From assembly GCF_001592735.1 (NCBI RefSeq), contig NZ_LUKE01000002.1, forward strand, positions 62,001 through 126,000: a stretch of 64,000 nt of DNA. The letters are read 5' to 3'. The notes below the pieces were generated by a model. That model ran no database searches. It was not told the DNA's origin and worked only from the letters and a program-made list of their open reading frames with translations. Shown one piece after another: positions 1-64,000 of the stretch; the stretch's first letter is position 1, and each line of letters begins with the position of its first letter. This DNA comes from Bdellovibrio bacteriovorus. Lineage in GTDB: Bacteria > Bdellovibrionota > Bdellovibrionia > Bdellovibrionales > Bdellovibrionaceae. A program made the position numbers and the translations under genes.

Positions 1-641
1 ACAGGCCCTGGAAGACTGGCTTCGATTTGCGCGTCAGCTTTAGGATCTAACGAAGACCAGTTCAATAAAACTTCGGCCTTCACCCCGGCCAGTGCTTTGC
101 GTGAATCCAGAGAATTCGAATTGTTTTCAATGGTCGTATCCGCGACCACATCTCTTAAAACTGCGGCCACTTCATCACGGGCCCCGGCCTGCAAGGCTTC
201 AAAAAGATAATCCAAAGCTGCATTTTGCAAAGAGGCGGTGTCCTTTGAAGCCTCCGCCAACAGCAAAGGCTTCATGCTTTGAATCAGCGTGCGATCTTCA
301 AGCAGCTCTTTTTTATCGCGCTCTTCATTTTTGGCCATTAACACTTTTTTGCGAATGCCAAGATATCTTTCTAAATCCGCCCGGTATTTAAAATCGGTGA
401 AGGCTTTATTTTCGGCAGATTTTTGAACCGGAGACGAAGTCGCCCTCTCAGAAGGCACCACCGCTTCCGCCTTTACTATGGCTTTGGGCCCGGGCTGAGG
501 AAGCTGAGGAGGCGAATTCGCCGGAGTCTCTTTTGAAGACTCCGGCCCTTTAGTTTTTTCTTCGGGAGATGCGGAGAGGAAGTAAACTCCCAATCCGATA
601 CCGACGACCACCACCACAGATAAGGCTATTTTCTTAATCAT
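1..641 (-). CDS. Membrane-anchored protein, C-terminus beyond window (partial)
   Basis: The frame is open from an ATG at 641 to the window edge, so about 213 residues are visible and the stop lies outside. The protein starts with a short basic segment and a hydrophobic stretch at about residues 5-24 (signal anchor). A Pro/Ser/Lys-rich linker to about residue 80 follows, and then a helical, Ala/Leu/Glu-rich region without a recognised catalytic motif that could be HEAT- or TPR-like. The ATG overlaps the stop of the upstream lipoprotein gene (ATGA), which suggests translational coupling and a shared envelope role. Function is unknown. The reading frame is convincing, the family is not. Confidence 0.7.
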   Translation of the reverse strand, partial: MIKKIALSVVVVVGIGLGVYFLSASPEEKTKGPESSKETPANSPPQLPQPGPKAIVKAEAVVPSERATSSPVQKSAENKAFTDFKYRADLERYLGIRKKVLMAKNEERDKKELLEDRTLIQSMKPLLLAEASKDTASLQNAALDYLFEALQAGARDEVAAVLRDVVADTTIENNSNSLDSRKALAGVKAEVLLNWSSLDPKADAQIEASLPGP

Positions 642-3364
642 TTGTCAAAAACTCCGCGAGTTAATTTTTGACGGAAGAGCGAACGATTCATATCTTTCGC
701 ACCTTCATTTTGGAAGTAAGCCGAACCATTTAAGTAACCATTCGTCACCAGGATGTTGTGATGAATAGCACTGGATTGGACAAACACGTTATACACCTTA
801 CCGAAGTGTTTAATCGGAGTGATGGACACGATGGGATCCAGTGCGCCACCCACTTGGACTAAAGCTTCGCCTGATTTAAACTCACCGGCTTTTTTCATCA
901 TACCATCCGCTGTTACCACGGGATGGTTCGGAGTTAATTTCAACTCGCGACCGGACTGCATTTTGAAGACCAAGATGTCATGTTCGGTATCGATAAGCTC
1001 CGTCACCCATTGGTCGACTTTCGTTTTAACTACAGTCTTGCTTCCCATGCTTTGCGCACTTTGCAATGAAGCGACATAACCTGCATTTTTAGTTAAAGCA
1101 TCAATGAATGGCATGTATTTCAATTTGCCGTTCGCATGCTCTTGCGCCAGGATTTGTTGCTCGGGAGTGGCGCATGAAGATACGCAGACTGTTGCCACAT
1201 AAGCTGTCGCAGGCATTGTACAAGGAGCACTTGCCACTTTCGGAGCAATCCATGGTTTTTCTGGTTTATAAGCGTAGTTCATGAATGTTGGATACAACTC
1301 ACGACCTTTACCGCCGACAGACACCTCTTTACCGTCAACTTTGATTGTCACGTTTTCGAAGTTCGTTAAAAACTCTTTAATCACTGGCAAGTCATTTTGA
1401 CATTTCACCATCCAGTCGTAACGACCTTTGGCTTCGGTGTTATTTAAGCTGTCTTGCGAACAACGACGAGCCACATAGTCACGGCAGAAGCTTTCTTCAA
1501 CCCACGCCGTTGGCACGGAAACATCGCTTTCAAGTTGCACGCTGTGATTGATACAAGCGTAAGTTTTCGTATTCACAACTTCGCGAGTTTTTACAATCAA
1601 ACCAATTTGGTTTTTAGGGCAAACTTTAGAGCTGTTGGCCTCTTCTGTTGTTGAAGAGCTTTCTTGACGACGAACCGCTTCAGGGTTGCCATCACAAACT
1701 CGTTCTTCAACCGGCGCTACCTGATCACCGCAACGGCTGTTATCGACCTGGTTGCCTTTATCATCACGGCACACGAAAACGCGTGTTTGCTTACCGCCGC
1801 AATCGGCTGAGCATGATGAATAATTATCAGTTCCGGCATAGCTGTAAACAGGGCATGAACCTGATGTTTTAATATCCCCCTGACGAGTGTTCGAATTTAC
1901 CACGGAACCATCTTGACATGTTTGATCCGTTACTTGGTTAAAGATGTCAAAGATGCCTTGTTCTTGGAACTGACATTGTTTTTGAACTTGGATTTCACCA
2001 ATCACCACGCCCGTTTTCACGGTTCCATGAGAACCAAAGCTTCCACAACCTTCATGACAAGTCATTTGGTTCGCACTTTGAGATCCGGAAAGAACACCGT
2101 TATTACAAGAGCGTACTTCACTGACACTTTCACATGTGTTAGCTGGAGTGGAAGTCGTGTAAAGAACTTTAGAAGCTCCGTTGGCAAGAAGCGAACCATC
2201 TGGCAAGCGGCAAGATTGACCTTGGCATTCACCTTCATTGGTTTTTTCTTTCGTGCGCGAAGTTTCTTTCCATTCTAAATGCTCAACCACAAGTTGACAC
2301 TCTTCGATCACGACGTCACGGTAAGTCACTGTTTTAGTGCCGTCGATACCACAAGCTTGAACTTCTGAATAAAGCTCGCCCTCGAACATGCGTTTTTCAC
2401 CTTGGAAAACACAAGCGTTAGGATTTGTTGGTTCTTCGGGCTCTTCTGGGATATCAAGATTTTCAATCACACGGATTGAATGTTTTAAGGTGATCCATGG
2501 TTCCGTGCTCGCACCTAAGAATAATGTCGCGGTCACGGGATATGTGCCAATGGCGTTATAGGCATGGCTCACCGTTTGGTTTGCGGCAGTTTGGCCATCA
2601 CCAAAATTCCAGCGAACGGCGCCGACTTTAGCAGTCAAACATGAAGGAATAAATACCGACAAGGTGGTCGCTACTTTCACTTTTGTTTCAGTTGGACCCG
2701 AAATTGATACATCCACCGCGCATTCCATACCATCAACAAGACCGATGATATTAATGTCACGAGAAACCACTGTTACTTTGTCGGCGGAATCCGTCACCGT
2801 GGCTTTTACGGTGTGAACTCTTTCGTCAAAGAAAATATGCGTAGGGTTCATACCCGCTTGCAGGGGAGTTGAATCACCAAAATCCCAAGCAATCGACTTA
2901 ACAGTCACTGAAGAAGGTATCACTAAGCCAAAGCTCACATCACTATAAGAAAACGCGATGTGGGGGGCGGACATAGCAATTTCCGTCGAAACAACTTCTG
3001 TTTGGAAAGAAACCGCCGCGGCACCCGCCGTCTTTTCTTGGGCGACGACCACGTAAGAACCTGCCTGTTTATAAAGAGACGTCAGACCGGCTTTGGTTGC
3101 GACCGCACGGCTGGCACCTGCCACCTTCCAACTGACGTTTTGACCATTGACGCAGTTTCCGGCTTCTGCCAAGGCGTAATTCACAGCACTTCCTGATTGC
3201 GCTGAAGACTCCCCGACAATTTGCACGCCGTCACCGGTTGGTACAGATTCACATGATACAGAGGCTGTATTGAACGTTCCGATTTCCTCGTTAGTTGCTG
3301 CAGGCTTTTGACAGCCGGCTGCGACTAAAAGACTGAGTGACAATAAGACTCTTCCGTAATTCAT
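638..3364 (-). CDS. Large lipoprotein with PKD, Cys-rich/TSP1-like and Hint-like regions
   Basis: This 908-residue protein has a lipoprotein signal peptide with lipobox VAAGC (Cys18). Two PKD-type Ig-like domains follow at about 130-207 and 215-302; both carry the W-(D/N)-F-G-D core. Residues 318-680 are rich in cysteine, with a stretch at 505-557 resembling a thrombospondin type 1 repeat. The C-terminal 727-880 resembles a Hint (hedgehog/intein) module: a Cys-x3-Cys start, TPNHPVVT with the B-block T-x-x-H, and a late HHNILVTNG block. Hint modules self-cleave, so processing or release of the C-terminus is possible. PKD and TSP modules usually bind proteins or carbohydrates. The start ATG has a GGGAG ribosome site. 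It is likely an outer-membrane surface protein, translated with the next gene. Confidence 0.8.
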   Translation of the reverse strand: MNYGRVLLSLSLLVAAGCQKPAATNEEIGTFNTASVSCESVPTGDGVQIVGESSAQSGSAVNYALAEAGNCVNGQNVSWKVAGASRAVATKAGLTSLYKQAGSYVVVAQEKTAGAAAVSFQTEVVSTEIAMSAPHIAFSYSDVSFGLVIPSSVTVKSIAWDFGDSTPLQAGMNPTHIFFDERVHTVKATVTDSADKVTVVSRDINIIGLVDGMECAVDVSISGPTETKVKVATTLSVFIPSCLTAKVGAVRWNFGDGQTAANQTVSHAYNAIGTYPVTATLFLGASTEPWITLKHSIRVIENLDIPEEPEEPTNPNACVFQGEKRMFEGELYSEVQACGIDGTKTVTYRDVVIEECQLVVEHLEWKETSRTKEKTNEGECQGQSCRLPDGSLLANGASKVLYTTSTPANTCESVSEVRSCNNGVLSGSQSANQMTCHEGCGSFGSHGTVKTGVVIGEIQVQKQCQFQEQGIFDIFNQVTDQTCQDGSVVNSNTRQGDIKTSGSCPVYSYAGTDNYSSCSADCGGKQTRVFVCRDDKGNQVDNSRCGDQVAPVEERVCDGNPEAVRRQESSSTTEEANSSKVCPKNQIGLIVKTREVVNTKTYACINHSVQLESDVSVPTAWVEESFCRDYVARRCSQDSLNNTEAKGRYDWMVKCQNDLPVIKEFLTNFENVTIKVDGKEVSVGGKGRELYPTFMNYAYKPEKPWIAPKVASAPCTMPATAYVATVCVSSCATPEQQILAQEHANGKLKYMPFIDALTKNAGYVASLQSAQSMGSKTVVKTKVDQWVTELIDTEHDILVFKMQSGRELKLTPNHPVVTADGMMKKAGEFKSGEALVQVGGALDPIVSITPIKHFGKVYNVFVQSSAIHHNILVTNGYLNGSAYFQNEGAKDMNRSLFRQKLTRGVFDK

Positions 3365-3457
3365 GACCGCTCCCTTGCATGAAATTAATCTTCAAGGCAG
3401 CAGGAAAAAATCTCCATACTTTTTCAATGTTCGCATCATAATGGATACATGGGTTGG

Positions 3458-3497
3458 AAAGACTTTTTACAGTTTTTTAGACATTTAAAAAGTCTTT
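3458..3497. terminator. Inverted repeat with T-run, probable terminator
   Basis: The arms AAAGACTTTTTA (3458-3469) and TAAAAAGTCTTT (3486-3497) form a perfect 12-bp stem, followed on the plus strand by further T residues. It sits just after the stop of the minus-strand protease gene (3517) and upstream of the 908-residue lipoprotein gene. In the minus direction the U-tract is short, so function as an intrinsic terminator for the protease operon is plausible but not certain. Confidence 0.45.
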
Positions 3498-3516
3498 TTT
3501 TTCGTCAATTTTTTGA

Positions 3517-5244
3517 TCATTTACAGTCTGAGACAGAGAGGAACTCTTGGCCCTTATAGAGGGTCTTTTTAAAATACTCATAGCGAAGGGGGGACTTCAG
3601 CTTTAACACTTGAGGATAATAGCGATAGTAAGTAAAGCTTTCGGCGAAATCCTCAAAAAAGTCCTTCGACGCGTAGTCAGTGACAAACTCCTGCGGGCGC
3701 TCATTAATAAAATGCTTCTCTTTTTCCACCCACCCGGAAGCCTTTAGCCATTCCTGGCTGCTATCAAGTCCATAGAACGTCCCATAGTTGTGGGCGATCT
3801 CATGGAAAGTGGTGTGCTCTTTGTGGGAGTCACTCATCGCATCCATAGGCTTATAAAACTGGATAATGCCGTTAGATAAGACATTGGGATTGACGGGATT
3901 TAAAATCCCAGAGTGATTCATGCGCACGTAAGTGGGAAGCTGGATAGCGGGCAACATGGTCAAGGCATTTAAGTAAGGCCCGAGCTCAGCCTTGCTCCAA
4001 GGGCGCACCTTAAAGTAAGCATCAAACTCGTCTTGATCTTTGGGGGTCGGCGCTTTTAAGCGATCAAAGCCTAAATGCGAAAGAATGATTTTATATTTCA
4101 TCGCGACATAAAGATACAAAACACCGTCTTCAGAGCCAAAGACGGCTTCTGCCGCGCAAAGCGCTTTATCACATTTGAGGTCTTTAAATTTTGTCCAGAA
4201 GTCGATATCTTGTTCGGGCTTAAATTTATAACTCTTATAAGTGACTAAATAACGATAAGCCTCAATAAGTTTGGCATTTTCATCTTTAATCGCAAGTCCC
4301 CCGACACCAAGACTTGATTTTGCGCCAGAATGGCTCACGGCTAAGATTTCCGCCTTCATGGCTTCGTGAGTTGGGAAAGGTTTGCGACACAAGGCTTGGT
4401 CGGTGGAAAGCGCTTCATTAAAAGTACTTTTACGTTTCACACCGTGTTTGGCGATGAGTTTTTCAGTTGTGGAAATAATCCAGTCTTTATAAGCGGCCAC
4501 TTGCGTTCCAACACCGGTGTAAACGCACTTGTCCCCTTCAACGGGCTGTCCAAAAAACGCGTCGACATCATCAGCGCCATTCACCACACCGACGACGACG
4601 GAAACTTGACCCGAGTGTTTTGCAAATAACGGCCCTCCGGAGTCTCCGGTGCAAATGCCTTTTCCGATGCTTTGATCAAAGAAAAAATATTGCGGCGAAG
4701 CGGATCTGATTTCAGCCGTTAAATCCACAGATCGCAACACACCGTGGTCGTTTTTCACACTGCTAGTGCGACCATACCCCACGGCGTGCAACGTGCGACT
4801 CCCGGGGGCGGTGAGCGTTTCAGGCATCAAAGCAGGAACGGCTTTTTTCGGAGCCGGCTTTTCAAGCCAGATAAGTCCAATATCATTTTTATGTTCGTTT
4901 TTAAGTTTCATCACGCCCTCAGAAATCAGTTGGTAATTTTCGTGAGGAATGAGTTCTGCCGACATTACGGATTTTTTTGGATCTGCGGCAAAAAAGATTT
5001 CTAAATCGCCACCATCTTTCACGCAATGAGCGGCCGTTAAAACGATTTGTTCTGCAATCAAAGTTCCGGTGCAGATGCGATTAAAGCCATCCACGATTTT
5101 AACGACCGACCGCAGATCTGGATCTGAAAACGGTGTGGCCTTGCCCCCAACGATCGCGTTTTCTTGTTCTAATTCCGCTATTTCATGCGAAGTCGGACCC
5201 GCGCACGCTGAGAGTAACAAAATACTGAGTAAATATTTTTTCAC
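3517..5244 (-). CDS. Lipoprotein with trypsin-like (S1) and HExxH metallopeptidase domains
   Basis: I place the start at GTG 5244, which overlaps the stop of the upstream protease gene (GTGA) and directly precedes a lipoprotein signal peptide (lipobox LLSAC, Cys14); a longer frame from 5280 would bury that signal. The 575-residue product has an S1 domain at about 31-275: IVGG activation site, LTAAHC with His73, Asp121 in NDIGLI, and GDSGGP with Ser202. The C-terminal half carries HEIAH at 481-485 and EDFAES at about 531-536, the pattern of a gluzincin zinc site. It therefore looks like a two-domain surface protease. Pairing with a second S1 lipoprotein suggests an extracellular proteolytic role, for example during prey attack (inference). 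Confidence 0.85.
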   Translation of the reverse strand: MKKYLLSILLLSACAGPTSHEIAELEQENAIVGGKATPFSDPDLRSVVKIVDGFNRICTGTLIAEQIVLTAAHCVKDGGDLEIFFAADPKKSVMSAELIPHENYQLISEGVMKLKNEHKNDIGLIWLEKPAPKKAVPALMPETLTAPGSRTLHAVGYGRTSSVKNDHGVLRSVDLTAEIRSASPQYFFFDQSIGKGICTGDSGGPLFAKHSGQVSVVVGVVNGADDVDAFFGQPVEGDKCVYTGVGTQVAAYKDWIISTTEKLIAKHGVKRKSTFNEALSTDQALCRKPFPTHEAMKAEILAVSHSGAKSSLGVGGLAIKDENAKLIEAYRYLVTYKSYKFKPEQDIDFWTKFKDLKCDKALCAAEAVFGSEDGVLYLYVAMKYKIILSHLGFDRLKAPTPKDQDEFDAYFKVRPWSKAELGPYLNALTMLPAIQLPTYVRMNHSGILNPVNPNVLSNGIIQFYKPMDAMSDSHKEHTTFHEIAHNYGTFYGLDSSQEWLKASGWVEKEKHFINERPQEFVTDYASKDFFEDFAESFTYYRYYPQVLKLKSPLRYEYFKKTLYKGQEFLSVSDCK

Positions 5245-6320
5245 GGTTGCCCCCACGCCGCCATCATCCCGAACTGACAAGCACGATCAAAAGTGACCGT
5301 ACCCCCTGCAGATCGACCCGATTTGCTAGATCCAGAAATATCAACCACCCAAAGAGTTTTTCCGCGGTAATCGCTAGATGCGCGTGGGGCTGACTTTTTA
5401 ACCGACTTTGTAAAGTCGACGAGAGAAAGCGTTTTTTTCACAGCGTTCATATAGGCGGCATCGTTAAAGCAATCAGGCGCCACATTCGAGGAACTTCCCA
5501 ATCTGGCTTTTTGTTGAGAGATCCATGGGAGGTAATAGGCGGTCTGAGTAGTGATCGCGTTGTAGTGACACATATCACCCACCACCTTACCCATAATTTT
5601 AGTGATCTTGTCTAAGGCCGTGCTGACGGAAACAATGGTGGGGCGCCCGTTGACATACATAAAAGAAGGTCCACCGGAATCACCTTTGCACAGGCCTTTT
5701 TTATTGCGCTGATTATAGATTAATTTTTGCGGACGATTTTTTAAAACTTCACCTTCAAGGTTGACCATGCGTAACACGCCTGAATCATCGTTGCCACTCA
5801 CTGTATTCGTAAGTCCAACCCCGAACGTGCGAACCTGATATTTGCCGGGTTTTAAGGGGCCTTTTGGCAAAGCCGCAATAACGGCGGCTTTGGGTGCAGG
5901 CTCTGCAAGCAAAATCAAACCAATATCGTCCGAGTCTTTATGGTTCATCGACATGAATCCATCAGACGTACTCGCGGGACTATAACCAGGGTGTTGTAAA
6001 ATATATTCCGCCCGAACTTCTTGACGGTTGATGAAGATGACCGAAAGATCACTGGCACTGATATTTTTTAAACAGTGAGCGGCCGTGAGAACAAATTTTG
6101 AATCAATCAAAGTGCCGGTGCAAAAGGTATCTCCTCGTAAAGTCAAAGCCACCGTCGCCTTAGCACCTGGATCCTCGGCGGAAATACGGTCAGCCCCCAC
6201 GATGCCTTGCGGGATGATGTCGTGGCCATTTTCTAATTCATGGCGCGCAGGATTTTGCCCCTCGCAGGCAGCAAGTATGAAAAAAGAAAAAGCGCAGGCC
6301 AAAAACAGAGACTGTTTCAT
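5241..6320 (-). CDS. Trypsin-like serine protease lipoprotein
   Basis: This 359-residue S1-family protease has a lipoprotein signal (lipobox ILAAC, Cys19). The catalytic triad is visible: His82 in LTAAHC, Asp132 in DDIGLILL, and Ser215 in GDSGGPS. The probable activation site is GIVG at about 39-42. The C-terminal ~85 residues after the protease core are basic and Ser/Gly-rich and are not recognised. The ATG is preceded by AAGGA at a 7-base spacing. The gene overlaps the next S1/metallopeptidase gene by four bases, so the two are probably co-translated and may act in sequence. It is predicted to be membrane-anchored and exposed in the periplasm or at the surface. Confidence 0.88.
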   Translation of the reverse strand: MKQSLFLACAFSFFILAACEGQNPARHELENGHDIIPQGIVGADRISAEDPGAKATVALTLRGDTFCTGTLIDSKFVLTAAHCLKNISASDLSVIFINRQEVRAEYILQHPGYSPASTSDGFMSMNHKDSDDIGLILLAEPAPKAAVIAALPKGPLKPGKYQVRTFGVGLTNTVSGNDDSGVLRMVNLEGEVLKNRPQKLIYNQRNKKGLCKGDSGGPSFMYVNGRPTIVSVSTALDKITKIMGKVVGDMCHYNAITTQTAYYLPWISQQKARLGSSSNVAPDCFNDAAYMNAVKKTLSLVDFTKSVKKSAPRASSDYRGKTLWVVDISGSSKSGRSAGGTVTFDRACQFGMMAAWGQP

Positions 6321-6477
6321 TTCGAGATCCTTTGGTTATAAGGATAAAACAGCAAGGCCAGGGCCACATTTAGGGGGATGATTCCGGGTTTAAAGCGAGC
6401 TCAATGGTATGGCCTTTCAAAGCGCCGAATATTGCGCCCAAGGGGCCATTTAGTAGACAGGACTCTCTTCGGGGACC

Positions 6478-7263
6478 TTAAGGCAAAATGATTTTTGAAG
6501 GCTCGCCCGGAGGCGTCCATTTAAGTTTAATCTCTAATGGGAAGTGATCAGAGCTGACGACGGTGTGATGAACCCTGGCATCCAGCACGTCAAAGCCGCG
6601 CACAAAGACGTGATCGAGTTTTAAAAAGCGTCCGTCATCTTGAAGATCCAAGTGTTCAAGTTTTAGATCACGGAAGATACTTTTCATCACCATAAAGCGT
6701 TTCAGGTTCCAGGTGTTAAAGTCCCCAGCTAAAACCACCGGTCCATTAAAGTGCGAAATCTTTTCGGCGATTTCATAAAGCGAGCCGGTGAAAGCCCCTA
6801 TGGTCACAAAATTTAAAACATGCGTGCACACAAAAAGAACTTTGGTGCCATTAAAATCATATTCGTTAAAAAGTGTGAGCTTGGGCGTGAGCCAAAACAT
6901 TTCTTTGGTTTTAGCTCTGATAAAATCAACCGCTTTCGGTGCATACGGAGACCCAATGGCCACCCCGGTGCTGCTTTGATCTTTTTTATACTGAAAACTT
7001 TGTGCTAAATGCCATTCGTAAGCCGCAAAATCTTTTTTCCATATTGTCGGCATCTTGTCTTCACCGACAAGGGCTTCTTGCAAAAGAATAAAGTCTTTAC
7101 CGTAACCGAGTTTTGAAAAGTCGCGCGAAAAAATATGCGCTTTTTGACCTTTATAGACATTCCAAACGAAAATGGAAAACTCTGAAGGCGGAAAAGGCGG
7201 TGATACCGCCTCGCCGATTTTCATTAATACTTTTTCCATTTGCGGAATGAGATAAGGAACCAT
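6478..7263 (-). CDS. Endonuclease/exonuclease/phosphatase (EEP) family protein
   Basis: This 261-residue protein shows the EEP metal-hydrolase signature: Asn35 in WNVYKG, Glu63 in LLQEAL, a His in CTHVLNF at about 148, Asp181-x-Asn183 in AGDFNTWN, and Asp239-His240 in SSDHFPL. The family includes DNases, sphingomyelinases and inositol phosphatases, and the sequence alone does not choose among them. No classical signal peptide is evident, although the first 20 residues are mildly hydrophobic. It lies 14 bases after the HEPN gene on the same strand but is probably functionally separate. The ATG at 7263 has an AAGGA 11 bases upstream, so an internal start is possible. Confidence 0.8.
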   Translation of the reverse strand: MVPYLIPQMEKVLMKIGEAVSPPFPPSEFSIFVWNVYKGQKAHIFSRDFSKLGYGKDFILLQEALVGEDKMPTIWKKDFAAYEWHLAQSFQYKKDQSSTGVAIGSPYAPKAVDFIRAKTKEMFWLTPKLTLFNEYDFNGTKVLFVCTHVLNFVTIGAFTGSLYEIAEKISHFNGPVVLAGDFNTWNLKRFMVMKSIFRDLKLEHLDLQDDGRFLKLDHVFVRGFDVLDARVHHTVVSSDHFPLEIKLKWTPPGEPSKIILP

Positions 7264-7277
7264 GTTTCATTTTATCC

Positions 7278-7685
7278 TTACAGAATGACTTTTACAACCC
7301 GGTCCACGACAAACTTCGCTGATTTTAAAGCTTCTGTAGCATCCTCCTCTTTATAAAACTCTGAAGGTGTCAGGTCTTCACTTCCATAATAGGCCAACTC
7401 TCGATCACGGCGTAAACTTCTTGAAATGGAACATATTTTATCCAGATCCTTATGCAAGACGGTCGGCATTCGCGCTTTCTCCTCTTGAAGAATTCCCGAA
7501 ACATCGTGAATTCGCGGGACGTCGATATGGCAATGGCGCAAAAGAGACTTTAACACAAGCTCCACCACCTCTTGGGACTCACGAACGACGTCAGCCCAGG
7601 CCTTCTTAGAATAAAGATACTCTACAGCCCCTAAGCGTATCTGGGCCCTTTCCGCATAATCTTTTGCTAGTCCCTTATTTTGCAT
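7278..7685 (-). CDS. HEPN-domain protein, probable toxin partner of the MNT gene
   Basis: I chose ATG 7685 (135 residues) because it follows a GGGGG-type ribosome site and overlaps the upstream nucleotidyltransferase stop by 11 bases; an upstream start at 7718 would overlap by 44. The helical protein matches the HEPN family. The C-terminal region contains RRDRELAYYG (92-101) followed by FYKEEDA and a final long helix. The catalytic R-x4-6-H signature of ribonuclease HEPN toxins is not present in its usual form, because tyrosines occupy the end of the motif. HEPN/MNT pairs are known toxin-antitoxin systems in which the MNT protein modifies the HEPN toxin. Here that assignment rests on gene pairing and overlap. 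Confidence 0.75.
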   Translation of the reverse strand: MQNKGLAKDYAERAQIRLGAVEYLYSKKAWADVVRESQEVVELVLKSLLRHCHIDVPRIHDVSGILQEEKARMPTVLHKDLDKICSISRSLRRDRELAYYGSEDLTPSEFYKEEDATEALKSAKFVVDRVVKVIL

Positions 7686-8208
7686 TTTCCCCCTGCCGGA
7701 TCCAATAACCTTGTCCATGGCTCATTTTTTTTATATACAGACCTTTTGCAATATCCCCGCGAATATCCCGAAAAACTTTCTTAACATTTCCATTTAAGTC
7801 ATAAAGAATTTCGCCCTCGATCGCATTTTCTAACCAGAGGCTTCCAACCGGCTCTCCAGGCTTGGGCAACGCCACAAATTGCGGAGAGTATTTTTCGCCG
7901 ACACCCAATTGATCCCAACGTCTATAAAACTCGCGGTCCATTTTTACCTGAGGCCCCAAGACCACCAATATATCGATATCACTTTTTTCGGTGGCCTGAC
8001 CTCGAACTTGGGACCCGAAAAGCACCACTCCCTGGGGAGAAAATACTTTTATTATTTCTTCCAAAGGCAAATCCAGATCGAGAGCTTTAAAAGATTTTAG
8101 TTTACGATTGCACAGTTGATTCAAAGACTCCCCGTTACGAGAAGCCTCTTCTTTTAAAGCCTGATGTAGGCCTGGCTCTAATCTTAGGACGAACTTACCG
8201 GATACCAT
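7675..8208 (-). CDS. RHH-nucleotidyltransferase (MNT) fusion, probable antitoxin
   Basis: This 177-residue protein combines two modules. Residues 1-40 resemble a HicB-type ribbon-helix-helix, with a beta strand (GKFVLRL) followed by two helices containing SLNQLCN. Residues 50-130 form a minimal nucleotidyltransferase: GSQVRG at 65-70 and SDID with Asp77/Asp79 as metal ligands. MNT proteins of HEPN/MNT systems normally lack a DNA-binding domain, so the fusion could let this antitoxin repress its own operon. A perfect 18-bp palindrome lies across the start codon. The gene is followed at once by the overlapping HEPN gene. The C-terminal ~40 residues are basic and unrecognised. Confidence 0.8.
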   Translation of the reverse strand: MVSGKFVLRLEPGLHQALKEEASRNGESLNQLCNRKLKSFKALDLDLPLEEIIKVFSPQGVVLFGSQVRGQATEKSDIDILVVLGPQVKMDREFYRRWDQLGVGEKYSPQFVALPKPGEPVGSLWLENAIEGEILYDLNGNVKKVFRDIRGDIAKGLYIKKMSHGQGYWIRQGENAK

Positions 8209-8240
8209 AGTACTATGGTACTACCATTAGTAGTACTATG
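8203..8240. promoter_or_regulatory. Palindromic operator of the HEPN/MNT module
   Basis: TACCATAGTACTATGGTA at 8203-8220 is a perfect 18-bp palindrome overlapping the MNT start codon (8206-8208). The half-element TAGTACTATG at 8208-8217 is repeated directly at 8231-8240, 23 bp away. Ribbon-helix-helix repressors typically bind short repeated palindromic elements like this, and the MNT protein itself has an RHH-like N-terminus. Autoregulation is inferred. Confidence 0.6.
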
Positions 8241-8251
8241 AAAGAACTTTT

Positions 8252-9250
8252 TTAAGTCGTTGAACCCACACGACTTAAATAGCTTTCGTCCACGGTGGAA
8301 ACGGTTAAAGATTGCGCTTCTTGTCGCTCTTGTTCTGCCAATAAAGTCGACAAATAGCGTTCCGTATAACTAGGGACGATCACGACGATGGTTTTACCCT
8401 TGTTTTCCTCTTTAGCGGCCTGTCTTAAACCGGCACAGATCGCCGCGCCTGAAGAGATCCCCACGGGGATGCCTTCGGTTTTGATAACTTCTCTAGCGGT
8501 TTTGAGGGATTCTTCCGAAGACACTTGTTCAATGCCATCCATCACGGATTTATCCATTACACTGGGGATGAAGCCTGCTCCGATCCCTTGTATTTTATGG
8601 GGTCCAGGTTTGCCACCGGAAAGCACGGGACTTTCCACAGGCTCAACCGCAATCATTTTCACACTTGGCTTTTTTTGTTTTAAAAACTGCCCGACCCCCG
8701 TGATGGTTCCGGAAGTACCAACACCACTGATCACCATGTCCACTTGGCCCTCAGTATCATTCCAGATTTCTTGAGCCGTCGTTTTGCGGTGAATCTCAGG
8801 ATTGGCGGGATTATCAAATTGTTTTGGCATCCACGCGTTCGGAGTTTTTTCATGAAGTTCGATCGCTTTGGCAATCGCCCCTTTCATGCCGAGCGGCCCC
8901 GGAGTTAAAATAATTTTTGCGCCCAAAAGAAGTAAAAGAGTTCTTCGTTCTTGCGACATCGTTTCGGGCATGGTGAGCGTTAATTTATAGTTTTTGGCAG
9001 CCGCGATAAAGGCAAGCGCAATCCCGGTATTGCCACTCGTGGGTTCGATGATTTCCATGCCGGGTTTTAGTTTTCCAGTTTTTTCGGCGTCTTCAATCAT
9101 CGCCAGACCAATGCGATCTTTCACGGACCCGAGAGGATTAAAAAATTCTAGTTTTAGTAAAAGCTTTCCGGGAAGATTTTTTCCCATACGTTGCATTTGG
9201 ATAAGAGGGGTGCGGCCGATGGTTTTTGTGATGTCGGAATAGATGTTCAT
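8252..9250 (-). CDS. cysK: Cysteine synthase A (O-acetylserine sulfhydrylase)
   Basis: CysK converts O-acetylserine and sulfide to cysteine using PLP in the cytosol. I start at ATG 9250, which has GAAGGAG 10 bases upstream; a longer frame from 9304 is possible but lacks support. The 332-residue product shows the family landmarks: TIGRTPLI at 10-17, the PLP lysine Lys44 in GSVKDRIG, the substrate loop TSGNTG at 71-76, and the glycine-rich phosphate loop GVGTSGTITG. The last ~20 residues extend beyond the usual ~310-residue enzyme. The gene is flanked on both sides by toxin-antitoxin-like modules and is not part of an obvious sulfur operon. Confidence 0.95.
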   Translation of the reverse strand: MNIYSDITKTIGRTPLIQMQRMGKNLPGKLLLKLEFFNPLGSVKDRIGLAMIEDAEKTGKLKPGMEIIEPTSGNTGIALAFIAAAKNYKLTLTMPETMSQERRTLLLLLGAKIILTPGPLGMKGAIAKAIELHEKTPNAWMPKQFDNPANPEIHRKTTAQEIWNDTEGQVDMVISGVGTSGTITGVGQFLKQKKPSVKMIAVEPVESPVLSGGKPGPHKIQGIGAGFIPSVMDKSVMDGIEQVSSEESLKTAREVIKTEGIPVGISSGAAICAGLRQAAKEENKGKTIVVIVPSYTERYLSTLLAEQERQEAQSLTVSTVDESYLSRVGSTT

Positions 9251-9339
9251 GAAATGACTCCTTCCTGTGAAGGGTATCCCAAATGAAGGTGTTTTATTAA
9301 ACAATTTTACGCGTTGGGGTCTGGCGGCGTAGACTCCAA

Positions 9340-9612
9340 TTAAAGGCCGATAAACTCTTGAGGAGAGATTTTTAAAGCCGCGCTCACAGATTCAATAAAT
9401 TGTATGTCAAAACTTCTTTGACCTGCTTCATACTTACTAATTTCTGACTGCGAGATCCCCAGCGCGAGGCCAAGATCTTTCTGCGTGATGCCCGCTTTTT
9501 TGCGAAGCATGATCATCCGCGCGCCTTGCTCTAACTCCACTTTACGTTCAATATCGTAAAGCTTGGGATTTTCGGCTTTTTCTTGCGCGAGTCTTTGTTT
9601 ACGAATCCTCAT
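9340..9612 (-). CDS. XRE-family HTH regulator / antitoxin-like
   Basis: This 90-residue protein has a Lys/Glu/Arg-rich N-terminal helix and a Cro/CI-type helix-turn-helix at about 28-85. ITQKDLGLALGISQSEISKY is the canonical recognition helix pair, and the end SPQEFIGL is typical of the fold. Its ATG overlaps the stop of the upstream HTH gene (ATGA), which places it as the last gene of a three-gene module with a broken toxin-like frame. It probably acts as antitoxin and autorepressor, but with no intact toxin beside it this is inference. Confidence 0.8.
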   Translation of the reverse strand: MRIRKQRLAQEKAENPKLYDIERKVELEQGARMIMLRKKAGITQKDLGLALGISQSEISKYEAGQRSFDIQFIESVSAALKISPQEFIGL

Positions 9613-10076
9613 TTATTACTCACTTGTACTGAGTCTAGATTAGCATACACATCTATAGCATCATTCTTAGAAGGAGATAAAAAATCCTTGGTCAAAGAAA
9701 GCTCTATATCATAGCGGCTTTTCTCGCGATCAAAAATAATATTTGTGAGCGTCACACGAAAAGCTCGTTCACCCTCGACGCTAAAACCCGTAAACTCTTT
9801 CCCTCGATTTTCCCATGAGCGCAGTGTGGAAGCCGGAACGCGAATTCTTTGGGCGACATCATCAAATGACAATTTTGCGAAAGTTCTTAGAAACTTAAGT
9901 TGGTTTCCCGTTAATCTTTGTCTCTCAATCAATAAAGCTTTCGCCGTATGAAGCTTTAAATCGTTCATATTGATTTCTGGAAATTCTTCGCCCTCTATGG
10001 TCTCGACAAAAATATTCTTAAGAAGAACATCGAATCCGAATCCCTTAAATATATATTTGGATACTAAAGTTTTCAC
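9609..10076 (-). CDS. HTH-domain antitoxin-like protein
   Basis: This 155-residue protein starts with GTG at 10076, sharing a base with the stop of the preceding toxin-like frame (TAGTG). A helix-turn-helix lies at about 56-92: LTGNQLKFLRTFAKLSFDDV followed by IRVPASTLRSWENRG. This is similar to the DNA-binding part of MqsA/HigA-type antitoxins. No zinc-binding CxxC pair is seen in the N-terminal part. The C-terminal ~55 residues are beta-rich and unrecognised. Together with the small XRE gene that follows it may repress the AT-rich promoter region upstream. Confidence 0.7.
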   Translation of the reverse strand: MKTLVSKYIFKGFGFDVLLKNIFVETIEGEEFPEINMNDLKLHTAKALLIERQRLTGNQLKFLRTFAKLSFDDVAQRIRVPASTLRSWENRGKEFTGFSVEGERAFRVTLTNIIFDREKSRYDIELSLTKDFLSPSKNDAIDVYANLDSVQVSNK

Positions 10077-10263
10077 TACTCTTCCCTCTTATTTTTATCA
10101 ATTGCCGTGATAATCAAAACTTTTGGATCCTTAAATAAGACAACAATGCGAATATCCTTTTTCCCACTGTTATCAAGGCCACGGATCGCGTATTTCCGAG
10201 CCTTCCCGCCTCAGCCGCCGCTATGACATCGATAACCACATTAGATCGCTTCCTTATCGACAT
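10076..10263 (-). pseudogene. Small toxin-like gene, apparently frameshifted
   Basis: An ATG at 10263, with an AAGGG ribosome site 6 bases upstream, begins MSIRKRSNVVIDVIAAAEAG. A second frame then continues from about 10204 as KARKYAIRGLDNSGKKDI and runs through a hydrophobic core (IVVLFKDP, VLIITAID) to TAG at 10076-10078, which overlaps the HTH gene start. Neither frame alone gives a convincing protein: the first frame runs on into unconvincing sequence and the second has stops upstream. A one- or two-base change near 10204-10212 would join them into a ~63-residue basic protein. Toxin-then-antitoxin order fits a type II module, perhaps DUF4258- or RelE-like. Sequencing error or programmed frameshifting are alternatives. 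Confidence 0.5.
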
Positions 10264-10573
10264 ATTACACCCTTCACTTTATCATATTGCTTATTTTTGA
10301 GCAATTGAAGATATATATATCTGTAATTACAAGTACTTATAATACAAATATACTTATAATCACATATATTCAAATACCGCGAAGATAGCAACTTCGCCAT
10401 TTATGGATATGTAGATAATATGTAAATATCTATAAGTAAATACTTATTTACATAGCCTTATACGTAAGGAATTGTTGATTTTAATAAAAATCCAAGGGCA
10501 AGTTTTGGATTGAATTGCTAGATTCCAGCTTTCATCGAGTTTTTTGTAAGCCGTACTAATCTGCCTTAGAAGC
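10264..10573. promoter_or_regulatory. AT-rich gene-free region with repeated TACTTATAAT boxes
   Basis: No credible gene lies here. TACTTATAAT occurs at 10334-10343 and 10351-10360 (17 bp apart). Near-copies occur inverted at 10430-10438 (CTATAAGTA) and direct at 10441-10448 (TACTTATT). A 6-bp hairpin GCGAAG/CTTCGC spans 10379-10397. The region precedes the HTH module on the minus strand, so the boxes are candidate operators for its two HTH proteins. The 62-codon frame at 10444-10632 looks like a chance overlap with the VapC gene. Confidence 0.45.
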
Positions 10574-10999
10574 TTAGTAACAGGCAAGAGCGCGCACCAG
10601 GCCTTGCTTCGCATAAGATAATATAAGCTCATCCTGAGTGACTAATTGCAGGCGATTTTTTCGTGCTGTAGCCACGATAATCCTATCCGCCGGATCACCG
10701 TGAAATCCTCCCGGAAGGCGAGATGACTCTACCGCGACGTCGGCCGACAAAGGCAACACTTCCAAACCCAGTCTTTGAATAGATAACTCAATCCAATCTA
10801 AAATGGGTTCGGTGAGAGTGAGGCGACCTTTAGCCTCTAACATTGAAATTTCCCACAGCGAAATAGCGGAAATACAAAGTGCCCGATCTTTAAATGATTT
10901 CTCAATAAGGCTTTTAGCGGGACCCTTTTTCATTTTCTCATTTCCTAATGCCAGCCACACCCAGGCATGAGTATCCAGAAGCAATCGACTACTTGTCAT
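10574..10999 (-). CDS. VapC-like PIN-domain toxin ribonuclease
   Basis: This 141-residue PIN domain has the acidic residues that bind the catalytic metal: Asp9 in LLLDTHAWVW, Glu50 in SLWEISML, Asp102/Asp105 in GDPADRIIVATA, and Asp123 in VTQDEL. PIN toxins of VapBC systems cleave RNA, often initiator or other tRNAs. The ATG at 10999 lies inside the end of the Phd-type antitoxin gene (overlap 10989-10999), the standard arrangement for this pair. All key residues are present, so the toxin appears intact. Confidence 0.92.
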   Translation of the reverse strand: MTSSRLLLDTHAWVWLALGNEKMKKGPAKSLIEKSFKDRALCISAISLWEISMLEAKGRLTLTEPILDWIELSIQRLGLEVLPLSADVAVESSRLPGGFHGDPADRIIVATARKNRLQLVTQDELILSYAKQGLVRALACY

Positions 11000-11231
11000 C
11001 GGCGTTCCACTTTTCCTTTAAGGGCTTCACGATATCCCCTTGGACTTCGCCAGTGCCAGCCATCACGCCAAAAGGACCCGCGGCCGCGCCCTGTTCATCA
11101 TTTACCGGAACTAGCTTTGCAACGGGCTTACCATGCTTCGTGATAGTGACAGACTGACCATATTTTTTGACTCTATCCATCAGTTTGAGACATTCTGCTT
11201 TAAACTGTCCTGCGGGGTATTTGGTAGTCAT
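10989..11231 (-). CDS. Phd/YefM-type antitoxin
   Basis: This 80-residue protein has the Phd/YefM N-terminal DNA-binding fold: KYPAGQFKAECLKLMDRV followed by QSVTITKHGKPVAKLVPV, with the family's T-K-x-G-x-P-V-A signature. The C-terminal part, which in this family wraps around the PIN toxin, is Gly-rich and then charged. It overlaps the toxin gene by 11 bases. Repeats upstream of the start suggest autoregulation. Pairing of a Phd-type antitoxin with a PIN toxin is common. Confidence 0.9.
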   Translation of the reverse strand: MTTKYPAGQFKAECLKLMDRVKKYGQSVTITKHGKPVAKLVPVNDEQGAAAGPFGVMAGTGEVQGDIVKPLKEKWNADDK

Positions 11232-11272
11232 ATGACCTCTTTTGGGATAATGGTCATAATAACATGGTCATA
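11227..11272. promoter_or_regulatory. Operator-like repeats upstream of Phd/VapC genes
   Basis: GTCATATGAC (11227-11236) is a 10-bp palindrome over the antitoxin start codon. ATGGTCATA is repeated at 11250-11258 and 11264-11272. The shared GTCAT core spaced through the promoter region is the pattern expected for Phd-type autorepression. Binding is inferred. Confidence 0.5.
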
Positions 11273-11289
11273 TTTATAAATCAATGTCC

Positions 11290-11314
11290 TTTACGCTCTC
11301 TGGCAGAGCGTAAA
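11290..11314. terminator. Strong hairpin after the chemoreceptor gene
   Basis: TTTACGCTCT (11290-11299) and AGAGCGTAAA (11305-11314) form a perfect 10-bp stem with a 5-base loop. It begins six bases past the chemoreceptor stop and precedes the antitoxin promoter. The U-tract is poor, so termination may be partial or the element may stabilise the mRNA end. Confidence 0.5.
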
Positions 11315-11319
11315 TTAAA

Positions 11320-12774
11320 CTAGCTCGCCTTTTTCCCCAAAACTTCTTCGGCCATTTTGCCGACCATGTTTTGCAACACTTGGGCTTGCGCGGACATTTC
11401 TTCTGAAGTCGCTGCGGTCTGTTCAGCGGCAGCTGAAAAGCTTTGTGTTTGTTGATCGAGCCCTCCCATGATTTTGTGAATGGACTGAATCCCTTCGGTT
11501 TGTTGGCCCGAAGTTTCCGCGATCTCTTGATTGAGCACGTTCACTTTTTGTACCGAAGTCACAATTCCATCTAGGACGCGATCACTTTTTTGCGCAAGCT
11601 CCAGCGACACCTTTGTTTGATTTACGCTGTTGGTGATGACTTCTTTCACCTCTTTGGCGGCGGAAGCCGACTTAAGCGCCAGACTGCGAACGGCGTCGGC
11701 GACCACCGCAAAGCCTTTTCCTTGCTCCCCGGCTCTGGCCGCTTCGACCGCCGCGTTCAGGGCTAAAAGATTTGTTTGAAAAGCGATGTCGTCAATGATG
11801 TCCATGGCAGAGGTGATTTCGCCTGAAATTTTAGACATCACGTTGATGGATTCAATCAGATGTTTTACTTCCGCCGCCCCTTCGGCAGCGCCTTTTTCAG
11901 AATTTTTCGCGAGTTCTGCGGCGGTGCTAGCGCGCTGTTGATTGGCTTGCACGATGTCGTTCAGGTTTTTGATCGCACTTAAGGTTTCCTCAATACGCAT
12001 CGCCGATTCCACGGATCCTTGCGCGACGTTTTGCCCGGCCATGGAAAGCTGATTAGAGGCTTCTAAAACTTGGTGGCTTGATTCGTTGGTATTGGTCACC
12101 GTGTTTGAAAGAAAGGCCATCATTTTGCTCGCAAAAATAGAGAATCCTGCCATCGCCACCGCGAATGAAATAAAAAATCCGATCAAAATTTCATTACGAA
12201 ATTTTGCCACCTGCGCTTCGACGTCATCCACATAAACGCCACTGCCAATCACCCAACCCCAAGGAGCAAAATGGCGCACGAAACTGAGCTTTGGTTCTGG
12301 CTTCGGCGAATTGGGTTTGGGCCAAAGATAAGGAACAAAACCTTCGCCTTGAGTTTTTGCGAGTTTTGCAAACTCCACAAAAAGTTGAAAGCCGTTGGGA
12401 TCCTTTTTTTCGGTCAAATCTTGGCCGTTCAATTCAGGTTTCATGGGATGCATAACCATCGTTGGATGAAGATCGTTAATCCAAAAATACTCATTGCCAG
12501 CATAACGAAGTTTGCTGATGGACTCTTTGGCCAAGGCTTGAGCTTGATCGGTGGTGAGTTCTTTTTTGGCTTCTAATTCTTGATAGTGTTCTAAAATTTT
12601 GGTCGCAATGTCCACCGTGTTACGAAGTGAGACGCGGCGGTCTTGATACATATTATCGCGAATAAGGGGCAGAATGTATCCCACCATCATTCCCCAGATC
12701 GGAATCATTGCCATGACTAAAAGAGCGAGCGTTTTGTAACGGTAACTTCGATGTTTCCATAACTTCCCAAACAT
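11320..12774 (-). CDS. Methyl-accepting chemotaxis protein with Cache sensor
   Basis: This 484-residue transmembrane receptor has a first membrane segment at about 16-38, an extracytoplasmic single-Cache-type sensor at about 40-190 (contains [19 protein letters not shown] and the [13 protein letters not shown] end motif), and a second membrane segment at about 197-217. The cytoplasmic helical hairpin tip [20 protein letters not shown] is the strongly conserved site for CheA/CheW coupling. No clear HAMP domain separates TM2 from the signalling helices, and there is no C-terminal methyltransferase-tethering pentapeptide. Cache domains of this type often bind small organic acids. The ATG follows AAAGGAG. 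It is preceded by a structured leader. Confidence 0.93.
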
Positions 12775-12798
12775 TCGCAGGCTCCTTTTTTTTTAGCG

Positions 12799-12851
12799 GG
12801 GCTTAGTATCGCCCGGGTGTACATCGGCGGTTGCGCCGATGACTTAAGCCC
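12799..12851 (-). promoter_or_regulatory. Structured leader element of the chemoreceptor gene
   Basis: On the minus strand the outer arms GGGCTTA (12845-12851) and TAAGCCC (12799-12805) enclose a perfect 8-bp hairpin CATCGGCG/CGCCGATG (12822-12841) and a 16-base internal segment. It ends about 25 bases before the chemoreceptor ATG, so it would lie in the 5' leader and could affect translation. It does not match a riboswitch consensus that I know. Confidence 0.35.
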
Positions 12852-12994
12852 TGGCACTAAGATGCGAGTCGGATTTTTAATATTTAATGTTTGTCATTTT
12901 AAAGCACAATATCGGCCGCACTGCTTTGCATTGAATTCTGAAAGTGACCGGGCCTTATCTTGTGCTAGACTTCTTTTTTGAGCGGAGGAAGCTT

Positions 12995-13453
12995 ATGAAG
13001 TATTTTGCAGCAGCATTTTTGATTTTTCTTGGGTTTGGCTTTCAGGCAAAAGCCGACAATGCCGTGGGTGCGGTGTTAGGTGATCCTTCAGGGCTTTCTG
13101 CTCGCTTTGGGTTAGACAGCTTTCATTCTATCGAAGGCGCCTTGGCTTATTCGGTTTCGGGCTATAAGGGCTTTCACATGCATGCGACCTATTTGTGGGA
13201 CCGCGCGCGCACTTTTAAAACTTCGGGTGATCCGCTGTACATGTACTATGGTTTGGGAGCGCGATTTATTTCTATTAATGATGGAAAATACGATGGCGAT
13301 GTGGCGATCGGCCCTCGTGCTCCGCTGGGTTTGATTTATTACTTTGAAAATCCGGATTTGGAAGTTTTTGGGGAGCTGTCTGTGGCGTTGGATGTGGCTC
13401 CACGCACGGATGTGGATTTGGATGTTGGGATTGGGGTGCGGGTGAGGTTTTAG
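12995..13453 (+). CDS. Small outer-membrane beta-barrel protein
   Basis: I start at ATG 12995 because GGAGGAA lies 5 bases upstream and it begins a clean signal peptide (cleavage likely after AKA, residue 20); the longer frame from 12944 puts residues before the signal. The mature ~132 residues alternate polar and hydrophobic positions in eight or so strands, with acidic strands near the end (VALDVAPRTDVDLDVGIGV). The protein ends in Phe, the usual BAM recognition residue. The opening VGAVLGDPSGLSARFG resembles other small deltaproteobacterial barrel proteins. Substrate and role are unknown. It appears to be monocistronic. Confidence 0.75.
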   Translation: MKYFAAAFLIFLGFGFQAKADNAVGAVLGDPSGLSARFGLDSFHSIEGALAYSVSGYKGFHMHATYLWDRARTFKTSGDPLYMYYGLGARFISINDGKYDGDVAIGPRAPLGLIYYFENPDLEVFGELSVALDVAPRTDVDLDVGIGVRVRF

Positions 13454-13622
13454 TTCGCCCACTTAAATAACTATTTGTTTTATCGATTTATGATTATTAT
13501 TGTCACAGACGCTTTGCGCATCAGAAGTTCATTCAAACTTTTTTTACAATCACTTTTTTGTTTGTTTACATACATCTCCTTTCTTTAGACTTTGCATCAA
13601 CAAATAAAGAAAGGGATTTCTA

Positions 13623-14423
13623 ATGAAGAAAAAAATATTTGTTTTATTAACCATTGCAGCTTCTCTCGTTGCTTTTAAAGCAAAAGACGGGTTGCGCCCA
13701 TTGGGCTTAAAATTCGTCGCTCCAACCATTTCCGGCAAAAGTAACGTATCCAATCCTGAAGTCGGCGAGATCGTATTTGATACTAGCGATTCAAAATTTT
13801 GGGGCTTCTTCGGTCCAAATCACCCGGCTCACTGGGTTGAGCTAGGCGGAAGTTCACCGGGATCCGCTCTTCCTTCTGGCACCATCCTACCTTATGGCGG
13901 CACTACTGCGCCTGCGGGTTTCCTCATTGCGGACGGAAGTACTTTAGATGGAAGTGATCCACAGTATGCTGCGCTTTTCGCAGCTATTGGTTGCAACTTC
14001 GGAGGAAATTGTGGCACCGGGGGCGATGATTTCAATCTTCCTGATTTGCGAGGTCGTTTTCTACGTGGTGTAGATGGCACAGCGGGCAGAGATCCTGATA
14101 AAGCCAGCCGCATCGCCATGGCCTCTGGCGGTAATACAGGAAATAATGTCGGCTCCATCCAAGGCCACGCGTTTCAAACACACAATCACTCTATTTCAGA
14201 TCCAGGACATTCGCACAGCGGTAATTATTATTCAGCTTCTGGCGGTTCGGATCTCAATATGTCAAGATTCGCTTCAAACGGAAATCCTCAAACAAAATGG
14301 GTCGATAGCGCCTATACTGGAATCTCGATCAACAACGCAGGGGCCTTAGGCACAAATGCCCAGGCTAGCTCTGGCGAAACTCGTCCGGTTAATGCCAATG
14401 TTACATATATAATTAAATTGTAG
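13623..14423 (+). CDS. Exported protein with phage tail-collar domain
   Basis: This 266-residue protein has an N-terminal hydrophobic signal-like segment (residues 3-18). From about 90 it carries the tail-collar (PF07484-type) signature: GTILPYGGTTAPAGFLIADG, followed by FNLPDLRGRFLRGVDG. A His-rich stretch (QTHNHSISDPGHSHSG) and the typical closing ETRPVNANVTYIIKL follow. Tail-collar domains occur in phage tail fibres and in bacterial surface adhesins. With a signal peptide and no phage genes nearby, a surface or secreted adhesin-like role is more likely. A purine-rich ribosome site (AAAGGG) precedes the ATG. A strong terminator follows. Confidence 0.85.
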   Translation: MKKKIFVLLTIAASLVAFKAKDGLRPLGLKFVAPTISGKSNVSNPEVGEIVFDTSDSKFWGFFGPNHPAHWVELGGSSPGSALPSGTILPYGGTTAPAGFLIADGSTLDGSDPQYAALFAAIGCNFGGNCGTGGDDFNLPDLRGRFLRGVDGTAGRDPDKASRIAMASGGNTGNNVGSIQGHAFQTHNHSISDPGHSHSGNYYSASGGSDLNMSRFASNGNPQTKWVDSAYTGISINNAGALGTNAQASSGETRPVNANVTYIIKL

Positions 14424-14440
14424 GTCTTAATTTAAAGTCG

Positions 14441-14468
14441 GCTGAGCACCTTACCACGGGTGCTCAGC
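14441..14468 (+). terminator. Intrinsic-type terminator after tail-collar gene
   Basis: GCTGAGCACC (14441-14450) and GGTGCTCAGC (14459-14468) form a perfect 10-bp stem with an 8-base loop, followed by a short TTT. It lies 18 bases downstream of the tail-collar stop. Confidence 0.75.
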
Positions 14469-14542
14469 TTTAGGCTTCCTGGCGCATAGCTTCATAGTCA
14501 GTTTTATGTTGTAAATAGCGCGACAACAAACAAATATTTGCC

Positions 14543-16429
14543 GTGAGTTCACGCCCTAATTATAGAGCTGATGTTGATGGACTTAGAGCTGTCGCCATCG
14601 TTGCTGTTCTTATTTATCATGCTTTCCCAAGTTCGTTTCAGGGCGGTTTCGCTGGTGTAGACGTATTCTTTGTTATTTCAGGTTTTCTAATCACTTCGAT
14701 TATTAAAAGTGAACTTGATGAAAACAAATTCTCGCTTGCGAGCTTTTATTCACGACGAGTTCGTCGCATATTTCCTTCGCTTATTATTGTGTTATCCACT
14801 TGCGCCATCTGGGGATGGTTTTTCCTTATCCCTAGCGAATACGAAAATCTTGCCGAACATATCAAATCTGGCGCCACATTTATTTCCAACTTTACCCTTT
14901 GGAATGAGGCCGGTTATTTCGACAAACTGGCAGAGACAAAGCCGCTTTTGCATCTTTGGTCCTTAGCGATTGAGGAACAGTTTTATATCCTCTGGCCACT
15001 TCTGCTTATTCTTTGCACACGTTTTAAAATCAGTCTTCGTTCGATCACGGGAGCAGTTTTGCTTCTTTCATTTATAACAAGCGTGTATTTAACGAACCAG
15101 AATCTGACTGCCGCCTTTTATTCCCCCGCCTCACGATTCTGGGAAATTCTTATCGGCGCTATGCTTTCAACAATGCCTTTAGAAAGACTGAAAAAGTTTG
15201 CAAATCCATTATCAATACTGGGCGCTCTTTTCTTAGTCTTGAGCTTTGTATTATTGGACGACAAAAGAAGTTTTCCGGGATTCTGGGCCTTACTTCCGAC
15301 ACTGGGCACGGCATTTATTATCGCCGCAGGCAGTAGTGCCGTTATCAATAAAAAGATCTTATCCCATCCCCTGGCCGTCGGCATTGGGCTGATCAGTTAC
15401 CCGCTGTATCTTTGGCATTGGCCGCTTTTTTCTTTTCAGATAATTTCTAAACATTCTTTAAGTGTCACAGAAAAATTAGTAACCCTGGGGGTTGCAGTTG
15501 GCCTTGCGTATGTGACTTATGTGTTGGTTGAGAAACCTTTGTCCAAGATTTTTTCTGCGCGCTTAAAGGTCGCACTTTATTCAGCAGGAATGGTCACCAT
15601 GCTGGGCTTGGGGATGTTTATCTATGAAAACGATGGATTGATTTCTCGTTTTCCAAAAGACATTCAGGAGTTTGCAAAACCAATTCCGGTAGAAAAATGG
15701 CTAACCGATGTTCGTAGCGGCGTTTGTCATATTCAAGATCCAGAAAAAGATAAACTGAGCGACATCTGTTTTGAAAAGGGGCACCCTTCTGTTTTTCTTT
15801 GGGGAGATTCCCACGCCGCGGCACTTGTGCCGGGATTACTTGAACTGCAAAAAGAGAAAAAGTTTTCTTTTAGCCAGGCGACTCATGTGGGGAATCCGCC
15901 GTTTATTGGGAATGATCATTGGCCATTGCACTATCAACAACATAATGAGAAAATTATAAAGGAGATTAAGCTCGGCAAGCCCGATATCGTTTTAATACAC
16001 GCCGCCTGGGTACAATATAAAATTCCAACAGAGTCGATAACCTCTGCCATCTCTAAGACTATACACGAGATTAAGAGAACCTTGCCCGAAAAAACGAGAA
16101 TTGTGATAATCGGGCCTGTACCAGCATGGAATGAATCTCTTCAGAAAAATCTTCTAAAATATTATTTGGGTCGGAATAAACTTATTCCGCCTTATTCCTC
16201 TTTTGGTCTTAACTCAGAGATTTGGATATTTGACTCGGTTCTTCGCACAGTCAGTAGCACAAACGAAGTGAATTATGTTTCTGTATTAGATAACTTATGT
16301 AAATCCGGGGAGTGCCTCACAAGGGTTGAAAACAGCTCCAAAGGACTGACAACGTTTGATGATGCACACCTCTCCCCTAGAGGGGCCATCTATTTTACAA
16401 GACTTTCGGCAAAATATCTGTTTTTGTAA
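14543..16429 (+). CDS. OafA-type acyltransferase (acyltransferase 3 + SGNH domain)
   Basis: This 628-residue membrane enzyme is predicted to O-acetylate envelope polysaccharide. Residues 1-355 form the acyltransferase-3 domain with about ten membrane helices. It opens with YRADVDGLRAVAI, contains the conserved IYHAFP histidine and RRVRRIFPSL, and ends near a VEKPLS motif. The C-terminal periplasmic SGNH hydrolase-like domain shows GDSHAA at about 422-427 and DAHLSPRGA near 606, giving the Ser/Asp/His catalytic set. The start is GTG 14543 with no strong ribosome site. It is the first gene of the glycan locus and converges with the CapD-like gene nine bases away, suggesting acetyl decoration of the glycan made here. 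Confidence 0.9.
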   Translation: MSSRPNYRADVDGLRAVAIVAVLIYHAFPSSFQGGFAGVDVFFVISGFLITSIIKSELDENKFSLASFYSRRVRRIFPSLIIVLSTCAIWGWFFLIPSEYENLAEHIKSGATFISNFTLWNEAGYFDKLAETKPLLHLWSLAIEEQFYILWPLLLILCTRFKISLRSITGAVLLLSFITSVYLTNQNLTAAFYSPASRFWEILIGAMLSTMPLERLKKFANPLSILGALFLVLSFVLLDDKRSFPGFWALLPTLGTAFIIAAGSSAVINKKILSHPLAVGIGLISYPLYLWHWPLFSFQIISKHSLSVTEKLVTLGVAVGLAYVTYVLVEKPLSKIFSARLKVALYSAGMVTMLGLGMFIYENDGLISRFPKDIQEFAKPIPVEKWLTDVRSGVCHIQDPEKDKLSDICFEKGHPSVFLWGDSHAAALVPGLLELQKEKKFSFSQATHVGNPPFIGNDHWPLHYQQHNEKIIKEIKLGKPDIVLIHAAWVQYKIPTESITSAISKTIHEIKRTLPEKTRIVIIGPVPAWNESLQKNLLKYYLGRNKLIPPYSSFGLNSEIWIFDSVLRTVSSTNEVNYVSVLDNLCKSGECLTRVENSSKGLTTFDDAHLSPRGAIYFTRLSAKYLFL

Positions 16430-16438
16430 AATTAAAAC

Positions 16439-18298
16439 TCAGATGTTCGCAGGCTTATACTCTTTTACCAACTCACCTAGTTTTGTTTTTACTTCAGCGG
16501 GCTGCCCATCATCACAATAACGGCTCATCTTTTGAAGTTCAGAGAACAAGACATTCGCTTCTATCATTCCCTCTATGGCACGCATGATACGCGGATGGCG
16601 GGTTTTTTCAACGTTGTTCCCGATGAGAAGCTCTTCATATAGCTTTTCGCCCGGTCTTAATCCCACAAAAGATATCTTAATATCTCCCCGACCCGACTCA
16701 GCCTCAAACACCTCCAAACCACTAAGCTCGATCATCTTTTTTGCAAGATCAACAACCTTAACCGGTTCCCCCATATCCAACACGAATACATCGCCCCCTT
16801 GCCCCATGGCTCCGGCTTGTAAAACTAATTGGGCAGCCTCAGGAATGGTCATAAAGTATCGAGTCACGTCCGGATGAGTTACAGTGACTGGACCACCTGC
16901 CCGGATTTGTTCTTTGAATAACGGTACGACAGATCCAGAAGATCCCAAAACATTTCCAAAACGAACCATGGTAACTCTAGTCTGGCCGGCGCTTTCTTTT
17001 GCAATCGCTTGCAACACTAACTCCGCAAGGCGTTTGGTAGCTCCCATGACATTAGTGGGCCTCACGGCCTTGTCCGTAGAAATTAAAACAAAGTTTTCGA
17101 CTTTAGCGCTAATACTGGCGCTGGCTGCTCGCCAAGTCCCAAAGACATTATTACGAACCCCAGAAATAATATTGCTTTCAACCAGAGGTACATGTTTATA
17201 GGCGGCCGCATGATAGACTGTCGCAACCGAGTATTTGAGAATTGTTTTTCGTAGATGATCTTCATCCAAAACATCGCCTAAGATTCCCACGACCTTGAGA
17301 TTCGGGAAATGTTTCAGCAAGTCCTGCTCAATTCTATAAAGCGCAAATTCATTTTGCTCATATAACACGATCATGCGAGGGCCATTTTGAGCAATTTGTC
17401 TGCATAACTCAGCCCCAATTGATCCCCCAGCACCCGTGACCAACACCGCTCGGTCCTGGATACAACTTGAAATGAGATCTTGAAATGGGGGAACGGGGTC
17501 TCTTCCAAGAAGATCCTCGACGCCAACCTCGCGAATATCTTCGATACTCACGCGCCCATCGACAAGCTCTCCCATTCCCGGGAGCGTCTTCAAAATCAAA
17601 TTTTTCCCCTCAAATCTATGGATAATTTCTTTACGTCGAGATCGTGATGCTGAAGGCATCGCGATAAGAAGCTGATGACAGCCCTCTTCAGCCATGACCT
17701 CCAGCGCTTCTTCTGGAGAAAATACTCGAATACCCGCAACATTCGATCCGTGAAGGTCTTTACTGTCATCAAAAAATGCGACGGGCATAAACTCCGGGCC
17801 AGACATCAGCGCAAGCGCCGTCTGCAATCCTGAGCGTCCAGCTCCATAAATTGCCACTTTTTGGCGACGATCCCCTTTTCTTTCAAGAGATCGCAGGATA
17901 CCACGAGCAAAAAAACGACTTGAAGCGATATACGCAATCGCAATCACCCAATAGATCACGATGGAGGAGCGTGGAATCCCCCCCACCTGCCCCATGACCA
18001 CGACAGCCAAGAGTAACAAAACGGAAAGCGACACTCCGTAAAAAACTGTCAATAAAATCTTGTCGTCCATAAAACGAATAACAGCCCTGTAAAGACCTAA
18101 CCGAACAAAGATCGGTACCGCGAGAAAAGGTAAAACAAAGAAAATCCAAATATATTGAGAAATGTCCGGCGCCCAAATTCCTAAACGGAGAGCGATTGCC
18201 GAATAAAGCGCCAACGGCAACAATAAGACATCGCAAAGAAGCATAAGAATAACTTTAAACTTCCGAGGCAAATATGCGAGGCGATAGTAAGCTGTCAT
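16439..18298 (-). CDS. Membrane UDP-sugar 4,6-dehydratase (CapD/WbpM/PglF type)
   Basis: This 619-residue protein has four membrane helices within 15-125, a first Rossmann-like domain at about 145-255, and a catalytic NAD-binding Rossmann domain from about 285 (VTGAGGSIGAE). The PglF/WbpM active site is recognisable: STDKAVRPTNVMGATKR, with Met in place of the Tyr of ordinary short-chain dehydrogenases. The reaction is UDP-GlcNAc to UDP-4-keto-6-deoxy-GlcNAc. It is close to a DegT aminotransferase, a PglD-like acetyltransferase and a PglC-like transferase, so the probable product is UDP-N,N'-diacetylbacillosamine or a close relative for priming the lipid carrier. Confidence 0.93.
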   Translation of the reverse strand: MTAYYRLAYLPRKFKVILMLLCDVLLLPLALYSAIALRLGIWAPDISQYIWIFFVLPFLAVPIFVRLGLYRAVIRFMDDKILLTVFYGVSLSVLLLLAVVVMGQVGGIPRSSIVIYWVIAIAYIASSRFFARGILRSLERKGDRRQKVAIYGAGRSGLQTALALMSGPEFMPVAFFDDSKDLHGSNVAGIRVFSPEEALEVMAEEGCHQLLIAMPSASRSRRKEIIHRFEGKNLILKTLPGMGELVDGRVSIEDIREVGVEDLLGRDPVPPFQDLISSCIQDRAVLVTGAGGSIGAELCRQIAQNGPRMIVLYEQNEFALYRIEQDLLKHFPNLKVVGILGDVLDEDHLRKTILKYSVATVYHAAAYKHVPLVESNIISGVRNNVFGTWRAASASISAKVENFVLISTDKAVRPTNVMGATKRLAELVLQAIAKESAGQTRVTMVRFGNVLGSSGSVVPLFKEQIRAGGPVTVTHPDVTRYFMTIPEAAQLVLQAGAMGQGGDVFVLDMGEPVKVVDLAKKMIELSGLEVFEAESGRGDIKISFVGLRPGEKLYEELLIGNNVEKTRHPRIMRAIEGMIEANVLFSELQKMSRYCDDGQPAEVKTKLGELVKEYKPANI

Positions 18299-18306
18299 GC
18301 GATAAA

Positions 18307-18999
18307 TTACTTCCGACGAAAAATCATCTTAGAACGCCATTGAATAAAACGAATTCCCATTCCCAACTGGGCTTTGAGATATTTAGGATCTTTCCATGAG
18401 TTTACCAATAAGCTCTTCAGTATTGCGGTCCCTAAATATAATGCGTAATAAATGTCATGGACCTTCGTAATTAAATTGGGCTTCACCAGCAAGCTTTTGC
18501 ACCAATCATTCACATCGCATTCAATCACGATATGAACACGAACTTCATTCCCGTCATTTCTCACACTATGAACGTAGCTGGTGTCCAGCGCCCAAAATGT
18601 ACCAGGCCTCATCACGACCTGTTCCCCAGAAACCTTGAAAACCACTTTGGGATTAGTCTGAATAGGAATATGAAAACGAATACGCTGATTAAGTTTCGCT
18701 CCCGTCAAATCCCTATGAGGATGCAGTACTCCTCCCGGCTGTAAATAGTAAAATACCGCCATGTTTATCGGAGTCTTAAAGAATGAAATAACCTTATTTA
18801 CTTCCGGCGTCCTAACATTATCTGGAATTTCGGCGCCATTTTCCACCAATGGAATAAAGCTCCATAGCTTACTCGCGTACTTACCGGCTTCATGCGTGGG
18901 AGTAGACTGTTTTGAGAGACCGATTGCAAGCTCGCAGAGTCGGGCAATTTCAGCATCCGTTAAAAACTTTTCGTCTAAGACGTACGCGCCGTAGTTCAA
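18307..18999 (-). CDS. Aspartyl/asparaginyl beta-hydroxylase family (LpxO-like) dioxygenase
   Basis: This is a probable Fe(II)/2-oxoglutarate dioxygenase. I start at TTG 18999, which follows AAGGA by 6 bases and gives 230 residues; a longer TTG frame from 19062 is possible. The core contains LHPHRDLTG (iron ligands His and Asp), then RIRFHIPI and FWALDTSYVHSVRNDG with the distal His, and an Arg in NEVRVHIVIE that fits 2-oxoglutarate binding. Relatives hydroxylate lipid A acyl chains (LpxO) or protein Asp/Asn. Location next to envelope sugar genes favours lipid or glycolipid hydroxylation, but the substrate is not determined. Confidence 0.8.
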   Translation of the reverse strand: MNYGAYVLDEKFLTDAEIARLCELAIGLSKQSTPTHEAGKYASKLWSFIPLVENGAEIPDNVRTPEVNKVISFFKTPINMAVFYYLQPGGVLHPHRDLTGAKLNQRIRFHIPIQTNPKVVFKVSGEQVVMRPGTFWALDTSYVHSVRNDGNEVRVHIVIECDVNDWCKSLLVKPNLITKVHDIYYALYLGTAILKSLLVNSWKDPKYLKAQLGMGIRFIQWRSKMIFRRK

Positions 19000-19156
19000 A
19001 TCTGTTCCTTTTTTTTTAAAACAGCCACCTTTAACAAAATATCCACAAAAGATACTTGCCAAAACCTAAAAATTTTCACCGATCACCCCGTTTTAAACAA
19101 TGCGAAATGCTCTGCATAATCTTGAAATCGTTACCGTTTCTAATTAGATTCAGCTA

Positions 19157-19765
19157 ATGATAAAACGTTTTTTTGATTTTTTCGCAAGTTTGGTTATTTT
19201 GCTGATTGCTTGCCTTCCACTCCTCATTCTTTTTTTGCTTGTAAGACTGTTTTTGGGGAGCCCAGTCCTTTTCCGCCAAGTGCGTCCCGGCTTAAAAGGA
19301 CACCCTTTTGAGATGCTCAAACTTCGCACAATGACTGACCAAAGAGACAGTCATGGCAAACTTTTGCCAGATGCTGATCGACTGACAAAATTTGGAAAGT
19401 TCCTACGGTCAACAAGTCTTGATGAACTTCCCGAAATTTGGAATGTTTTAAATGGAGATATGAGCTTAGTCGGACCGCGCCCTCTGCTAATGGAATATTT
19501 ACCTTTGTATTCCGATGAGCAACGTCGGCGTCATGATGTGCGCCCAGGCATTACCGGGTGGGCCCAAGTAAATGGGAGGAATGCTTTATCGTGGGAAGAA
19601 AAATTTAAACTAGATGTTTGGTACGTTGAAAATCAATCCTTTTTGCTCGATATAAAAATTCTATTTTTGACTTTATATAAAGTCGTAAAGCGATCAGATA
19701 TTTCTGCACCCAACCAAGCCACGATGACAGCGTTTAAAGGCTCCAGCGACTTAACTAAGCCTTAA
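19157..19765 (+). CDS. PglC-like monotopic phosphoglycosyl transferase
   Basis: This 202-residue enzyme is predicted to transfer a sugar phosphate from a UDP-sugar to undecaprenyl phosphate, the first membrane step of glycan assembly. It has a single N-terminal hydrophobic helix (residues 8-33) and the short catalytic domain without the extra N-terminal membrane region of WcaJ. Key motifs are FRQVRPG, MLKLRTM, the catalytic Asp89-Glu90 in TSLDELPEIWN, SLVGPRPLL and RPGITGWAQVNGRN. PglC uses UDP-diNAcBac, and the neighbouring PglF/D/E-like genes fit that substrate. It lies alone on the plus strand and overlaps the PglD-like gene tail to tail by 11 bases. Confidence 0.92.
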   Translation: MIKRFFDFFASLVILLIACLPLLILFLLVRLFLGSPVLFRQVRPGLKGHPFEMLKLRTMTDQRDSHGKLLPDADRLTKFGKFLRSTSLDELPEIWNVLNGDMSLVGPRPLLMEYLPLYSDEQRRRHDVRPGITGWAQVNGRNALSWEEKFKLDVWYVENQSFLLDIKILFLTLYKVVKRSDISAPNQATMTAFKGSSDLTKP

Positions 19766-20360
19766 GCTTTGCTGGAACTCCCACATAAGTCCCGGCCTCG
19801 ACCAAGCTTTTGACCACCGAGCCTCCTGCCCCCACAATAACTCGGTCAGCGATCTTCACCGATGGAACAACGGAAACCCCCGTGCCGATTTCGCAATATG
19901 AACCTATGGCCACAAATCCCGATAAAGAGGTATTAGGCGACAGATGAACATAATCACCCAGTCTAACATCATGACCAATTGTACATCCGATATTTACCAC
20001 GACGCTTTTTCCAATTTCAATATCACAAGTCAGAACTGAACCCGGACAAACAATAGACCCTTCGCCAATATTCACGTTAGATCCTACAACACATGAAGGG
20101 TGCACGACGGCGGGACACGCGGAGATATGACCTCTGACCTTTTCGATCATATCTACCATTGCTTTTGGATTTCCAGACCCGACAATCCATTGAGCATCCT
20201 TAGGAATCTTTTCGGCCTCGTAAAAAATAGGCAAACCTCTAAGAGAAGTTTCCGGCGAAGTCCTTCCGTTAAAGAAACCAACAACTTGATACCCTGCCTG
20301 AGTTACCCAATCATAAACTTCTCTTGAAAAAGCACCACTTCCCAAAATGACAATTTTCAT
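19755..20360 (-). CDS. PglD/NeuD-like sugar N-acetyltransferase
   Basis: This 201-residue protein has an N-terminal small Rossmann-like domain (KIVILGSGAFSREVYDWV) and a C-terminal left-handed beta-helix made of hexapeptide repeats, for example IGEGSIVCPGSVLTCDIEIG and IGCTIGHDVRLGDYVHLSP, with the catalytic His in GHDV. PglD acetylates UDP-4-amino-6-deoxy-GlcNAc. It follows the DegT aminotransferase gene by 16 bases and fits the 4-amino sugar pathway with the CapD-like dehydratase. The ATG has a GGAG ribosome site. Confidence 0.9.
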   Translation of the reverse strand: MKIVILGSGAFSREVYDWVTQAGYQVVGFFNGRTSPETSLRGLPIFYEAEKIPKDAQWIVGSGNPKAMVDMIEKVRGHISACPAVVHPSCVVGSNVNIGEGSIVCPGSVLTCDIEIGKSVVVNIGCTIGHDVRLGDYVHLSPNTSLSGFVAIGSYCEIGTGVSVVPSVKIADRVIVGAGGSVVKSLVEAGTYVGVPAKLKA

Positions 20361-20376
20361 ACCTACTCCACCACTC

Positions 20377-21588
20377 CTATTTTCTCGCAGATTTCAAAAC
20401 TTTTTTAACTGCAAGGCTCAAACCATCGGCATAATCATCAGCTAACGTCGGATGCACCAAGAAGGCAAGGCTGCTCTCAGAAAGTTTCTTAGCATTTGGA
20501 AGCCGTTCCTTCACCGCAAATGGACTATTCACAAACGCCTTTTCTAGATAAATTTCCCCACAGCTTCCCACGAAACATGGAAAACCTTCGGCTTGAATGG
20601 CATGCATAATTCGATCTCTGTTCCAGCCATCCCGCAATTGAGCTTGATCAATAAATGCGTATAGACGGTAGTACGAGTGAAACTCTCGGCTGCTAGGCTG
20701 AGGGATTATTAATCCTTCCTCATCCTTAAGATTCGCAATAACCTTATGAGCCAAATGACGTCTTTGCAGAACCCAAGCTTCAAGTTTTTCTAGCTGCTTG
20801 AGAGCAATCGCAGATTGTATTTCTGTGAAACGCCAGTTGGTACCGAAAGATTCATGCAACCATCTAAATCCCGGGGGATGTTCACGTCTGTAGACAGCGT
20901 CATAGCTTTTACCATGATCTTTGAAAGCCCACATTTTTTCGTAAATTTCTGATTCATTGGTCAGAAGAATGCCGCCTTCTCCACCCGTGGTCATAATTTT
21001 ATCTTGGCAAAATGAAAAGGCCGACATGTCACCAAAAGAGCCCGTCAGACGACCATCAATTTTTGCGCCGTGCGACTGCGCACAGTCCTCAATAACTTTC
21101 AAATTATTTTCTTTAGCAAGCTTCATGATAGCTGACATATCTGCGGGCCACCCCGCTAGATGAACAACAACAATAGCCTTAGTATTCTTGTTTATAACTC
21201 GAGAGATACTGTCCGCCGTGATATTTTGCGACGAAAGGTCAATATCTGCCATCACCGGGGTCGCCCCCACACGCACGATGCAGCTCGCAGAGGCGATGAA
21301 AGTACGGCAAGTCGTGATGACTTCGTCTCCAGGTCCGACCCCTAAGCCGAATAGCGCCAATTCCAACGCCAGGGTTCCGTTTGACAAAGCAATTCCATGC
21401 TTCATACCGTGGTACGAAGCAAAATCATCTTCAAATTTCTTTGTAAGATTCCCTGTCCAATAATTTACTTTCCCGGACTTTAAGACGTCCACGACAGACT
21501 CTATCTCGTCATTTCCAAATACAGGCCAAGGAGCAATAGCTTTTTTTGAAACCGGGTCTCCACCGTTTATTGCTAAATTTTTCACCAT
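20377..21588 (-). CDS. DegT/DnrJ/EryC1/StrS aminotransferase (PglE-like)
   Basis: This 403-residue PLP enzyme of the sugar aminotransferase family has GIALSNGTLALELAL near the start of the fold, EDCAQSHGA (cofactor Asp and neighbours) and the PLP lysine in FSFCQDKIMTTGGEGG. Sequence position next to PglD- and PglF-like genes suggests that it aminates UDP-4-keto-6-deoxy-GlcNAc at C4. This is inferred, because regio-specificity cannot be read from the motifs. The ATG is preceded by AGGAG. It is one of three DegT-family genes in the window; the other two sit with dTDP- and CDP-sugar genes. Confidence 0.9.
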   Translation of the reverse strand: MVKNLAINGGDPVSKKAIAPWPVFGNDEIESVVDVLKSGKVNYWTGNLTKKFEDDFASYHGMKHGIALSNGTLALELALFGLGVGPGDEVITTCRTFIASASCIVRVGATPVMADIDLSSQNITADSISRVINKNTKAIVVVHLAGWPADMSAIMKLAKENNLKVIEDCAQSHGAKIDGRLTGSFGDMSAFSFCQDKIMTTGGEGGILLTNESEIYEKMWAFKDHGKSYDAVYRREHPPGFRWLHESFGTNWRFTEIQSAIALKQLEKLEAWVLQRRHLAHKVIANLKDEEGLIIPQPSSREFHSYYRLYAFIDQAQLRDGWNRDRIMHAIQAEGFPCFVGSCGEIYLEKAFVNSPFAVKERLPNAKKLSESSLAFLVHPTLADDYADGLSLAVKKVLKSARK

Positions 21589-21594
21589 GATCTC

Positions 21595-22806
21595 CTACGA
21601 AATAACATCTTCAAACATTTTTAAAAATCTTGTAATACCATTTTTAAAACTAAGATTTTCTTCATAATAACTTTTGGCCGAGTCACCCATGGATTTTAAT
21701 TCCCCTTTAGATTTTGCCGACAAATCCAAAACAGCAGCGCTTAAAGCCTCCGGATTTTCCGAAGGAACACAAATTCCGCCCCCAGACAAGCGGATCAACT
21801 CCGCGGCATCCCCCGGCACCGCCATCAGCACAGGCTTTCCTATCGACATATAGGCTTGAGTTTTAGACGGCACCGTAATCTCAAATAAAGGGTCTTTTTT
21901 TAGATGCACTAATAAAACATCACAATTCGACATCAATCGGCCAACCTCAGTCACTGGCATCCGAGGAACAAATATGACGTTAGTCAGTTGTCGGTCTTGC
22001 GCAAGCTTTTTCAACCTGTCTGCATCAATTCCGCCGCCCACAAAAACAAACTGGATATAAGAAGATTTTAAAGAAACCTTTTCAGCGGCTTCAAGAACAC
22101 TCTCCAGTCCTTGTGCCTTTCCCATATTTCCGGCGAATAAAATATTAAATTTATTTGTTAAAAAACTAAATTCTTCACCTGTTGAATGCGAACTTAAGGA
22201 CTTTTCATCACACCAGTTATAAATAACTTCGATTTTATTTTGCGCCACTCCTCGCGTAATCAAAGCTTTCTTAAAGCCTGGCGACAAAACAACTATTTTA
22301 TCGGCTCTTTTATAAATCCAGTTACAAAGCATATTGATAACTTTAAGAATTCGTTCATTTTTAAGCATTCCGGTAGACCGTAAAGAATCAGGCCAAAGAT
22401 CCTGGATATCATACACAAACGGCACTCGGCGAATCAGTCCAACAAGGGCAGCTGAAAATCCCACCGTCGCTGGCGGATGATAGACATAGATGACATCAAA
22501 TTTCTTGGCTCTGATTGTCCCAAAAATAAAAGACGAAATGCAAAAACTAACGTAGTTAGAAATTCTTTTAAGAGCAGACCCATCATGACTAGGATAAAGC
22601 CAAACTCGGTGGACACAGATATCGTCCATGATTTGTTTTTGATATAACTTCAGACGATAATTTTCGTAAATATCACCACCCGGATAATTCGGAAACCCGG
22701 TAACCACCTCAACTTCATGACCCTGACTCTTAAGTCCTTTAGCAAACAAGAGTCCTTTGAAGGTGGGCTCTGGATCAAACCATTGAGTAAGGATTAAAAT
22801 TCTCAC
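21595..22806 (-). CDS. Glycosyltransferase family 4 (WbuB-like)
   Basis: This GT-B enzyme would add a sugar to the lipid-linked glycan. I chose GTG 22806 because it begins with the typical strand VRILILTQWFDPEPTFKG; an upstream TTG at 22833 would overlap the epimerase gene. The 403 residues include GFPNYPGG, an N-domain with ELPL-type hydrophobic strands, and a C-domain with NILFAGNMGKAQGLESVLEA followed by VPSKTQAYMSIGKPVLMAV. The pattern resembles WbuB, which transfers FucNAc to a lipid-linked sugar. It sits directly after the UDP-FucNAc genes, which supports that substrate. Confidence 0.88.
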   Translation of the reverse strand: MRILILTQWFDPEPTFKGLLFAKGLKSQGHEVEVVTGFPNYPGGDIYENYRLKLYQKQIMDDICVHRVWLYPSHDGSALKRISNYVSFCISSFIFGTIRAKKFDVIYVYHPPATVGFSAALVGLIRRVPFVYDIQDLWPDSLRSTGMLKNERILKVINMLCNWIYKRADKIVVLSPGFKKALITRGVAQNKIEVIYNWCDEKSLSSHSTGEEFSFLTNKFNILFAGNMGKAQGLESVLEAAEKVSLKSSYIQFVFVGGGIDADRLKKLAQDRQLTNVIFVPRMPVTEVGRLMSNCDVLLVHLKKDPLFEITVPSKTQAYMSIGKPVLMAVPGDAAELIRLSGGGICVPSENPEALSAAVLDLSAKSKGELKSMGDSAKSYYEENLSFKNGITRFLKMFEDVIS

Positions 22807-22813
22807 GAAAAGC

Positions 22814-23944
22814 CTAAACTTTCTTCCACACAACTCTGTTCACATAGTCTGTGTAGCTTAGAATAATCCTTAAAACCTTGTCCGACACGTTGGGCATCGA
22901 ATAATCAGCAACGGATCTTAACAATCGCGCATCACCCCTAGGCTGATCCGCCAAAACCTCCAAAGCTTGCAAAATGCGGTTTTTCTCTAAACCCATCATC
23001 ATTACGGAAGCTTCTTCAAAGCCTTCTGGTCTTTCGTGAGCTTCTCGAATATTTAATGCAGGAAAATTAAGGATAGATGACTCTTCAGTTATAGTTCCAC
23101 TGTCCGATAAAACCGCACGAGCTTGGACTTGCAATTGGTTATAATCAAAAAAACCCATCGGCTTCATGAGCTGAACTAGGGCATGAAATTTGGCACCACT
23201 CTTTTCTACCCTTTTCATGGTTCGCGGATGAGTTGAAACGATCACCGGCAAGCCGAACGTTTCAGCTACCGCATTTAAAGAATCAACTAATTTGGAAAAG
23301 TTAACCTCTGACTCTATATTTTCTTCGCGATGCGCACTTACTAAGAAATACTTTTCTTTCGTAAGATTTAAACGAACTAAAATATCTGACTTTCGAATCT
23401 GAGGTCCATAAAAATTCAAAATCTCGAACAAGGGACTGCCCGTCTTAATAACCCTATCGGCAGGAAGACCTTCCCTTAGCAGATACTCTCTAGCAATTGA
23501 GCTATAGGTAAGATTTATATCCGCAGTATGATCTACAATTTTTCTATTAATTTCTTCTGGCACACGTTGGTCAAAACAACGATTGCCTGCTTCCATATGA
23601 AAGATAGGGATTTTTCTTCTTTTGGCTGCAATCGCCGCCAAGCAACTATTTGTGTCACCCAATATTAAAACGGCCTCGGGCTTTTCCGCTTCTAAAACTT
23701 TATCGACTTCTATAATTACATTTCCAATTGTCGCGGTGGCGTTCGCACCAGCGGCATTTAGAAAGTGGTCCGGTTTGCGCACACCGAGATCATTAAAAAA
23801 TATCTCATTCAACTCGTAATCATAGTTTTGGCCGGTATGGACGATGACTTGATCAGTATACTCATCAAGCCGAGCCATGACTCTGGAAAGTCGAATAATC
23901 TCTGGTCGGGTTCCAACAACGGTCATCACTTTCATTTTTTTCAT
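22814..23944 (-). CDS. wbjD: UDP-GlcNAc 2-epimerase family, WbjD/FnlC-type
   Basis: Final enzyme of UDP-L-FucNAc synthesis: it epimerises UDP-2-acetamido-2,6-dideoxy-talose at C2 to give UDP-L-FucNAc. I start at ATG 23944, which follows the upstream stop by one base and gives the conserved opening KVMTVVGTRPEIIRL. The 376-residue product contains ILGDTNSCLAAIAAKRRKIP, HMEAGNRCFDQRVPEEINR and the VSAHREEN motif with the usual HRE. Pathway assignment comes from its place after WbjB- and WbjC-type genes; by itself it could be WecB. Confidence 0.92.
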   Translation of the reverse strand: MKKMKVMTVVGTRPEIIRLSRVMARLDEYTDQVIVHTGQNYDYELNEIFFNDLGVRKPDHFLNAAGANATATIGNVIIEVDKVLEAEKPEAVLILGDTNSCLAAIAAKRRKIPIFHMEAGNRCFDQRVPEEINRKIVDHTADINLTYSSIAREYLLREGLPADRVIKTGSPLFEILNFYGPQIRKSDILVRLNLTKEKYFLVSAHREENIESEVNFSKLVDSLNAVAETFGLPVIVSTHPRTMKRVEKSGAKFHALVQLMKPMGFFDYNQLQVQARAVLSDSGTITEESSILNFPALNIREAHERPEGFEEASVMMMGLEKNRILQALEVLADQPRGDARLLRSVADYSMPNVSDKVLRIILSYTDYVNRVVWKKV

Positions 23945-23945
23945 A

Positions 23946-25052
23946 TCAAACCTTATGTGCAATGGTATCTGGATTTTGGCGATCGAAAATCTCGTTTGCC
24001 CATAACATCACAACTAATTCGTCTTCACCGATATTTGTAATGTCATGAGACCAGCCAGGTATAGTTTCTAAAATCGGCGATTCTTTGGAGCTATCAACAA
24101 CAACTTCGCAAGTCTCTTGAGTATCCATATGCAAAAACTTATATCGAGCTTTCCCTTTAATAACCAAAAACTTCTCTGTCTTCGTGTGATGGTAATGCCC
24201 ACCCCGAGTAATACCTGGATGTGCGGTAAAAAAAGAAAACTGTCCGGAATCTTTAGTTTTTAACATTTCAACAAAAACACCCCGAGGATCTTCATAACGA
24301 GGAACCTCATAGGTAAACTGCCCGGGTTTCAAAAAGCTTAAATACGTCGCATGAAGAGCTCTGGTAATTCCTTGGCCCACACGTTCGGTGATGAGTGTCT
24401 GACGACTTTCCTTAAAGGCCTTAATCGTATCTGCCAACTCACCGAGAGTAATGGTATAAACAGGTTTCGCCTCAATAATTCTCGAATCTCGTAAGTGCCC
24501 CGTTTCATGGGAAATCAATAAAGAGATAAATTCCGTGACCACATCATCAATATAAATAAGTCGCAATACGGTGCTTCGGTCATTGATCGAAATAGGCAGA
24601 TCGTTCGCGATATTATGGCAGAATGTCGCAACAACGGAGTTATAATTCGGACGACTCCACTTTCCAAATACATTAGGCAAACGAAATACGTAGGATTTTT
24701 CGTTCTGTAAAAGGATCTCCTCCGCAGCCTTTTTTGACTTCCCGTAAGGATTCTCGAGCTCTGCCTGGATAGATGAAGAAAAGACGATAGGTGACTTTAA
24801 ACCCAGGTTATACCTTACATTCAAGATTTTTTCTGTTAAAGAAAAATTGCCTTCATGAAAATCCTTTTCTTGTTGCGGACGATTCACACCAGCTAAATGA
24901 AAAATGAAATCAGCTTGGGCGACAAGATCCTTCAATTCTTCTAACGACGATCCTTTATGATACTCAAGAATTTCGTATTTCTTCAGCTCACGCAGCCTCA
25001 AAATCAAATTTTTGGCGATAAATCCTTTTGATCCAGTGACAAGAACCTTCAC
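23946..25052 (-). CDS. wbjC: CapF/WbjC-type reductase with C-terminal cupin
   Basis: This 368-residue bifunctional enzyme acts in UDP-L-FucNAc synthesis: C3 epimerisation then NADPH reduction at C4. Residues 1-245 form an SDR-type Rossmann domain (MKVLVTGSKGFIAKNLILRL, FHLAGVNRP, PYGKSKKAAEE). Residues 255-368 form a cupin with metal-binding HYHHTKTEKFLV. This SDR-cupin fusion is diagnostic for CapF/WbjC/FnlB. It lies between the WbjB and WbjD genes with 3- and 1-base gaps, a translationally tight operon. Confidence 0.95.
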   Translation of the reverse strand: MKVLVTGSKGFIAKNLILRLRELKKYEILEYHKGSSLEELKDLVAQADFIFHLAGVNRPQQEKDFHEGNFSLTEKILNVRYNLGLKSPIVFSSSIQAELENPYGKSKKAAEEILLQNEKSYVFRLPNVFGKWSRPNYNSVVATFCHNIANDLPISINDRSTVLRLIYIDDVVTEFISLLISHETGHLRDSRIIEAKPVYTITLGELADTIKAFKESRQTLITERVGQGITRALHATYLSFLKPGQFTYEVPRYEDPRGVFVEMLKTKDSGQFSFFTAHPGITRGGHYHHTKTEKFLVIKGKARYKFLHMDTQETCEVVVDSSKESPILETIPGWSHDITNIGEDELVVMLWANEIFDRQNPDTIAHKV

Positions 25053-25055
25053 GGG

Positions 25056-26102
25056 TTACTCCTCTGGTGCAACGTTTTTATTTTTTTTAATCGCACGAAT
25101 GAAGTCTAGCTTCAAAAGCAGCGTTTTCATTTCCTGAACATTTAAGCGATGAGTGTTGTGAGAATTATAATCTTCAGACTGCGAAATGGCGATCTCACCT
25201 TGCTCTATGAATTTATCATAGTTTAGGTCGCGCATGTCGGCAGAGACTCGATAGTACTGCCCCATTTCTTCAGCCGAAACTCTTTCTTCTCGACTCAACA
25301 ACGTTTCATAAAGTTTTTCGCCGTGACGAGTTCCAATGACCGAAATGGGATGTTGAGGAACGTCCAAAAGTTCGCAAAGCGCTTTAGCTAGGACTTCTAG
25401 AGTTGCCGCAGGAGCTTTTTGGACAAAAATATCTCCGTTCTTTCCATTTTCAAAAGCATGAATTACAAGATCAACGGCATCGTCCAACGTCATCATGAAG
25501 CGAGTCATAGCTGCATCGGTAATTGTCAGAGGTTTTTTGGATTTTATTTGATCAACGAACAAAGGGATCACCGAACCCCTAGAGGCCATCACATTGCCAT
25601 AGCGAGTTCCGCATATAACCAGACGACCACCGTCCAGGCCACGAGATTTTGCCACCATGACCTTTTCCATTAACGCTTTAGAAATACCCATAGCGTTAAT
25701 GGGATAAACCGCTTTATCGGTACTTAAACAAACAACACGACTTACTCCGCATGAGATCGCAGCCTCAAGGACATTTTCAGTACCAACGACATTTGTCTTA
25801 ACCGCTTCCATTGGATGGAACTCACATGAAGGAACTTGCTTAAGTGCGGCTGCATGAAATATGAAATCAACGCCTCGGCAGGCAGAAAGAACACTGACGT
25901 AATCTCGCACATCACCGATGTAAAATTTTAATTTAGGACTGTTATATTTCTTGCGAAGATCATCCTGTTTTTTTTCATCACGACTAAAGATACGCACTTC
26001 TTTGATATCGGAATCTAAAAAACGCCTAAGAACTGCATTCCCGAAAGATCCTGTGCCACCCGTAATTAAAAGAGTTTTTTCTCCAAAAATAGAACGATTC
26101 AT
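25056..26102 (-). CDS. wbjB: UDP-GlcNAc 4,6-dehydratase/5-epimerase, CapE/WbjB type
   Basis: Cytosolic NADP-dependent SDR that starts UDP-L-FucNAc synthesis by converting UDP-GlcNAc to a 4-keto-6-deoxy hexose with C5 inversion. I start at ATG 26102, with AGGG 8 bases upstream and the opening MNRSIFGEKTLLITGGTGSF; the frame from 26162 has a non-conserved leader. The 348-residue product includes AAALKQVPSCEFHPMEAVKT, STDKAVYPINAMGISKALME (with Met replacing Tyr as in the PglF/CapE group) and RHGEKLYETLLSREER. It lacks the membrane helices of the CapD-type gene at 16439. Confidence 0.95.
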   Translation of the reverse strand: MNRSIFGEKTLLITGGTGSFGNAVLRRFLDSDIKEVRIFSRDEKKQDDLRKKYNSPKLKFYIGDVRDYVSVLSACRGVDFIFHAAALKQVPSCEFHPMEAVKTNVVGTENVLEAAISCGVSRVVCLSTDKAVYPINAMGISKALMEKVMVAKSRGLDGGRLVICGTRYGNVMASRGSVIPLFVDQIKSKKPLTITDAAMTRFMMTLDDAVDLVIHAFENGKNGDIFVQKAPAATLEVLAKALCELLDVPQHPISVIGTRHGEKLYETLLSREERVSAEEMGQYYRVSADMRDLNYDKFIEQGEIAISQSEDYNSHNTHRLNVQEMKTLLLKLDFIRAIKKNKNVAPEE

Positions 26103-26390
26103 TACTAATCCCTTGAAACAACATGTATTTACAAGGTTGGGATCGTATACAACATTGCCCACACCATCAATTAAGAACGTCTTGCCGCATCGGACAACAT
26201 ATCTTGCTCAGATGATCTTAAATACTTACGCAACGCATCTATCTGACGATATATTCCCTATGAAATGATGGAAGGGATTGCAACGATACCAGACGAACCA
26301 AGATATCCAAAAACCACAAAGAAAATGTCGATTACTGGAATAATTGGTAGAGCCCGTTGCCGACCGATATCTGCACTATAAATTCTTTTT
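26103..26390. other. Intergenic region upstream of the FucNAc operon
   Basis: This 288-bp gap separates the flippase gene stop from the WbjB start. I see no full-length gene. One minus-strand frame ends at 26258 with a hydrophobic sequence (PVIDIFFVVFGYLG) but no start codon, so it could be a decayed end or chance. The region is the likely location of the FucNAc operon promoter, but I cannot assign -35/-10 boxes confidently. Confidence 0.4.
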
Positions 26391-27860
26391 TTATTTGTGC
26401 GCGTCGCCAATCCTTCTCAAACGCAAAATTTTTGAAACTTCTGATTTTTCCGAAGAATCAAAAACAAAAATCCATACGAAAAAAACACAACCGATAAAGA
26501 TAGAAGTTTTAAGAAGCAATCGATAAAGCAGAGGAATAAAATCCAGGTAACCTATAAATGAGACAACACAAAGGCAAAGAATGACTCCTAAAAAAACTTT
26601 TTTGACTTCAAAATCAATTGCCTGAAAACGCTTTGAAACAGCATAGGTCAACAAAGGCACCAAAGTATAGGTCAGCAGTGCCGCCCAGGCGGCAGCGCTA
26701 TATCCAAAATAAGGAATCAGTGAGGCATTCAAAATTGTACTGACTATTGCAACGACGCCGTAGACATAGACCAAATATTGCATTTTACGCTCGTAAAACA
26801 AACCCGCCGACACAATATTATTTAGACCATTGATCAGAACTCCTAACATTAAAATCGGAGTCAGCTGTATTCCCCGGTAATAATCAGGCTTAGGTATAAT
26901 GGCATGAAGGAACTCAACGAAAAATAATGAGCAAAAAATAATCCCTACCACACCTATAGTCATGTAGTAGGTAGTAACCTTAGTAAACATAGCGCCTTTT
27001 CCCTCGTTAGTACGATTTTCCATCATAATAGGGTTCCAGACCTGAGCAAAAGGAGCGATCAAAATAATTGAAATAATCGAAGCCGCTCGAGCGCCAACGG
27101 TGTAAACGCCCGCATCTTCTACTGATAAATACTTGTTCAAAAAAAATCGATTTGACCATTCCATAACCATAGCCGCTACGCTGGCTAACATATTAGGAAT
27201 CCCAAACATTATGAGGATCTTAATTTCCGGTCGATTTATCTGTGCGACCAGTACGCCCCTGCAAACGTACAGAAGATATATAAAAATGATCAGACTTGAA
27301 AACAGAGCACCCATAATCGGCGCCATGACACCCATTGATGAGTAAACCAATAAAAAATAAGATATCCCGATATTCAACAATAGAGTCAGAACCCCAGATA
27401 TTGAAACGATTCGCGACCACTTCACAAAACGCATATAGTTGTAAAATATTTGGTTTACAAACGCGATGGCAGTCCCGGTCAAAGTCCAAAAGATGTGATC
27501 GCCCCACTGAGCAGTCCCAAAAAGATATTCTGAAAGATGATTCCTAAAGAAGAAGCCACACATCACTTGCAAGATGGCACCCAAAACAATTAGGTAAAAT
27601 GACGTGCTAAATACAATATTTCTATCTTTTTCCAGCTCGTAATCGAAATAAGAACGCGACAGTGCCGATGAAATTCCGAAATAGAAAATGGTCGCAGCTA
27701 TGGCGCCACACATTTGGATAAGTGAGAAAACACCAAAATCTGCAGTCGATAGTTTGTTAGTAAGAAGTGGTAATAACAAAAAAGTTACCGCCGATTGGGC
27801 GACACTTCCAATGCCATATACAAAAAAATGTAAAAATAGTTCTTTAAGGGGCCTCTTCAA
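26391..27860 (-). CDS. Wzx-type lipid-linked oligosaccharide flippase
   Basis: This 489-residue membrane protein with about 12-14 hydrophobic helices belongs to the MOP superfamily of polysaccharide flippases. It starts with the typical segment GIGSVAQSAVTFLLLPLLTN, followed by FGVFSLIQMCGAIAATIFYF. Its role would be to move the undecaprenyl-linked repeat across the inner membrane. The start overlaps the preceding polymerase stop by four bases (ATGA), giving a Wzy-Wzx pair. It is the first of two flippases in the locus. Confidence 0.9.
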   Translation of the reverse strand: MKRPLKELFLHFFVYGIGSVAQSAVTFLLLPLLTNKLSTADFGVFSLIQMCGAIAATIFYFGISSALSRSYFDYELEKDRNIVFSTSFYLIVLGAILQVMCGFFFRNHLSEYLFGTAQWGDHIFWTLTGTAIAFVNQIFYNYMRFVKWSRIVSISGVLTLLLNIGISYFLLVYSSMGVMAPIMGALFSSLIIFIYLLYVCRGVLVAQINRPEIKILIMFGIPNMLASVAAMVMEWSNRFFLNKYLSVEDAGVYTVGARAASIISIILIAPFAQVWNPIMMENRTNEGKGAMFTKVTTYYMTIGVVGIIFCSLFFVEFLHAIIPKPDYYRGIQLTPILMLGVLINGLNNIVSAGLFYERKMQYLVYVYGVVAIVSTILNASLIPYFGYSAAAWAALLTYTLVPLLTYAVSKRFQAIDFEVKKVFLGVILCLCVVSFIGYLDFIPLLYRLLLKTSIFIGCVFFVWIFVFDSSEKSEVSKILRLRRIGDAHK

Positions 27861-29470
27861 GTCTTACTCTCGGAATTGCGAACAGCTTGAACCTTGCCTA
27901 TGAATAATAAAATCCAAAGGAAAAATAGTAAAATGCTCGAAGGAGGAGTTGCTTGAAACATGTAGTAACCTAAGAACGCTAGCGGAGCGATGAGCAAACT
28001 CATGGAAATAGAGTCACGGTCCTTAACTATTTTAGAAAGACTTTTATACATCTCGCTCTTAAAGAATAGCAGCAAGGCGACAACCAGCAATACAAAATTC
28101 ATTCCATGTTCCGCTAAAAAATATGCGTAAAGATTATGCGTATTGGTGACGTGAGCTCCACTTTTAATTAAGTTATAGAAGGCCAGACCACTTTGAGTAT
28201 CCAGGGTATCGATGTTCACCTTGGTGGGAATTTGGCTATCGCTCATGTATCTAGGTACATTACCAGGTCCAACACCTAAAATGGGGAAATTCAAAAATAG
28301 GTCTACCCCTCTATAAACCGCTCCGATCCGTTCCTTAAAAGACTCTGTACTCGCAAGACGGCCATGAGCATACACATAGTGTTCTTGAATAAATGCATCT
28401 GGCCCCCCATTGGATCTTGCTAACCAAATTTTTTCGACACCCGGAGGTGCCATATTAGACGTCCTTTCCGAGATGGGAAAGATAACGCCCGCAAAAATTA
28501 ATACACAAGCCACTAATTCCTTAAATCTTCTTTGAAGCACTCCCAATATAACCAGCGCCGTAAGAAATGGCACCCAATGGGCTCTGTTCAAAGTTTCAAC
28601 CATCAAAAAACTGGAAGAAATAAATAAGAATAAGAAAATTGGCTTCTTTTTTGAAAAATAATAATAGAGTGCGCTCGAAGCGCAGGCGATCAAGAACAAC
28701 CCGGCCTCAAGATCATTGGCCATAAGCCCACTCTTAAAACCATTTCTATAGTTAAACGTGTATTTGTAAACCGCTATTGGCAGGAAGTTAAACTTCACCA
28801 ACACATACTCTACAAGCAACACACTTCCTAAGAAAACAAAAATAGCGGCGATAAAGTCTATTTGGCTTGAACGTTTAATCGAAAGGTAGACAGCCAGGAT
28901 CAGCACCATGATGTAGAAAAACGGAAGCGTTTCTAAAACAGCTTGAAGCGGAAAAGGGAACTTCAAGGCACTAAATCCAACCTGGATAAAACTTTTCACC
29001 ACAATGAGGCCAATAACCAACAACATAAACTTTACCGCAGTTGGCAGAATGTAAGATCTGTTTTTCAGAACCAACCGCACCAAAGAACTGGTAAGCGCAA
29101 AAAAAATCAAAAATTCAAGGATTTGATAGAATCCTATCTCAAACAAGTTTTTACTAAATCCCAAGTTAAATAGAGCTTCAGGTCCATCAGCCCTCATCCT
29201 TTGCTTCGGAAAAAAAAGGAAAAAACAAATCCATGCAAACAAGGACTGTTCTAGCGAAGCTCTAACACCAAAACGCCAGACGCAAAATGCTCCCCACGTT
29301 ATCAACGCGATCGAATAAATTGAAAAGGCTGTTACGGAGTATGGCAAAGAAAAACCTAATACAAAAAGAACCAGCCCAGACAGATATAGAAAAGACCAGG
29401 AAATAATCCAATCTGAGGCTTGCGGGAATGCGGCTTCGAGGTTTTTATAGAACTTGCTTCCCAAAGACAT
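27857..29470 (-). CDS. O-antigen polymerase/ligase-like membrane protein
   Basis: This 537-residue polytopic protein has about 12 helices and one large extracytoplasmic loop near 340-455. The loop contains FLNFPILGVGPGNVPRYM and then VTNTHNLYAYFLAEHGM, the Wzy/WaaL (O-antigen ligase superfamily) pattern with the functionally important HN. Sequence does not separate polymerase from ligase. Pairing with a flippase favours polymerase (Wzy). It is 9 bases downstream of a GT2 gene. Long low-GC hydrophobic sequence is usual for such genes. Confidence 0.8.
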   Translation of the reverse strand: MSLGSKFYKNLEAAFPQASDWIISWSFLYLSGLVLFVLGFSLPYSVTAFSIYSIALITWGAFCVWRFGVRASLEQSLFAWICFFLFFPKQRMRADGPEALFNLGFSKNLFEIGFYQILEFLIFFALTSSLVRLVLKNRSYILPTAVKFMLLVIGLIVVKSFIQVGFSALKFPFPLQAVLETLPFFYIMVLILAVYLSIKRSSQIDFIAAIFVFLGSVLLVEYVLVKFNFLPIAVYKYTFNYRNGFKSGLMANDLEAGLFLIACASSALYYYFSKKKPIFLFLFISSSFLMVETLNRAHWVPFLTALVILGVLQRRFKELVACVLIFAGVIFPISERTSNMAPPGVEKIWLARSNGGPDAFIQEHYVYAHGRLASTESFKERIGAVYRGVDLFLNFPILGVGPGNVPRYMSDSQIPTKVNIDTLDTQSGLAFYNLIKSGAHVTNTHNLYAYFLAEHGMNFVLLVVALLLFFKSEMYKSLSKIVKDRDSISMSLLIAPLAFLGYYMFQATPPSSILLFFLWILLFIGKVQAVRNSESKT

Positions 29471-29479
29471 TTTCTCCGC

Positions 29480-30439
29480 CTATTTACCAAGTTTTAAAAG
29501 CTTAATAATCCGCGGCACAAGGGTCTGTCTAACCCCTGGTCGGTGCAGAAACTGCCAAACAGAGAGCGGAAAAAAAAGAATTATATAAGTCACAAAATAT
29601 TGAGGTCCGAAAAAAATATTTTTCCTTAGAATTCTTCTCGCCTCGCTAACTTGGCCAAGGTCAACCAGGTAACGAGCTTTATAATAATCAGCTCGTGCAT
29701 GTGCTTCTTTAAAGGCGGCAGCGTATTTAATCTCAATTCCAGGATTTTCTTTTTTAAGCTTATCTAGGGTGTACTCGCGTTCATACGCCCATCGGGAAAT
29801 GGCTTTTCCAGTCAAAGACCCTTCATAAATTCTTAGCTTCACTAAACACTCCGGCACAACACAAAACTCATGTTTCGCAGCCATACGCATAAATAAATTG
29901 TATTCTTCCGAAGCGACCATCTCTAAATCGAACTCATAACCACCTTCGACCAAGATATTTCTTTTAATCAACAGAGTTGAAACGGCAATATCAAATTGGT
30001 TAAGTAATTCCTCGAAAATATAACCTGACTTATTGTTGACCAAGTCTTTGCGTAAAAAAGTTCCGTCTTTAGAAATGATTTCTGTGCTGGTATAGCATAC
30101 GGCGAAGCTGGAGTTCCAAAACACGTCAATTTGTTTTTGAAGACGATGTGGAAGCCAGATATCATCCGAATCCAAGATAGCAATGAGATCGCCGTCAGCC
30201 TCTTTCATCGCTAAGTTTCGCGCCTCTCCTAATGGTGTAGTTTGGGACGCGCGAAAATATTTAATACGATTTCCGTAGGACTTCGCAATTTCACCGCTTC
30301 GATCAGTGGAAGCATTGTCCCAAAAGATGATTTCCCAGTTATTGTAAGTCTGGGCAAAAACAGAATCTAAAGCTTCCGAAAGGTATTTTTCGCCATTAAA
30401 GCAATTTATTATTATACTAACCAACGGCGAACCAGACAT
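29480..30439 (-). CDS. Glycosyltransferase family 2
   Basis: This 319-residue GT-A inverting-type transferase opens with PLVSIIINCFNGEKYL, then WDNASTDRS, and has the metal-binding DSDD-type motif in AILDSDDIWLPHRLQKQ. The conserved acidic patch MVASEEYNLFMRMAAKHEF provides the probable catalytic base. A hydrophobic stretch near 285-305 (FVTYIILFFPLSVWQF) suggests membrane association. I start at ATG 30439 with GAGG upstream rather than TTG 30451. The donor sugar cannot be inferred. Confidence 0.88.
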   Translation of the reverse strand: MSGSPLVSIIINCFNGEKYLSEALDSVFAQTYNNWEIIFWDNASTDRSGEIAKSYGNRIKYFRASQTTPLGEARNLAMKEADGDLIAILDSDDIWLPHRLQKQIDVFWNSSFAVCYTSTEIISKDGTFLRKDLVNNKSGYIFEELLNQFDIAVSTLLIKRNILVEGGYEFDLEMVASEEYNLFMRMAAKHEFCVVPECLVKLRIYEGSLTGKAISRWAYEREYTLDKLKKENPGIEIKYAAAFKEAHARADYYKARYLVDLGQVSEARRILRKNIFFGPQYFVTYIILFFPLSVWQFLHRPGVRQTLVPRIIKLLKLGK

Positions 30440-30455
30440 TCCCACCCTCAATAAT

Positions 30456-31706
30456 TCAGACGCGCGCTCTTAAATACCTTAGTAATCTATAACTTAGAGG
30501 CTGAGATAAAACCTTGTGCCCCTTAAGAACGGAGAATGCCAATTTATCCCTCTCCAGACAATCAATTAATTTTTCTGCAGCGGAATCTATCGAATGGTTT
30601 TTTTCGAAGTAGTTATAGCTTTTTTTACACAGCAGGGCGTAGTTCTGATCCAGGGCCGCTATAACTTTACTCAAACTCTGGTTACCACTCGTAAAGCTAT
30701 TTCCATTTATCACGTCCCCAAGGACATATCCATCCTGCTCAAATAAAAACTGATAAACGTAATCCCCTGTTATGGGAACGTAGGAAATATCTAAAAGCAC
30801 CGTCGGAACACCCATGCGTGCACCTTCTAAGGCGGAAGTTCCCATGGCGAATAAAACATCGACCTCGTCCCGAAGGAACTTTTCAACCTCGCTGGTTGTC
30901 AACTCAGAGATATAGCGAACTTTAAAAAAGTTATTTTCTAAATTTGCTTCTTGAATGAGATATAGATATTCGCCGCGCCCCACAACCGTGAACTCAATAA
31001 CCCGCTCTTGTTCCATAGCTAAATGGGCCATTTTGCGCATTGTGTATAATAAAATATGAACTTTGAAGTCCGCGATACGACCTATCCACGCAGCTCGCAG
31101 CGGAGACCTCACGTTGCGGACTTCTAAATCGCAAATTTCGTCTACGCCCTGGAGAGTCACGGGTAGATATTCTCTTTTATCACAGTTCACACCAAAAATT
31201 CGCTCGGTGGTATCCAGATTCACCCGATCCATAAATGCGATGGCGTCATACTTCAAAAGTAATTTTAAAAATCGGACCACACGTAATTTATAGGCGAATA
31301 AAATACTGTTCAGAAAGAAAATGATTCGCGTTTCGGAACCATGAAGCCAGTTCCGCAAGCCCGGGATGGCCGGCACAAGGTTATAAGGGTAACAATTCCA
31401 AAAAAAGAGCTTACAGCCGTCTAAAGGCCGCAAGGAAGAGTAAATCGACCAAGGTGTCATTGCTTGCAGCACCAAAATACCGTTGTCAGGAATTACAACC
31501 TCAAGATCATCTTTATATTCAAGCAGCTTCACCTGTGCAGACTTACGGTGTGTCGCCATATATCCATCAGCATAATCGACAATATAAATTTCGTTGGGAA
31601 TTTTCCCTGCAAGATACTCTGCCATTCTTAAAAAGAGCAAAGAAACCCCGCCCACCTCTCGGTAAGGAAAACAAAAAAATATCACCTTATTCTTTAATCG
31701 TTCCAC
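30456..31706 (-). CDS. GT-B type glycosyltransferase, unassigned
   Basis: This 416-residue protein begins with VIFFCFPYREVGGVSLLFLR, the GT-B nucleotide-sugar enzyme opening with a GG near the N-terminus. It has an Arg-based C-domain strand (AAWIGRIADFKVHILLYTM), FTVVGRGEYL and FAMGTSALEGARMGVPTVLL with a phosphate-binding-like Glu. These features support GT4-like chemistry, but the EX7E motif is imperfect. The start is GTG 31706 and overlaps the sulfotransferase stop by 13 bases; an internal GTG eight codons later is an alternative. Probably one of the repeat-unit transferases. Confidence 0.72.
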   Translation of the reverse strand: MERLKNKVIFFCFPYREVGGVSLLFLRMAEYLAGKIPNEIYIVDYADGYMATHRKSAQVKLLEYKDDLEVVIPDNGILVLQAMTPWSIYSSLRPLDGCKLFFWNCYPYNLVPAIPGLRNWLHGSETRIIFFLNSILFAYKLRVVRFLKLLLKYDAIAFMDRVNLDTTERIFGVNCDKREYLPVTLQGVDEICDLEVRNVRSPLRAAWIGRIADFKVHILLYTMRKMAHLAMEQERVIEFTVVGRGEYLYLIQEANLENNFFKVRYISELTTSEVEKFLRDEVDVLFAMGTSALEGARMGVPTVLLDISYVPITGDYVYQFLFEQDGYVLGDVINGNSFTSGNQSLSKVIAALDQNYALLCKKSYNYFEKNHSIDSAAEKLIDCLERDKLAFSVLKGHKVLSQPLSYRLLRYLRARV

Positions 31707-32740
31707 AGGTATTCCGGCAATTCCTTTTCAATGGAACGAATTATTTCTTGATCCGAAAAGGCTTTCCACTTTCCTACGTGCACAGAAGACTTTCGTGGAT
31801 CAAAGTAACGCCCCTTTTCGATATGATTTTTTTTATCTTCTCCTAAAAATTCGATGATCTGCTCAAGGCAATGATCATATTTAGTGACCAGGTTTTCATA
31901 CTGTAGAATCAAGACTCTAGAGTCGCTTCCCGAGTAAAGATGCTGCATGTACGTCCGGTAGCGCCTAATGAATAGTTCTAAATCATCCGTCGCCAAAAAA
32001 GATTTATTAATTCCGTCATTTTCACCGGCTTGAAGCTTGATATCTTCCGACTTCAAGGCGTGGGCGTTAATTCCGGAAACATAAATGTCTCGGGGATCAC
32101 GAATCACAATGATGGACTTAGAATTTTTTAAAATATCCAAAGATCTAACAGGATTAAACGCTTCAAAAGCATTATTAAAAAAAATAGTCCTGACGTTGCT
32201 ATCTACGGTACTTTCAAATAACTTATTGATGAACGAACTTACCTTTTCAGAGAAGTTTTCTCCATCAACAAGCTGGACCCAGCTTCGCGCCCGAAGCCTG
32301 AATCCAGACTTGAGCAATAACTTACTCCAAAATCTTTGCAACACACCATAGGTCAAGAAATCATAGGGCCAATATGCAAGATACTCTCCAAGGACCAAGC
32401 TTTTTACAAACTTCTTCGCTTCGGGAGTAAAGGTGCCTTTGAATCGCAGGTCATAGCGATTGCCAGTGACTGACATGGTTTGAAAAATATTGAGCCTTCT
32501 AGGACTTGGACCTATTAAGTCCACCACGCGCAAAAAAGCATTGATAGCATAATGGGATCTTACCGGCGACCAATCTTCACACAAATGATGTTTAAGATCG
32601 AGAAGGCCCCCGGGCAATCGAAAAAGATCAAACTCAAACGAGTGCTCTGGAATATAGTATGAGTCAAACTCTCGCAGAATATCTGAGACCGCCGTTTTTC
32701 CTGAATTCCCTACGCCAGAGACATCTACAAATTTTTTCAT
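31694..32740 (-). CDS. Sulfotransferase-family protein
   Basis: This 348-residue protein is a predicted PAPS-dependent sulfotransferase. The 5'-phosphosulfate loop is GVGNSGKTAV at 9-18 and the 3'-phosphate motif is SIIVIRDPRDIYVSGINA, both in the expected order. VLILQYENLVTKYD and a C-terminal helix follow. It lies among sugar transferases, so sulfation of a glycan repeat is likely. The product starts at an ATG 3 bases after the aminotransferase stop. Few residues are shared with kinases of similar P-loop type, so the call rests on both motifs. Confidence 0.82.
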   Translation of the reverse strand: MKKFVDVSGVGNSGKTAVSDILREFDSYYIPEHSFEFDLFRLPGGLLDLKHHLCEDWSPVRSHYAINAFLRVVDLIGPSPRRLNIFQTMSVTGNRYDLRFKGTFTPEAKKFVKSLVLGEYLAYWPYDFLTYGVLQRFWSKLLLKSGFRLRARSWVQLVDGENFSEKVSSFINKLFESTVDSNVRTIFFNNAFEAFNPVRSLDILKNSKSIIVIRDPRDIYVSGINAHALKSEDIKLQAGENDGINKSFLATDDLELFIRRYRTYMQHLYSGSDSRVLILQYENLVTKYDHCLEQIIEFLGEDKKNHIEKGRYFDPRKSSVHVGKWKAFSDQEIIRSIEKELPEYLWND

Positions 32741-32743
32741 AGG

Positions 32744-33841
32744 TCAAAATGAGTTAAGAGCATCGATGACCTGGCTTACATCTTTTTCTGCCATCGTTGG
32801 ATAAATAGGAATACTTAAAACTTCCCGATGAATCTTTTCTGTGATTGGTAGGTTTAAGTGAGCGAACTCTTTATATGCTTCCTGTTTGTGAGGCGGGATT
32901 GGATAGTGAATTAATGTCCCGACTCCCCGCTCCTTCAAAAAACTCTGCAGCCCAGCTCTATCGTCGGCAAGCACAACAAACAAGTGCCACGCGTGGGCTT
33001 CTCTATCAGGGCATTCCGGCAAATGAATTCGGGGATTTTTTATCTCCTTAAGATACTTCTCTGCAATTCTACGTCGGGCTTCTGTTTCTGTATCTAGATG
33101 CCTTAGCTTCGGTCGCAATAAAGCAGCCTGCAACTCATCAAGTCGACTGTTTACCCCTTTGTATCTGTTGACATACTTCTCTTGCGAGCCGTAATTGCGT
33201 AGCGTCTTGATCACAGAAGCCAATTCGTCGTGATTCGTCGTCACTGCACCAGCGTCGCCCAGTGCCCCTAGATTTTTGCCAGGATAGAAGCTAAACCCGG
33301 AAGCGTCAGACAAGTTTCCACAACGACGTCCATTTAAAATGGCACCATGAGATTGAGCACTGTCTTCAAAAATAAGCAATCCATGCTCTTGCGCAATCTC
33401 TTGCAGGGAGGTCATGTCTGCAAGCTGACCGTATAAATGGACCGCCATAATAGCTCGAACATTTTTATTCAGATGTTTTTTTACCTCGGATGGATCGATA
33501 TTAAACGTTTTAATATTCGGCTCAACCAATACCGGTTTTAAGCCCGCGAGCGAGATCGCCAAGATCGAAGCAATATAGGTATTTGCCGGTACCAAGACCT
33601 CATCACCATTTTTTAAGCGACCTAAATGTTTGTAAGCTTCAAGTATAAGCACCAAAGCATCCAAACCATTTGCTACTCCGATACAGTGTTTGGTTCCACA
33701 GTATTCTGCAAACTCCCTCTCAAATGCTTCAAGCTCTGGACCCATGATAAAATAGCCAGAATTTAAAACTCTTTCGAACGCCTGAGTCAGTTCTTCCTTA
33801 TGAGCCAGATTAATTTCTTTCAAATTCAAAAAAGGAATCAT
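32744..33841 (-). CDS. DegT-family aminotransferase, dTDP-3-keto sugar type
   Basis: This 365-residue PLP aminotransferase has [25 protein letters not shown] and PLP lysine in [16 protein letters not shown]. The start region is characteristic of FdtB/QdtB-like enzymes ([15 protein letters not shown]). It is the fourth gene of FdtA-like ketoisomerase, acetyltransferase and aminotransferase order, with ATGA overlap to the acetyltransferase. FdtA-FdtC-FdtB work on dTDP-4-keto-6-deoxyglucose to give a dTDP-3-acetamido-3,6-dideoxyhexose. Whether galacto (Fuc3NAc) or gluco (Qui3NAc) is formed cannot be told. Confidence 0.9.
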
Positions 33842-34305
33842 GCACGCTCCTTGATAGGCTTGGCGGGATTTCCAACAACGGTGGTATGATCGGCAACATC
33901 TTTCGTCACGACCGCACCCGCACCGACCATGGCGTTTTCTCCGATAACTATTCCTGGAAGAATGACACAGCCTGCGCCTAATGAGGCGCCTTTTTTTACG
34001 ACAGTTTTTGCAAACTGGGTCGGGTACTGTTTAGAACGAGGAATTTTATCATTGGTAAACGTAGCATTAGGGCCGATAAAAACCCCGTCCTCTAGAACGA
34101 CGCCATCCCAAATATAAACCCCACTTTTAACGGTCACGTTGTTTCCAATGACGACATCATTTTCAATAAAACAATGAGCATTGATATTACAGTTAACGCC
34201 TATTTTAGCATTGGGTAAAATGACACAAAATTGCCAAACCAGTGTGCCCGCTCCGATATGGGAGGATTGAACATCTGAAGAGGGGTGAATTTTCACTGCA
34301 TTCAC
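33838..34305 (-). CDS. Hexapeptide acyltransferase, FdtC/QdtC-like
   Basis: This 155-residue left-handed beta-helix acyltransferase has repeated hexapeptides ([38 protein letters not shown]) and ends in [10 protein letters not shown]. Relatives acetylate dTDP-3-amino-3,6-dideoxyhexoses. GTG 34305 shares a base with the ketoisomerase stop (TAGTG), and its own stop overlaps the aminotransferase start. Family and context agree well. Confidence 0.88.
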
Positions 34306-34709
34306 TATCGCTCCCTTATGGCCTTTTCAAAAATCGAGTAGTCTCGGATATAGTCAGCTTCATCATAGTAGTCGCTAGCCAGAACTGCAATAACGCAGTC
34401 TTTGGAGAAGTCATGCATTTCGTGCCAAACGAGGTTATCGATAAGAACGGCCTCTTGAGGATTAGAGAGCTCAATGTTCTCTTTACGACCCTTCCCATCA
34501 TCCAAATAAACACGCAGACTTCCGTTTAAACAGATCATGACTTGCTTCAATTTATAATGCGCGTGAAAACCACGAGGCAGATCATTTAGGTCATAGAGAT
34601 AATAGATGCGCTTGATATCGAATGGAATCTGCCGCCCGCCTTCTAACGCAATTAGTTTGCCACGGGCATCAGAAAGGACTTTAAACTTCAGGGAATAGTC
34701 AATACTCAC
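34305..34709 (-). CDS. dTDP-4-dehydro-6-deoxyglucose 3,4-ketoisomerase, FdtA/QdtA-like
   Basis: This 134-residue cupin protein moves the keto group of dTDP-4-keto-6-deoxyglucose from C4 to C3. Visible features are [20 protein letters not shown] with active-site His pair, [15 protein letters not shown] and [13 protein letters not shown] start with GGAA at about 8 bases. FdtA and QdtA differ in stereochemical result and cannot be distinguished by eye. The first enzymes of the dTDP path are represented by rmlA at 50288; no rmlB was found in the window. Confidence 0.88.
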
Positions 34710-34720
34710 AATTGTTCCAA

Positions 34721-35485
34721 CTATTGAGTTAATTTTTTAAATGCGTGCACCGCTTCGGACATTCCTACTTCATACATGCGCGCTTCAAAACTGTAGGCTA
34801 TGAAATCAAAGCCACCTTTGATGGCCTCTTGAACCTTCGCAAGACTTGGTTCAACGACATGAATGCCTCGAGCTTTTTTATTTTTAATATTTGATTCTTC
34901 GATCTTAGACATCGCAGCAAGAAAATCCGGAGCATCGAATTGTCCTGGCTTCCCTAAAGAAGCCGAAAGATCGTAAGGTCCGACAATAAAACCATCCACC
35001 CCAGGAACACTCATAATATCATCAAAATTATTAACCGCATCAATATGTTCAATTTGAACGATGAGTACAGATTCCTTCGAGAGCCACTCACGATATTCGG
35101 AGAATCCGGCCCCATACTTCTGGGCCGAAGACAAACCTACGCCACGAGTCCCCGTTGGAGGGTAATGCATTGCGCGATAAGCTTTCATGGCCTGCTCGCG
35201 AGAGTTCACCATCGGAACAATAATTCCAGAAGCCCCAGCATCCATGACTCTTTTAATTTGAATTGGATCATTGTCCGAAAGCCTTACCAGCATCGAAACA
35301 CCGTTGCTTCGGCCTATGTTTATCAATGTGGCCATTTGATCTAAGTCGATCGAACTATGCTCAAGATCAATACAAATCCAGTCCAAACCTGAGTTGACTG
35401 ATATTTCCACGAATGCCCTGTGTGCCAAGGTAATCCAGGTCCCAAGAGTGGGAAGATGTTTTTTGAGTTTTTCTTTCAATTCCAT
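34721..35485 (-). CDS. HpcH/HpaI-family aldolase
   Basis: This ~254-residue TIM-barrel class II aldolase of pyruvate with an aldehyde has LGTWITLAHRAFVEISVN, the metal/phosphate region DLEHSSIDLDQM, and DAGASGIIVPMVNS. QIEHIDAVNNFDDI and VDGFIVGPYDLSASLG follow. Start at ATG 35485; an upstream TTG at 35521 is weaker. Such aldolases usually act in aromatic or sugar-acid catabolism; here it lies between amino-sugar genes and the adenylation enzyme, so a biosynthetic role in making or breaking a hydroxy-keto acid substituent is plausible. No direct evidence chooses a substrate. Confidence 0.82.
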   Translation of the reverse strand: MELKEKLKKHLPTLGTWITLAHRAFVEISVNSGLDWICIDLEHSSIDLDQMATLINIGRSNGVSMLVRLSDNDPIQIKRVMDAGASGIIVPMVNSREQAMKAYRAMHYPPTGTRGVGLSSAQKYGAGFSEYREWLSKESVLIVQIEHIDAVNNFDDIMSVPGVDGFIVGPYDLSASLGKPGQFDAPDFLAAMSKIEESNIKNKKARGIHVVEPSLAKVQEAIKGGFDFIAYSFEARMYEVGMSEAVHAFKKLTQ

Positions 35486-35568
35486 GAGGCGTAGCCTAAC
35501 CAAATCAAGCTGCTTATACAAATGAAAAGGTCATAACTATCAAATGTTTGGCGCGTTAAGAACGCAAA

Positions 35569-37050
35569 TCAAGTGAACTTCGATGACACAATCCAATCTT
35601 TAAATTCTTGCTTCAAAAACTTTCGATCAATCTTGCCATTTATATTCAAAGGAAATGAGTTTTTCGCAAAAATCTTCCTCGGTATCGCATATTCCGGCAA
35701 TATCTGAGAGAGTTCTACTTTAAGCTGTTGTTCATTGATAACCGCCGCTTCAACAAAAACGGCGACAACTGCATTTCCATGATTGTCATGCTCAAAAACC
35801 GCGACAGTGCTCTTTGCGCAGATTTTAGAACATGCATTTTCGATTTCCCCAAGTTCAACGCGAAAGCCTTGAATCTTAACTTGCTGATCGACCCGGCCAC
35901 AAAAGAAATAATCACCAGCAGCATCCCTAATGGCAATGTCACCAGTCTTATAAAAGCGTTCTCCACTAGACGTTTTAAAAAATGCTTTCTTCGTATTTTC
36001 CGGATCCAGATACCCAGGAGTTACTTGAGCCCCCCCAAGGCAAAGTTGTCCCTCGCACCCTGAGCCTTCGACAACATTTTCACTGTCATCAATAAGCATT
36101 AATTTTGTATGAGCCATAGGCTTACCAATCGCCAATATGCCATTTCGAGCAGAAGGCGTACTGCATTCAAAAGCCGCACAGTAAATTGTGGCTTCAGTGG
36201 GACCATAGAAGTTCCAATGCTCGGCATTGGCGCAGGATTTTTTCCACAGCGAAAGATCTTGCTCCAAAAGTGCTTCACCACAAAACGTAGAATATCGAAG
36301 TTCCGGAAAACTAACTCGCGGAAGATAAGGACGAAGAAAATTTATAATAGATGGCACCATAAGCGCATAAGTTATGCGCTCATCTTTTAACGTTTTATAG
36401 ACTGATAGATACTTCGCATTTCCACTTTTTAAAGGATAAACAGATCCACCGACCAGTAACGGCAGCAAATAGGAGACGACGGAAAGATCAAATGAAAAAT
36501 CAAACATTTGAAGAAACCGGTCAGAAGCACTCAGATGCAATCCGAGCTTTGCATGTGCATCGAAGAAGGACTCCAAATTACCTATAGATATAGGCACACC
36601 CTTTGGAACGCCAGTGGATCCGGATGTAAATAAAATATAGGCAATCTGCTCTGGATAAACCCCCGGCGAGGGACTTTTATCAACAAGCTCATTCGAATTT
36701 ACAAAATTGATCGTAAGGTCTTTAAAAACGTCCTTGGCCTCAATATCACTAAAAAACAAAAACCTTATTTCAGCTGCCACGATGATGTTTTTATTTTTTT
36801 CTGGAGGCTGACTACTTAAAATTGGAACAAAGGTATTGCCCGAAAAAAGTACGCCCAAGATCGTCGCATAGGTTAGAAAATCCTGCTGCGCCAAAACTCC
36901 AATTCTTTCGTTTTTTCGACCGCTCAGAAAACTTGCGATTTCCTGAATCTTTTCCCCTAATTCAAAATAAGTGTAATGGCGCTCATCAAAAACAAAGGCC
37001 GTGGCCTGGGGTGAGCGTTTGATATTCTCCAGAATTTGGTTCAAAATCAT
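35569..37050 (-). CDS. DltA-like amino acid adenylation enzyme
   Basis: This 493-residue stand-alone adenylate-forming enzyme activates an amino acid with ATP and loads it on a carrier protein. Visible motifs are the P-loop FTSGSTGVPKG (141-151), FYGPTEAT (281-288), YKTGD (367-371), GRVDQQVKIQGFRVE (385-399) and C-terminal lysine in NGKIDR (Lys473). STFCGEALL around Cys257 matches the FCGE of DltA, where this Cys lines the D-Ala pocket (established for Bacillus DltA). So a small amino acid is likely. I start at ATG 37050 with GGAAG upstream. It is divergent from the formyltransferase and carrier-protein genes. Confidence 0.88.
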   Translation of the reverse strand: MILNQILENIKRSPQATAFVFDERHYTYFELGEKIQEIASFLSGRKNERIGVLAQQDFLTYATILGVLFSGNTFVPILSSQPPEKNKNIIVAAEIRFLFFSDIEAKDVFKDLTINFVNSNELVDKSPSPGVYPEQIAYILFTSGSTGVPKGVPISIGNLESFFDAHAKLGLHLSASDRFLQMFDFSFDLSVVSYLLPLLVGGSVYPLKSGNAKYLSVYKTLKDERITYALMVPSIINFLRPYLPRVSFPELRYSTFCGEALLEQDLSLWKKSCANAEHWNFYGPTEATIYCAAFECSTPSARNGILAIGKPMAHTKLMLIDDSENVVEGSGCEGQLCLGGAQVTPGYLDPENTKKAFFKTSSGERFYKTGDIAIRDAAGDYFFCGRVDQQVKIQGFRVELGEIENACSKICAKSTVAVFEHDNHGNAVVAVFVEAAVINEQQLKVELSQILPEYAIPRKIFAKNSFPLNINGKIDRKFLKQEFKDWIVSSKFT

Positions 37051-37100
37051 GGTTCTTCCAGTCATATACAGGATAGCTTTTAGTACCAGAGAGGCAAATT

Positions 37101-38051
37101 TTGGGCAATTTTAAAAAAAAGGTGGTTTTGATCGGCAACGGCATGCTCCCTTCCCTTTGCGCGAAGCATCTAATTGAACGGCCCGATGTGGACCTCAGCT
37201 TTATTGTGGTCGACGACAGCCCTCAACGCTATGGTACTGGACTTGAAAATGCCGCTGAAAAATTCAATATCCCCTTTAAAAAAGTTCAGAAGATTCGCGG
37301 TTCTGAGATAGAACGAAGAGTTCAAGAACTAAGGCCGAATTTCTTACTCAGTATTTGTAATTCTCAAATCTTAAGGCCCGAACTTCTTTCTGCCTGCGAA
37401 GTGGCAATTAACTTTCACAATTCACTTCTTCCTACTTACGCGGGATCGAACTCTTGCACTTGGGCTATTTTCAAAGGCGAAAAAAATTTCGGGGTCACAT
37501 TCCATCTCATTGAGGGCGAGGTAGATTCCGGTGCTATCATCCTGCAAAAGTCATATCCGATCCCGGACAACGCCACAGCAGGACACCTTTTACTGACCGG
37601 AGCTCACAGAGGATTTGAACTCTTCAAAGAAGGGATCGATTTAGTTTTAAATAATATCATGCCCCCCCGCCACCAACAATTAACCGAAAGAACTTACTTC
37701 ACCGCAAAAGAAAGACCAAATGACGGCTGGTTCAATTTTCACTGGTCCACATCCGAATGTCTGCGCTTCTTGAGGGCTTTCGATTATGGCCCTCTGCAAA
37801 GCCCCGTAGGACTTCCGAGAATTAAGATAAAGGATAAGATTCTGTATGTCTCTACAGGCCGTGAGTCTAAATCTCCAGTACCGAATATACCAGAAGGAAG
37901 CATTCATCTGATCGATGACGGCATCACCGTAAGAGTTAAGGACGGCTTAATTGAATTGACTTCATTTTTTACAGAAGATATGAGGAAGCTAAGTTTGTCA
38001 GAAGTAATTGCTGAATATAAAATCCAAGACAAGATGATTTTGTCTAATTGA
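37101..38051 (+). CDS. N10-formyl-THF formyltransferase family protein
   Basis: This 316-residue protein has the Met-tRNA formyltransferase-type catalytic set in INFHNSLLPTYAG: Asn104 and His106, plus Asp142 in GEVDSGAI. Its C-terminal ~110 residues are unlike the tRNA-binding domain of true Met-tRNA formyltransferase and are closer in length to sugar N-formyltransferases. It could formylate a dTDP-amino sugar from the neighbouring Fdt-like genes, or an aminoacyl carrier protein, as the F domain of LgrA does on its carrier domain. The TTG start has GAGAGG 7 bases upstream. The adenylation gene is divergent (51-base gap). A run of seven C residues is at 37662-37668. Confidence 0.85.
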   Translation: MGNFKKKVVLIGNGMLPSLCAKHLIERPDVDLSFIVVDDSPQRYGTGLENAAEKFNIPFKKVQKIRGSEIERRVQELRPNFLLSICNSQILRPELLSACEVAINFHNSLLPTYAGSNSCTWAIFKGEKNFGVTFHLIEGEVDSGAIILQKSYPIPDNATAGHLLLTGAHRGFELFKEGIDLVLNNIMPPRHQQLTERTYFTAKERPNDGWFNFHWSTSECLRFLRAFDYGPLQSPVGLPRIKIKDKILYVSTGRESKSPVPNIPEGSIHLIDDGITVRVKDGLIELTSFFTEDMRKLSLSEVIAEYKIQDKMILSN

Positions 38052-38072
38052 AGTCTGAGAGAAATAGCACTA

Positions 38073-38315
38073 ATGAACCATAACGAAATACTTGAACAAC
38101 TCACGCCGATTTTTGCTAAAGTCTTCTTCGATGAATCCATTAAAATTTCAGAAAAAACGACGGCTGCTGATGTCGTGGGATGGGATTCGTTGAATCATGT
38201 TGCCTTGATTTCTGAAGTTGAAAATCATTTCAACGTACAATTTGATATCGATGATATAGTTTCCATGAAAAATGTTGGCGACATGGTCGCCCTTATTCAA
38301 AAGAATGTGGACTAG
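38073..38315 (+). CDS. Acyl carrier protein (DltC-like)
   Basis: This 80-residue carrier has four-helix ACP features and the phosphopantetheine attachment Ser39 in VVGWDSLNHVAL. It is acidic and compact, as expected for a stand-alone carrier. It starts 22 bases after the formyltransferase stop on the same strand, so those two are probably one transcript. The adenylation enzyme and MBOAT genes flank the pair. The end overlaps the DltD-like gene by four bases, tail to tail. In Dlt systems the carrier brings an aminoacyl thioester to DltB. Confidence 0.9.
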   Translation: MNHNEILEQLTPIFAKVFFDESIKISEKTTAADVVGWDSLNHVALISEVENHFNVQFDIDDIVSMKNVGDMVALIQKNVD

Positions 38316-39379
38316 TTCCGCGATTGACTAGATTGTCTTTGGGACATGTTTTCTAATAAAAAGTCGGTTACAATTTTTCGGCCCGGACTTAGAACATGCC
38401 CACCGTCATAAAAGTACTCATCTGGAACAATATCAGAAATATCCATAATCTCTGATACTTCAGAACTACTCTTTAAAACATTATATAGCGAAGACTTTAG
38501 CCACTCCAGACGCTTGTCATTCCTAAGAGCAGAGTGCTCCGGAAGCATCAGAACAACAACCTTCCCATTTTTTGACATAGAACCTAAGTCCTTTAACGCT
38601 CTTTTTAAACTTTCTGTAGAACTTAAATCCGGTCTAAAATCGCTTTTTTCTAAATGTTTTAGTAGCTCTTTTATCCGCAAACTCTGGTTGACGGGGTCAT
38701 AAGACTTATCGCCATAAAGAAATTCTGACCTTGGGGAAAACTTAAGTAGGTCTTCAGGCACACTCGAGACTTTATCTGAATAAATGAAATCATGCAATTT
38801 TAAGCAAGCCAGTCTTACCATCTGCCCTACTCGCCATGTGTACAAAGATAGCGGAAATATGTCGTTAGCAATTAACTTTCTTTTCAATTGTTCTCGAGAA
38901 CCCTCCACCTCTACGGAAAGTAAGTCACCCTGTGCAGAAAAAGTCATTAGATCATCAATACCTGAATGGAGTGTACTTAAGTAACCTGGACGCAAAATAT
39001 ATGACTGAAGGCCCACGAATACATAGTCACTCCGGCTGCCATACTTCTTAAACAACTGACTAAACAACTCTAAACTTGGCGCGAGGCCGTCAAAGGCGCC
39101 AGTTCCAAGATTTGTGTATTTAAATCCATCACGTCCAGCGTTTAATACATCTTCGTCAAATGCTTCCCGAGCTGAAGAAATACCCATGATCGTAACCAAA
39201 CGGTCTTGAGAATTCATCATTCTCATTTTATAAAATTGATTGTGAAATGCAGTATATGATTTTTCATACAAGCTGGCACTACCTCGGTAGTAGGAAATGA
39301 CGAGTGAGAGACTCCACACCCCAGCAAACACCAGAATCAAAGAAAGCGCGAACTGCGCCGAACGCTTAAAACCCCGCAT
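38312..39379 (-). CDS. DltD-like SGNH membrane protein
   Basis: This 355-residue protein has one N-terminal membrane anchor (residues 8-30) and an extracytoplasmic SGNH/GDSL-like domain. The candidate nucleophile is Ser68 or Ser69 in MGISSAREAF, and DGGHVLSPGR supplies Asp325 and His328. This set resembles DltD, a membrane-bound SGNH protein in D-alanylation. It overlaps the microprotein gene by 14 bases and follows the MBOAT gene. AlgJ/AlgX-type acetyltransferases are the main alternative, but the microprotein and carrier favour a Dlt-type system. Confidence 0.78.
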   Translation of the reverse strand: MRGFKRSAQFALSLILVFAGVWSLSLVISYYRGSASLYEKSYTAFHNQFYKMRMMNSQDRLVTIMGISSAREAFDEDVLNAGRDGFKYTNLGTGAFDGLAPSLELFSQLFKKYGSRSDYVFVGLQSYILRPGYLSTLHSGIDDLMTFSAQGDLLSVEVEGSREQLKRKLIANDIFPLSLYTWRVGQMVRLACLKLHDFIYSDKVSSVPEDLLKFSPRSEFLYGDKSYDPVNQSLRIKELLKHLEKSDFRPDLSSTESLKRALKDLGSMSKNGKVVVLMLPEHSALRNDKRLEWLKSSLYNVLKSSSEVSEIMDISDIVPDEYFYDGGHVLSPGRKIVTDFLLENMSQRQSSQSRN

Positions 39380-39491
39380 ATATAAACGTCAAAATATCTT
39401 TATTATACATGCTCATCGCTAAAAATGCTTTGAGAGTTATGAAGATTATGGTTAAACAAATTTTTCCGACTGTCTTTAGCTCATTCTTCAT
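39366..39491 (-). CDS. DltX-like microprotein ending FIYAGF
   Basis: The 41-residue protein starts at ATG 39491, two bases after the MBOAT stop, and overlaps the DltD-like start by 14 bases. It has one hydrophobic helix at about 7-27 and ends in FIYAGF (36-41). DltX of Gram-positive dlt operons is a ~50-residue membrane microprotein with a conserved FIYNxF C-terminus whose Tyr is proposed to carry the acyl group. Here Tyr38 occupies that place and Ala replaces the Asn. The location between DltB- and DltD-like genes makes the identification strong despite the short length. A longer 70-codon reading from 39578 overlaps the MBOAT gene and is less likely. Confidence 0.72.
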   Translation of the reverse strand: MKNELKTVGKICLTIIFITLKAFLAMSMYNKDILTFIYAGF

Positions 39492-39493
39492 TT

Positions 39494-40636
39494 CTATTTT
39501 CCCAACATCAGGTTCATAGCAGGATGAATCGCCAATGAAATCATAATAAAAGTATACACGGGACCTAAAAGCTTCCAAACGATTACCACGTAATTATTTT
39601 TATCCCACCCCTTCTTTTTTATGAGGTCGAATGCAAACTTCTCCACCGTGATAATTATTCCCAGAAGAATTCCCCAAACTAAAAAACGGAAATGAAACCC
39701 ATGCCACGCCCCAATGAAGACGAAGGATACAAATAAGACAAAGGCATTAAAATAAAGCAACTGCTCAACTGTTCGTCTTTTTGACCGAGTGTACTTCATC
39801 TGCATTGGAAAATAGATATTCCGTCGTATCCAATCCCCTAAAGACATGTGCCATCTATTGTAAAAACTAGAAACGCTCGGTGCAGAAAAGGGGCTTCGAA
39901 AATTTTCAGGAGTATAAAGTCCTAATATTCGCCCTGCACCCATCGCAATCAATGTATATCCCGCAAAGTCAAAAAAAGTATAAATGAAGATAACACCAGT
40001 ATCTAAAACGGTTTTTGATACGATATCACCATTGCCAAAATAAATAATTCTTACAACCTCTGCGCAGAAAAGCTTATAGAAGAACCCCGTTACCAGTAAG
40101 TTTATCGCATTTAAAACGCCCGAAAAATTTTCACAAGGGTCCCGTTCACTGAAGCTTTCACAAAATTTTTTAAAAGGGGCTATGGGACCAGCAAAATGCA
40201 TATTAATGGGCATCAGGTAAGATAATAAAAAAGCGAAGTTCAGAGTGTCATGTCTCGTTTTTTTTACTTTAAGAATATTGAACGCATCTATGGCCCTAAG
40301 AAAAATATACGAGTACGGAATTATAAGGAGTGCATTCCACAAAGATTTTTCTTGGGCCAAACTAAGAAGCTTGTAAACACAGAAAAAGATCACTAGAGCC
40401 ATCGGCAGGAATATAGATATCCTAGGGAGCTTTTCGACCATTCTTGCGGAAAAGAACAGCACCGTTGAAAGCAGTAGCAAAAACAATGCCTCTTTCCATC
40501 CAAGGAATACCCACAACAATGCAAAATTAACCAATCCGGTAAGCCAAATTTTTAACGATAAATTACTGAATGATCTTAAAAAAACCCCGCATCCAATAAT
40601 ACAGATCCAAAATGTGGGATTTAAGAAAAGATTCAT
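39494..40636 (-). CDS. DltB-like MBOAT acyltransferase
   Basis: This 380-residue polytopic protein of the membrane-bound O-acyltransferase family has about 11 hydrophobic segments, SSFYNRWHMSLGDWIRRN at about 256-273 and the catalytic His312 in GAWHGFHFRFLVWG. DltB takes an aminoacyl group from carrier protein in the cytoplasm and passes it across the membrane through DltX. This gene is followed by the DltX- and DltD-like genes, matching the order of the transfer apparatus. AGGA lies six bases before ATG. AlgI-type acetyltransferases share the fold, so the Dlt link depends on neighbours. Confidence 0.9.
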   Translation of the reverse strand: MNLFLNPTFWICIIGCGVFLRSFSNLSLKIWLTGLVNFALLWVFLGWKEALFLLLLSTVLFFSARMVEKLPRISIFLPMALVIFFCVYKLLSLAQEKSLWNALLIIPYSYIFLRAIDAFNILKVKKTRHDTLNFAFLLSYLMPINMHFAGPIAPFKKFCESFSERDPCENFSGVLNAINLLVTGFFYKLFCAEVVRIIYFGNGDIVSKTVLDTGVIFIYTFFDFAGYTLIAMGAGRILGLYTPENFRSPFSAPSVSSFYNRWHMSLGDWIRRNIYFPMQMKYTRSKRRTVEQLLYFNAFVLFVSFVFIGAWHGFHFRFLVWGILLGIIITVEKFAFDLIKKKGWDKNNYVVIVWKLLGPVYTFIMISLAIHPAMNLMLGK

Positions 40637-40658
40637 AAATTATCCTATACCTGTCTAT

Positions 40659-41783
40659 TCAGGATGTGACCGCTCTAACACTTTCAATGACATAAGCGAC
40701 ATCGGAGTCACTCAAATCGACATGCAATGGCAATGACATCAGGGACCGCCCTAAACTCTCAGCCTTAGGTAAAGCGTAAGAAGATCGATACAATGACAAC
40801 AAATGATTGGGGAAATAGTGCGCGCCGGTCGCCACGCCTCTGGCGCTTAGAGAGTTGGCCACTTCTTCACGATCACCATCAATTTTCACGACGAAAATGT
40901 GGGGTACTATGGTTCGAAAATCTATGTCCAGAAGATGAACACTCTTTATCCCACGCAAGCCTTGAACATACTGCTGCGCAATCTCTCGACGACGTTTTGA
41001 AAACTGATCAATTTTCTTTAGCTGTTCGCGACCAATTGCCGCCATGAGATCACTCATGTGATAGCGAAACCCTTGATGTTTTACATCAAACACCCAGGAG
41101 CGAGCACCTTGGTATCTTTTTTCTGTGTCCTTTTCTACGCCCAAAAGTCGAGCGTCACGAACTCTCTGCGCCAGAACAGGGTCCGCAGTGACAATAACTC
41201 CCCCTTCGCCGCTGGTAATATTTTTGATACCGTCAAGACTGAAGCAAACAATGTCTCCCTCACGGCCAACTCTGCTCCCCTTACGGTCGCCACCTAAAGA
41301 TTGAGCGGCATCCTCAATCACTCGTAAATTATATTTTCTTGCGAAACCATAAACTTCATCGATGTATTTCGCACTACTCGCATAATGGACCGGCATGATT
41401 GCCTTTGTCTTGGAGGTAATGCGTCTTTCTGCATCTTCTAAGTCAATAAAGACACTAGATTCTTCAACATCACAGGCAATCGGCTTAGCTCCCACTGCTG
41501 AGATCGCTTGATAGCTGGCTACATAAGTGATTGACGGAACCAAAACTTCATCATCACTTTTTAAATCTAAACAGAGAGCCGCAAGATGCAAAGCGGCAGT
41601 GCCCGTATTCACGCAAATAACTTCCAGGTCAGTATCAAGGTACTTTTTGAGCTCCTGTTCAAAAAGCTGAACCTCTTTGCCCATCCCTAAGTATTCATTA
41701 TCCAGGACGCGACAGACGGCATCTTTTTCTTCTTGTCCGACAGAGCATTTAGAAAGGCGAATTTTACGGATTTCACCACTCAT
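40659..41783 (-). CDS. DegT-family sugar aminotransferase near CDP-sugar genes
   Basis: This 374-residue PLP enzyme has VNTGTAALHLAALCLDL, EDAAQSLGGDRKGSR and PLP lysine in FSLDGIKNITSGEGG. The lysine argues against a RfbH/ColD-like dehydratase, which carries His there. I start at ATG 41783 with GAGGAG upstream; the frame from 41798 is a TTG and longer. It is downstream of RfbF, RfbG and a cupin, so a CDP-4-amino-4,6-dideoxyhexose is a reasonable product. It leads directly into the MBOAT-DltX-DltD-like genes (22-base gap). Confidence 0.88.
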   Translation of the reverse strand: MSGEIRKIRLSKCSVGQEEKDAVCRVLDNEYLGMGKEVQLFEQELKKYLDTDLEVICVNTGTAALHLAALCLDLKSDDEVLVPSITYVASYQAISAVGAKPIACDVEESSVFIDLEDAERRITSKTKAIMPVHYASSAKYIDEVYGFARKYNLRVIEDAAQSLGGDRKGSRVGREGDIVCFSLDGIKNITSGEGGVIVTADPVLAQRVRDARLLGVEKDTEKRYQGARSWVFDVKHQGFRYHMSDLMAAIGREQLKKIDQFSKRRREIAQQYVQGLRGIKSVHLLDIDFRTIVPHIFVVKIDGDREEVANSLSARGVATGAHYFPNHLLSLYRSSYALPKAESLGRSLMSLPLHVDLSDSDVAYVIESVRAVTS

Positions 41784-42201
41784 AAGAAATCTCCTCAATC
41801 GGAGCGTTTACAGCTTCACTTGGATCATGTTCAATGTTGGCAATATTTAAAAGAATATTTGATTCAATTCCGATGCCTTGAAAAGCCAACCACAAACCGG
41901 GTGAAACCACCAAACGAGCGTAATTCTTTTGCGACAAAGTGACCTCAAAGAACTCGCCTGACGAGGCGCTGTCTTGTCTATCGTCGTATATGACGAAACG
42001 TACTTCTCCGCTTATGACAATTAAACTTAGAGTCATCCGTGTATGTTTTTTCCAGCCTTTCCTAGCCCCTTCGTAAACGGAAGAAAAATAGGCTTCGCCA
42101 AAGCCTGCAAAAGAGTTTTCCGAGGCTTTCAGGCCGTGAAACACGTCGCCTAAGGGATTGGCAATTCTTTTTAAGGGTATAAGTTGCACCCCTTCTAGCA
42201 T
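41773..42201 (-). CDS. RmlC/WxcM-like cupin epimerase
   Basis: This ~142-residue cupin has MLEGVQLIPLKRIANPLGDV, YFSSVYEGARKGWKKHTRMT (His in a basic patch) and VVSPGLWLAFQGIGIESN. It is related to dTDP-4-dehydrorhamnose 3,5-epimerase but shorter and with altered active-site region. I start at ATG 42201, overlapping the RfbG stop by 7 bases; an upstream frame to 42360 would overlap by 166 bases. Probable role is epimerisation or isomerisation of CDP-4-keto-6-deoxyglucose made by RfbFG. The exact reaction is not determined. Confidence 0.72.
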   Translation of the reverse strand: MLEGVQLIPLKRIANPLGDVFHGLKASENSFAGFGEAYFSSVYEGARKGWKKHTRMTLSLIVISGEVRFVIYDDRQDSASSGEFFEVTLSQKNYARLVVSPGLWLAFQGIGIESNILLNIANIEHDPSEAVNAPIEEISYEW

Positions 42202-43304
42202 CGAGCCGCCCACTCTATATTTTGTTTTTTTGCCAATTGAACGTATTCGGTGATTTGTTTTGATGTAAAGGCAAACATGTCGCCTTTTTCTTTGTAGTAA
42301 AGACTGTACCAATCCACGACAAAATGAACTGTCTGGTAATAACCCAAAGTAGCTTGCCACTTCATATCGAAAAGAGCCTTGTCACAGTTTAACTTAAGCA
42401 ACCCTGCTTCATTAAACGGACGATTGTCCGTTATTTCGTACGCCTTGTCACTGCTCTCAAATCCCCAACGCATGGACATGTCGATAAGCAAGTCAACCAC
42501 GGTACGATTTTGTTCCGCACGCGGACCAAAGTTATAAGCTTGCCCGTGAAAATCTTGAGATTTGTATAAGTTTTTACCTAGTTCTAAATAGCCACTCAAT
42601 GGCTCAAGAACGTGCTGCCAAGGACGTGTCGCTTTAGGGCTTCGGATGGCCACTTTCTCTCCCGCAGCCCAAGCCCTGGCAATATCTGCGACGATACGAT
42701 CTGCAGCCCAATCGCCCCCGCCGATAACGTTACCTGCGCGTGCGCTGGCTACAACGACGGGATGCCCTTCTTTTTTAAAAAAAGTCTCTACGTACGAATG
42801 AATGACATTTTCAGCGGCGGCCTTAGAGGCACTATATATATCTTTGCCACCTAAGTGATCGGTTTCCTTATATCCCCAGCACCACTCTACGTTTTCGTAA
42901 CATTTATCGCTAGTGATCATTACTGCGACACATTTTTTTGGATAGTCCCTGAGCACGTCTAAAACATGCGCCGTACCCATGACATTACTTTGCAAAGTCC
43001 GAATAGGATCCTGATAGGATTTGGATACAATAGCTTGCGCCGCAAGGTGAAAAACAAAATCAGGCTTTTCGGCATGGATCACATGATAAACTTTGTCTCT
43101 CTCAAGAAGATCAAACTCATAATGCTTAATTTTATCTCGCAGTTTCAAAGTTTCAAATAATGAAGGATTGCTGGGGATATCACAGGATATACCCACAACG
43201 TCCGCTCCCATAGAAAGCAACCATACAGTAAGCCATGAGCCCTTGAAGCCGGTATTCCCAGTGACAACGACCTTTTTGCCCTTATAGATATTTTCGAAAG
43301 ACAT
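42195..43304 (-). CDS. rfbG: CDP-glucose 4,6-dehydratase
   Basis: SDR that converts CDP-glucose to CDP-4-keto-6-deoxyglucose. I start at ATG 43304, sharing a base with the RfbF stop (TAATG) and followed by FENIYKGKKVVVTGNTGFKG; the frame to 43385 is inside rfbF. The 369-residue product has FHLAAQAIVSKSYQDPIRTL, ITSDKCYENVEWCWGYKE (S/T, then Tyr-Lys later in DIYSASKAAAE) and RPWQHVLEPLSGYLELG, all typical of RfbG. It directly follows the RfbF gene. Confidence 0.95.
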   Translation of the reverse strand: MSFENIYKGKKVVVTGNTGFKGSWLTVWLLSMGADVVGISCDIPSNPSLFETLKLRDKIKHYEFDLLERDKVYHVIHAEKPDFVFHLAAQAIVSKSYQDPIRTLQSNVMGTAHVLDVLRDYPKKCVAVMITSDKCYENVEWCWGYKETDHLGGKDIYSASKAAAENVIHSYVETFFKKEGHPVVVASARAGNVIGGGDWAADRIVADIARAWAAGEKVAIRSPKATRPWQHVLEPLSGYLELGKNLYKSQDFHGQAYNFGPRAEQNRTVVDLLIDMSMRWGFESSDKAYEITDNRPFNEAGLLKLNCDKALFDMKWQATLGYYQTVHFVVDWYSLYYKEKGDMFAFTSKQITEYVQLAKKQNIEWAARC

Positions 43305-44077
43305 TACTCCCAGACTTTCCAGCTTGCTTTGCGCTCGCCCCACATTTTTTCTAAAACATCTTTGTCGCGAATAGTATCCATGCAATGCCAGAATCCATCA
43401 TGCTGATACGCCATCAATTCTTGATCTTTTGCCAATCTCTCAAGTGGTTTCTGTTCCAAGATCGTATGATCACCTTCAAGATAATCGAAAACACCCTTGT
43501 TAAAAACAAAGAAGCCCCCGTTAATCCAACCTTCGCCAACCTGAGGCTTTTCATGGAAGTCGATCACCTTACCGCTCTGAATTTCTAAAGCACCAAAGCG
43601 TGCCGGCGGCCGCACCGCTGTTACTGTAGCGATCTTTCCATGAGACTTATGAAACTCTACAAGCTTTTTAATATTCACATCTGATACGCCATCACCATAC
43701 GTAAGCATGAAAGTTTCCTGATCTAGCAGATAAGGCTTCAAGCGAAGAAGCCTTCCGCCAGTCAATGTATCGTGACCGGTGTCGTTAAGATGAACGACCC
43801 AATCTTCGTTCGCAGAGCGACGATAATTTACCTGCCCGTCCTTCATATTCAAAGAAAAGTCCCGAGTTCTGGAAAAGTAATTGAGAAAGAAATCTTTGAT
43901 CACATGGCCTTTGTAGCCTAATGCGGGTAGAAACTCGTTGTATCCGTGAGCTGAGTATATTTTCATAATATGCCACAGAATCGGCATGCCTCCGATTTCC
44001 ACCATCGGCTTGGGCCTTAAAACAGTTTCTTCAGATAATCTCGTGCCTAATCCACCGGCAAGAATGACGACTTTCAT
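43304..44077 (-). CDS. rfbF: Glucose-1-phosphate cytidylyltransferase
   Basis: Makes CDP-glucose from CTP and glucose-1-phosphate. I start at ATG 44077, preceded by AAAGGA at 7 bases; upstream residues to 44176 are not conserved. The 257-residue product has the nucleotide-binding MKVVILAGGLGTRLSEET, RPKPMVEIGGMPILWHIMK and FMLTYGDGVSDVNI typical of RfbF. Divergent from the plus-strand SIS gene, so a shared promoter region lies at 44078-44285. Confidence 0.95.
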   Translation of the reverse strand: MKVVILAGGLGTRLSEETVLRPKPMVEIGGMPILWHIMKIYSAHGYNEFLPALGYKGHVIKDFFLNYFSRTRDFSLNMKDGQVNYRRSANEDWVVHLNDTGHDTLTGGRLLRLKPYLLDQETFMLTYGDGVSDVNIKKLVEFHKSHGKIATVTAVRPPARFGALEIQSGKVIDFHEKPQVGEGWINGGFFVFNKGVFDYLEGDHTILEQKPLERLAKDQELMAYQHDGFWHCMDTIRDKDVLEKMWGERKASWKVWE

Positions 44078-44285
44078 TGATGTATCCTTTAAATAGTTAC
44101 TGAGCCTGACTACTCTCCTAAAAAAGGGCCCCGGGATCAAGTTGATAGTATTCATTTCCCCAAGGAGGAACCGCATCGCCGCACCGCGCGAACAGGCAGA
44201 CCAAGTATCTTGTTTGCACTTTGTGAGAGTTTTACTTAAGATGGCCCAGCTTTTAAAAACGATTCATTTTGGAGAATTTAAGGCC

Positions 44286-44894
44286 ATGCAAAACAGACTA
44301 GATGAGATTTTTACCGAGAACAGAAACCCTGCACAGTTTGCCCAAAAATACGGAAGTTATCTAGGCGAAGTTTTATCGAAGCTCGATTATAACGCCATCG
44401 GAAAAATGATTGAAACAGTTTTGGATGCTCGCGAAAGAGGCGCCCACATATTTTTTATCGGGAACGGTGGAAGCGCAGCTACGGCTTCACACTTCGCCAA
44501 CGATATTTCCATCGGCACTCGCGTTACAGATAAACCTTTTAAAGCGATGGCCCTTACTGACAACGTTGCGATTTTAACGGCCGTGGGTAACGATGATGGA
44601 TACGAGGTAATTTTCACCAAACAACTGCAAAACTTTGCAAATCCTGGTGACGTTCTAGTTGCTATTTCAGCTTCAGGAAACTCTCCGAATATTATCCACA
44701 CCGTTAAGTACGCAAAAGAAAAAGGGCTTAAAGTCATCGGCTTGACGGGCTTTGATGGTGGAAAACTTCGTGAATTAAGCGACATCAAAATCCATGTTGA
44801 TACTCGCAAAGGTGAATACGGTCCGGTCGAAGACGTTCATATGTTTGTGGATCATCTGATTGGCTCATACTTCAATCGTATTGTTAAAGTATAA
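44286..44894 (+). CDS. SIS-domain sugar isomerase, GmhA-like
   Basis: This ~202-residue protein contains one SIS domain: GNGGSAATASHF at 59-70 binds the sugar phosphate, then ALTDNVAILTAVGNDDGYEV and VAISASGNSPNIIHTV. GmhA isomerises sedoheptulose 7-phosphate to a heptose phosphate. I start at ATG 44286; further ATG at 44241 and the frame to 44142 are possible, but their leader looks non-conserved. It begins a plus-strand four-gene unit with 1- or 4-base overlaps. GmhA-like enzymes of glycan loci sometimes have other substrates, so the activity is inferred. Confidence 0.82.
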   Translation: MQNRLDEIFTENRNPAQFAQKYGSYLGEVLSKLDYNAIGKMIETVLDARERGAHIFFIGNGGSAATASHFANDISIGTRVTDKPFKAMALTDNVAILTAVGNDDGYEVIFTKQLQNFANPGDVLVAISASGNSPNIIHTVKYAKEKGLKVIGLTGFDGGKLRELSDIKIHVDTRKGEYGPVEDVHMFVDHLIGSYFNRIVKV

Positions 44895-45664
44895 TGGCTC
44901 ACTGCGGGACAAGCGAAACTGCGCAATTTATTCAGATAGCAGAGGAGGCATGCCGTGCTGGTATGCGCTCCCTGAAGTCTACAAAGAATAGCTTCGAGGT
45001 CATTTCACAGTCAGACAAGGACATCAAACTTTCCGCCGATATTGCCGCCCAGTCAGCTATCATCCAGATCCTACAGCAAAAATCTTCGTTCCGAATTATT
45101 TCTGAGGAACAAAAAAACTCACCCATCACAGACAACGAAACTGTATGGATCGTAGATCCTCTGGATGGAACCCTTAATTTTTCACGCGACATTCCCTTTT
45201 ATGGAGTCAGCATAGCTTTATGGAAAGGCGATACCCCTATTTTGGGAGTCATCGGAGACTCTTTCTATGATGAGATTACTTCGGGTGGCATAGGCCAATC
45301 CGTGACTAACAATTCTAAAAAAACTCAGGTGAGTAGCCAGACTGACATCGCTCAATCCGTTCTCGCTACAGGATTTCCGGTTCAAAGTGACCTATCAAAC
45401 AATGCACTCAACTCGTTGTTCGATTCAATTAGAGCTTTTAAAAAAGTCAGGATGTTTGGCAGTGCCGCACTTTCGCTTCGTTTAGTGGCTCAAGGAAAAA
45501 TAGAGGCTTACTTCGAAAAAAATATTTTCCTTTGGGATGTAGCCGCGGGCATCGCTCTAGTCAAAGCCGCCGGGGGCTCTGTGAAAATGATCCCAAAAGA
45601 TAATTTTAAATATGATGTCCTTGCAACAAACGGACAGATTGCAGTGGAGTCTATACTTCTATGA
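44894..45664 (+). CDS. Inositol monophosphatase family phosphatase
   Basis: This 256-residue metal-dependent phosphatase shows the family metal sites: EE at 71-72, WIVDPLDGTLNF at 85-96 (Asp88 and Asp91), and the late FLWDVAAGIALVKAAGG. Substrates in the family include inositol phosphates, histidinol phosphate, fructose bisphosphate and PAP. Its ATG overlaps the SIS stop by one base, which suggests sequential action on a sugar phosphate. It could remove a phosphate from the product of the SIS enzyme. PAP removal after the sulfotransferase step is another possibility. Confidence 0.87.
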   Translation: MAHCGTSETAQFIQIAEEACRAGMRSLKSTKNSFEVISQSDKDIKLSADIAAQSAIIQILQQKSSFRIISEEQKNSPITDNETVWIVDPLDGTLNFSRDIPFYGVSIALWKGDTPILGVIGDSFYDEITSGGIGQSVTNNSKKTQVSSQTDIAQSVLATGFPVQSDLSNNALNSLFDSIRAFKKVRMFGSAALSLRLVAQGKIEAYFEKNIFLWDVAAGIALVKAAGGSVKMIPKDNFKYDVLATNGQIAVESILL

Positions 45665-46620
45665 GTGACGTCGTTGCAGTAGCTTCGCGCTCTTTTTCTT
45701 CTGACTCTTTTTTGAGAGATTCCCTCTTAGCCTTGTATCCTAAAGCCCGCTTTAATGAATCGGGTAAGAGTCTTTCTGGCAAAGAGTTGGTTGATTTTCT
45801 GAAGGGAGCTCCCAAGGCTATTATCGCACTTGAAAAAGTGAATCAGGAGCTGGTAAACCAACTTCCTGATCTTAAATTGATTAGCAAGTATGGTGTAGGT
45901 TTAGATAACATCGATTTTACCGCCCTTGAAAAGAATAATGTTCGTCTTTCCTGGACCGGCGGAGTAAATCGGAGATCTGTCGCCGAACTTACTTTGCATT
46001 TCATTCTGGGCACCGTAAGAGGAAGTTTTCACAGTCATCATGATCTCCAGAATAATCACTGGTTTCAATTTAAGGGATACAACCTTTCAGGAAAGACTGT
46101 AGGCATTGTGGGATTAGGACACGTCGGCAAAGAGCTCGTCCCTTTTTTAAAACCTTTTGGAGTTAAGATCCTAGCTTATGATCTTAAAGAGCGTTCTGGA
46201 TATTGCCAGGAAAACGCAATTACTCAAGTATCCAATCTCGAAGATCTTTTATCTAACTCGGACGTCATAACAATTCACGTGCCTCACACTAGCCTCACTC
46301 ATATGTTTTTCGATGAGAAAAGAATGGCTAAAATAAAAAAAGGAAGCTTTTTAGTGAATACAGCTCGTGGCGGGATTGTCGACGAAACTGCCCTTTTTGA
46401 GATGTTAAAAAGTGGGCATATTGCCTCTGCCGCTTTTGATGTTTTTGATAATGAACCCCTCGCGGACGAAAACTTAATGTCGTTGCGAAATTTCTACTTT
46501 ACGCCTCACATCGGGGGATCCTCTGTTGAGTCTATTCGGGCGATGGGCCTGGCCGCGATTGAAGGACTTTCCACCGGTAAAATCGCACGTCCTGAGAACT
46601 TTTTCGACTATCCATTATAG
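45661..46620 (+). CDS. D-isomer 2-hydroxyacid dehydrogenase
   Basis: This 319-residue NAD-dependent oxidoreductase has SKYGVGLDNIDFTAL, the cofactor loop VGIVGLGHVGKEL (GLGHVG at 151-156), catalytic Arg in NTARGGIVDE, a Glu downstream in FDVFDNEPL, and His in FTPHIGGSS. It resembles phosphoglycerate dehydrogenase without its regulatory domain. ATGA overlap with the phosphatase gene indicates coupling. In this setting it may oxidise or reduce a 2-hydroxy acid for a sugar substituent; the substrate is unknown. Confidence 0.88.
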   Translation: MSDVVAVASRSFSSDSFLRDSLLALYPKARFNESGKSLSGKELVDFLKGAPKAIIALEKVNQELVNQLPDLKLISKYGVGLDNIDFTALEKNNVRLSWTGGVNRRSVAELTLHFILGTVRGSFHSHHDLQNNHWFQFKGYNLSGKTVGIVGLGHVGKELVPFLKPFGVKILAYDLKERSGYCQENAITQVSNLEDLLSNSDVITIHVPHTSLTHMFFDEKRMAKIKKGSFLVNTARGGIVDETALFEMLKSGHIASAAFDVFDNEPLADENLMSLRNFYFTPHIGGSSVESIRAMGLAAIEGLSTGKIARPENFFDYPL

Positions 46621-46623
46621 CGC

Positions 46624-47286
46624 ATGAAGAAAACTATTTTCCTATCTCACTATCTTAATGAAACGACCCCTGGCTACGGTGGCAAACAAGGTTTTTTCAA
46701 AAAAATCTCGTCTGACATTGCTCAAGGTGCGTCTTCCAATTCTCAAGAGTGGACTTTATCAAATCACATTGGGACGCATATTGATCTTCCTCTGCACTTT
46801 GATAGCAACGGAAAATGCCTCAATGATTATAGGGCGGAGGAATGGATCTTTCGATCGCCTCACCTACTAGATCTCCCAGCAACGTCCGATCAAATAATAG
46901 GCCCCAATATCGCCTTTGAATCTGTCCCACACGAATGCGATATGCTGATATTAAGAACCGGATTTGAAAAACACAGAAATAACGCCACTTATTGGTCAAA
47001 CAATCCCGGCCTGTCTCCAGATCTTGCTATTTGGCTAAGAACACATCGCCCTAATATAAAAGTACTTGGGTTCGACTTCATTTCGATCACCTCATACTCA
47101 AACCGCCCATTGGGAAGATTAGCGCACAAAGAGTTTTTGGCAAAATCCGGCACGGGTGCTCCCCTAAGAGTTATCGAGGATATGAAACTCGAAGAACTTC
47201 AGAACTCTCCCAGCATGGTCGTGGTTTCACCCCTTCTTGTAGATCGTGCTGATGGGGCCCCTGTTACGGTCATCGCCATTTGCTAG
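46624..47286 (+). CDS. Cyclase-family (kynurenine formamidase-like) hydrolase
   Basis: This 220-residue metal-dependent hydrolase has the family motif HIGTHIDLPLH with His48, His52, Asp54 and His58 in the metal site. LRTGFEKH and the late VSPLLVDRADGAPVTVIAI close the fold. Members include kynurenine formamidase and isatin hydrolase. Its start is three bases after the dehydrogenase stop. If a formamide or lactam is made by the locus, this enzyme could cleave it, but no substrate is shown. Confidence 0.82.
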   Translation: MKKTIFLSHYLNETTPGYGGKQGFFKKISSDIAQGASSNSQEWTLSNHIGTHIDLPLHFDSNGKCLNDYRAEEWIFRSPHLLDLPATSDQIIGPNIAFESVPHECDMLILRTGFEKHRNNATYWSNNPGLSPDLAIWLRTHRPNIKVLGFDFISITSYSNRPLGRLAHKEFLAKSGTGAPLRVIEDMKLEELQNSPSMVVVSPLLVDRADGAPVTVIAIC

Positions 47287-47444
47287 CGGGCCCATCGTCG
47301 GATTCCCGCGATAAAAGAATTATTAAGCATGGTTTAATATTTATAACTTGTGGAAATGACCCCTCGAGACTTAGAAAAAAACCACGGATCAAATGCTGGA
47401 TCTTTGATGCTATTCCAGAACAAATCCAACTAAAAGTGAAGTCA

Positions 47445-47473
47445 TAGCCAGGCCTAAATCAATGGCCTGGCTA
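47445..47473. terminator. Hairpin between convergent operons
   Basis: TAGCCAGGCC (47445-47454) and GGCCTGGCTA (47464-47473) form a perfect 10-bp stem with a 9-base loop, between the plus-strand cyclase gene (ends 47286) and the minus-strand oxidoreductase gene (ends 47479). It may stop both transcripts, although neither side has a strong U-tract. Confidence 0.6.
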
Positions 47474-47478
47474 ACACA

Positions 47479-48528
47479 CTATTTTCCTGAGTAAGAGTCC
47501 GTTAGATTATACTTCTTTTTCCACTCAGGGTCGGCACAGTAGATGCGGTACACTAACTCCATTGTCCTATATGCCTCTTCAGACGAACCCTGCTCAACTT
47601 TTTGATCATTGATCACACAGTTGGCAAAATACGCGATTTCGTCTCTCCAAGAGTTATCTTCATTATACCGAATTTTTACTTCGTGCGGGTCTCCACCATC
47701 TTTACTTCCCGCGTATGCGATAGTGATAGTTTCCGCACCATAACTCTTGGATCCTGACAGAATTCCTGAAAGCGTGATGCTTCCTTTTTCAAGCGAAATA
47801 TCTAAATGGAAACGATGACGCCATTGAGTGGCCGTAGAATGCAGGAAAGCAACCACACCATTTTTAGCTTTCATTAGAACATACGCATTATCTTCTACGT
47901 CATGTTTCCAAAAGCTATTATCTACAAAGCTATGAATTTTATCAAAATCTCCGGTAAACATGCGAATGAGGTCCACCATATGTATGCCTTGATCAAGCAA
48001 AATTCCACCACCGGCTATCTCCCGCTTCGTTCGCCAATCAGACTGAAATGAGATAATTGCGGATTTACCATAAACACCCCGAAGGTTTAGAACCCGCCCA
48101 AGCTCGCCAGAGCGGATGATTTCAAAAGCTTTACGCACGGACTCGTGATAACGATGGTTAAAACCATACATAACCTTCAATCCAGGATGTTTTTTTTCTG
48201 TCTGAATGACATCATAAATATCTTTAAGATCTCTACCTGGAGGCTTCTCGCAAAAAACATGAAGGCCCTTATTCAAACCAGCCATTGTTACTTCAGCGGC
48301 TACATCATTCGTTAGGCACACAAATAGAACATCTAGATCTTCAGAGAGAAGCTGCTTATAGTTTTGATAAATTTTAACCCCTTGAGAAGTATCTTTCATA
48401 TCATTTTCAGAAAATTTGATATCGCAGACAGCGACTGTTTTCATATTTGGGTGAAGATCAATAAACTGTCTTCTGCGCTTCCCCACGATGCCATAACCGG
48501 CAATGCCTACTCTATACATTTTATTCAT
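47479..48528 (-). CDS. Gfo/Idh/MocA family oxidoreductase
   Basis: This 349-residue protein has an N-terminal Rossmann domain (MYRVGIAGYGIVGKRRR), then VFCEKPPGRDLKDI with the EKP motif and Lys used in catalysis, and GGGILLDQGIHMVDLIR with catalytic His. The C-terminal alpha/beta domain binds the sugar. Members oxidise or reduce sugars at C3 or C4, usually of nucleotide sugars. It lies 3 bases after the KdsB-like gene. The substrate may be a keto-sugar of that pathway. Confidence 0.87.
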   Translation of the reverse strand: MNKMYRVGIAGYGIVGKRRRQFIDLHPNMKTVAVCDIKFSENDMKDTSQGVKIYQNYKQLLSEDLDVLFVCLTNDVAAEVTMAGLNKGLHVFCEKPPGRDLKDIYDVIQTEKKHPGLKVMYGFNHRYHESVRKAFEIIRSGELGRVLNLRGVYGKSAIISFQSDWRTKREIAGGGILLDQGIHMVDLIRMFTGDFDKIHSFVDNSFWKHDVEDNAYVLMKAKNGVVAFLHSTATQWRHRFHLDISLEKGSITLSGILSGSKSYGAETITIAYAGSKDGGDPHEVKIRYNEDNSWRDEIAYFANCVINDQKVEQGSSEEAYRTMELVYRIYCADPEWKKKYNLTDSYSGK

Positions 48529-48531
48529 AAT

Positions 48532-49314
48532 TTAAATTCCAAACTTTGATCGATAAGCTTTAAATAAAGCATCGTTAGTCATAACTTTTTCAACTTTTTG
48601 TATATCCGAGGGAATATCCACGCCATAACAAGCGTGAGTAGTTAAAATCATTTTGATTTTACCACCTTGCTCAACAATTCTCATCATATCGACGGATTCA
48701 ATTTTCTCAAGCATAGTTGGCTGCATGCTATTGAATTCTATCAGAGCGTCTCTGCGAAAAAAAATCATCCCCGTCTGTTTATACTTTGGATAATCTTGCG
48801 AATACTTTTTAGCACTTGGGATTGGTTCCCGAGAGAAGTATAGCGCATTTCGCCACCTATCGATCACCACTTTCACTGTATTTGGTGAATTGAATTCTTC
48901 GTCATTTTCAATTTTTCCCATAATATTAACGAGGGGTAACGACGAATCATCACGTAAAGCCTGAATAGCTTCTTTAAAAACTTGAGGGACCACTAGGGGC
49001 TCATCCCCCTGCACCATACCGACGACATCAAACTTTGCATCATGAATTTCTTCAATTTTCAACAATGCCTCGGCCGTACGATCTGTACAACGTTCATGCG
49101 TATCTGCGGTCATTACCACTTTGCCGCCCACGGACTTCACATAGTCAAAAATTTCTTTATCGCAGGTCGCAACATAAACTTCGTCGAAAATTGGTTCCGC
49201 CACGGTACGTGCGTAAATATGCCCGATCATCGGCACACCGTTAATTTTTGCTAACGGTTTATTTGGAAATCTCGTCGCTGCCATTCTTGCTGGAATGATT
49301 GCTACCGTTTTCAC
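48532..49314 (-). CDS. KdsB-like CMP-sugar cytidylyltransferase
   Basis: This 260-residue enzyme resembles 3-deoxy-manno-octulosonate cytidylyltransferase: AIIPARMAATRFPNKPLAKI, CTDRTAEALLKI, VVGMVQGDEPLV and YFSREPIPS. These motifs bind CTP, Kdo and metal. The canonical housekeeping kdsB usually sits elsewhere, so this copy in a glycan locus may activate Kdo or a related 3-deoxy sugar as a CMP-donor. It has a GAG-type upstream site and is followed by the Gfo/Idh gene. Confidence 0.88.
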   Translation of the reverse strand: MKTVAIIPARMAATRFPNKPLAKINGVPMIGHIYARTVAEPIFDEVYVATCDKEIFDYVKSVGGKVVMTADTHERCTDRTAEALLKIEEIHDAKFDVVGMVQGDEPLVVPQVFKEAIQALRDDSSLPLVNIMGKIENDEEFNSPNTVKVVIDRWRNALYFSREPIPSAKKYSQDYPKYKQTGMIFFRRDALIEFNSMQPTMLEKIESVDMMRIVEQGGKIKMILTTHACYGVDIPSDIQKVEKVMTNDALFKAYRSKFGI

Positions 49315-49324
49315 GTTTTCTCCT

Positions 49325-50287
49325 TTATTTCTGAACCAAAATCCACGTATGGGAACTTAGCTGGTTTCTAGCGAGGAACTCTTGAAATTCGCGAACCACA
49401 CTATCCCCGCGAGCCTTAAGAACTCTAATAAATTCATTTTCAATGCCACTGTTAATAACAATATCGACATCTAGCTGCCCCGGAGTCCATACCTCCACAG
49501 ATCTCGCTCCTAATAAAATAAAAAGTTTATTGAATCCCTCGACACTTAAAAAGTTTAGATGATGCGGAGGCGAAACCGCTTTGGATTTATCTTGCAGAGT
49601 CAGAATATCAAATCCATCGTAACCTAAACCTGTGATCAAATAATGGCCGCCAGATCTGACAAGACTATGAACAGAGCTAACAAAATTTTTTACGTTATGC
49701 ACATGTTCAACCACTTCTGAACAAAGAACCAAATCAAACTTATTACGCCAAACTTTAGCATCCTCGGCTGTAGAAACTAGAGTTTCAATTCCTTTAGAGC
49801 GACAAACTTCGGCCGATGTCGAATCCGGCTCAACAGCAAACAGAGACAACCCTGGAATCTCTTTCTGCAACTCCTCTAGAAAAAGTCCATGCCCGGCTCC
49901 GATGTCACAGACCGTCTTAACCGCCAGTCCTTTTTCTTTAATTAAATTCGCAATTTTTTTTGCTTTGGGTTTAAAAAGTTTTTCCCGACGTGCATCCCGG
50001 ACCGAGGGGAAAAACACATTTGACCAAAAAGTGGATGAGGGGCTGTTAAAATAAAGTGAACTTATTTGATCAGGTGTGGGGCGTGGTGAACAAAATAATG
50101 AATGACAATCCAGACACATCTTGTAGGTGTATCCATGTTTCTCAAATTTGGTCTCTTTTCTGGTGCCGCCACAAGCCTGACAGACACACTCCTGAAAAAG
50201 ATTTTTATCAAGTTTAGCTCCGTCTTCAGCACTCAGTTTCAAGTACTGATCAAGAATTGCTTTCGGGCGAATCTCTTCTTCTTTCAT
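49325..50287 (-). CDS. SAM-dependent methyltransferase with N-terminal zinc motif
   Basis: This 320-residue protein has a cysteine cluster near residues 34-61: CQACGG and, after about 20 residues, CLDCHS, a C-x2-C/C-x2-C zinc knuckle. The SAM domain then has VCDIGAGHGLFLEEL (motif I), FAVEPDSTSAEVCRSKG, and LVLCSEVVEHVHNVKNFV (post-motif). Such zinc-knuckle methyltransferases occur in sugar modification pathways (C- or O-methyl). It abuts rmlA with no gap. The methyl acceptor is unknown. Confidence 0.85.
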   Translation of the reverse strand: MKEEEIRPKAILDQYLKLSAEDGAKLDKNLFQECVCQACGGTRKETKFEKHGYTYKMCLDCHSLFCSPRPTPDQISSLYFNSPSSTFWSNVFFPSVRDARREKLFKPKAKKIANLIKEKGLAVKTVCDIGAGHGLFLEELQKEIPGLSLFAVEPDSTSAEVCRSKGIETLVSTAEDAKVWRNKFDLVLCSEVVEHVHNVKNFVSSVHSLVRSGGHYLITGLGYDGFDILTLQDKSKAVSPPHHLNFLSVEGFNKLFILLGARSVEVWTPGQLDVDIVINSGIENEFIRVLKARGDSVVREFQEFLARNQLSSHTWILVQK

Positions 50288-51157
50288 TTACGACTCACTT
50301 GCCAGTTGCTGAAGGTATTTTCCATAAGAGTTACTTTTATAAATTTCTGCAGACTTTAAAAGTTGCTCTTTGGTTATGAATTGCATTCGATAGGCAACTT
50401 CCTCCGGACAAGCAACCTTGAACCCCTGCCGACTTTCAATAGTCTGCACAAAAAGACTAGCTTCTAAAAGACTTGTCGGAGTTCCCGTATCAAGCCAAGC
50501 AAACCCGCGGCCCAAGGTTTGGACATTCAAAAGTCCTTTTTCCAAATAAATTCTATTCAAATCCGTAATCTCCAGTTCACCCCGCGGTGACGGATTTAAA
50601 GACTTTGCATAACTCACCACGTTCTCGTCGTAAAAATATAATCCAGTGACGGCAAAGTTAGACTTCGGCTTCACCGGTTTTTCTTCGATGGATCGCGCGA
50701 TACCTTGAGTATCAAACTCGACCACGCCATATCGCTCAGGATCGTTTACCTTATAAGCGAAAACAGATGCTCCTGATTTAAGTTCTGCGGCACTACGAAG
50801 GATCTTTCCAAATCCGTGACCATGATAAATGTTATCACCTAGCACCAACGCACAACGGTCATTAGAAATAAATTTTTCACCAATCAGAAATGCTTGCGCT
50901 AAACCATCAGGTGACGGTTGGACGGCATAAGAAATCTTGATCCCCCATCTTTCGCCATTTCCTAAAAGTTGTTCAAACCGAGGTATGTCTGTTGGTGTTG
51001 AAATCAACAAAATATCTCTGATTCCAGCAAGCATCAACGTGGTCAACGGATAAAAAATCATGGGTTTATCGTAAATAGGTAACAACTGCTTACTAACCAC
51101 GGTTGTTGCAGGATATAAACGGGTCCCCGCCCCACCTGCTAAAATAATGCCCTTCAT
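50288..51157 (-). CDS. rmlA: Glucose-1-phosphate thymidylyltransferase RmlA
   Basis: Makes dTDP-glucose, the entry to dTDP-sugars. I start at ATG 51157 (GGAG 7 bases upstream); GTG 51163 would add two residues. The 289-residue product has [49 protein letters not shown] and [17 protein letters not shown], as in RmlA/RfbA. It would supply the Fdt-like pathway at 32744-34709; the next enzyme, RmlB, is not in this window. Confidence 0.96.
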
Positions 51158-51178
51158 ACACACTCCGAGTAGCTCTAG

Positions 51179-52387
51179 TTAAACTCCTGCTATAATGTGA
51201 GCGAACTTCTCGCACTGCACAACAGCTGACTTTTTTTTGAAGATAAAGTTAATGCCATTATTCACCCTATCCTGCACTTGCTTTTGATCCATCGCCCTAA
51301 TTGCCATGACCGATTCAGCAATTCCCCTTGGACTAACTTCATTTATGTAAAACAAAAAACTGTCATATTCATCCGGGATTGAAGGCACCCTAGAAGTAAG
51401 AACAGGCATTTGGTAACTTAGATACTCGAGGATCTTTGAAGGGAACGATAAGGCTACGAACTTCTTTTCTAAGCGGCGTGGATTAATCAAAATATCTGCC
51501 TGTTTTGCTTTTACGGCAACCTCACTAGGCTGCAAAAGTCCTAAATATTTCACCCGAGCATCTATCTTCGATTTATGAAGAACATATTCTTCAAGTTCAC
51601 CGGTACCGCAAATCCAAATCTCATAATTTTCTGGAAGAAACTCGGCAGCATCCACCAAGTCTTTGACTCCATAGTCATAAGACAGACCACCAGAATAAAA
51701 CACCGCGCAAGATTTTTTTTGATTTAAACTCAAGGGCGGCAGATCCCCAGGTCGATCCACTATTCCTTCGATAATCACAGCGGGAATTGATTGCCATTTT
51801 TTATAAAATTTTGCCGCATACTCTGAAACGTAAGAAAATCCAGAAGACTGAGTCCCTAGCCACTCAATCAACCAAGAGTCTATCGCCTTTAAAAAACGCC
51901 TTACGCCTTTTGATTTTCCCATATATTCAGGAAAGTCTGTCACGATAATGTAAAAATGAACTCCAAAAATCCATTTCAACAAAACTGCCGTTAATAAAAA
52001 AGGCGTATGCAGAGAATACAAAATAATTTTTTTATCGTCTTGAGGATATGTTGATAACCATTTTATAGCTGAAAAAAGGGCTACTACGAAGCGCGTCACC
52101 ATTTTGAGCATCGGAAAGTTAATGTATGGAAGCGAGACTCGCCTGCTCCCATCCAACCTCAGCTCAGCGCGATATCCAATAAGAACATTTCGATTTCCAG
52201 GAAAAGTTGTCGCTGGAAATAACGAGTGGGCATCTACTGAATATCCCAGCTCAGAAAGCCCTTTTATATATCGCTCCTCCAACTTCCTTGCTGCATGATG
52301 TTGAGTTTTATCTGCCGAAGTGTAGTGAAGGAAATACTTTTCCTCGCAAGAAAATCCCATTAATAGTAATTTAGGGTTTGTTTTCAC
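51179..52387 (-). CDS. Glycosyltransferase family 4-like
   Basis: This 402-residue GT-B transferase shows hydrophobic strand VTDFPEYMGK, SSGFSYVSEYAAKFY, and the second-domain motifs CAVFYSGGLSYDYGVKDLVD, IWICGTGELEEYV and ADILINPRRLEK. ALSFPSKILEYLSYQMPVLT holds the acidic donor-binding end. GTG start at 52387. It sits between RmlA and the Wzz-like gene. The donor and acceptor are unknown. Confidence 0.83.
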   Translation of the reverse strand: MKTNPKLLLMGFSCEEKYFLHYTSADKTQHHAARKLEERYIKGLSELGYSVDAHSLFPATTFPGNRNVLIGYRAELRLDGSRRVSLPYINFPMLKMVTRFVVALFSAIKWLSTYPQDDKKIILYSLHTPFLLTAVLLKWIFGVHFYIIVTDFPEYMGKSKGVRRFLKAIDSWLIEWLGTQSSGFSYVSEYAAKFYKKWQSIPAVIIEGIVDRPGDLPPLSLNQKKSCAVFYSGGLSYDYGVKDLVDAAEFLPENYEIWICGTGELEEYVLHKSKIDARVKYLGLLQPSEVAVKAKQADILINPRRLEKKFVALSFPSKILEYLSYQMPVLTSRVPSIPDEYDSFLFYINEVSPRGIAESVMAIRAMDQKQVQDRVNNGINFIFKKKSAVVQCEKFAHIIAGV

Positions 52388-52393
52388 CCAAGC

Positions 52394-52969
52394 TCACTTT
52401 CGATGCAATAACTCAAATCTTAGAAGATATAAACTCAATAGCACAAACAAAGTCAAACTCGTGACTAGGAATCCCAACAATTTCAGTCCTAAATTACTTC
52501 CTTTAGATAATTCAGGCCCTTCCACGCTTAAAATTCGTTGGCTTTGATTACGGATCTTAAAGTCTCTCGCAGCCACCTCGGTTAGGAAGTTGCTGAATGT
52601 GAGTGCAGAATTTTTATCACTATCTTTTATGAAAAGATGTAGGACTTCGGTTCCTATGAATTTATGCTCCACTTTCTTTAAATAATACGGCACCAAGTCT
52701 TCATCAGGAATTCCATGCGTCTTACTCAGCTGAAATTTGTTATCCAGCTCTTCAATGACTTCCTTTTCATATACAATTCTACTAATCAGATCTAAATCCG
52801 TTAAATCGCCCGCATAGGTTGTTTTAATCACGTAAATGTCTGGTACATAGAAGCAAAATAAAGCTCCAACCCCAACCAGGAGTAAAACTAAATACAACCA
52901 CCAGGCTTGAATAAAAGCTTTTAATCTAGACAATAGCAGCCTCGTTAGAGGATCATCCTTTAAAATCAT
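52394..52969 (-). CDS. Wzz-like chain-length determinant protein
   Basis: This 191-residue protein has two membrane segments, near 19-41 and 163-183, and a periplasmic domain between, matching the Wzz/PCP topology but shorter than most. I start at ATG 52969; a further ATG at 53005 would overlap the flippase gene by 53 bases. The P/G-rich region before the second helix is weak, so assignment is by topology and location. It would regulate polymer length, together with the adjacent Wzx- and Wzy-like proteins. Confidence 0.6.
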   Translation of the reverse strand: MILKDDPLTRLLLSRLKAFIQAWWLYLVLLLVGVGALFCFYVPDIYVIKTTYAGDLTDLDLISRIVYEKEVIEELDNKFQLSKTHGIPDEDLVPYYLKKVEHKFIGTEVLHLFIKDSDKNSALTFSNFLTEVAARDFKIRNQSQRILSVEGPELSKGSNLGLKLLGFLVTSLTLFVLLSLYLLRFELLHRK

Positions 52970-54248
52970 TTTTCCAGCCAATCCATGCTCGTAAATAATG
53001 ACCATTTATAAATCGTGTTTTCTTTGTAAACATGTTCACTCCAAAGCCCAAAAAGAAGTACGTAACCACGGAGTTAATCGCGCACGCCATGGCCCCATAT
53101 TTTGGTACAAAGCAGTAATTTAAGACCAAATTCAGCAAAACCGCGCCGACAGTTTTATAGAGAAGAAACCTGTGCATTGACTCATTTGCTTCCCAGACCT
53201 GCTGTACCGACACATAAAATAAAAATAAGTTTGACCATATGTGGACGCGAAGCAATGGGACAATATCTCCGTACTGCGCTCCAAAAGTACTACGTACTAT
53301 CACATCAGCAAAAATTGATATCATCGCAGCCAAAGCAATAGCCGCCAAACTTAATAAAAAGAACAGCATTCTTAATCTTCGATAATAAGCAGAAAGACTT
53401 TTGGACTTACTTAAAATAAGCCCAGGCAACATTGAACTTATTAAACCTGAAGCTATGAATCCCCATGGTTCCGATATTTTTACTGCATTTGAATAAAGCG
53501 CGATATCCCGCTCCATCCCGAAAAAGCCCAAAATCAAAATATCCTGCCTGTAAACCAATAATGATAGAATAGACACCATCAAAAGAGGAGCCGACTTTTT
53601 CATTAGTCCGACTAAAATATTTCGATCGAATCCATGGTTAATAAGGGATCTCAACTCACCTTTTGCCACAGCTAAGCTTCCCAACACACAAGTGACATTG
53701 GTAACTAAGACAACAAAAACTTGGGAAAATGACGAGACTGAAAAATGAGCGGCTGTAATGCGATATGTCGCCCCCGCCGAGTTCCCAAAAAATAAAATTA
53801 TCTGCGTTTTTAAAGCCTGCAATTTGTTATCAAAGTAGTAAACGATACCACTGTAAAACTTAAAGGCCTGCCCAATGGTCATCATCAAAACGAAAAGCAA
53901 TAGAGTATCTCCGCGAACAAAAAACAGAAGCCCTATAACCGCTGAAAATATTATTCCGACGAGCGAACCGATCAGACCAATAGCTATTATATAACTTCCA
54001 ACTCGATCCTGGTTCTTAACCATTTCAATTTTAGCAACATTAGGATGGGCCAAGTTCTCAAAAAGCTGGATGAACAAAAACCAAGTCGAAGCCAACTGCA
54101 AGGTTCCATAGTCAACCAAGGAAAGCGTCCTAGCGACCACGATGGAGGCGCCAAAACTGATCAGCACCCAAACAACATTTCCTGCGAAGATCCAAGTGGT
54201 GTTTCTTAAAATTTTATTTGAAATAGTGGCTTTGAGAGTATTGATCAC
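52953..54248 (-). CDS. Second Wzx-type flippase
   Basis: This 431-residue protein has about 12 hydrophobic helices and the MOP polysaccharide flippase opening (TTWIFAGNVVWVLISFGASI, TLSLVDYGTLQLASTWF). It starts four bases inside the preceding polymerase gene (ATGA). As with the first flippase it is paired with a Wzy-like gene, suggesting a second repeat unit or chain in the locus. A lack of charged residues in the first helices is typical. Substrate unknown. Confidence 0.87.
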   Translation of the reverse strand: MINTLKATISNKILRNTTWIFAGNVVWVLISFGASIVVARTLSLVDYGTLQLASTWFLFIQLFENLAHPNVAKIEMVKNQDRVGSYIIAIGLIGSLVGIIFSAVIGLLFFVRGDTLLLFVLMMTIGQAFKFYSGIVYYFDNKLQALKTQIILFFGNSAGATYRITAAHFSVSSFSQVFVVLVTNVTCVLGSLAVAKGELRSLINHGFDRNILVGLMKKSAPLLMVSILSLLVYRQDILILGFFGMERDIALYSNAVKISEPWGFIASGLISSMLPGLILSKSKSLSAYYRRLRMLFFLLSLAAIALAAMISIFADVIVRSTFGAQYGDIVPLLRVHIWSNLFLFYVSVQQVWEANESMHRFLLYKTVGAVLLNLVLNYCFVPKYGAMACAINSVVTYFFLGFGVNMFTKKTRFINGHYLRAWIGWKNDFKG

Positions 54249-55513
54249 CAGAGTTTGTTCTCGTTTAGTTTTACAAACGCCCCCAACAAAAAGAAAAACA
54301 GCGTGCCAAAATTAGCCACCATAAATATTTCCCACACACCGTTAAGCACTAGAAGTACCGCGATGCAAAGACTAATAAAAACATATTTATAACCTGCTGG
54401 CACATCCACGCTGAATGATTTTTTCAGAATGAGATAAAGAAAGCAGACATAAGGAACAAAACCCACAAGACCCATTTTCCATAGCGCCGTGATATAAAGA
54501 TTGTGGGGCGATAATCCCGCAGGGTATCCGATACCAGGTATATCCTGGATAAAAAGCTGAAATCCGTGAAACCCTGTGCCCACCAATATGTTTTTTGACC
54601 ATTGCTGAAGGGCGATTTTATACAGACCAATACGCCCGCTAGAAAGCATGTCTAAATCCATTCTCTCCAACGCGGTCACAATTTGATCAATTTTATGAGC
54701 CCAAACACGTCCCACATAGTCAGACGTAAAAAACAAAACTAGCGCGGTACCAAATATAAACACTACACCTACAAGCACTTTAGGCGTGCGACGCAAAAAA
54801 AGCCCCATTACACAAAAAATGAATACCATCATTGCCAACAGTGCCTCTCGCGAAGCCGAATTGAAAATAAGGTAGGAAAGCAGTACCAGGTTCACCAACC
54901 CTAAAGCACCCTGCCAACTTCTGAATTGCATCGCGGCGGCTAAAATCGAAACCGCCGCCATGAGAAAATAGAAAGATGCTAAAGAATTAACTCCAAAGGC
55001 CGCATAAAGCGGAAGGTTAAAAAAATCGCCCTGCAATACACTCATTCGGTCACGGAATAGACCATCATATTCTGCATGCACCGAGAAGATAACAACGACA
55101 ACAAATAAAAAAATGAGTAACTGGGCCCATTTCAAAATTTGTTCGAAAGTTTGCTTATCCTTAATCACGGAGATAGCCAAAAAATATCCCAAAATCGGTT
55201 TATAGAAAAAAAATACCGACAACACTGGTCTTATCTGCAGAAAGCCATAATGTTCTATAGCTATGACAAAAACTGCCAGAAAAGACATGAGCACGGCTAA
55301 ACAAAAAATCAGAGTTTCCAATCGACCGATCTTAGTTAAAAAAAAGAAACCGCCGAAACAGACCGCGATGTCCGAAAGAGGAATTTGCAAGCCACTTATC
55401 TCAAACATAGAGATTGGCAAAATCAAAATAAGCGCTAACAGAAAGGAAGCAATGCCCCGAATTCTCTCTTTATTTTGAGAGAGCTTCACGAAGCTGGAAT
55501 GTATCAATGTCAT
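54245..55513 (-). CDS. O-antigen polymerase/ligase-like membrane protein
   Basis: This 422-residue protein has about 11 membrane helices and one large loop with ILVGTGFHGFQLFIQDIPGI followed by GLSPHNLYITALWKMG, the Wzy/WaaL pattern. ATG 55513 has AAAGGA only two bases before it, so TTG 55507 is an alternative start. It is divergent from a third member of this superfamily at 55663. The pairing with the flippase favours a polymerase role. Confidence 0.78.
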   Translation of the reverse strand: MTLIHSSFVKLSQNKERIRGIASFLLALILILPISMFEISGLQIPLSDIAVCFGGFFFLTKIGRLETLIFCLAVLMSFLAVFVIAIEHYGFLQIRPVLSVFFFYKPILGYFLAISVIKDKQTFEQILKWAQLLIFLFVVVVIFSVHAEYDGLFRDRMSVLQGDFFNLPLYAAFGVNSLASFYFLMAAVSILAAAMQFRSWQGALGLVNLVLLSYLIFNSASREALLAMMVFIFCVMGLFLRRTPKVLVGVVFIFGTALVLFFTSDYVGRVWAHKIDQIVTALERMDLDMLSSGRIGLYKIALQQWSKNILVGTGFHGFQLFIQDIPGIGYPAGLSPHNLYITALWKMGLVGFVPYVCFLYLILKKSFSVDVPAGYKYVFISLCIAVLLVLNGVWEIFMVANFGTLFFFLLGAFVKLNENKLW

Positions 55514-55662
55514 GTCCTTTCAATATCACGGAAGCAGGTCATATTATGACTCTAAAATTCACCCCTTAACGCAAGGTGTTGCTGGTTTTAAGATAGACAC
55601 GTAGATACTACTGCTCAACAATAGCACCATTCTTCTACACTCTATTCTATTTCCGGAATTGC
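55514..55662. promoter_or_regulatory. Divergent intergenic region with a GTCATATTATGAC palindrome
   Basis: GTCATATTATGAC at 55538-55550 is an imperfect-centre 13-bp palindrome. The 149-bp region separates two divergently read membrane protein genes, so it should hold promoters for both. I cannot set -35/-10 boxes with confidence. Confidence 0.35.
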
Positions 55663-56889
55663 ATGATTTGGTCTCTGTTCACTGACTTAGCTATAGCCAC
55701 AAATATTTTATCTTATCGGAGTTTGGATTTTTTCTTCACGCTGGTTATATTGGTTGGTTTGTCGAGATGGATGAAACGGAAAGAACCATTTCTAGGGTCC
55801 ATCTTCGCGGAATTTCCAATTTTAAATCTTTGCGTTTGTGCTTTTATCTTGATCGCCGCTTTAGGGTATCTGACCTATAATTCGACCTTAATGAGCGCAG
55901 CCGAAGACATTTTCAGTTTACGCTGGATAGCAGCGCTGTATGCCTCTATTTACCTAGGAATCCTCTTGAGACAGGCTTCTCCAAAATGGAGTTTAACTTC
56001 TCCGCTTTTGCCTTTTATCTTAACAGTTCTGCTTTTAATTTATCTCTTTCATCCCAACCGCGACATTATTAGCTCTGAAAGACGTCTTCTAATTTTTTAC
56101 CAGAATACCAATCATCTCGCATTGGCGCTCCTTTTTCCATGGGCACTTTATCTTGGGAATTTTTCCTTAGAAAAAAAAATGTTTAGCTTTCGAACTATTC
56201 CCTGCGTGCTAGGACTCATGCTCTTATCCTTGGCCATTCTTTTTACTTATTCCCGCTCCGCTTGGTTTGGAATGATCATTGCCGGAATTTTTGCTTTAGT
56301 ATACTCAAGGCAACGCTTATTAATTTACTGTACTATGGTCGCCGTCGCCTTCTGCGCTTTCTGTTATCTCACCAATGCATTTTACATCCAGGATCGAGTT
56401 AACTATACATTTGATTTCTCTGAGGCCAGCTCCCAAAATTCGCGACTCGTTGCTTGGGAAGCATATGGAAGAATGTTCCTGGAACATCCCTTACTAGGGG
56501 TTGGCTTGGAAAACAGTAATAACTTTCAAACTAAATATTATGACCAAATGAACACCCCGGAAATACTTCGGTCCGGACACGCTCACAACCAATTTTTACA
56601 AATCTTAGCTGGGGTCGGAATCTTCGGTTTTATTTCTTACTATGCCATCATCTTTACGGCTTATATATTCTTTCATCGTCATTTTTATAAAGCCAAATCT
56701 GAATCGTCAAAAAAAATGGCCCTTGCCGGGGTCCTCATAATAGTATCTATGCTATGCGCATCGATCACCGACACCCCTACCCGGATTGCTGAAGGCCGCA
56801 ACTATGCACTGTTGCTTCTTGGCTTAGCCGCTGGATTCTTGAAAAAAGACGACCTCGAGTTGAGAAATCATGAACCTCGAAAATCTTAA
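55663..56889 (+). CDS. O-antigen ligase-superfamily membrane protein
   Basis: This 408-residue polytopic protein has about ten helices, one RSAWFGMIIAGIFALVYSRQ region and the loop LEHPLLGVGLENSNNFQ followed by SGHAHNQFLQILAGVG, the WaaL/Wzy pattern with the functional His-Asn. Ligases join polymer to its lipid or protein acceptor; polymerases extend it. As the third such gene and on the plus strand, a ligase role is a reasonable guess. It overlaps the next gene by 20 bases. ATG follows GGAA. Confidence 0.8.
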   Translation: MIWSLFTDLAIATNILSYRSLDFFFTLVILVGLSRWMKRKEPFLGSIFAEFPILNLCVCAFILIAALGYLTYNSTLMSAAEDIFSLRWIAALYASIYLGILLRQASPKWSLTSPLLPFILTVLLLIYLFHPNRDIISSERRLLIFYQNTNHLALALLFPWALYLGNFSLEKKMFSFRTIPCVLGLMLLSLAILFTYSRSAWFGMIIAGIFALVYSRQRLLIYCTMVAVAFCAFCYLTNAFYIQDRVNYTFDFSEASSQNSRLVAWEAYGRMFLEHPLLGVGLENSNNFQTKYYDQMNTPEILRSGHAHNQFLQILAGVGIFGFISYYAIIFTAYIFFHRHFYKAKSESSKKMALAGVLIIVSMLCASITDTPTRIAEGRNYALLLLGLAAGFLKKDDLELRNHEPRKS

Positions 56890-57991
56890 GTATATTTTTT
56901 TAGCTTTACTTTCTGTGCTTTTGTTCGTCACTGGAGTCGTGACTCCCCAGTATAATTGGGACATCATTGGCTATACGGCGGCTTCATATTTTCAAGATGG
57001 GCTCAGGGGAGAAGATCTCAGAGCAAAAACCTACCAAGAGATCTCCCGCGTTCTTCCTGAACAAAAATATCGTGATTTAACGGAGCTCGGAGAATATCGA
57101 AGAACTGTAGCTACTGACCCTACCGCCCTTGAGGAACACATGCCGTTTTATACTATACGTATGGCTTACATCGGGGTTGTGAGATCTTTTGAACAGGGAC
57201 TCAATATTTCTGCCCCCACGGCTACTTTTTACACTGCCGCTTTTTTCGCTGGGTGTACTTTCTTTGCCCTGGGACTTCTTTACACCTTTCACGGTGTCTG
57301 GATGCTTTTACTCTTTTTCATCGCGACACTCTTTTCCGGTTTTCTAGATTTAGCACAGCTCTCAAGTCCTGACTCTATGGCAGCGTTTTTTTCAATTTTA
57401 TGCCTGTTGCTAAATAAGAAAAATTCCCGATGGATAGTCGTGCCACTCACAATACTTCCTTTTATTCGTACCGACTTTATTATTTTGGCGGGTATTTTTG
57501 GGCTATTAGAGTTACGACGTGCCCGCTTCGCCAATTTCTTTTTGTATATCTTGCCACCATTGCTTGGATACTTCGCAGTAAATTCGCTAAACGAAAACTA
57601 CGGTTATCTTAAAATTTTCAATTTTACTTTAATACAGATTGATCCACACCCTAAGAGCATGGGAATCGAAGTATCCCTGTTTCCATATCTAAATGCATAT
57701 CTAAATTGTCTGGCTGACTTTATTAGACATAAACATTTTTGGATATTTGCAGGATATTTTATTATCTGGTGGCGCAACTACAAAAACAAAGGTGATACCT
57801 ATCAGCAAAGAGAATTCATCGTAATCTTTGGATTCGTTCTCTTACACCTACTGTTATTTCCTGCATATTATCAAAGGTTCTTTTCCTGGTGTGCCGCAAT
57901 CGCCGGCTGGAGAGTTATCTCTTGGATTCTACAAAACAGGAATCACCTATTTTCAAAATTCAAGTTCAAAACCCACTTTATAAAGACTTAA
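56870..57991 (+). CDS. Multi-spanning membrane protein, possible GT-C glycosyltransferase
   Basis: I do not recognise this 373-residue protein by family. It has 8-10 hydrophobic segments, an Asp in an early periplasmic-side loop (PQYNWDIIGYTAASYFQ), and a second loop with HMPFYTIRMAYIGVVR. An acidic residue after the first helix is common in GT-C glycosyltransferases that use polyprenyl-phosphate sugars. With a polyprenyl-phospho-arabinose operon 2 kb away, an arabinosyltransferase is a candidate. It overlaps the ligase-like gene by 20 bases, and its end overlaps the next minus-strand gene by 14. Confidence 0.6.
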   Translation: MNLENLKYIFLALLSVLLFVTGVVTPQYNWDIIGYTAASYFQDGLRGEDLRAKTYQEISRVLPEQKYRDLTELGEYRRTVATDPTALEEHMPFYTIRMAYIGVVRSFEQGLNISAPTATFYTAAFFAGCTFFALGLLYTFHGVWMLLLFFIATLFSGFLDLAQLSSPDSMAAFFSILCLLLNKKNSRWIVVPLTILPFIRTDFIILAGIFGLLELRRARFANFFLYILPPLLGYFAVNSLNENYGYLKIFNFTLIQIDPHPKSMGIEVSLFPYLNAYLNCLADFIRHKHFWIFAGYFIIWWRNYKNKGDTYQQREFIVIFGFVLLHLLLFPAYYQRFFSWCAAIAGWRVISWILQNRNHLFSKFKFKTHFIKT

Positions 57992-59975
57992 TGATCTGAT
58001 CAAATCGACCTAAAATACAATCGGCTTGAAAGTCTTTAGCACGACTTAACGACAACGTCTCATAATCCCGCATCGCATCGGGTTCTCCAAAAAGTTTTAA
58101 TATTGCCTCCGCCATTTGCTGAGGATCTTTGACCGGCACTAAAATCCCGTACTTACCATTATCTAAAACCTCTCGAGGTCCCACCGGAGAATCCGTCACG
58201 ACAACTGCTTTTTGTAAAGCCATCGCTTCAACAAGAACAAGGCCAAAACCTTCTAGAAAAGCTGAATGCACAAACATCTCTGCATTCTTCATCCAAATAT
58301 AGGGATTCGGACGAGCCCCCAATAGCACGATATCCTGCTCTAAGTTTTCTTTTTTGATCTCGTCTTTGATTTCCTGACGGCGCGGCCCATCACCAACGAT
58401 GTAAAGCTTACGATCAAACCCATTGTTCTTCAGTATACTGTAAGCCTGAATTAAAGTAATAAAATCTTTTTCAGCCGCAAACCGCCCCACAGCCAAAATA
58501 TATTTGCCTTTTATAAGACGACGATCCTCTGCCGACAAATCACTGTCATCGTTAGCACTTTCCTTAATCCGCTCAATATCAAACGGATTATAAAGCGAAA
58601 ACACTTTCTCTTTTAAAGACGGCAACAATGTTTGCATTTCTGTCTTAAGATGCTCACTAACAGCTAAAATCAGGTCATAAGCACGCAAGCGAAGACCAAA
58701 CTTACGCAGTTCCAACTCGTCCATGTGGGATTTCGGCCCATGAATCCAGTAAATCTTTTTATATCCAGGGAAATGATACGCGAGTTTAATCAGCACTGAT
58801 GAAAAATCGCAAATGTAGCTTTCTTTAGGCAAAGAAAGAAAGGCTTTTTTCATACGGATAGTTAAGTCGAGTTTTGCAAAATTATTTTTGCGCCATTGGG
58901 CAAACCAGCTTAACTTTTCGTTGTCCGGATATATCGTCTTAATTTCCACATACTCTGGCACACTGCTTAGAAGATAGTTATCCGGAAGCTCATCCCGCAA
59001 AATTAAACAAAGTTTATACTTCTCACGATCAATGCAACTTAAGTATTCAATCAAAGCACGTTCAGATCCGCCGAAAGAAAGGTGTTCCGCCAAGAATACT
59101 AAATGCGGTCGATCCGCAATGAAATAATGTTTCTTTTCGACAGGAAAGAAAAAGAAATCGATATAGGCGTGATCCGAAGTGTGTTTTTTATCCTGTAGGG
59201 CTTTACGAGCCTCTTCGACCGAATAAATCTTTTCAGACTTCGGATCAAAGACGTTGTAATCTGCATTCTCAAAAAACTGGAAAGGATCTTTATTCCCTTC
59301 CGTCAGCGTTGAACATTCAATCAGGACAATAGGACGAAATTTCTTTAAAGTTTCGATGGCTCCATTAAGAACTTCCACTTCATGTTCTTGAACGTCAATT
59401 TTGATCAAATCGATCTTTTTTAAATCCTCTTTTTTTACAAACAGATCCATGGTGGTCAGGGAAACTGAAACCTTTTTTGCCGTTTCAACGTTGGGAATAC
59501 TATCTTTATTCAAAGAATTACCACCATGATTATTCTGATCCATGTAAAACACGGCCGTGCCTTCACGATCAGAAAGAGCCTCTGAAACGATCTTGATGTT
59601 ATTCAAACCATTATGATCGATATTTGCCTGGATACATTCTCTAGATTTTGAATCAGGTTCAAACGCATAAACCTTAGTATTCGGTCCTTCCATGGCAGCC
59701 AGGACGGAGTAAATTCCCACGTTGGCCCCGACATCCAGAAAGACGCTATCATTACTTAATACCCGACTGATATACTTTTGATTTTCACTCTCATAAGAGT
59801 CCACACCCCAGTGCATAAGGTGGTAAGATGGACCATATAAGTCACCGAGATAAAGAAAGAACTTAAGACCTTTGCTCTTCACATAGGCAATGCCTTCGGG
59901 ATGAACACCGAAAAGGCGACGCAGCCAACGAGGTTTACTAAATTGGAGAGAAAAAAAATTCTTTATCTTATTCAA
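57978..59975 (-). CDS. FkbM methyltransferase-GT4 glycosyltransferase fusion
   Basis: This 665-residue protein joins two enzymes. Residues ~50-270 form an FkbM-type SAM methyltransferase: FLDVGANVGIYSVLAAM, YAFEPDSKSRECIQANIDHN and IDLIKIDVQEHEVEVLNG. Residues ~290-665 form a GT4 transferase: HLVFLAEHLSFGGSERALIE, ILAVGRFAAEKDFITLIQAY and the donor motif EGFGLVLVEAMALQ with the E-x7-E pair. Fusion suggests transfer of a sugar and its methylation at the end of a chain, a known way to cap polysaccharides. It is monocistronic and divergent from the polyprenyl-phospho-arabinose operon. Confidence 0.88.
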   Translation of the reverse strand: MNKIKNFFSLQFSKPRWLRRLFGVHPEGIAYVKSKGLKFFLYLGDLYGPSYHLMHWGVDSYESENQKYISRVLSNDSVFLDVGANVGIYSVLAAMEGPNTKVYAFEPDSKSRECIQANIDHNGLNNIKIVSEALSDREGTAVFYMDQNNHGGNSLNKDSIPNVETAKKVSVSLTTMDLFVKKEDLKKIDLIKIDVQEHEVEVLNGAIETLKKFRPIVLIECSTLTEGNKDPFQFFENADYNVFDPKSEKIYSVEEARKALQDKKHTSDHAYIDFFFFPVEKKHYFIADRPHLVFLAEHLSFGGSERALIEYLSCIDREKYKLCLILRDELPDNYLLSSVPEYVEIKTIYPDNEKLSWFAQWRKNNFAKLDLTIRMKKAFLSLPKESYICDFSSVLIKLAYHFPGYKKIYWIHGPKSHMDELELRKFGLRLRAYDLILAVSEHLKTEMQTLLPSLKEKVFSLYNPFDIERIKESANDDSDLSAEDRRLIKGKYILAVGRFAAEKDFITLIQAYSILKNNGFDRKLYIVGDGPRRQEIKDEIKKENLEQDIVLLGARPNPYIWMKNAEMFVHSAFLEGFGLVLVEAMALQKAVVVTDSPVGPREVLDNGKYGILVPVKDPQQMAEAILKLFGEPDAMRDYETLSLSRAKDFQADCILGRFDQIIKSL

Positions 59976-60091
59976 AATAGGCCCTTCATTTTTTAGAAGC
60001 CGCCACCATACCTAATCATGACTGGTACTACACCCAATGTCGCTTAGCATTAATGCCTTACCTTTAGGGTTTTGAATGGTAGCTTGCTCAA

Positions 60092-61504
60092 ATGACTAGA
60101 TACACCGTGTGCGACTTAGATAACTGCTTAATCAAGACTGATCTGCTGTACGAGCAGTGGCTGGTACTTCTAAAGTCAAAGCCTTGGTTTTGGGTCTTAA
60201 GTTTTTTCTGGCTTATGAAAGGCAAGGCCTTTTTCAAACACAATTTGGCTACGCACACGAAGCTTCAACCCGATTCCTTACCCTACAGATTTGAAGTGAT
60301 TGATCTTCTAAAAAGAAGAGCTTCCGCAGGAGACGTTCTTATTTTAGCCTCAGCAAGTCCGGAGCCTTGGGTCCATTCAGTGGCGTCTTATCTGGGTCTA
60401 TTTCGCTCAACTATAGGCAGCACCTCTTCAGACAACCGCAAAGGCTCATCAAAACTTCGCGCAATCCAAGATCTCTCTCAAGGTGTTGAATTCTCGTATA
60501 TTGCCGATGCTCCGGTGGACCTTGAGATATGGAAAGAGTCTCAAGAAATCGTAGCGGTTAATGCCTCGCCCTCCTTGAAAAATAAAATCCACACCTTAAA
60601 TAAGCCAACCCAGTTTATAGAAGACGGAAATAAATCCTTATTAACACTTATCGTAAAACAGTTACGCCCCCATCAATGGATTAAAAATGTTCTAGTTTTT
60701 CTGCCTGCGCTTGCTGGCCATAGATTCCAAAGCTTAGACGTCCTGACGAATGGATTTTTAGCTTTTTTTGGGTTTTCCCTAACAGCATCATTTGTGTATA
60801 TCCTTAATGACTTGCTGGATCTGTCATCAGACCGCAACCATCACAGCAAAAAAAATCGCCCCTTTGCCTCGGGAAACCTACCGCTTATTTATGGCTTCGC
60901 CCAATTACCCCTTCTATTGGCAGTTTCGCTAGGTATTGGGCTTCTTTTACCGCCTCCGTATCTTGGATGGATTCTGACCTATTTGATTTTAAATTTGGCT
61001 TATTCGCTTTATCTAAAGCAAAGCGTGGTGGTAGACATCATAATTTTGTCTTTGATGTACACCCTAAGAATCTTCGCGGGATCCGCGGCTACTGATGTTC
61101 CGGTTTCTGAATGGCTTTTAAGCTTCTCGACACTTTTCTTTTTTAGCCTTGCATGTATCAAACGCTACACGGAAATTATCCGCAGCAAGAACAAGATCAC
61201 ACTTGATGGGCGCGGCTATAGACAAGTTGATCATCCGATGGTGCAAAACTTAGGTGTCGGCGCCGGGCTACTTTCAATTTTGATTGTGCTTATGTATCTT
61301 CAAAGTGAAGACGTTCGCCGACTATACACCCAACCACAAAATCTTTGGTTTGCGACGCCCGTTTTACTTTTTTGGATTTCGCGCATTTGGATTTTAACCA
61401 ATCGTGATGAAATCCATGACGACCCTGTGGTCTTTGCCGTTAAAGATAAAATCAGCTGGGTCTGCTTAGGTATATTGGCAGTTATCTTTGGGATATCATC
61501 ATGA
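60092..61504 (+). CDS. HAD-UbiA fusion, polyprenyl-phosphate phosphoribosyltransferase-like
   Basis: This 470-residue protein has an N-terminal HAD phosphatase-like domain (1-180): DLDNCLIKTD with Asp8/Asp10, LASASPEPWVHS and ADAPVDLE. A UbiA prenyltransferase-type domain with about eight helices follows (190-470): LRPHQWIKNVLVFLPAL, YILNDLLDLSSDRNHH, and KQSVVVDIIILSLMYTLRIF. The mycobacterial UbiA-type enzyme Rv3806c makes decaprenyl-phospho-phosphoribose from PRPP. Here the fused HAD could remove the 5-phosphate. It overlaps the DprE1-like gene (ATGA). Confidence 0.87.
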   Translation: MTRYTVCDLDNCLIKTDLLYEQWLVLLKSKPWFWVLSFFWLMKGKAFFKHNLATHTKLQPDSLPYRFEVIDLLKRRASAGDVLILASASPEPWVHSVASYLGLFRSTIGSTSSDNRKGSSKLRAIQDLSQGVEFSYIADAPVDLEIWKESQEIVAVNASPSLKNKIHTLNKPTQFIEDGNKSLLTLIVKQLRPHQWIKNVLVFLPALAGHRFQSLDVLTNGFLAFFGFSLTASFVYILNDLLDLSSDRNHHSKKNRPFASGNLPLIYGFAQLPLLLAVSLGIGLLLPPPYLGWILTYLILNLAYSLYLKQSVVVDIIILSLMYTLRIFAGSAATDVPVSEWLLSFSTLFFFSLACIKRYTEIIRSKNKITLDGRGYRQVDHPMVQNLGVGAGLLSILIVLMYLQSEDVRRLYTQPQNLWFATPVLLFWISRIWILTNRDEIHDDPVVFAVKDKISWVCLGILAVIFGISS

Positions 61505-62808
61505 GCGAGTTTCCAAGTTGGGGATTTTATCCGCCGGCGAAAGATCAATCCCTTATTGAGTTAAAAACTAGATTCCACCCCCTGCCCACCAGTTCCCAAA
61601 GTATTTTGCCCCGAGGACTGGGAAGATCCTATGGCGATTCCTGCCTCAATAATGGTGGATCTTTGATTGATACTCATCTGCTAAATCATTTTATCGAGTG
61701 GGATCACCAGAACGGTGTGATTCGTTGTGAGGCCGGTGTTTCATTTGATGAAATTTTAAAACTCGTTGTTCCGAAAGGTTGGTTTTTACCTGTCACCCCG
61801 GGAACCAAGTTCGTAACCGTCGGTGGCGCGATTGCCAACGATGTGCACGGGAAAAATCATCACAAGTCCGGCAACTTTGGAAACCACATTCTTTGCTTTG
61901 AGCTGTTAAGATCATCTGGTGAGCGTCTTATATGCAGTCGCCGAGAAAATAGTGATTTATTTTTTGCGACCATTGGCGGTCTGGGGCTGACCGGGCTAAT
62001 TACGTGGGCCGAGTTTAAACTTGCGCCCATCAATTCATCTTGGATCGTTCAAGAGCAAATTCAATTCCATTCGCTGGCAGAGTTTTTTCAACTGTCGATA
62101 GAGTCTGAAAAGGATTACGAGTTCACCGTATCTTGGGTTGACTGCGTAACCCCCGGAAAAGACGTTCGAGGAATCTTCATTCGGGGCAATCAAGCAAGCC
62201 CTCGCCAAGAAGCCAACTTTAAAGTTCACGCCGATCCAGGCATTAAACAGATTCCATTCTTTTTCCCTGAATGGTCTTTAAATTCGGTTAGTGTCCGGGC
62301 ATTCAATGAGCTCTACTATCGCAAAAATCTTTCAAGCACTAAAACCAATGTAGTTCATTATGAACCCTTTTATTACCCCCTTGATGCTATTCACAATTGG
62401 AACCGGATTTATGGACGACGCGGTTTTTTGCAATATCAGTGCGTGGTCCCCTATAAAAACGATTCGGGCAAAGCTTTGGAAGAAATATTCTCTATCTTCA
62501 AAAAAACGCAGATGGGATCTTTCCTCGCAGTTCTTAAAACTTTCGGTGCAATCAAATCAGAAGGTCTTCTTTCATTCCCACGCGAAGGTGTTACGCTGGC
62601 ACTGGATTTTGCAAAACATGGCATAGAACTTTTAGAGACCTTAGAGCTTTGTGACAAAATAGTCCGAAGTGTGGGCGGAGCCGTTTATCCAGCAAAAGAC
62701 GCGCGCATGACAGCCGAAAGCTTTCACTCGTTCTTCCCAAGAGCAGAAGAATTCAAAAAACATATAGATCCCCAATTTTCATCCAGTTTTTGGAGACGCA
62801 TCCTATGA
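61501..62808 (+). CDS. dprE1: DprE1-like FAD-dependent oxidase
   Basis: This 435-residue FAD enzyme matches DprE1: LPRGLGRSYGDSCLNNGGSL, GVIRCEAGVSFDEIL, WFLPVTPGTKFVTVGGAIAN and DVHGKNHHKSGNFGNHI in the FAD-binding half. In the substrate half, FLQYQCVVPYKNDSGKAL and FLAVLKTFGAIKSEGLLSFP follow. DprE1 oxidises polyprenyl-phospho-ribose at C2. The overlap with the UbiA and DprE2-like genes shows one transcript. The BTZ-binding Cys position is not clear by eye. Confidence 0.9.
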   Translation: MSEFPSWGFYPPAKDQSLIELKTRFHPLPTSSQSILPRGLGRSYGDSCLNNGGSLIDTHLLNHFIEWDHQNGVIRCEAGVSFDEILKLVVPKGWFLPVTPGTKFVTVGGAIANDVHGKNHHKSGNFGNHILCFELLRSSGERLICSRRENSDLFFATIGGLGLTGLITWAEFKLAPINSSWIVQEQIQFHSLAEFFQLSIESEKDYEFTVSWVDCVTPGKDVRGIFIRGNQASPRQEANFKVHADPGIKQIPFFFPEWSLNSVSVRAFNELYYRKNLSSTKTNVVHYEPFYYPLDAIHNWNRIYGRRGFLQYQCVVPYKNDSGKALEEIFSIFKKTQMGSFLAVLKTFGAIKSEGLLSFPREGVTLALDFAKHGIELLETLELCDKIVRSVGGAVYPAKDARMTAESFHSFFPRAEEFKKHIDPQFSSSFWRRIL

Positions 62809-63542
62809 AGAAAATCGTTATTATCGGAGCAACTTCTTACATTGCCCAAGACGTCGCAAAAATCTATGCCGCTGAAAAAAATGAATTTGTTTTAGTTGGA
62901 CGTAATCGTCAACATCTTGAAGTTATCTCCCAAGATCTTAAAGTTCGCGGAGCCAGCCAAGTTCATATATTGACTGAAGACCTTAACCAAATATCTGAGC
63001 ACGCAAAACTTGTTGATGCCATTTGGTCCCAGCTGCAAAACGTCGACATTGTTTTATTAGCGCACGGAATTTTGGGTGACCAGCGAAAAGCCGAAACGGA
63101 TGCTAACGAATTTTTATCCATCATTAATAGCAATTTCGTTAGCCATGCTTCACTTATGAATTTGATTGCAGAAAAAATGAAGACGCAAAAAAAAGGCACT
63201 ATCGCAGTTATTTCCTCAGTGGCCGGCGAAAGAGGAAAACAGTCCAATTATATCTATGGCGCCGCAAAAGCCGCTAAGTCCGTATTTTCAGACGGCCTTA
63301 GAAATAGACTTTTTCCCTATGGGGTTCATGTCTTGACCCTTAAATTAGGATTCGTTGATACTCCCATGACGAAGTCCTTTAAAAAGGGTCCCATCTGGGC
63401 GAAGTCCCCGACTGTTGCTAAAGGAATTGTTCACGCGATTGCAAAGAAAAAGGACTCCGTGTATCTGCCATTCTTTTGGCGCTACATCATGATGATCATC
63501 ACCTCAATTCCAGAGAGAATATTTAAGAAATTAAGCCTTTAA
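62805..63542 (+). CDS. dprE2: DprE2-like SDR reductase
   Basis: This 245-residue short-chain dehydrogenase reduces the 2-keto intermediate to polyprenyl-phospho-arabinose. I start at ATG 62805, overlapping the DprE1 stop (ATGA); TTG 62790 is weaker. The Rossmann start is IVIIGATSYIAQDVAKIYA, then LLAHGILGD and the catalytic Ser in VISSVAGERGKQ with Tyr-Lys in YIYGAAKAAKSV. The C-terminal TSIPERIFKKLSL is amphipathic, as in DprE2. Three genes in order match the mycobacterial pathway. Confidence 0.9.
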   Translation: MKKIVIIGATSYIAQDVAKIYAAEKNEFVLVGRNRQHLEVISQDLKVRGASQVHILTEDLNQISEHAKLVDAIWSQLQNVDIVLLAHGILGDQRKAETDANEFLSIINSNFVSHASLMNLIAEKMKTQKKGTIAVISSVAGERGKQSNYIYGAAKAAKSVFSDGLRNRLFPYGVHVLTLKLGFVDTPMTKSFKKGPIWAKSPTVAKGIVHAIAKKKDSVYLPFFWRYIMMIITSIPERIFKKLSL

Positions 63543-63563
63543 CATCTTCGCACAGCTGTCACC

Positions 63564-64000
63564 TCAAGGACCGCAATACTTAATGGCTGTTTTGCTTTCT
63601 TCATAATTTGCTAAAACTTTTAGCGCTTCCCAACGCACGTCGCGCACCCATTCCTTTTGGGAAATCTGCTCAAAGTGATCGTAGGCTTCAAGACAGATGC
63701 TAGATTCGTCGTTACAATTTATATATCGAAGGTTTTCGCAGGCAATACCAATGCGACGAACAGCAAGTGCGCGAGAGGTCTCATCTGGATGAACGGCCTT
63801 TGTTCCGGCGCCTAAGATTTCGTCGAGCAGGAATCGAACCGTCTTTTCGGCGTCCGCCCGTCCAATAGGAGCAAAAGGTCTTATTTTCTCGACCACCACC
63901 CTGGACACTGTACTTCCGCGAACTCTATGCGCATCGAGAATTAGGCCGAGACTCGCAAGGTTCAAATCTAGGGACCCCATTTCCAGATCCCACGCCGCCG
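63564..64000 (-). CDS. Unknown helical protein, N-terminus beyond window (partial)
   Basis: The frame stays open past an ATG at 63980 to the window edge (A-A-W-D-L-E before it), so the start probably lies outside. The visible ~145 residues are helical and charged, rich in Ala/Arg/Glu, with pairs of short helices such as VRDVRWEALKVLANYEES that suggest HEAT-like repeats. Two Cys pairs are near ACENLRYINCNDESSICLEA. No signal peptide or catalytic motif can be seen. It begins 21 bases after the DprE2-like gene but converges with it. Function is unknown. Confidence 0.65.
   Translation of the reverse strand, partial: AAWDLEMGSLDLNLASLGLILDAHRVRGSTVSRVVVEKIRPFAPIGRADAEKTVRFLLDEILGAGTKAVHPDETSRALAVRRIGIACENLRYINCNDESSICLEAYDHFEQISQKEWVRDVRWEALKVLANYEESKTAIKYCGP

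Follow-up and report, generated by a model that had tools for sequence, protein, structure and literature searches.

Dlt-like genes are known in Gram-negative bacteria (PMC5541007), and work on MBOAT systems has defined an acyl-shuttle motif, FXYXXF, whose placement tracks the acyl donor: the donor is carrier-bound where the motif sits on a separate DltX-like microprotein, and acyl-CoA where it is fused to the MBOAT (PMC12148441). The F domain of LgrA, for its part, formylates a PCP-bound amino acid (PMC8150014). N-formyl-L-alanyl is present on the O2 O-polysaccharide of Vibrio anguillarum (PMC10059132), and therefore such chemistry exists on a glycan. Our literature search found no paper joining a formyltransferase, a carrier protein and adenylation with an O-antigen. 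Here we describe a locus of Bdellovibrio bacteriovorus, lying within the 64,000-nucleotide stretch that we analysed (the window), in which an adenylation enzyme (A), a formyltransferase (F), an acyl carrier protein (ACP), an MBOAT, a microprotein and an SGNH-like protein sit together inside a large O-antigen cluster (Table 1).

An ORF check recovered, in place, all six genes that a sequence-only reading had located within 5 kb, and inspection of the sequence found the key motifs it had described in A, F, ACP, the MBOAT, the microprotein and the SGNH protein. At the level of sequence, the identities of A, F, ACP and the MBOAT can be regarded as established, as can the catalytic motifs, the shuttle motif and the gene order. 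The possibility that the six genes form one operon was rejected, as they occupy two strands and three units. F and ACP form a plus-strand pair with 21 nt between them; A points away from F on the minus strand, and their start codons are 36-51 nt apart; and the MBOAT, microprotein and SGNH genes form a minus-strand run in which the microprotein ATG lies 2 nt past the MBOAT stop and the microprotein end overlaps the SGNH start. CDP-glucose genes and a DegT aminotransferase gene follow beyond the MBOAT, on the strand opposite to F.

Table 1. Genes of the locus and neighbouring sugar genes (positions in the window).
Feature	Position	Strand	Details
A, stand-alone amino acid adenylation enzyme	35569..37065	-	498 aa; ATG 37065 or 37050
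F, formyltransferase, N10-formyl-THF family	37101..38051	+	316 aa; TTG start
ACP, stand-alone acyl carrier protein	38073..38315	+	80 aa; Ser39 in GWDSLNH
SGNH-like periplasmic protein, proposed final acyltransferase (DltD analogue)	38312..39379	-	assigned by motifs and position only
DltX-like microprotein	39366..39491	-	41 aa; single TM helix at 8-26; ends in FIYAGF (39369-39386)
DltB-like MBOAT	39494..40636	-	380 aa; His263 and His312; no shuttle motif fused at the C-terminus
Context: DegT-family sugar aminotransferase (PseC/ArnB-like)	40659..41798	-	directly upstream of MBOAT, same strand
Context: weak 3,5-epimerase-like protein	41773-42360	-	
Context: CDP-glucose 4,6-dehydratase	42195-43385	-	TIGR02622, 464.3 bits, over cut-off
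Context: glucose-1-phosphate cytidylyltransferase	43304-44176	-	TIGR02623, 373.8 bits, over cut-off

A matches AMP-binding (191 bits) and AA-adenyl-dom (296 bits; Pfam/NCBIfam) and carries the motifs TSGSTGVPKG and NGKIDR. Its best score was to LgrA module 2 (191.5 bits), while against the DltA equivalog (TIGR01734) it reached 263.7 bits, below the cut-off of 559.85. The pocket code, DLVLTCFIYK, agrees with none of the aligned codes, and only Leu194 and Cys262 agree with AlmE and DltA, at the positions described for AlmE (glycine) and DltA (D-alanine) (PMC11253843). Because the code fits no aligned code apart from these two positions, the substrate can be predicted only weakly, as a small amino acid and most likely glycine. 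ACP matches PP-binding at 28.2 bits (Pfam), has 2lml as its best solved relative (64.5 bits) and scores 15.7 bits against the DltC equivalog (NF003464), below the cut-off of 68.

F is a member of the Formyl_trans_N family (71.8 bits, Pfam) in which the catalytic residues N104, H106 and D142 are invariant or near-invariant across 36 relatives, and its AlphaFold model (pLDDT 93) shows a complete formyltransferase fold. A fold search with this model did not separate the substrate classes, as Fmt, ArnA and WbkC all match. By sequence, the best solved relative is the sugar enzyme WbkC (74 bits), with LgrA at 29 bits. The phylogeny, on the other hand, groups F with NRPS F domains and with the formyltransferases of split A/carrier/F trios (Agrobacterium, Desulfonema, a Cytophagales MAG and an alphaproteobacterial MAG), apart from sugar formyltransferases and Fmt, with support of 100/99 (98/96 in another tree). 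Profile scores of F point the same way (split trios 226, NRPS 190, sugar formyltransferases 150 and Fmt 74 bits). In AU tests, placements of F as sister to sugar formyltransferases were rejected or borderline (ArnA-type, p 0.00016; DegT-linked plasmid formyltransferase, p 0.016; legionaminate-cluster formyltransferases, p 0.022; WbkC, p 0.049), although a basal position of F, immediately outside the group of NRPS and split enzymes, was not rejected (p 0.26), and support for the split group went from 93/87 to 62/88 once more sugar formyltransferases were added. In the genome collection, 43 of 54 F relatives are accompanied by an A domain, either within their own ORF or close to it; no F was found in viral contigs. 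In a search for F across 369 genomes of the phylum, six loci were read, and the formyltransferases in these were all of sugar type, next to genes for nonulosonates or other amino sugars.

Split trios outside the phylum consist of overlapping or abutting genes, in the order A-ACP-F in Agrobacterium (pAtCFBP5507a), A-F-ACP in the Cytophagales MAG (WGNT01000193.1) and ACP-A-F-ACP in Desulfonema magnum. Two of these three lie in glycan clusters, and in both an acyltransferase gene follows the trio, AAC(3)-like in one (locus L056) and KAS III-like in the other (L075). The occurrence of such trios in unrelated glycan clusters suggests a wider theme. The window's ACP is unlike the trio carriers (BLASTP found no similarity to that of Agrobacterium) and is closer to the carriers that accompany A in related bacteria lacking F. 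The proposal that F, A and carrier here are the F-A-T parts of an initiation module in separate genes gains support from the grouping of F and from the trios of other phyla, and is weakened by the basal placement of F that the AU test retained. Together, the grouping of F and the split trios provide independent support for an F that would act on a carrier-bound amino acid.

The complete six-gene set was found nowhere else, whether in 148 relatives, in the 369 phylum genomes (searched with F only) or in plasmids; conservation of the neighbourhood, which the sequence-only reading had put forward as a check, did not hold among the relatives searched. Related bacteria with A, ACP and MBOAT but without F do exist. 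As for the earlier description of the locus as unusual for a Gram-negative bacterium, Dlt-like genes as such are not unusual (PMC5541007; loci L042 and L047, from the same taxonomic order), but their combination with F is unmatched in the genomes searched.

The membrane half of the locus points to a carrier-bound donor. The MBOAT scores 71.4 bits with Pfam MBOAT and 137.8 bits with LTA_dltB, the DltB equivalog (TIGR04091) and its sole NCBIfam match, below the cut-off of 375. The microprotein is of DltX type in its length, its single TM helix, its position between MBOAT and SGNH protein, and its FIYAGF ending, an instance of the shuttle motif; among 1,430 ORFs of at least 25 aa in the window, it alone ends in FXYXXF. 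In L042 and L047, A is nearby and the microprotein separate, and in L140 there is no A or ACP and the motif (FIYFQF) is fused. By analogy, a MBOAT with a separate DltX-like microprotein probably draws on a carrier-bound donor, and the Dlt-like transfer route suggested earlier gains backing from this pairing (PMC12148441). The 'DltD-like' label for the SGNH protein is based on motifs and position. The protein has an N-terminal TM helix (10-28), G66-I-S68, D325-G-G-H328 and the expected position, but gave no family hit with Pfam or NCBIfam, including Pfam DltD (PF04914), which L042, a control from the same taxonomic order, matches at 105.7 bits. Homologues were not detected in relatives, plasmids or PDB, or with an L042/L047 profile, and a single-sequence AlphaFold model was unusable (pLDDT 38).

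On balance we slightly favour a formylating initiation module that is split into separate genes and passes its product to a transmembrane acyltransferase of Dlt-like type. In this scheme, A would activate glycine or another small residue and load it onto the phosphopantetheine arm of ACP, and F would formylate the amino group of the ACP-bound amino acid with N10-formyl-THF. The MBOAT would then take the N-formyl-aminoacyl group from ACP, carry it across the inner membrane and hand it to the FIYAGF tyrosine, from which the SGNH serine would take it over and esterify the O-antigen or a lipid-linked repeat. We infer the amino acid, the order of reaction, the SGNH step and the acceptor, as well as the link between the two halves, namely that the MBOAT uses the aminoacyl group in its formylated and not its free form. 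O-antigen is a more likely acceptor than teichoic acid. A broader version, to which we give a little less than even weight, is that A, F and carrier form a portable cassette producing N-formyl-aminoacyl thioesters for glycans. Here it would be joined to a transmembrane MBOAT/DltX/SGNH relay that forms an O-ester on a Gram-negative surface glycan, and in other phyla it would feed AAC(3)-like or KAS III-like transferases.

The locus could instead encode two separate modifications, with F formylating an amino sugar while it is bound to a nucleotide (the 4-amino sugar of the CDP-glucose/aminotransferase operon would be the likeliest), and the other five proteins carrying out ordinary Dlt-like esterification with an unformylated amino acid. 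We consider this unlikely but a serious contender. The CDP-glucose and DegT genes adjoin the MBOAT and have no other N-acyltransferase assigned to them, while hexapeptide transferases are present for two further amino sugars of the cluster; WbkC as best solved relative, the related bacteria that lack F and the sugar-cluster setting of other formyltransferases in the phylum all fit it too. Against it, F falls among carrier-acting enzymes in the phylogeny, by profile score and in the AU tests, F and ACP form one two-gene unit, and trios recur in other phyla.

Improbable, in our view, is N-acylation of a cytoplasmic amino sugar nucleotide by the N-formyl-aminoacyl thioester from A, F and ACP, as probably happens through the AAC(3)-like enzyme of L056, with the MBOAT, microprotein and SGNH protein moving some other acyl group. 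The soluble acyltransferases adjoining the trios of L056 and L075 would suit such a route, and the N-formyl-L-alanyl of V. anguillarum O2 belongs to an amino-sugar polysaccharide (PMC10059132); however, the window trio has neither an AAC(3)-like nor a KAS III-like gene next to it, and the separate DltX-like microprotein suggests that the MBOAT draws on a carrier (PMC12148441). Cassettes that have decayed or come together by chance, and that do not function jointly, would account for a gene order split over two strands and for the absence of the set from close relatives, but we hold this to be very improbable, given that the catalytic motifs are all intact, the genes overlap or are tightly spaced, and the window's only FXYXXF-ended ORF lies exactly at the expected place.

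If the favoured coupling of formylation to transfer is right, the locus is a testable gene set for N-formyl-aminoacyl groups on O-antigens, and a Dlt-like export step can come after NRPS-type tailoring of a carrier-bound group. Because formylation would abolish the positive charge that D-alanylation adds, it would serve some end other than resistance to cationic peptides, perhaps antigenic or phage-receptor variation. The cassette and relay together, if real, would amount to a general way of making N-formyl-aminoacyl glycans.

Among known systems, Dlt (DltXABCD, of Gram-positive and a few Gram-negative bacteria) likewise has A, a carrier, a DltB-like MBOAT, a separate FXYXXF microprotein and an SGNH-like protein (PMC12148441). 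The present locus differs in its extra F, in its genes on two strands of an O-antigen cluster and in its pocket code; judged by sequence, it appears to work like Dlt but is no Dlt operon, because none of its proteins passes a curated Dlt cut-off, and in the SGNH protein, without a DltD family match, only motifs are seen. LgrA and other formylating NRPSs share the three F-A-T activities, and F groups with their F domains; unlike LgrA, the locus divides them among three genes, has no condensation domain and lies in a glycan cluster. Sugar nucleotide N-formyltransferases (WbkC, ArnA, FdtF and QdtF) share the fold, catalytic triad and use of N10-formyl-THF, but differ from F in phylogenetic place and gene neighbours. 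In AlmEFG glycylation of Vibrio cholerae lipid A, which proceeds without formylation, AlmG acts in place of MBOAT and SGNH protein; no LpxL-like AlmG transferase was noticed among the genes of the present cluster that were scanned with Pfam. What the two share is a carrier and a stand-alone A whose pocket suits a small residue, feeding, or here proposed to feed, an LPS modification (AlmE: PMC11253843). PatAB-type O-acetyltransferases also combine MBOAT, SGNH protein and FXYXXF shuttle, but use acetyl-CoA and have the motif fused to the MBOAT (PMC12148441). The split trios, finally, have a stand-alone A and carrier adjoining the closest relatives of F, but their carriers are of another type and they lead into AAC(3)-like, KAS III-like or NRPS/GT genes, whereas here the trio adjoins MBOAT, microprotein and SGNH genes.

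The window holds a large gene cluster for O-antigen or surface polysaccharide that includes a flippase, a Wzy-like protein, glycosyltransferases, and diNAcBac-type, FucNAc-type and dTDP-3-amino-sugar genes. All six genes named in the sequence-only reading were found as ORFs where it had placed them (see table), and four have a clear family assignment: amino acid adenylation enzyme (A), formyltransferase (F), carrier protein (ACP) and an MBOAT of the DltB kind. On the MBOAT's own strand and just upstream of that gene, glucose-1-phosphate cytidylyltransferase, CDP-glucose 4,6-dehydratase, DegT aminotransferase and weak 3,5-epimerase-like genes suggest an unusual CDP-4-amino-6-deoxy sugar as product. 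The block at 44142-48528 adjoins a KdsB-like cytidylyltransferase, and similar SIS, dehydrogenase and cyclase-like genes lie near nonulosonate genes in a comparison locus (L139).

Coordinates of features in the window and in comparison loci
Feature	Position	Strand	Remarks
Aspartyl/asparaginyl beta-hydroxylase family protein	18307-19062	-	between PglF-like and PglC-like genes
Sulfotransferase domain protein	31694-32740	-	in O-antigen cluster
HpcH/HpaI-family aldolase	34721-35521	-	between dTDP-3-amino-sugar genes and A
A	35569-37065	-	divergent from F over 36-51 nt
F	37101-38051	+	21 nt before ACP
ACP	38073-38315	+	
SGNH-like protein	38312-39379	-	
Microprotein	39366-39491	-	41 aa; one predicted TM helix; C-terminal end FIYAGF
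MBOAT	39494-40636	-	
CDP-glucose synthase, 4,6-dehydratase, DegT 4-aminotransferase, weak 3,5-epimerase-like protein	40659-44176	-	
SIS-domain protein, inositol monophosphatase-like, D-2-hydroxyacid dehydrogenase, cyclase, Gfo/Idh/MocA oxidoreductase	44142-48528		
Gram-negative Dlt-like set, L042	8707-12910		compact; A, MBOAT, microprotein, DltD-like, carrier
Gram-negative Dlt-like set, L047	1256-5369		as L042
Cytophagales MAG, L056	8139-11727		A-F-ACP, then AAC(3)-like transferase; NeuB cluster
Desulfonema magnum, L075	7984-12183		ACP-A-F-ACP, then KAS III-like protein; sugar transferase, exosortase, DegT genes near
Alphaproteobacterial MAG			separate A/F/carrier genes, luciferase-like gene in between
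Formyltransferase-like tandem pair, L140	7863-9585		amino-sugar cluster with PIG-L-like deacetylase and MBOAT

The microprotein gene begins 2 nt past the MBOAT stop codon and at its other end overlaps the start of the SGNH gene. Its FXYXXF end, unique among the 1,430 window ORFs of at least 25 aa, is the acyl-shuttle motif of DltX and of the PatA-type MBOAT C-terminus (PMC12148441). This motif is fused to the MBOAT in acyl-CoA-using MBOAT/SGNH systems and sits on a separate microprotein in the carrier-using Dlt system (PMC12148441); inspection of the window MBOAT C-terminus found no fused motif. Two loci of the same order with A beside the MBOAT, a carrier nearby and no F (L042, L047) likewise have a separate microprotein (FVYQEF, FVYQQF), L140, which has neither A nor ACP, has a fused motif (FIYFQF), and L036, with both, has no clear motif. 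This small sample of sequences supports a carrier-bound donor for the window MBOAT. At its His312 (WHG), the L042 and L047 enzymes have Asn (WNG). Besides a TM helix, the SGNH-like protein carries GIS (residues 66-68) and DGGH (325-328); its description as DltD-like agrees with these motifs and its position, but family models, relatives, plasmids, PDB and an L042/L047 profile gave no family match or homologue, and its role is therefore assigned by motif and position only.

The pocket code of A is DLVLTCFIYK. Leu194 and Cys262 match two residues called important in AlmE (Gly) and common to DltA (D-Ala) (PMC11253843), and bulky Phe286 and Tyr295 at the pocket bottom suggest a small residue. A small amino acid is thus the suggested substrate; glycine would be a guess. 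On the best reading, A would load this amino acid onto ACP, F would formylate it there, for which LgrA is a precedent (PMC8150014), and the MBOAT would pass the group to the microprotein tyrosine, then to the SGNH serine and finally to a glycan. A precedent for the product comes from V. anguillarum O2, whose polysaccharide has an N-formyl-L-alanyl group (PMC10059132).

The main rival reserves F for an amino sugar from the operon upstream of the MBOAT. The GDP-perosamine formyltransferase WbkC is the solved structure nearest to F by sequence (74 bits, versus a weaker 29 for LgrA), and comparison with the AlphaFold model of F (pLDDT 93), in which the fold is complete, did not tell substrate classes apart. 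In maximum-likelihood trees, F falls with split trios (separate A, carrier and F genes) and NRPS F domains, apart from sugar formyltransferases and Met-tRNA formyltransferase (Fmt), with support of 98/96, and 100/99 after eight further sugar enzymes were added; inside that side, support for grouping with split trios is modest (93/87, then 62/88). Profile scores were 226 (split), 190 (NRPS), 150 (sugar) and 74 bits (Fmt). Constrained trees making F sister of ArnA-type, DegT-linked or legionaminate-cluster enzymes or of WbkC gave AU p values, uncorrected for multiple tests, of 0.00016, 0.016, 0.022 and 0.049. The earlier view of F, A and ACP as a formylating initiation module therefore gains from trees and profiles, although placement of F just outside the NRPS/split group was not rejected (p 0.26).

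Among 72,556 plasmid records, the best E-value to F (7e-29; 30% identity over 256 residues) belongs to an Agrobacterium protein in an A-ACP-F trio, and separate-gene trios with carriers occur in two Agrobacterium species. A three-sequence profile run over 84,980 species gave 54 relatives, 43 of them with an A domain, either within the ORF itself or close by, a share that is not unbiased because the scan favours sequences sharing two motifs with the query. The second rival, in which the formyl-aminoacyl thioester is spent on cytoplasmic N-acylation, probably applies to the Cytophagales locus; the AAC(3)-like and KAS III-like enzymes that follow the trios there and in Desulfonema, both in glycan clusters, are possible cytoplasmic formyl-aminoacyl transferases.

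Within the phylum (369 genomes) no split-kind F was recognised, the F relatives whose loci were read being sugar-type enzymes, and 148 genomes held no close relative of A or the SGNH-like protein; the set thus looks recently acquired. The conserved six-gene neighbourhood proposed as a check did not appear: the complete combination was absent from the 148 relatives, the plasmids and, for F only, the 369 phylum genomes. A search reaching few subscription papers found none joining formyltransferase, carrier protein and adenylation with O-antigen. The set is not a Dlt operon, since A, MBOAT and ACP score below the curated DltA, DltB and DltC cut-offs (263.7 versus 559.85, 137.8 versus 375 and 15.7 versus 68 bits) and PF04914 (DltD) has no match; from an NRPS module it differs in architecture. 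It would work like the sum of the two. The individual parts and the A/F/carrier trio turned up elsewhere in the genomes searched; the full combination did not.
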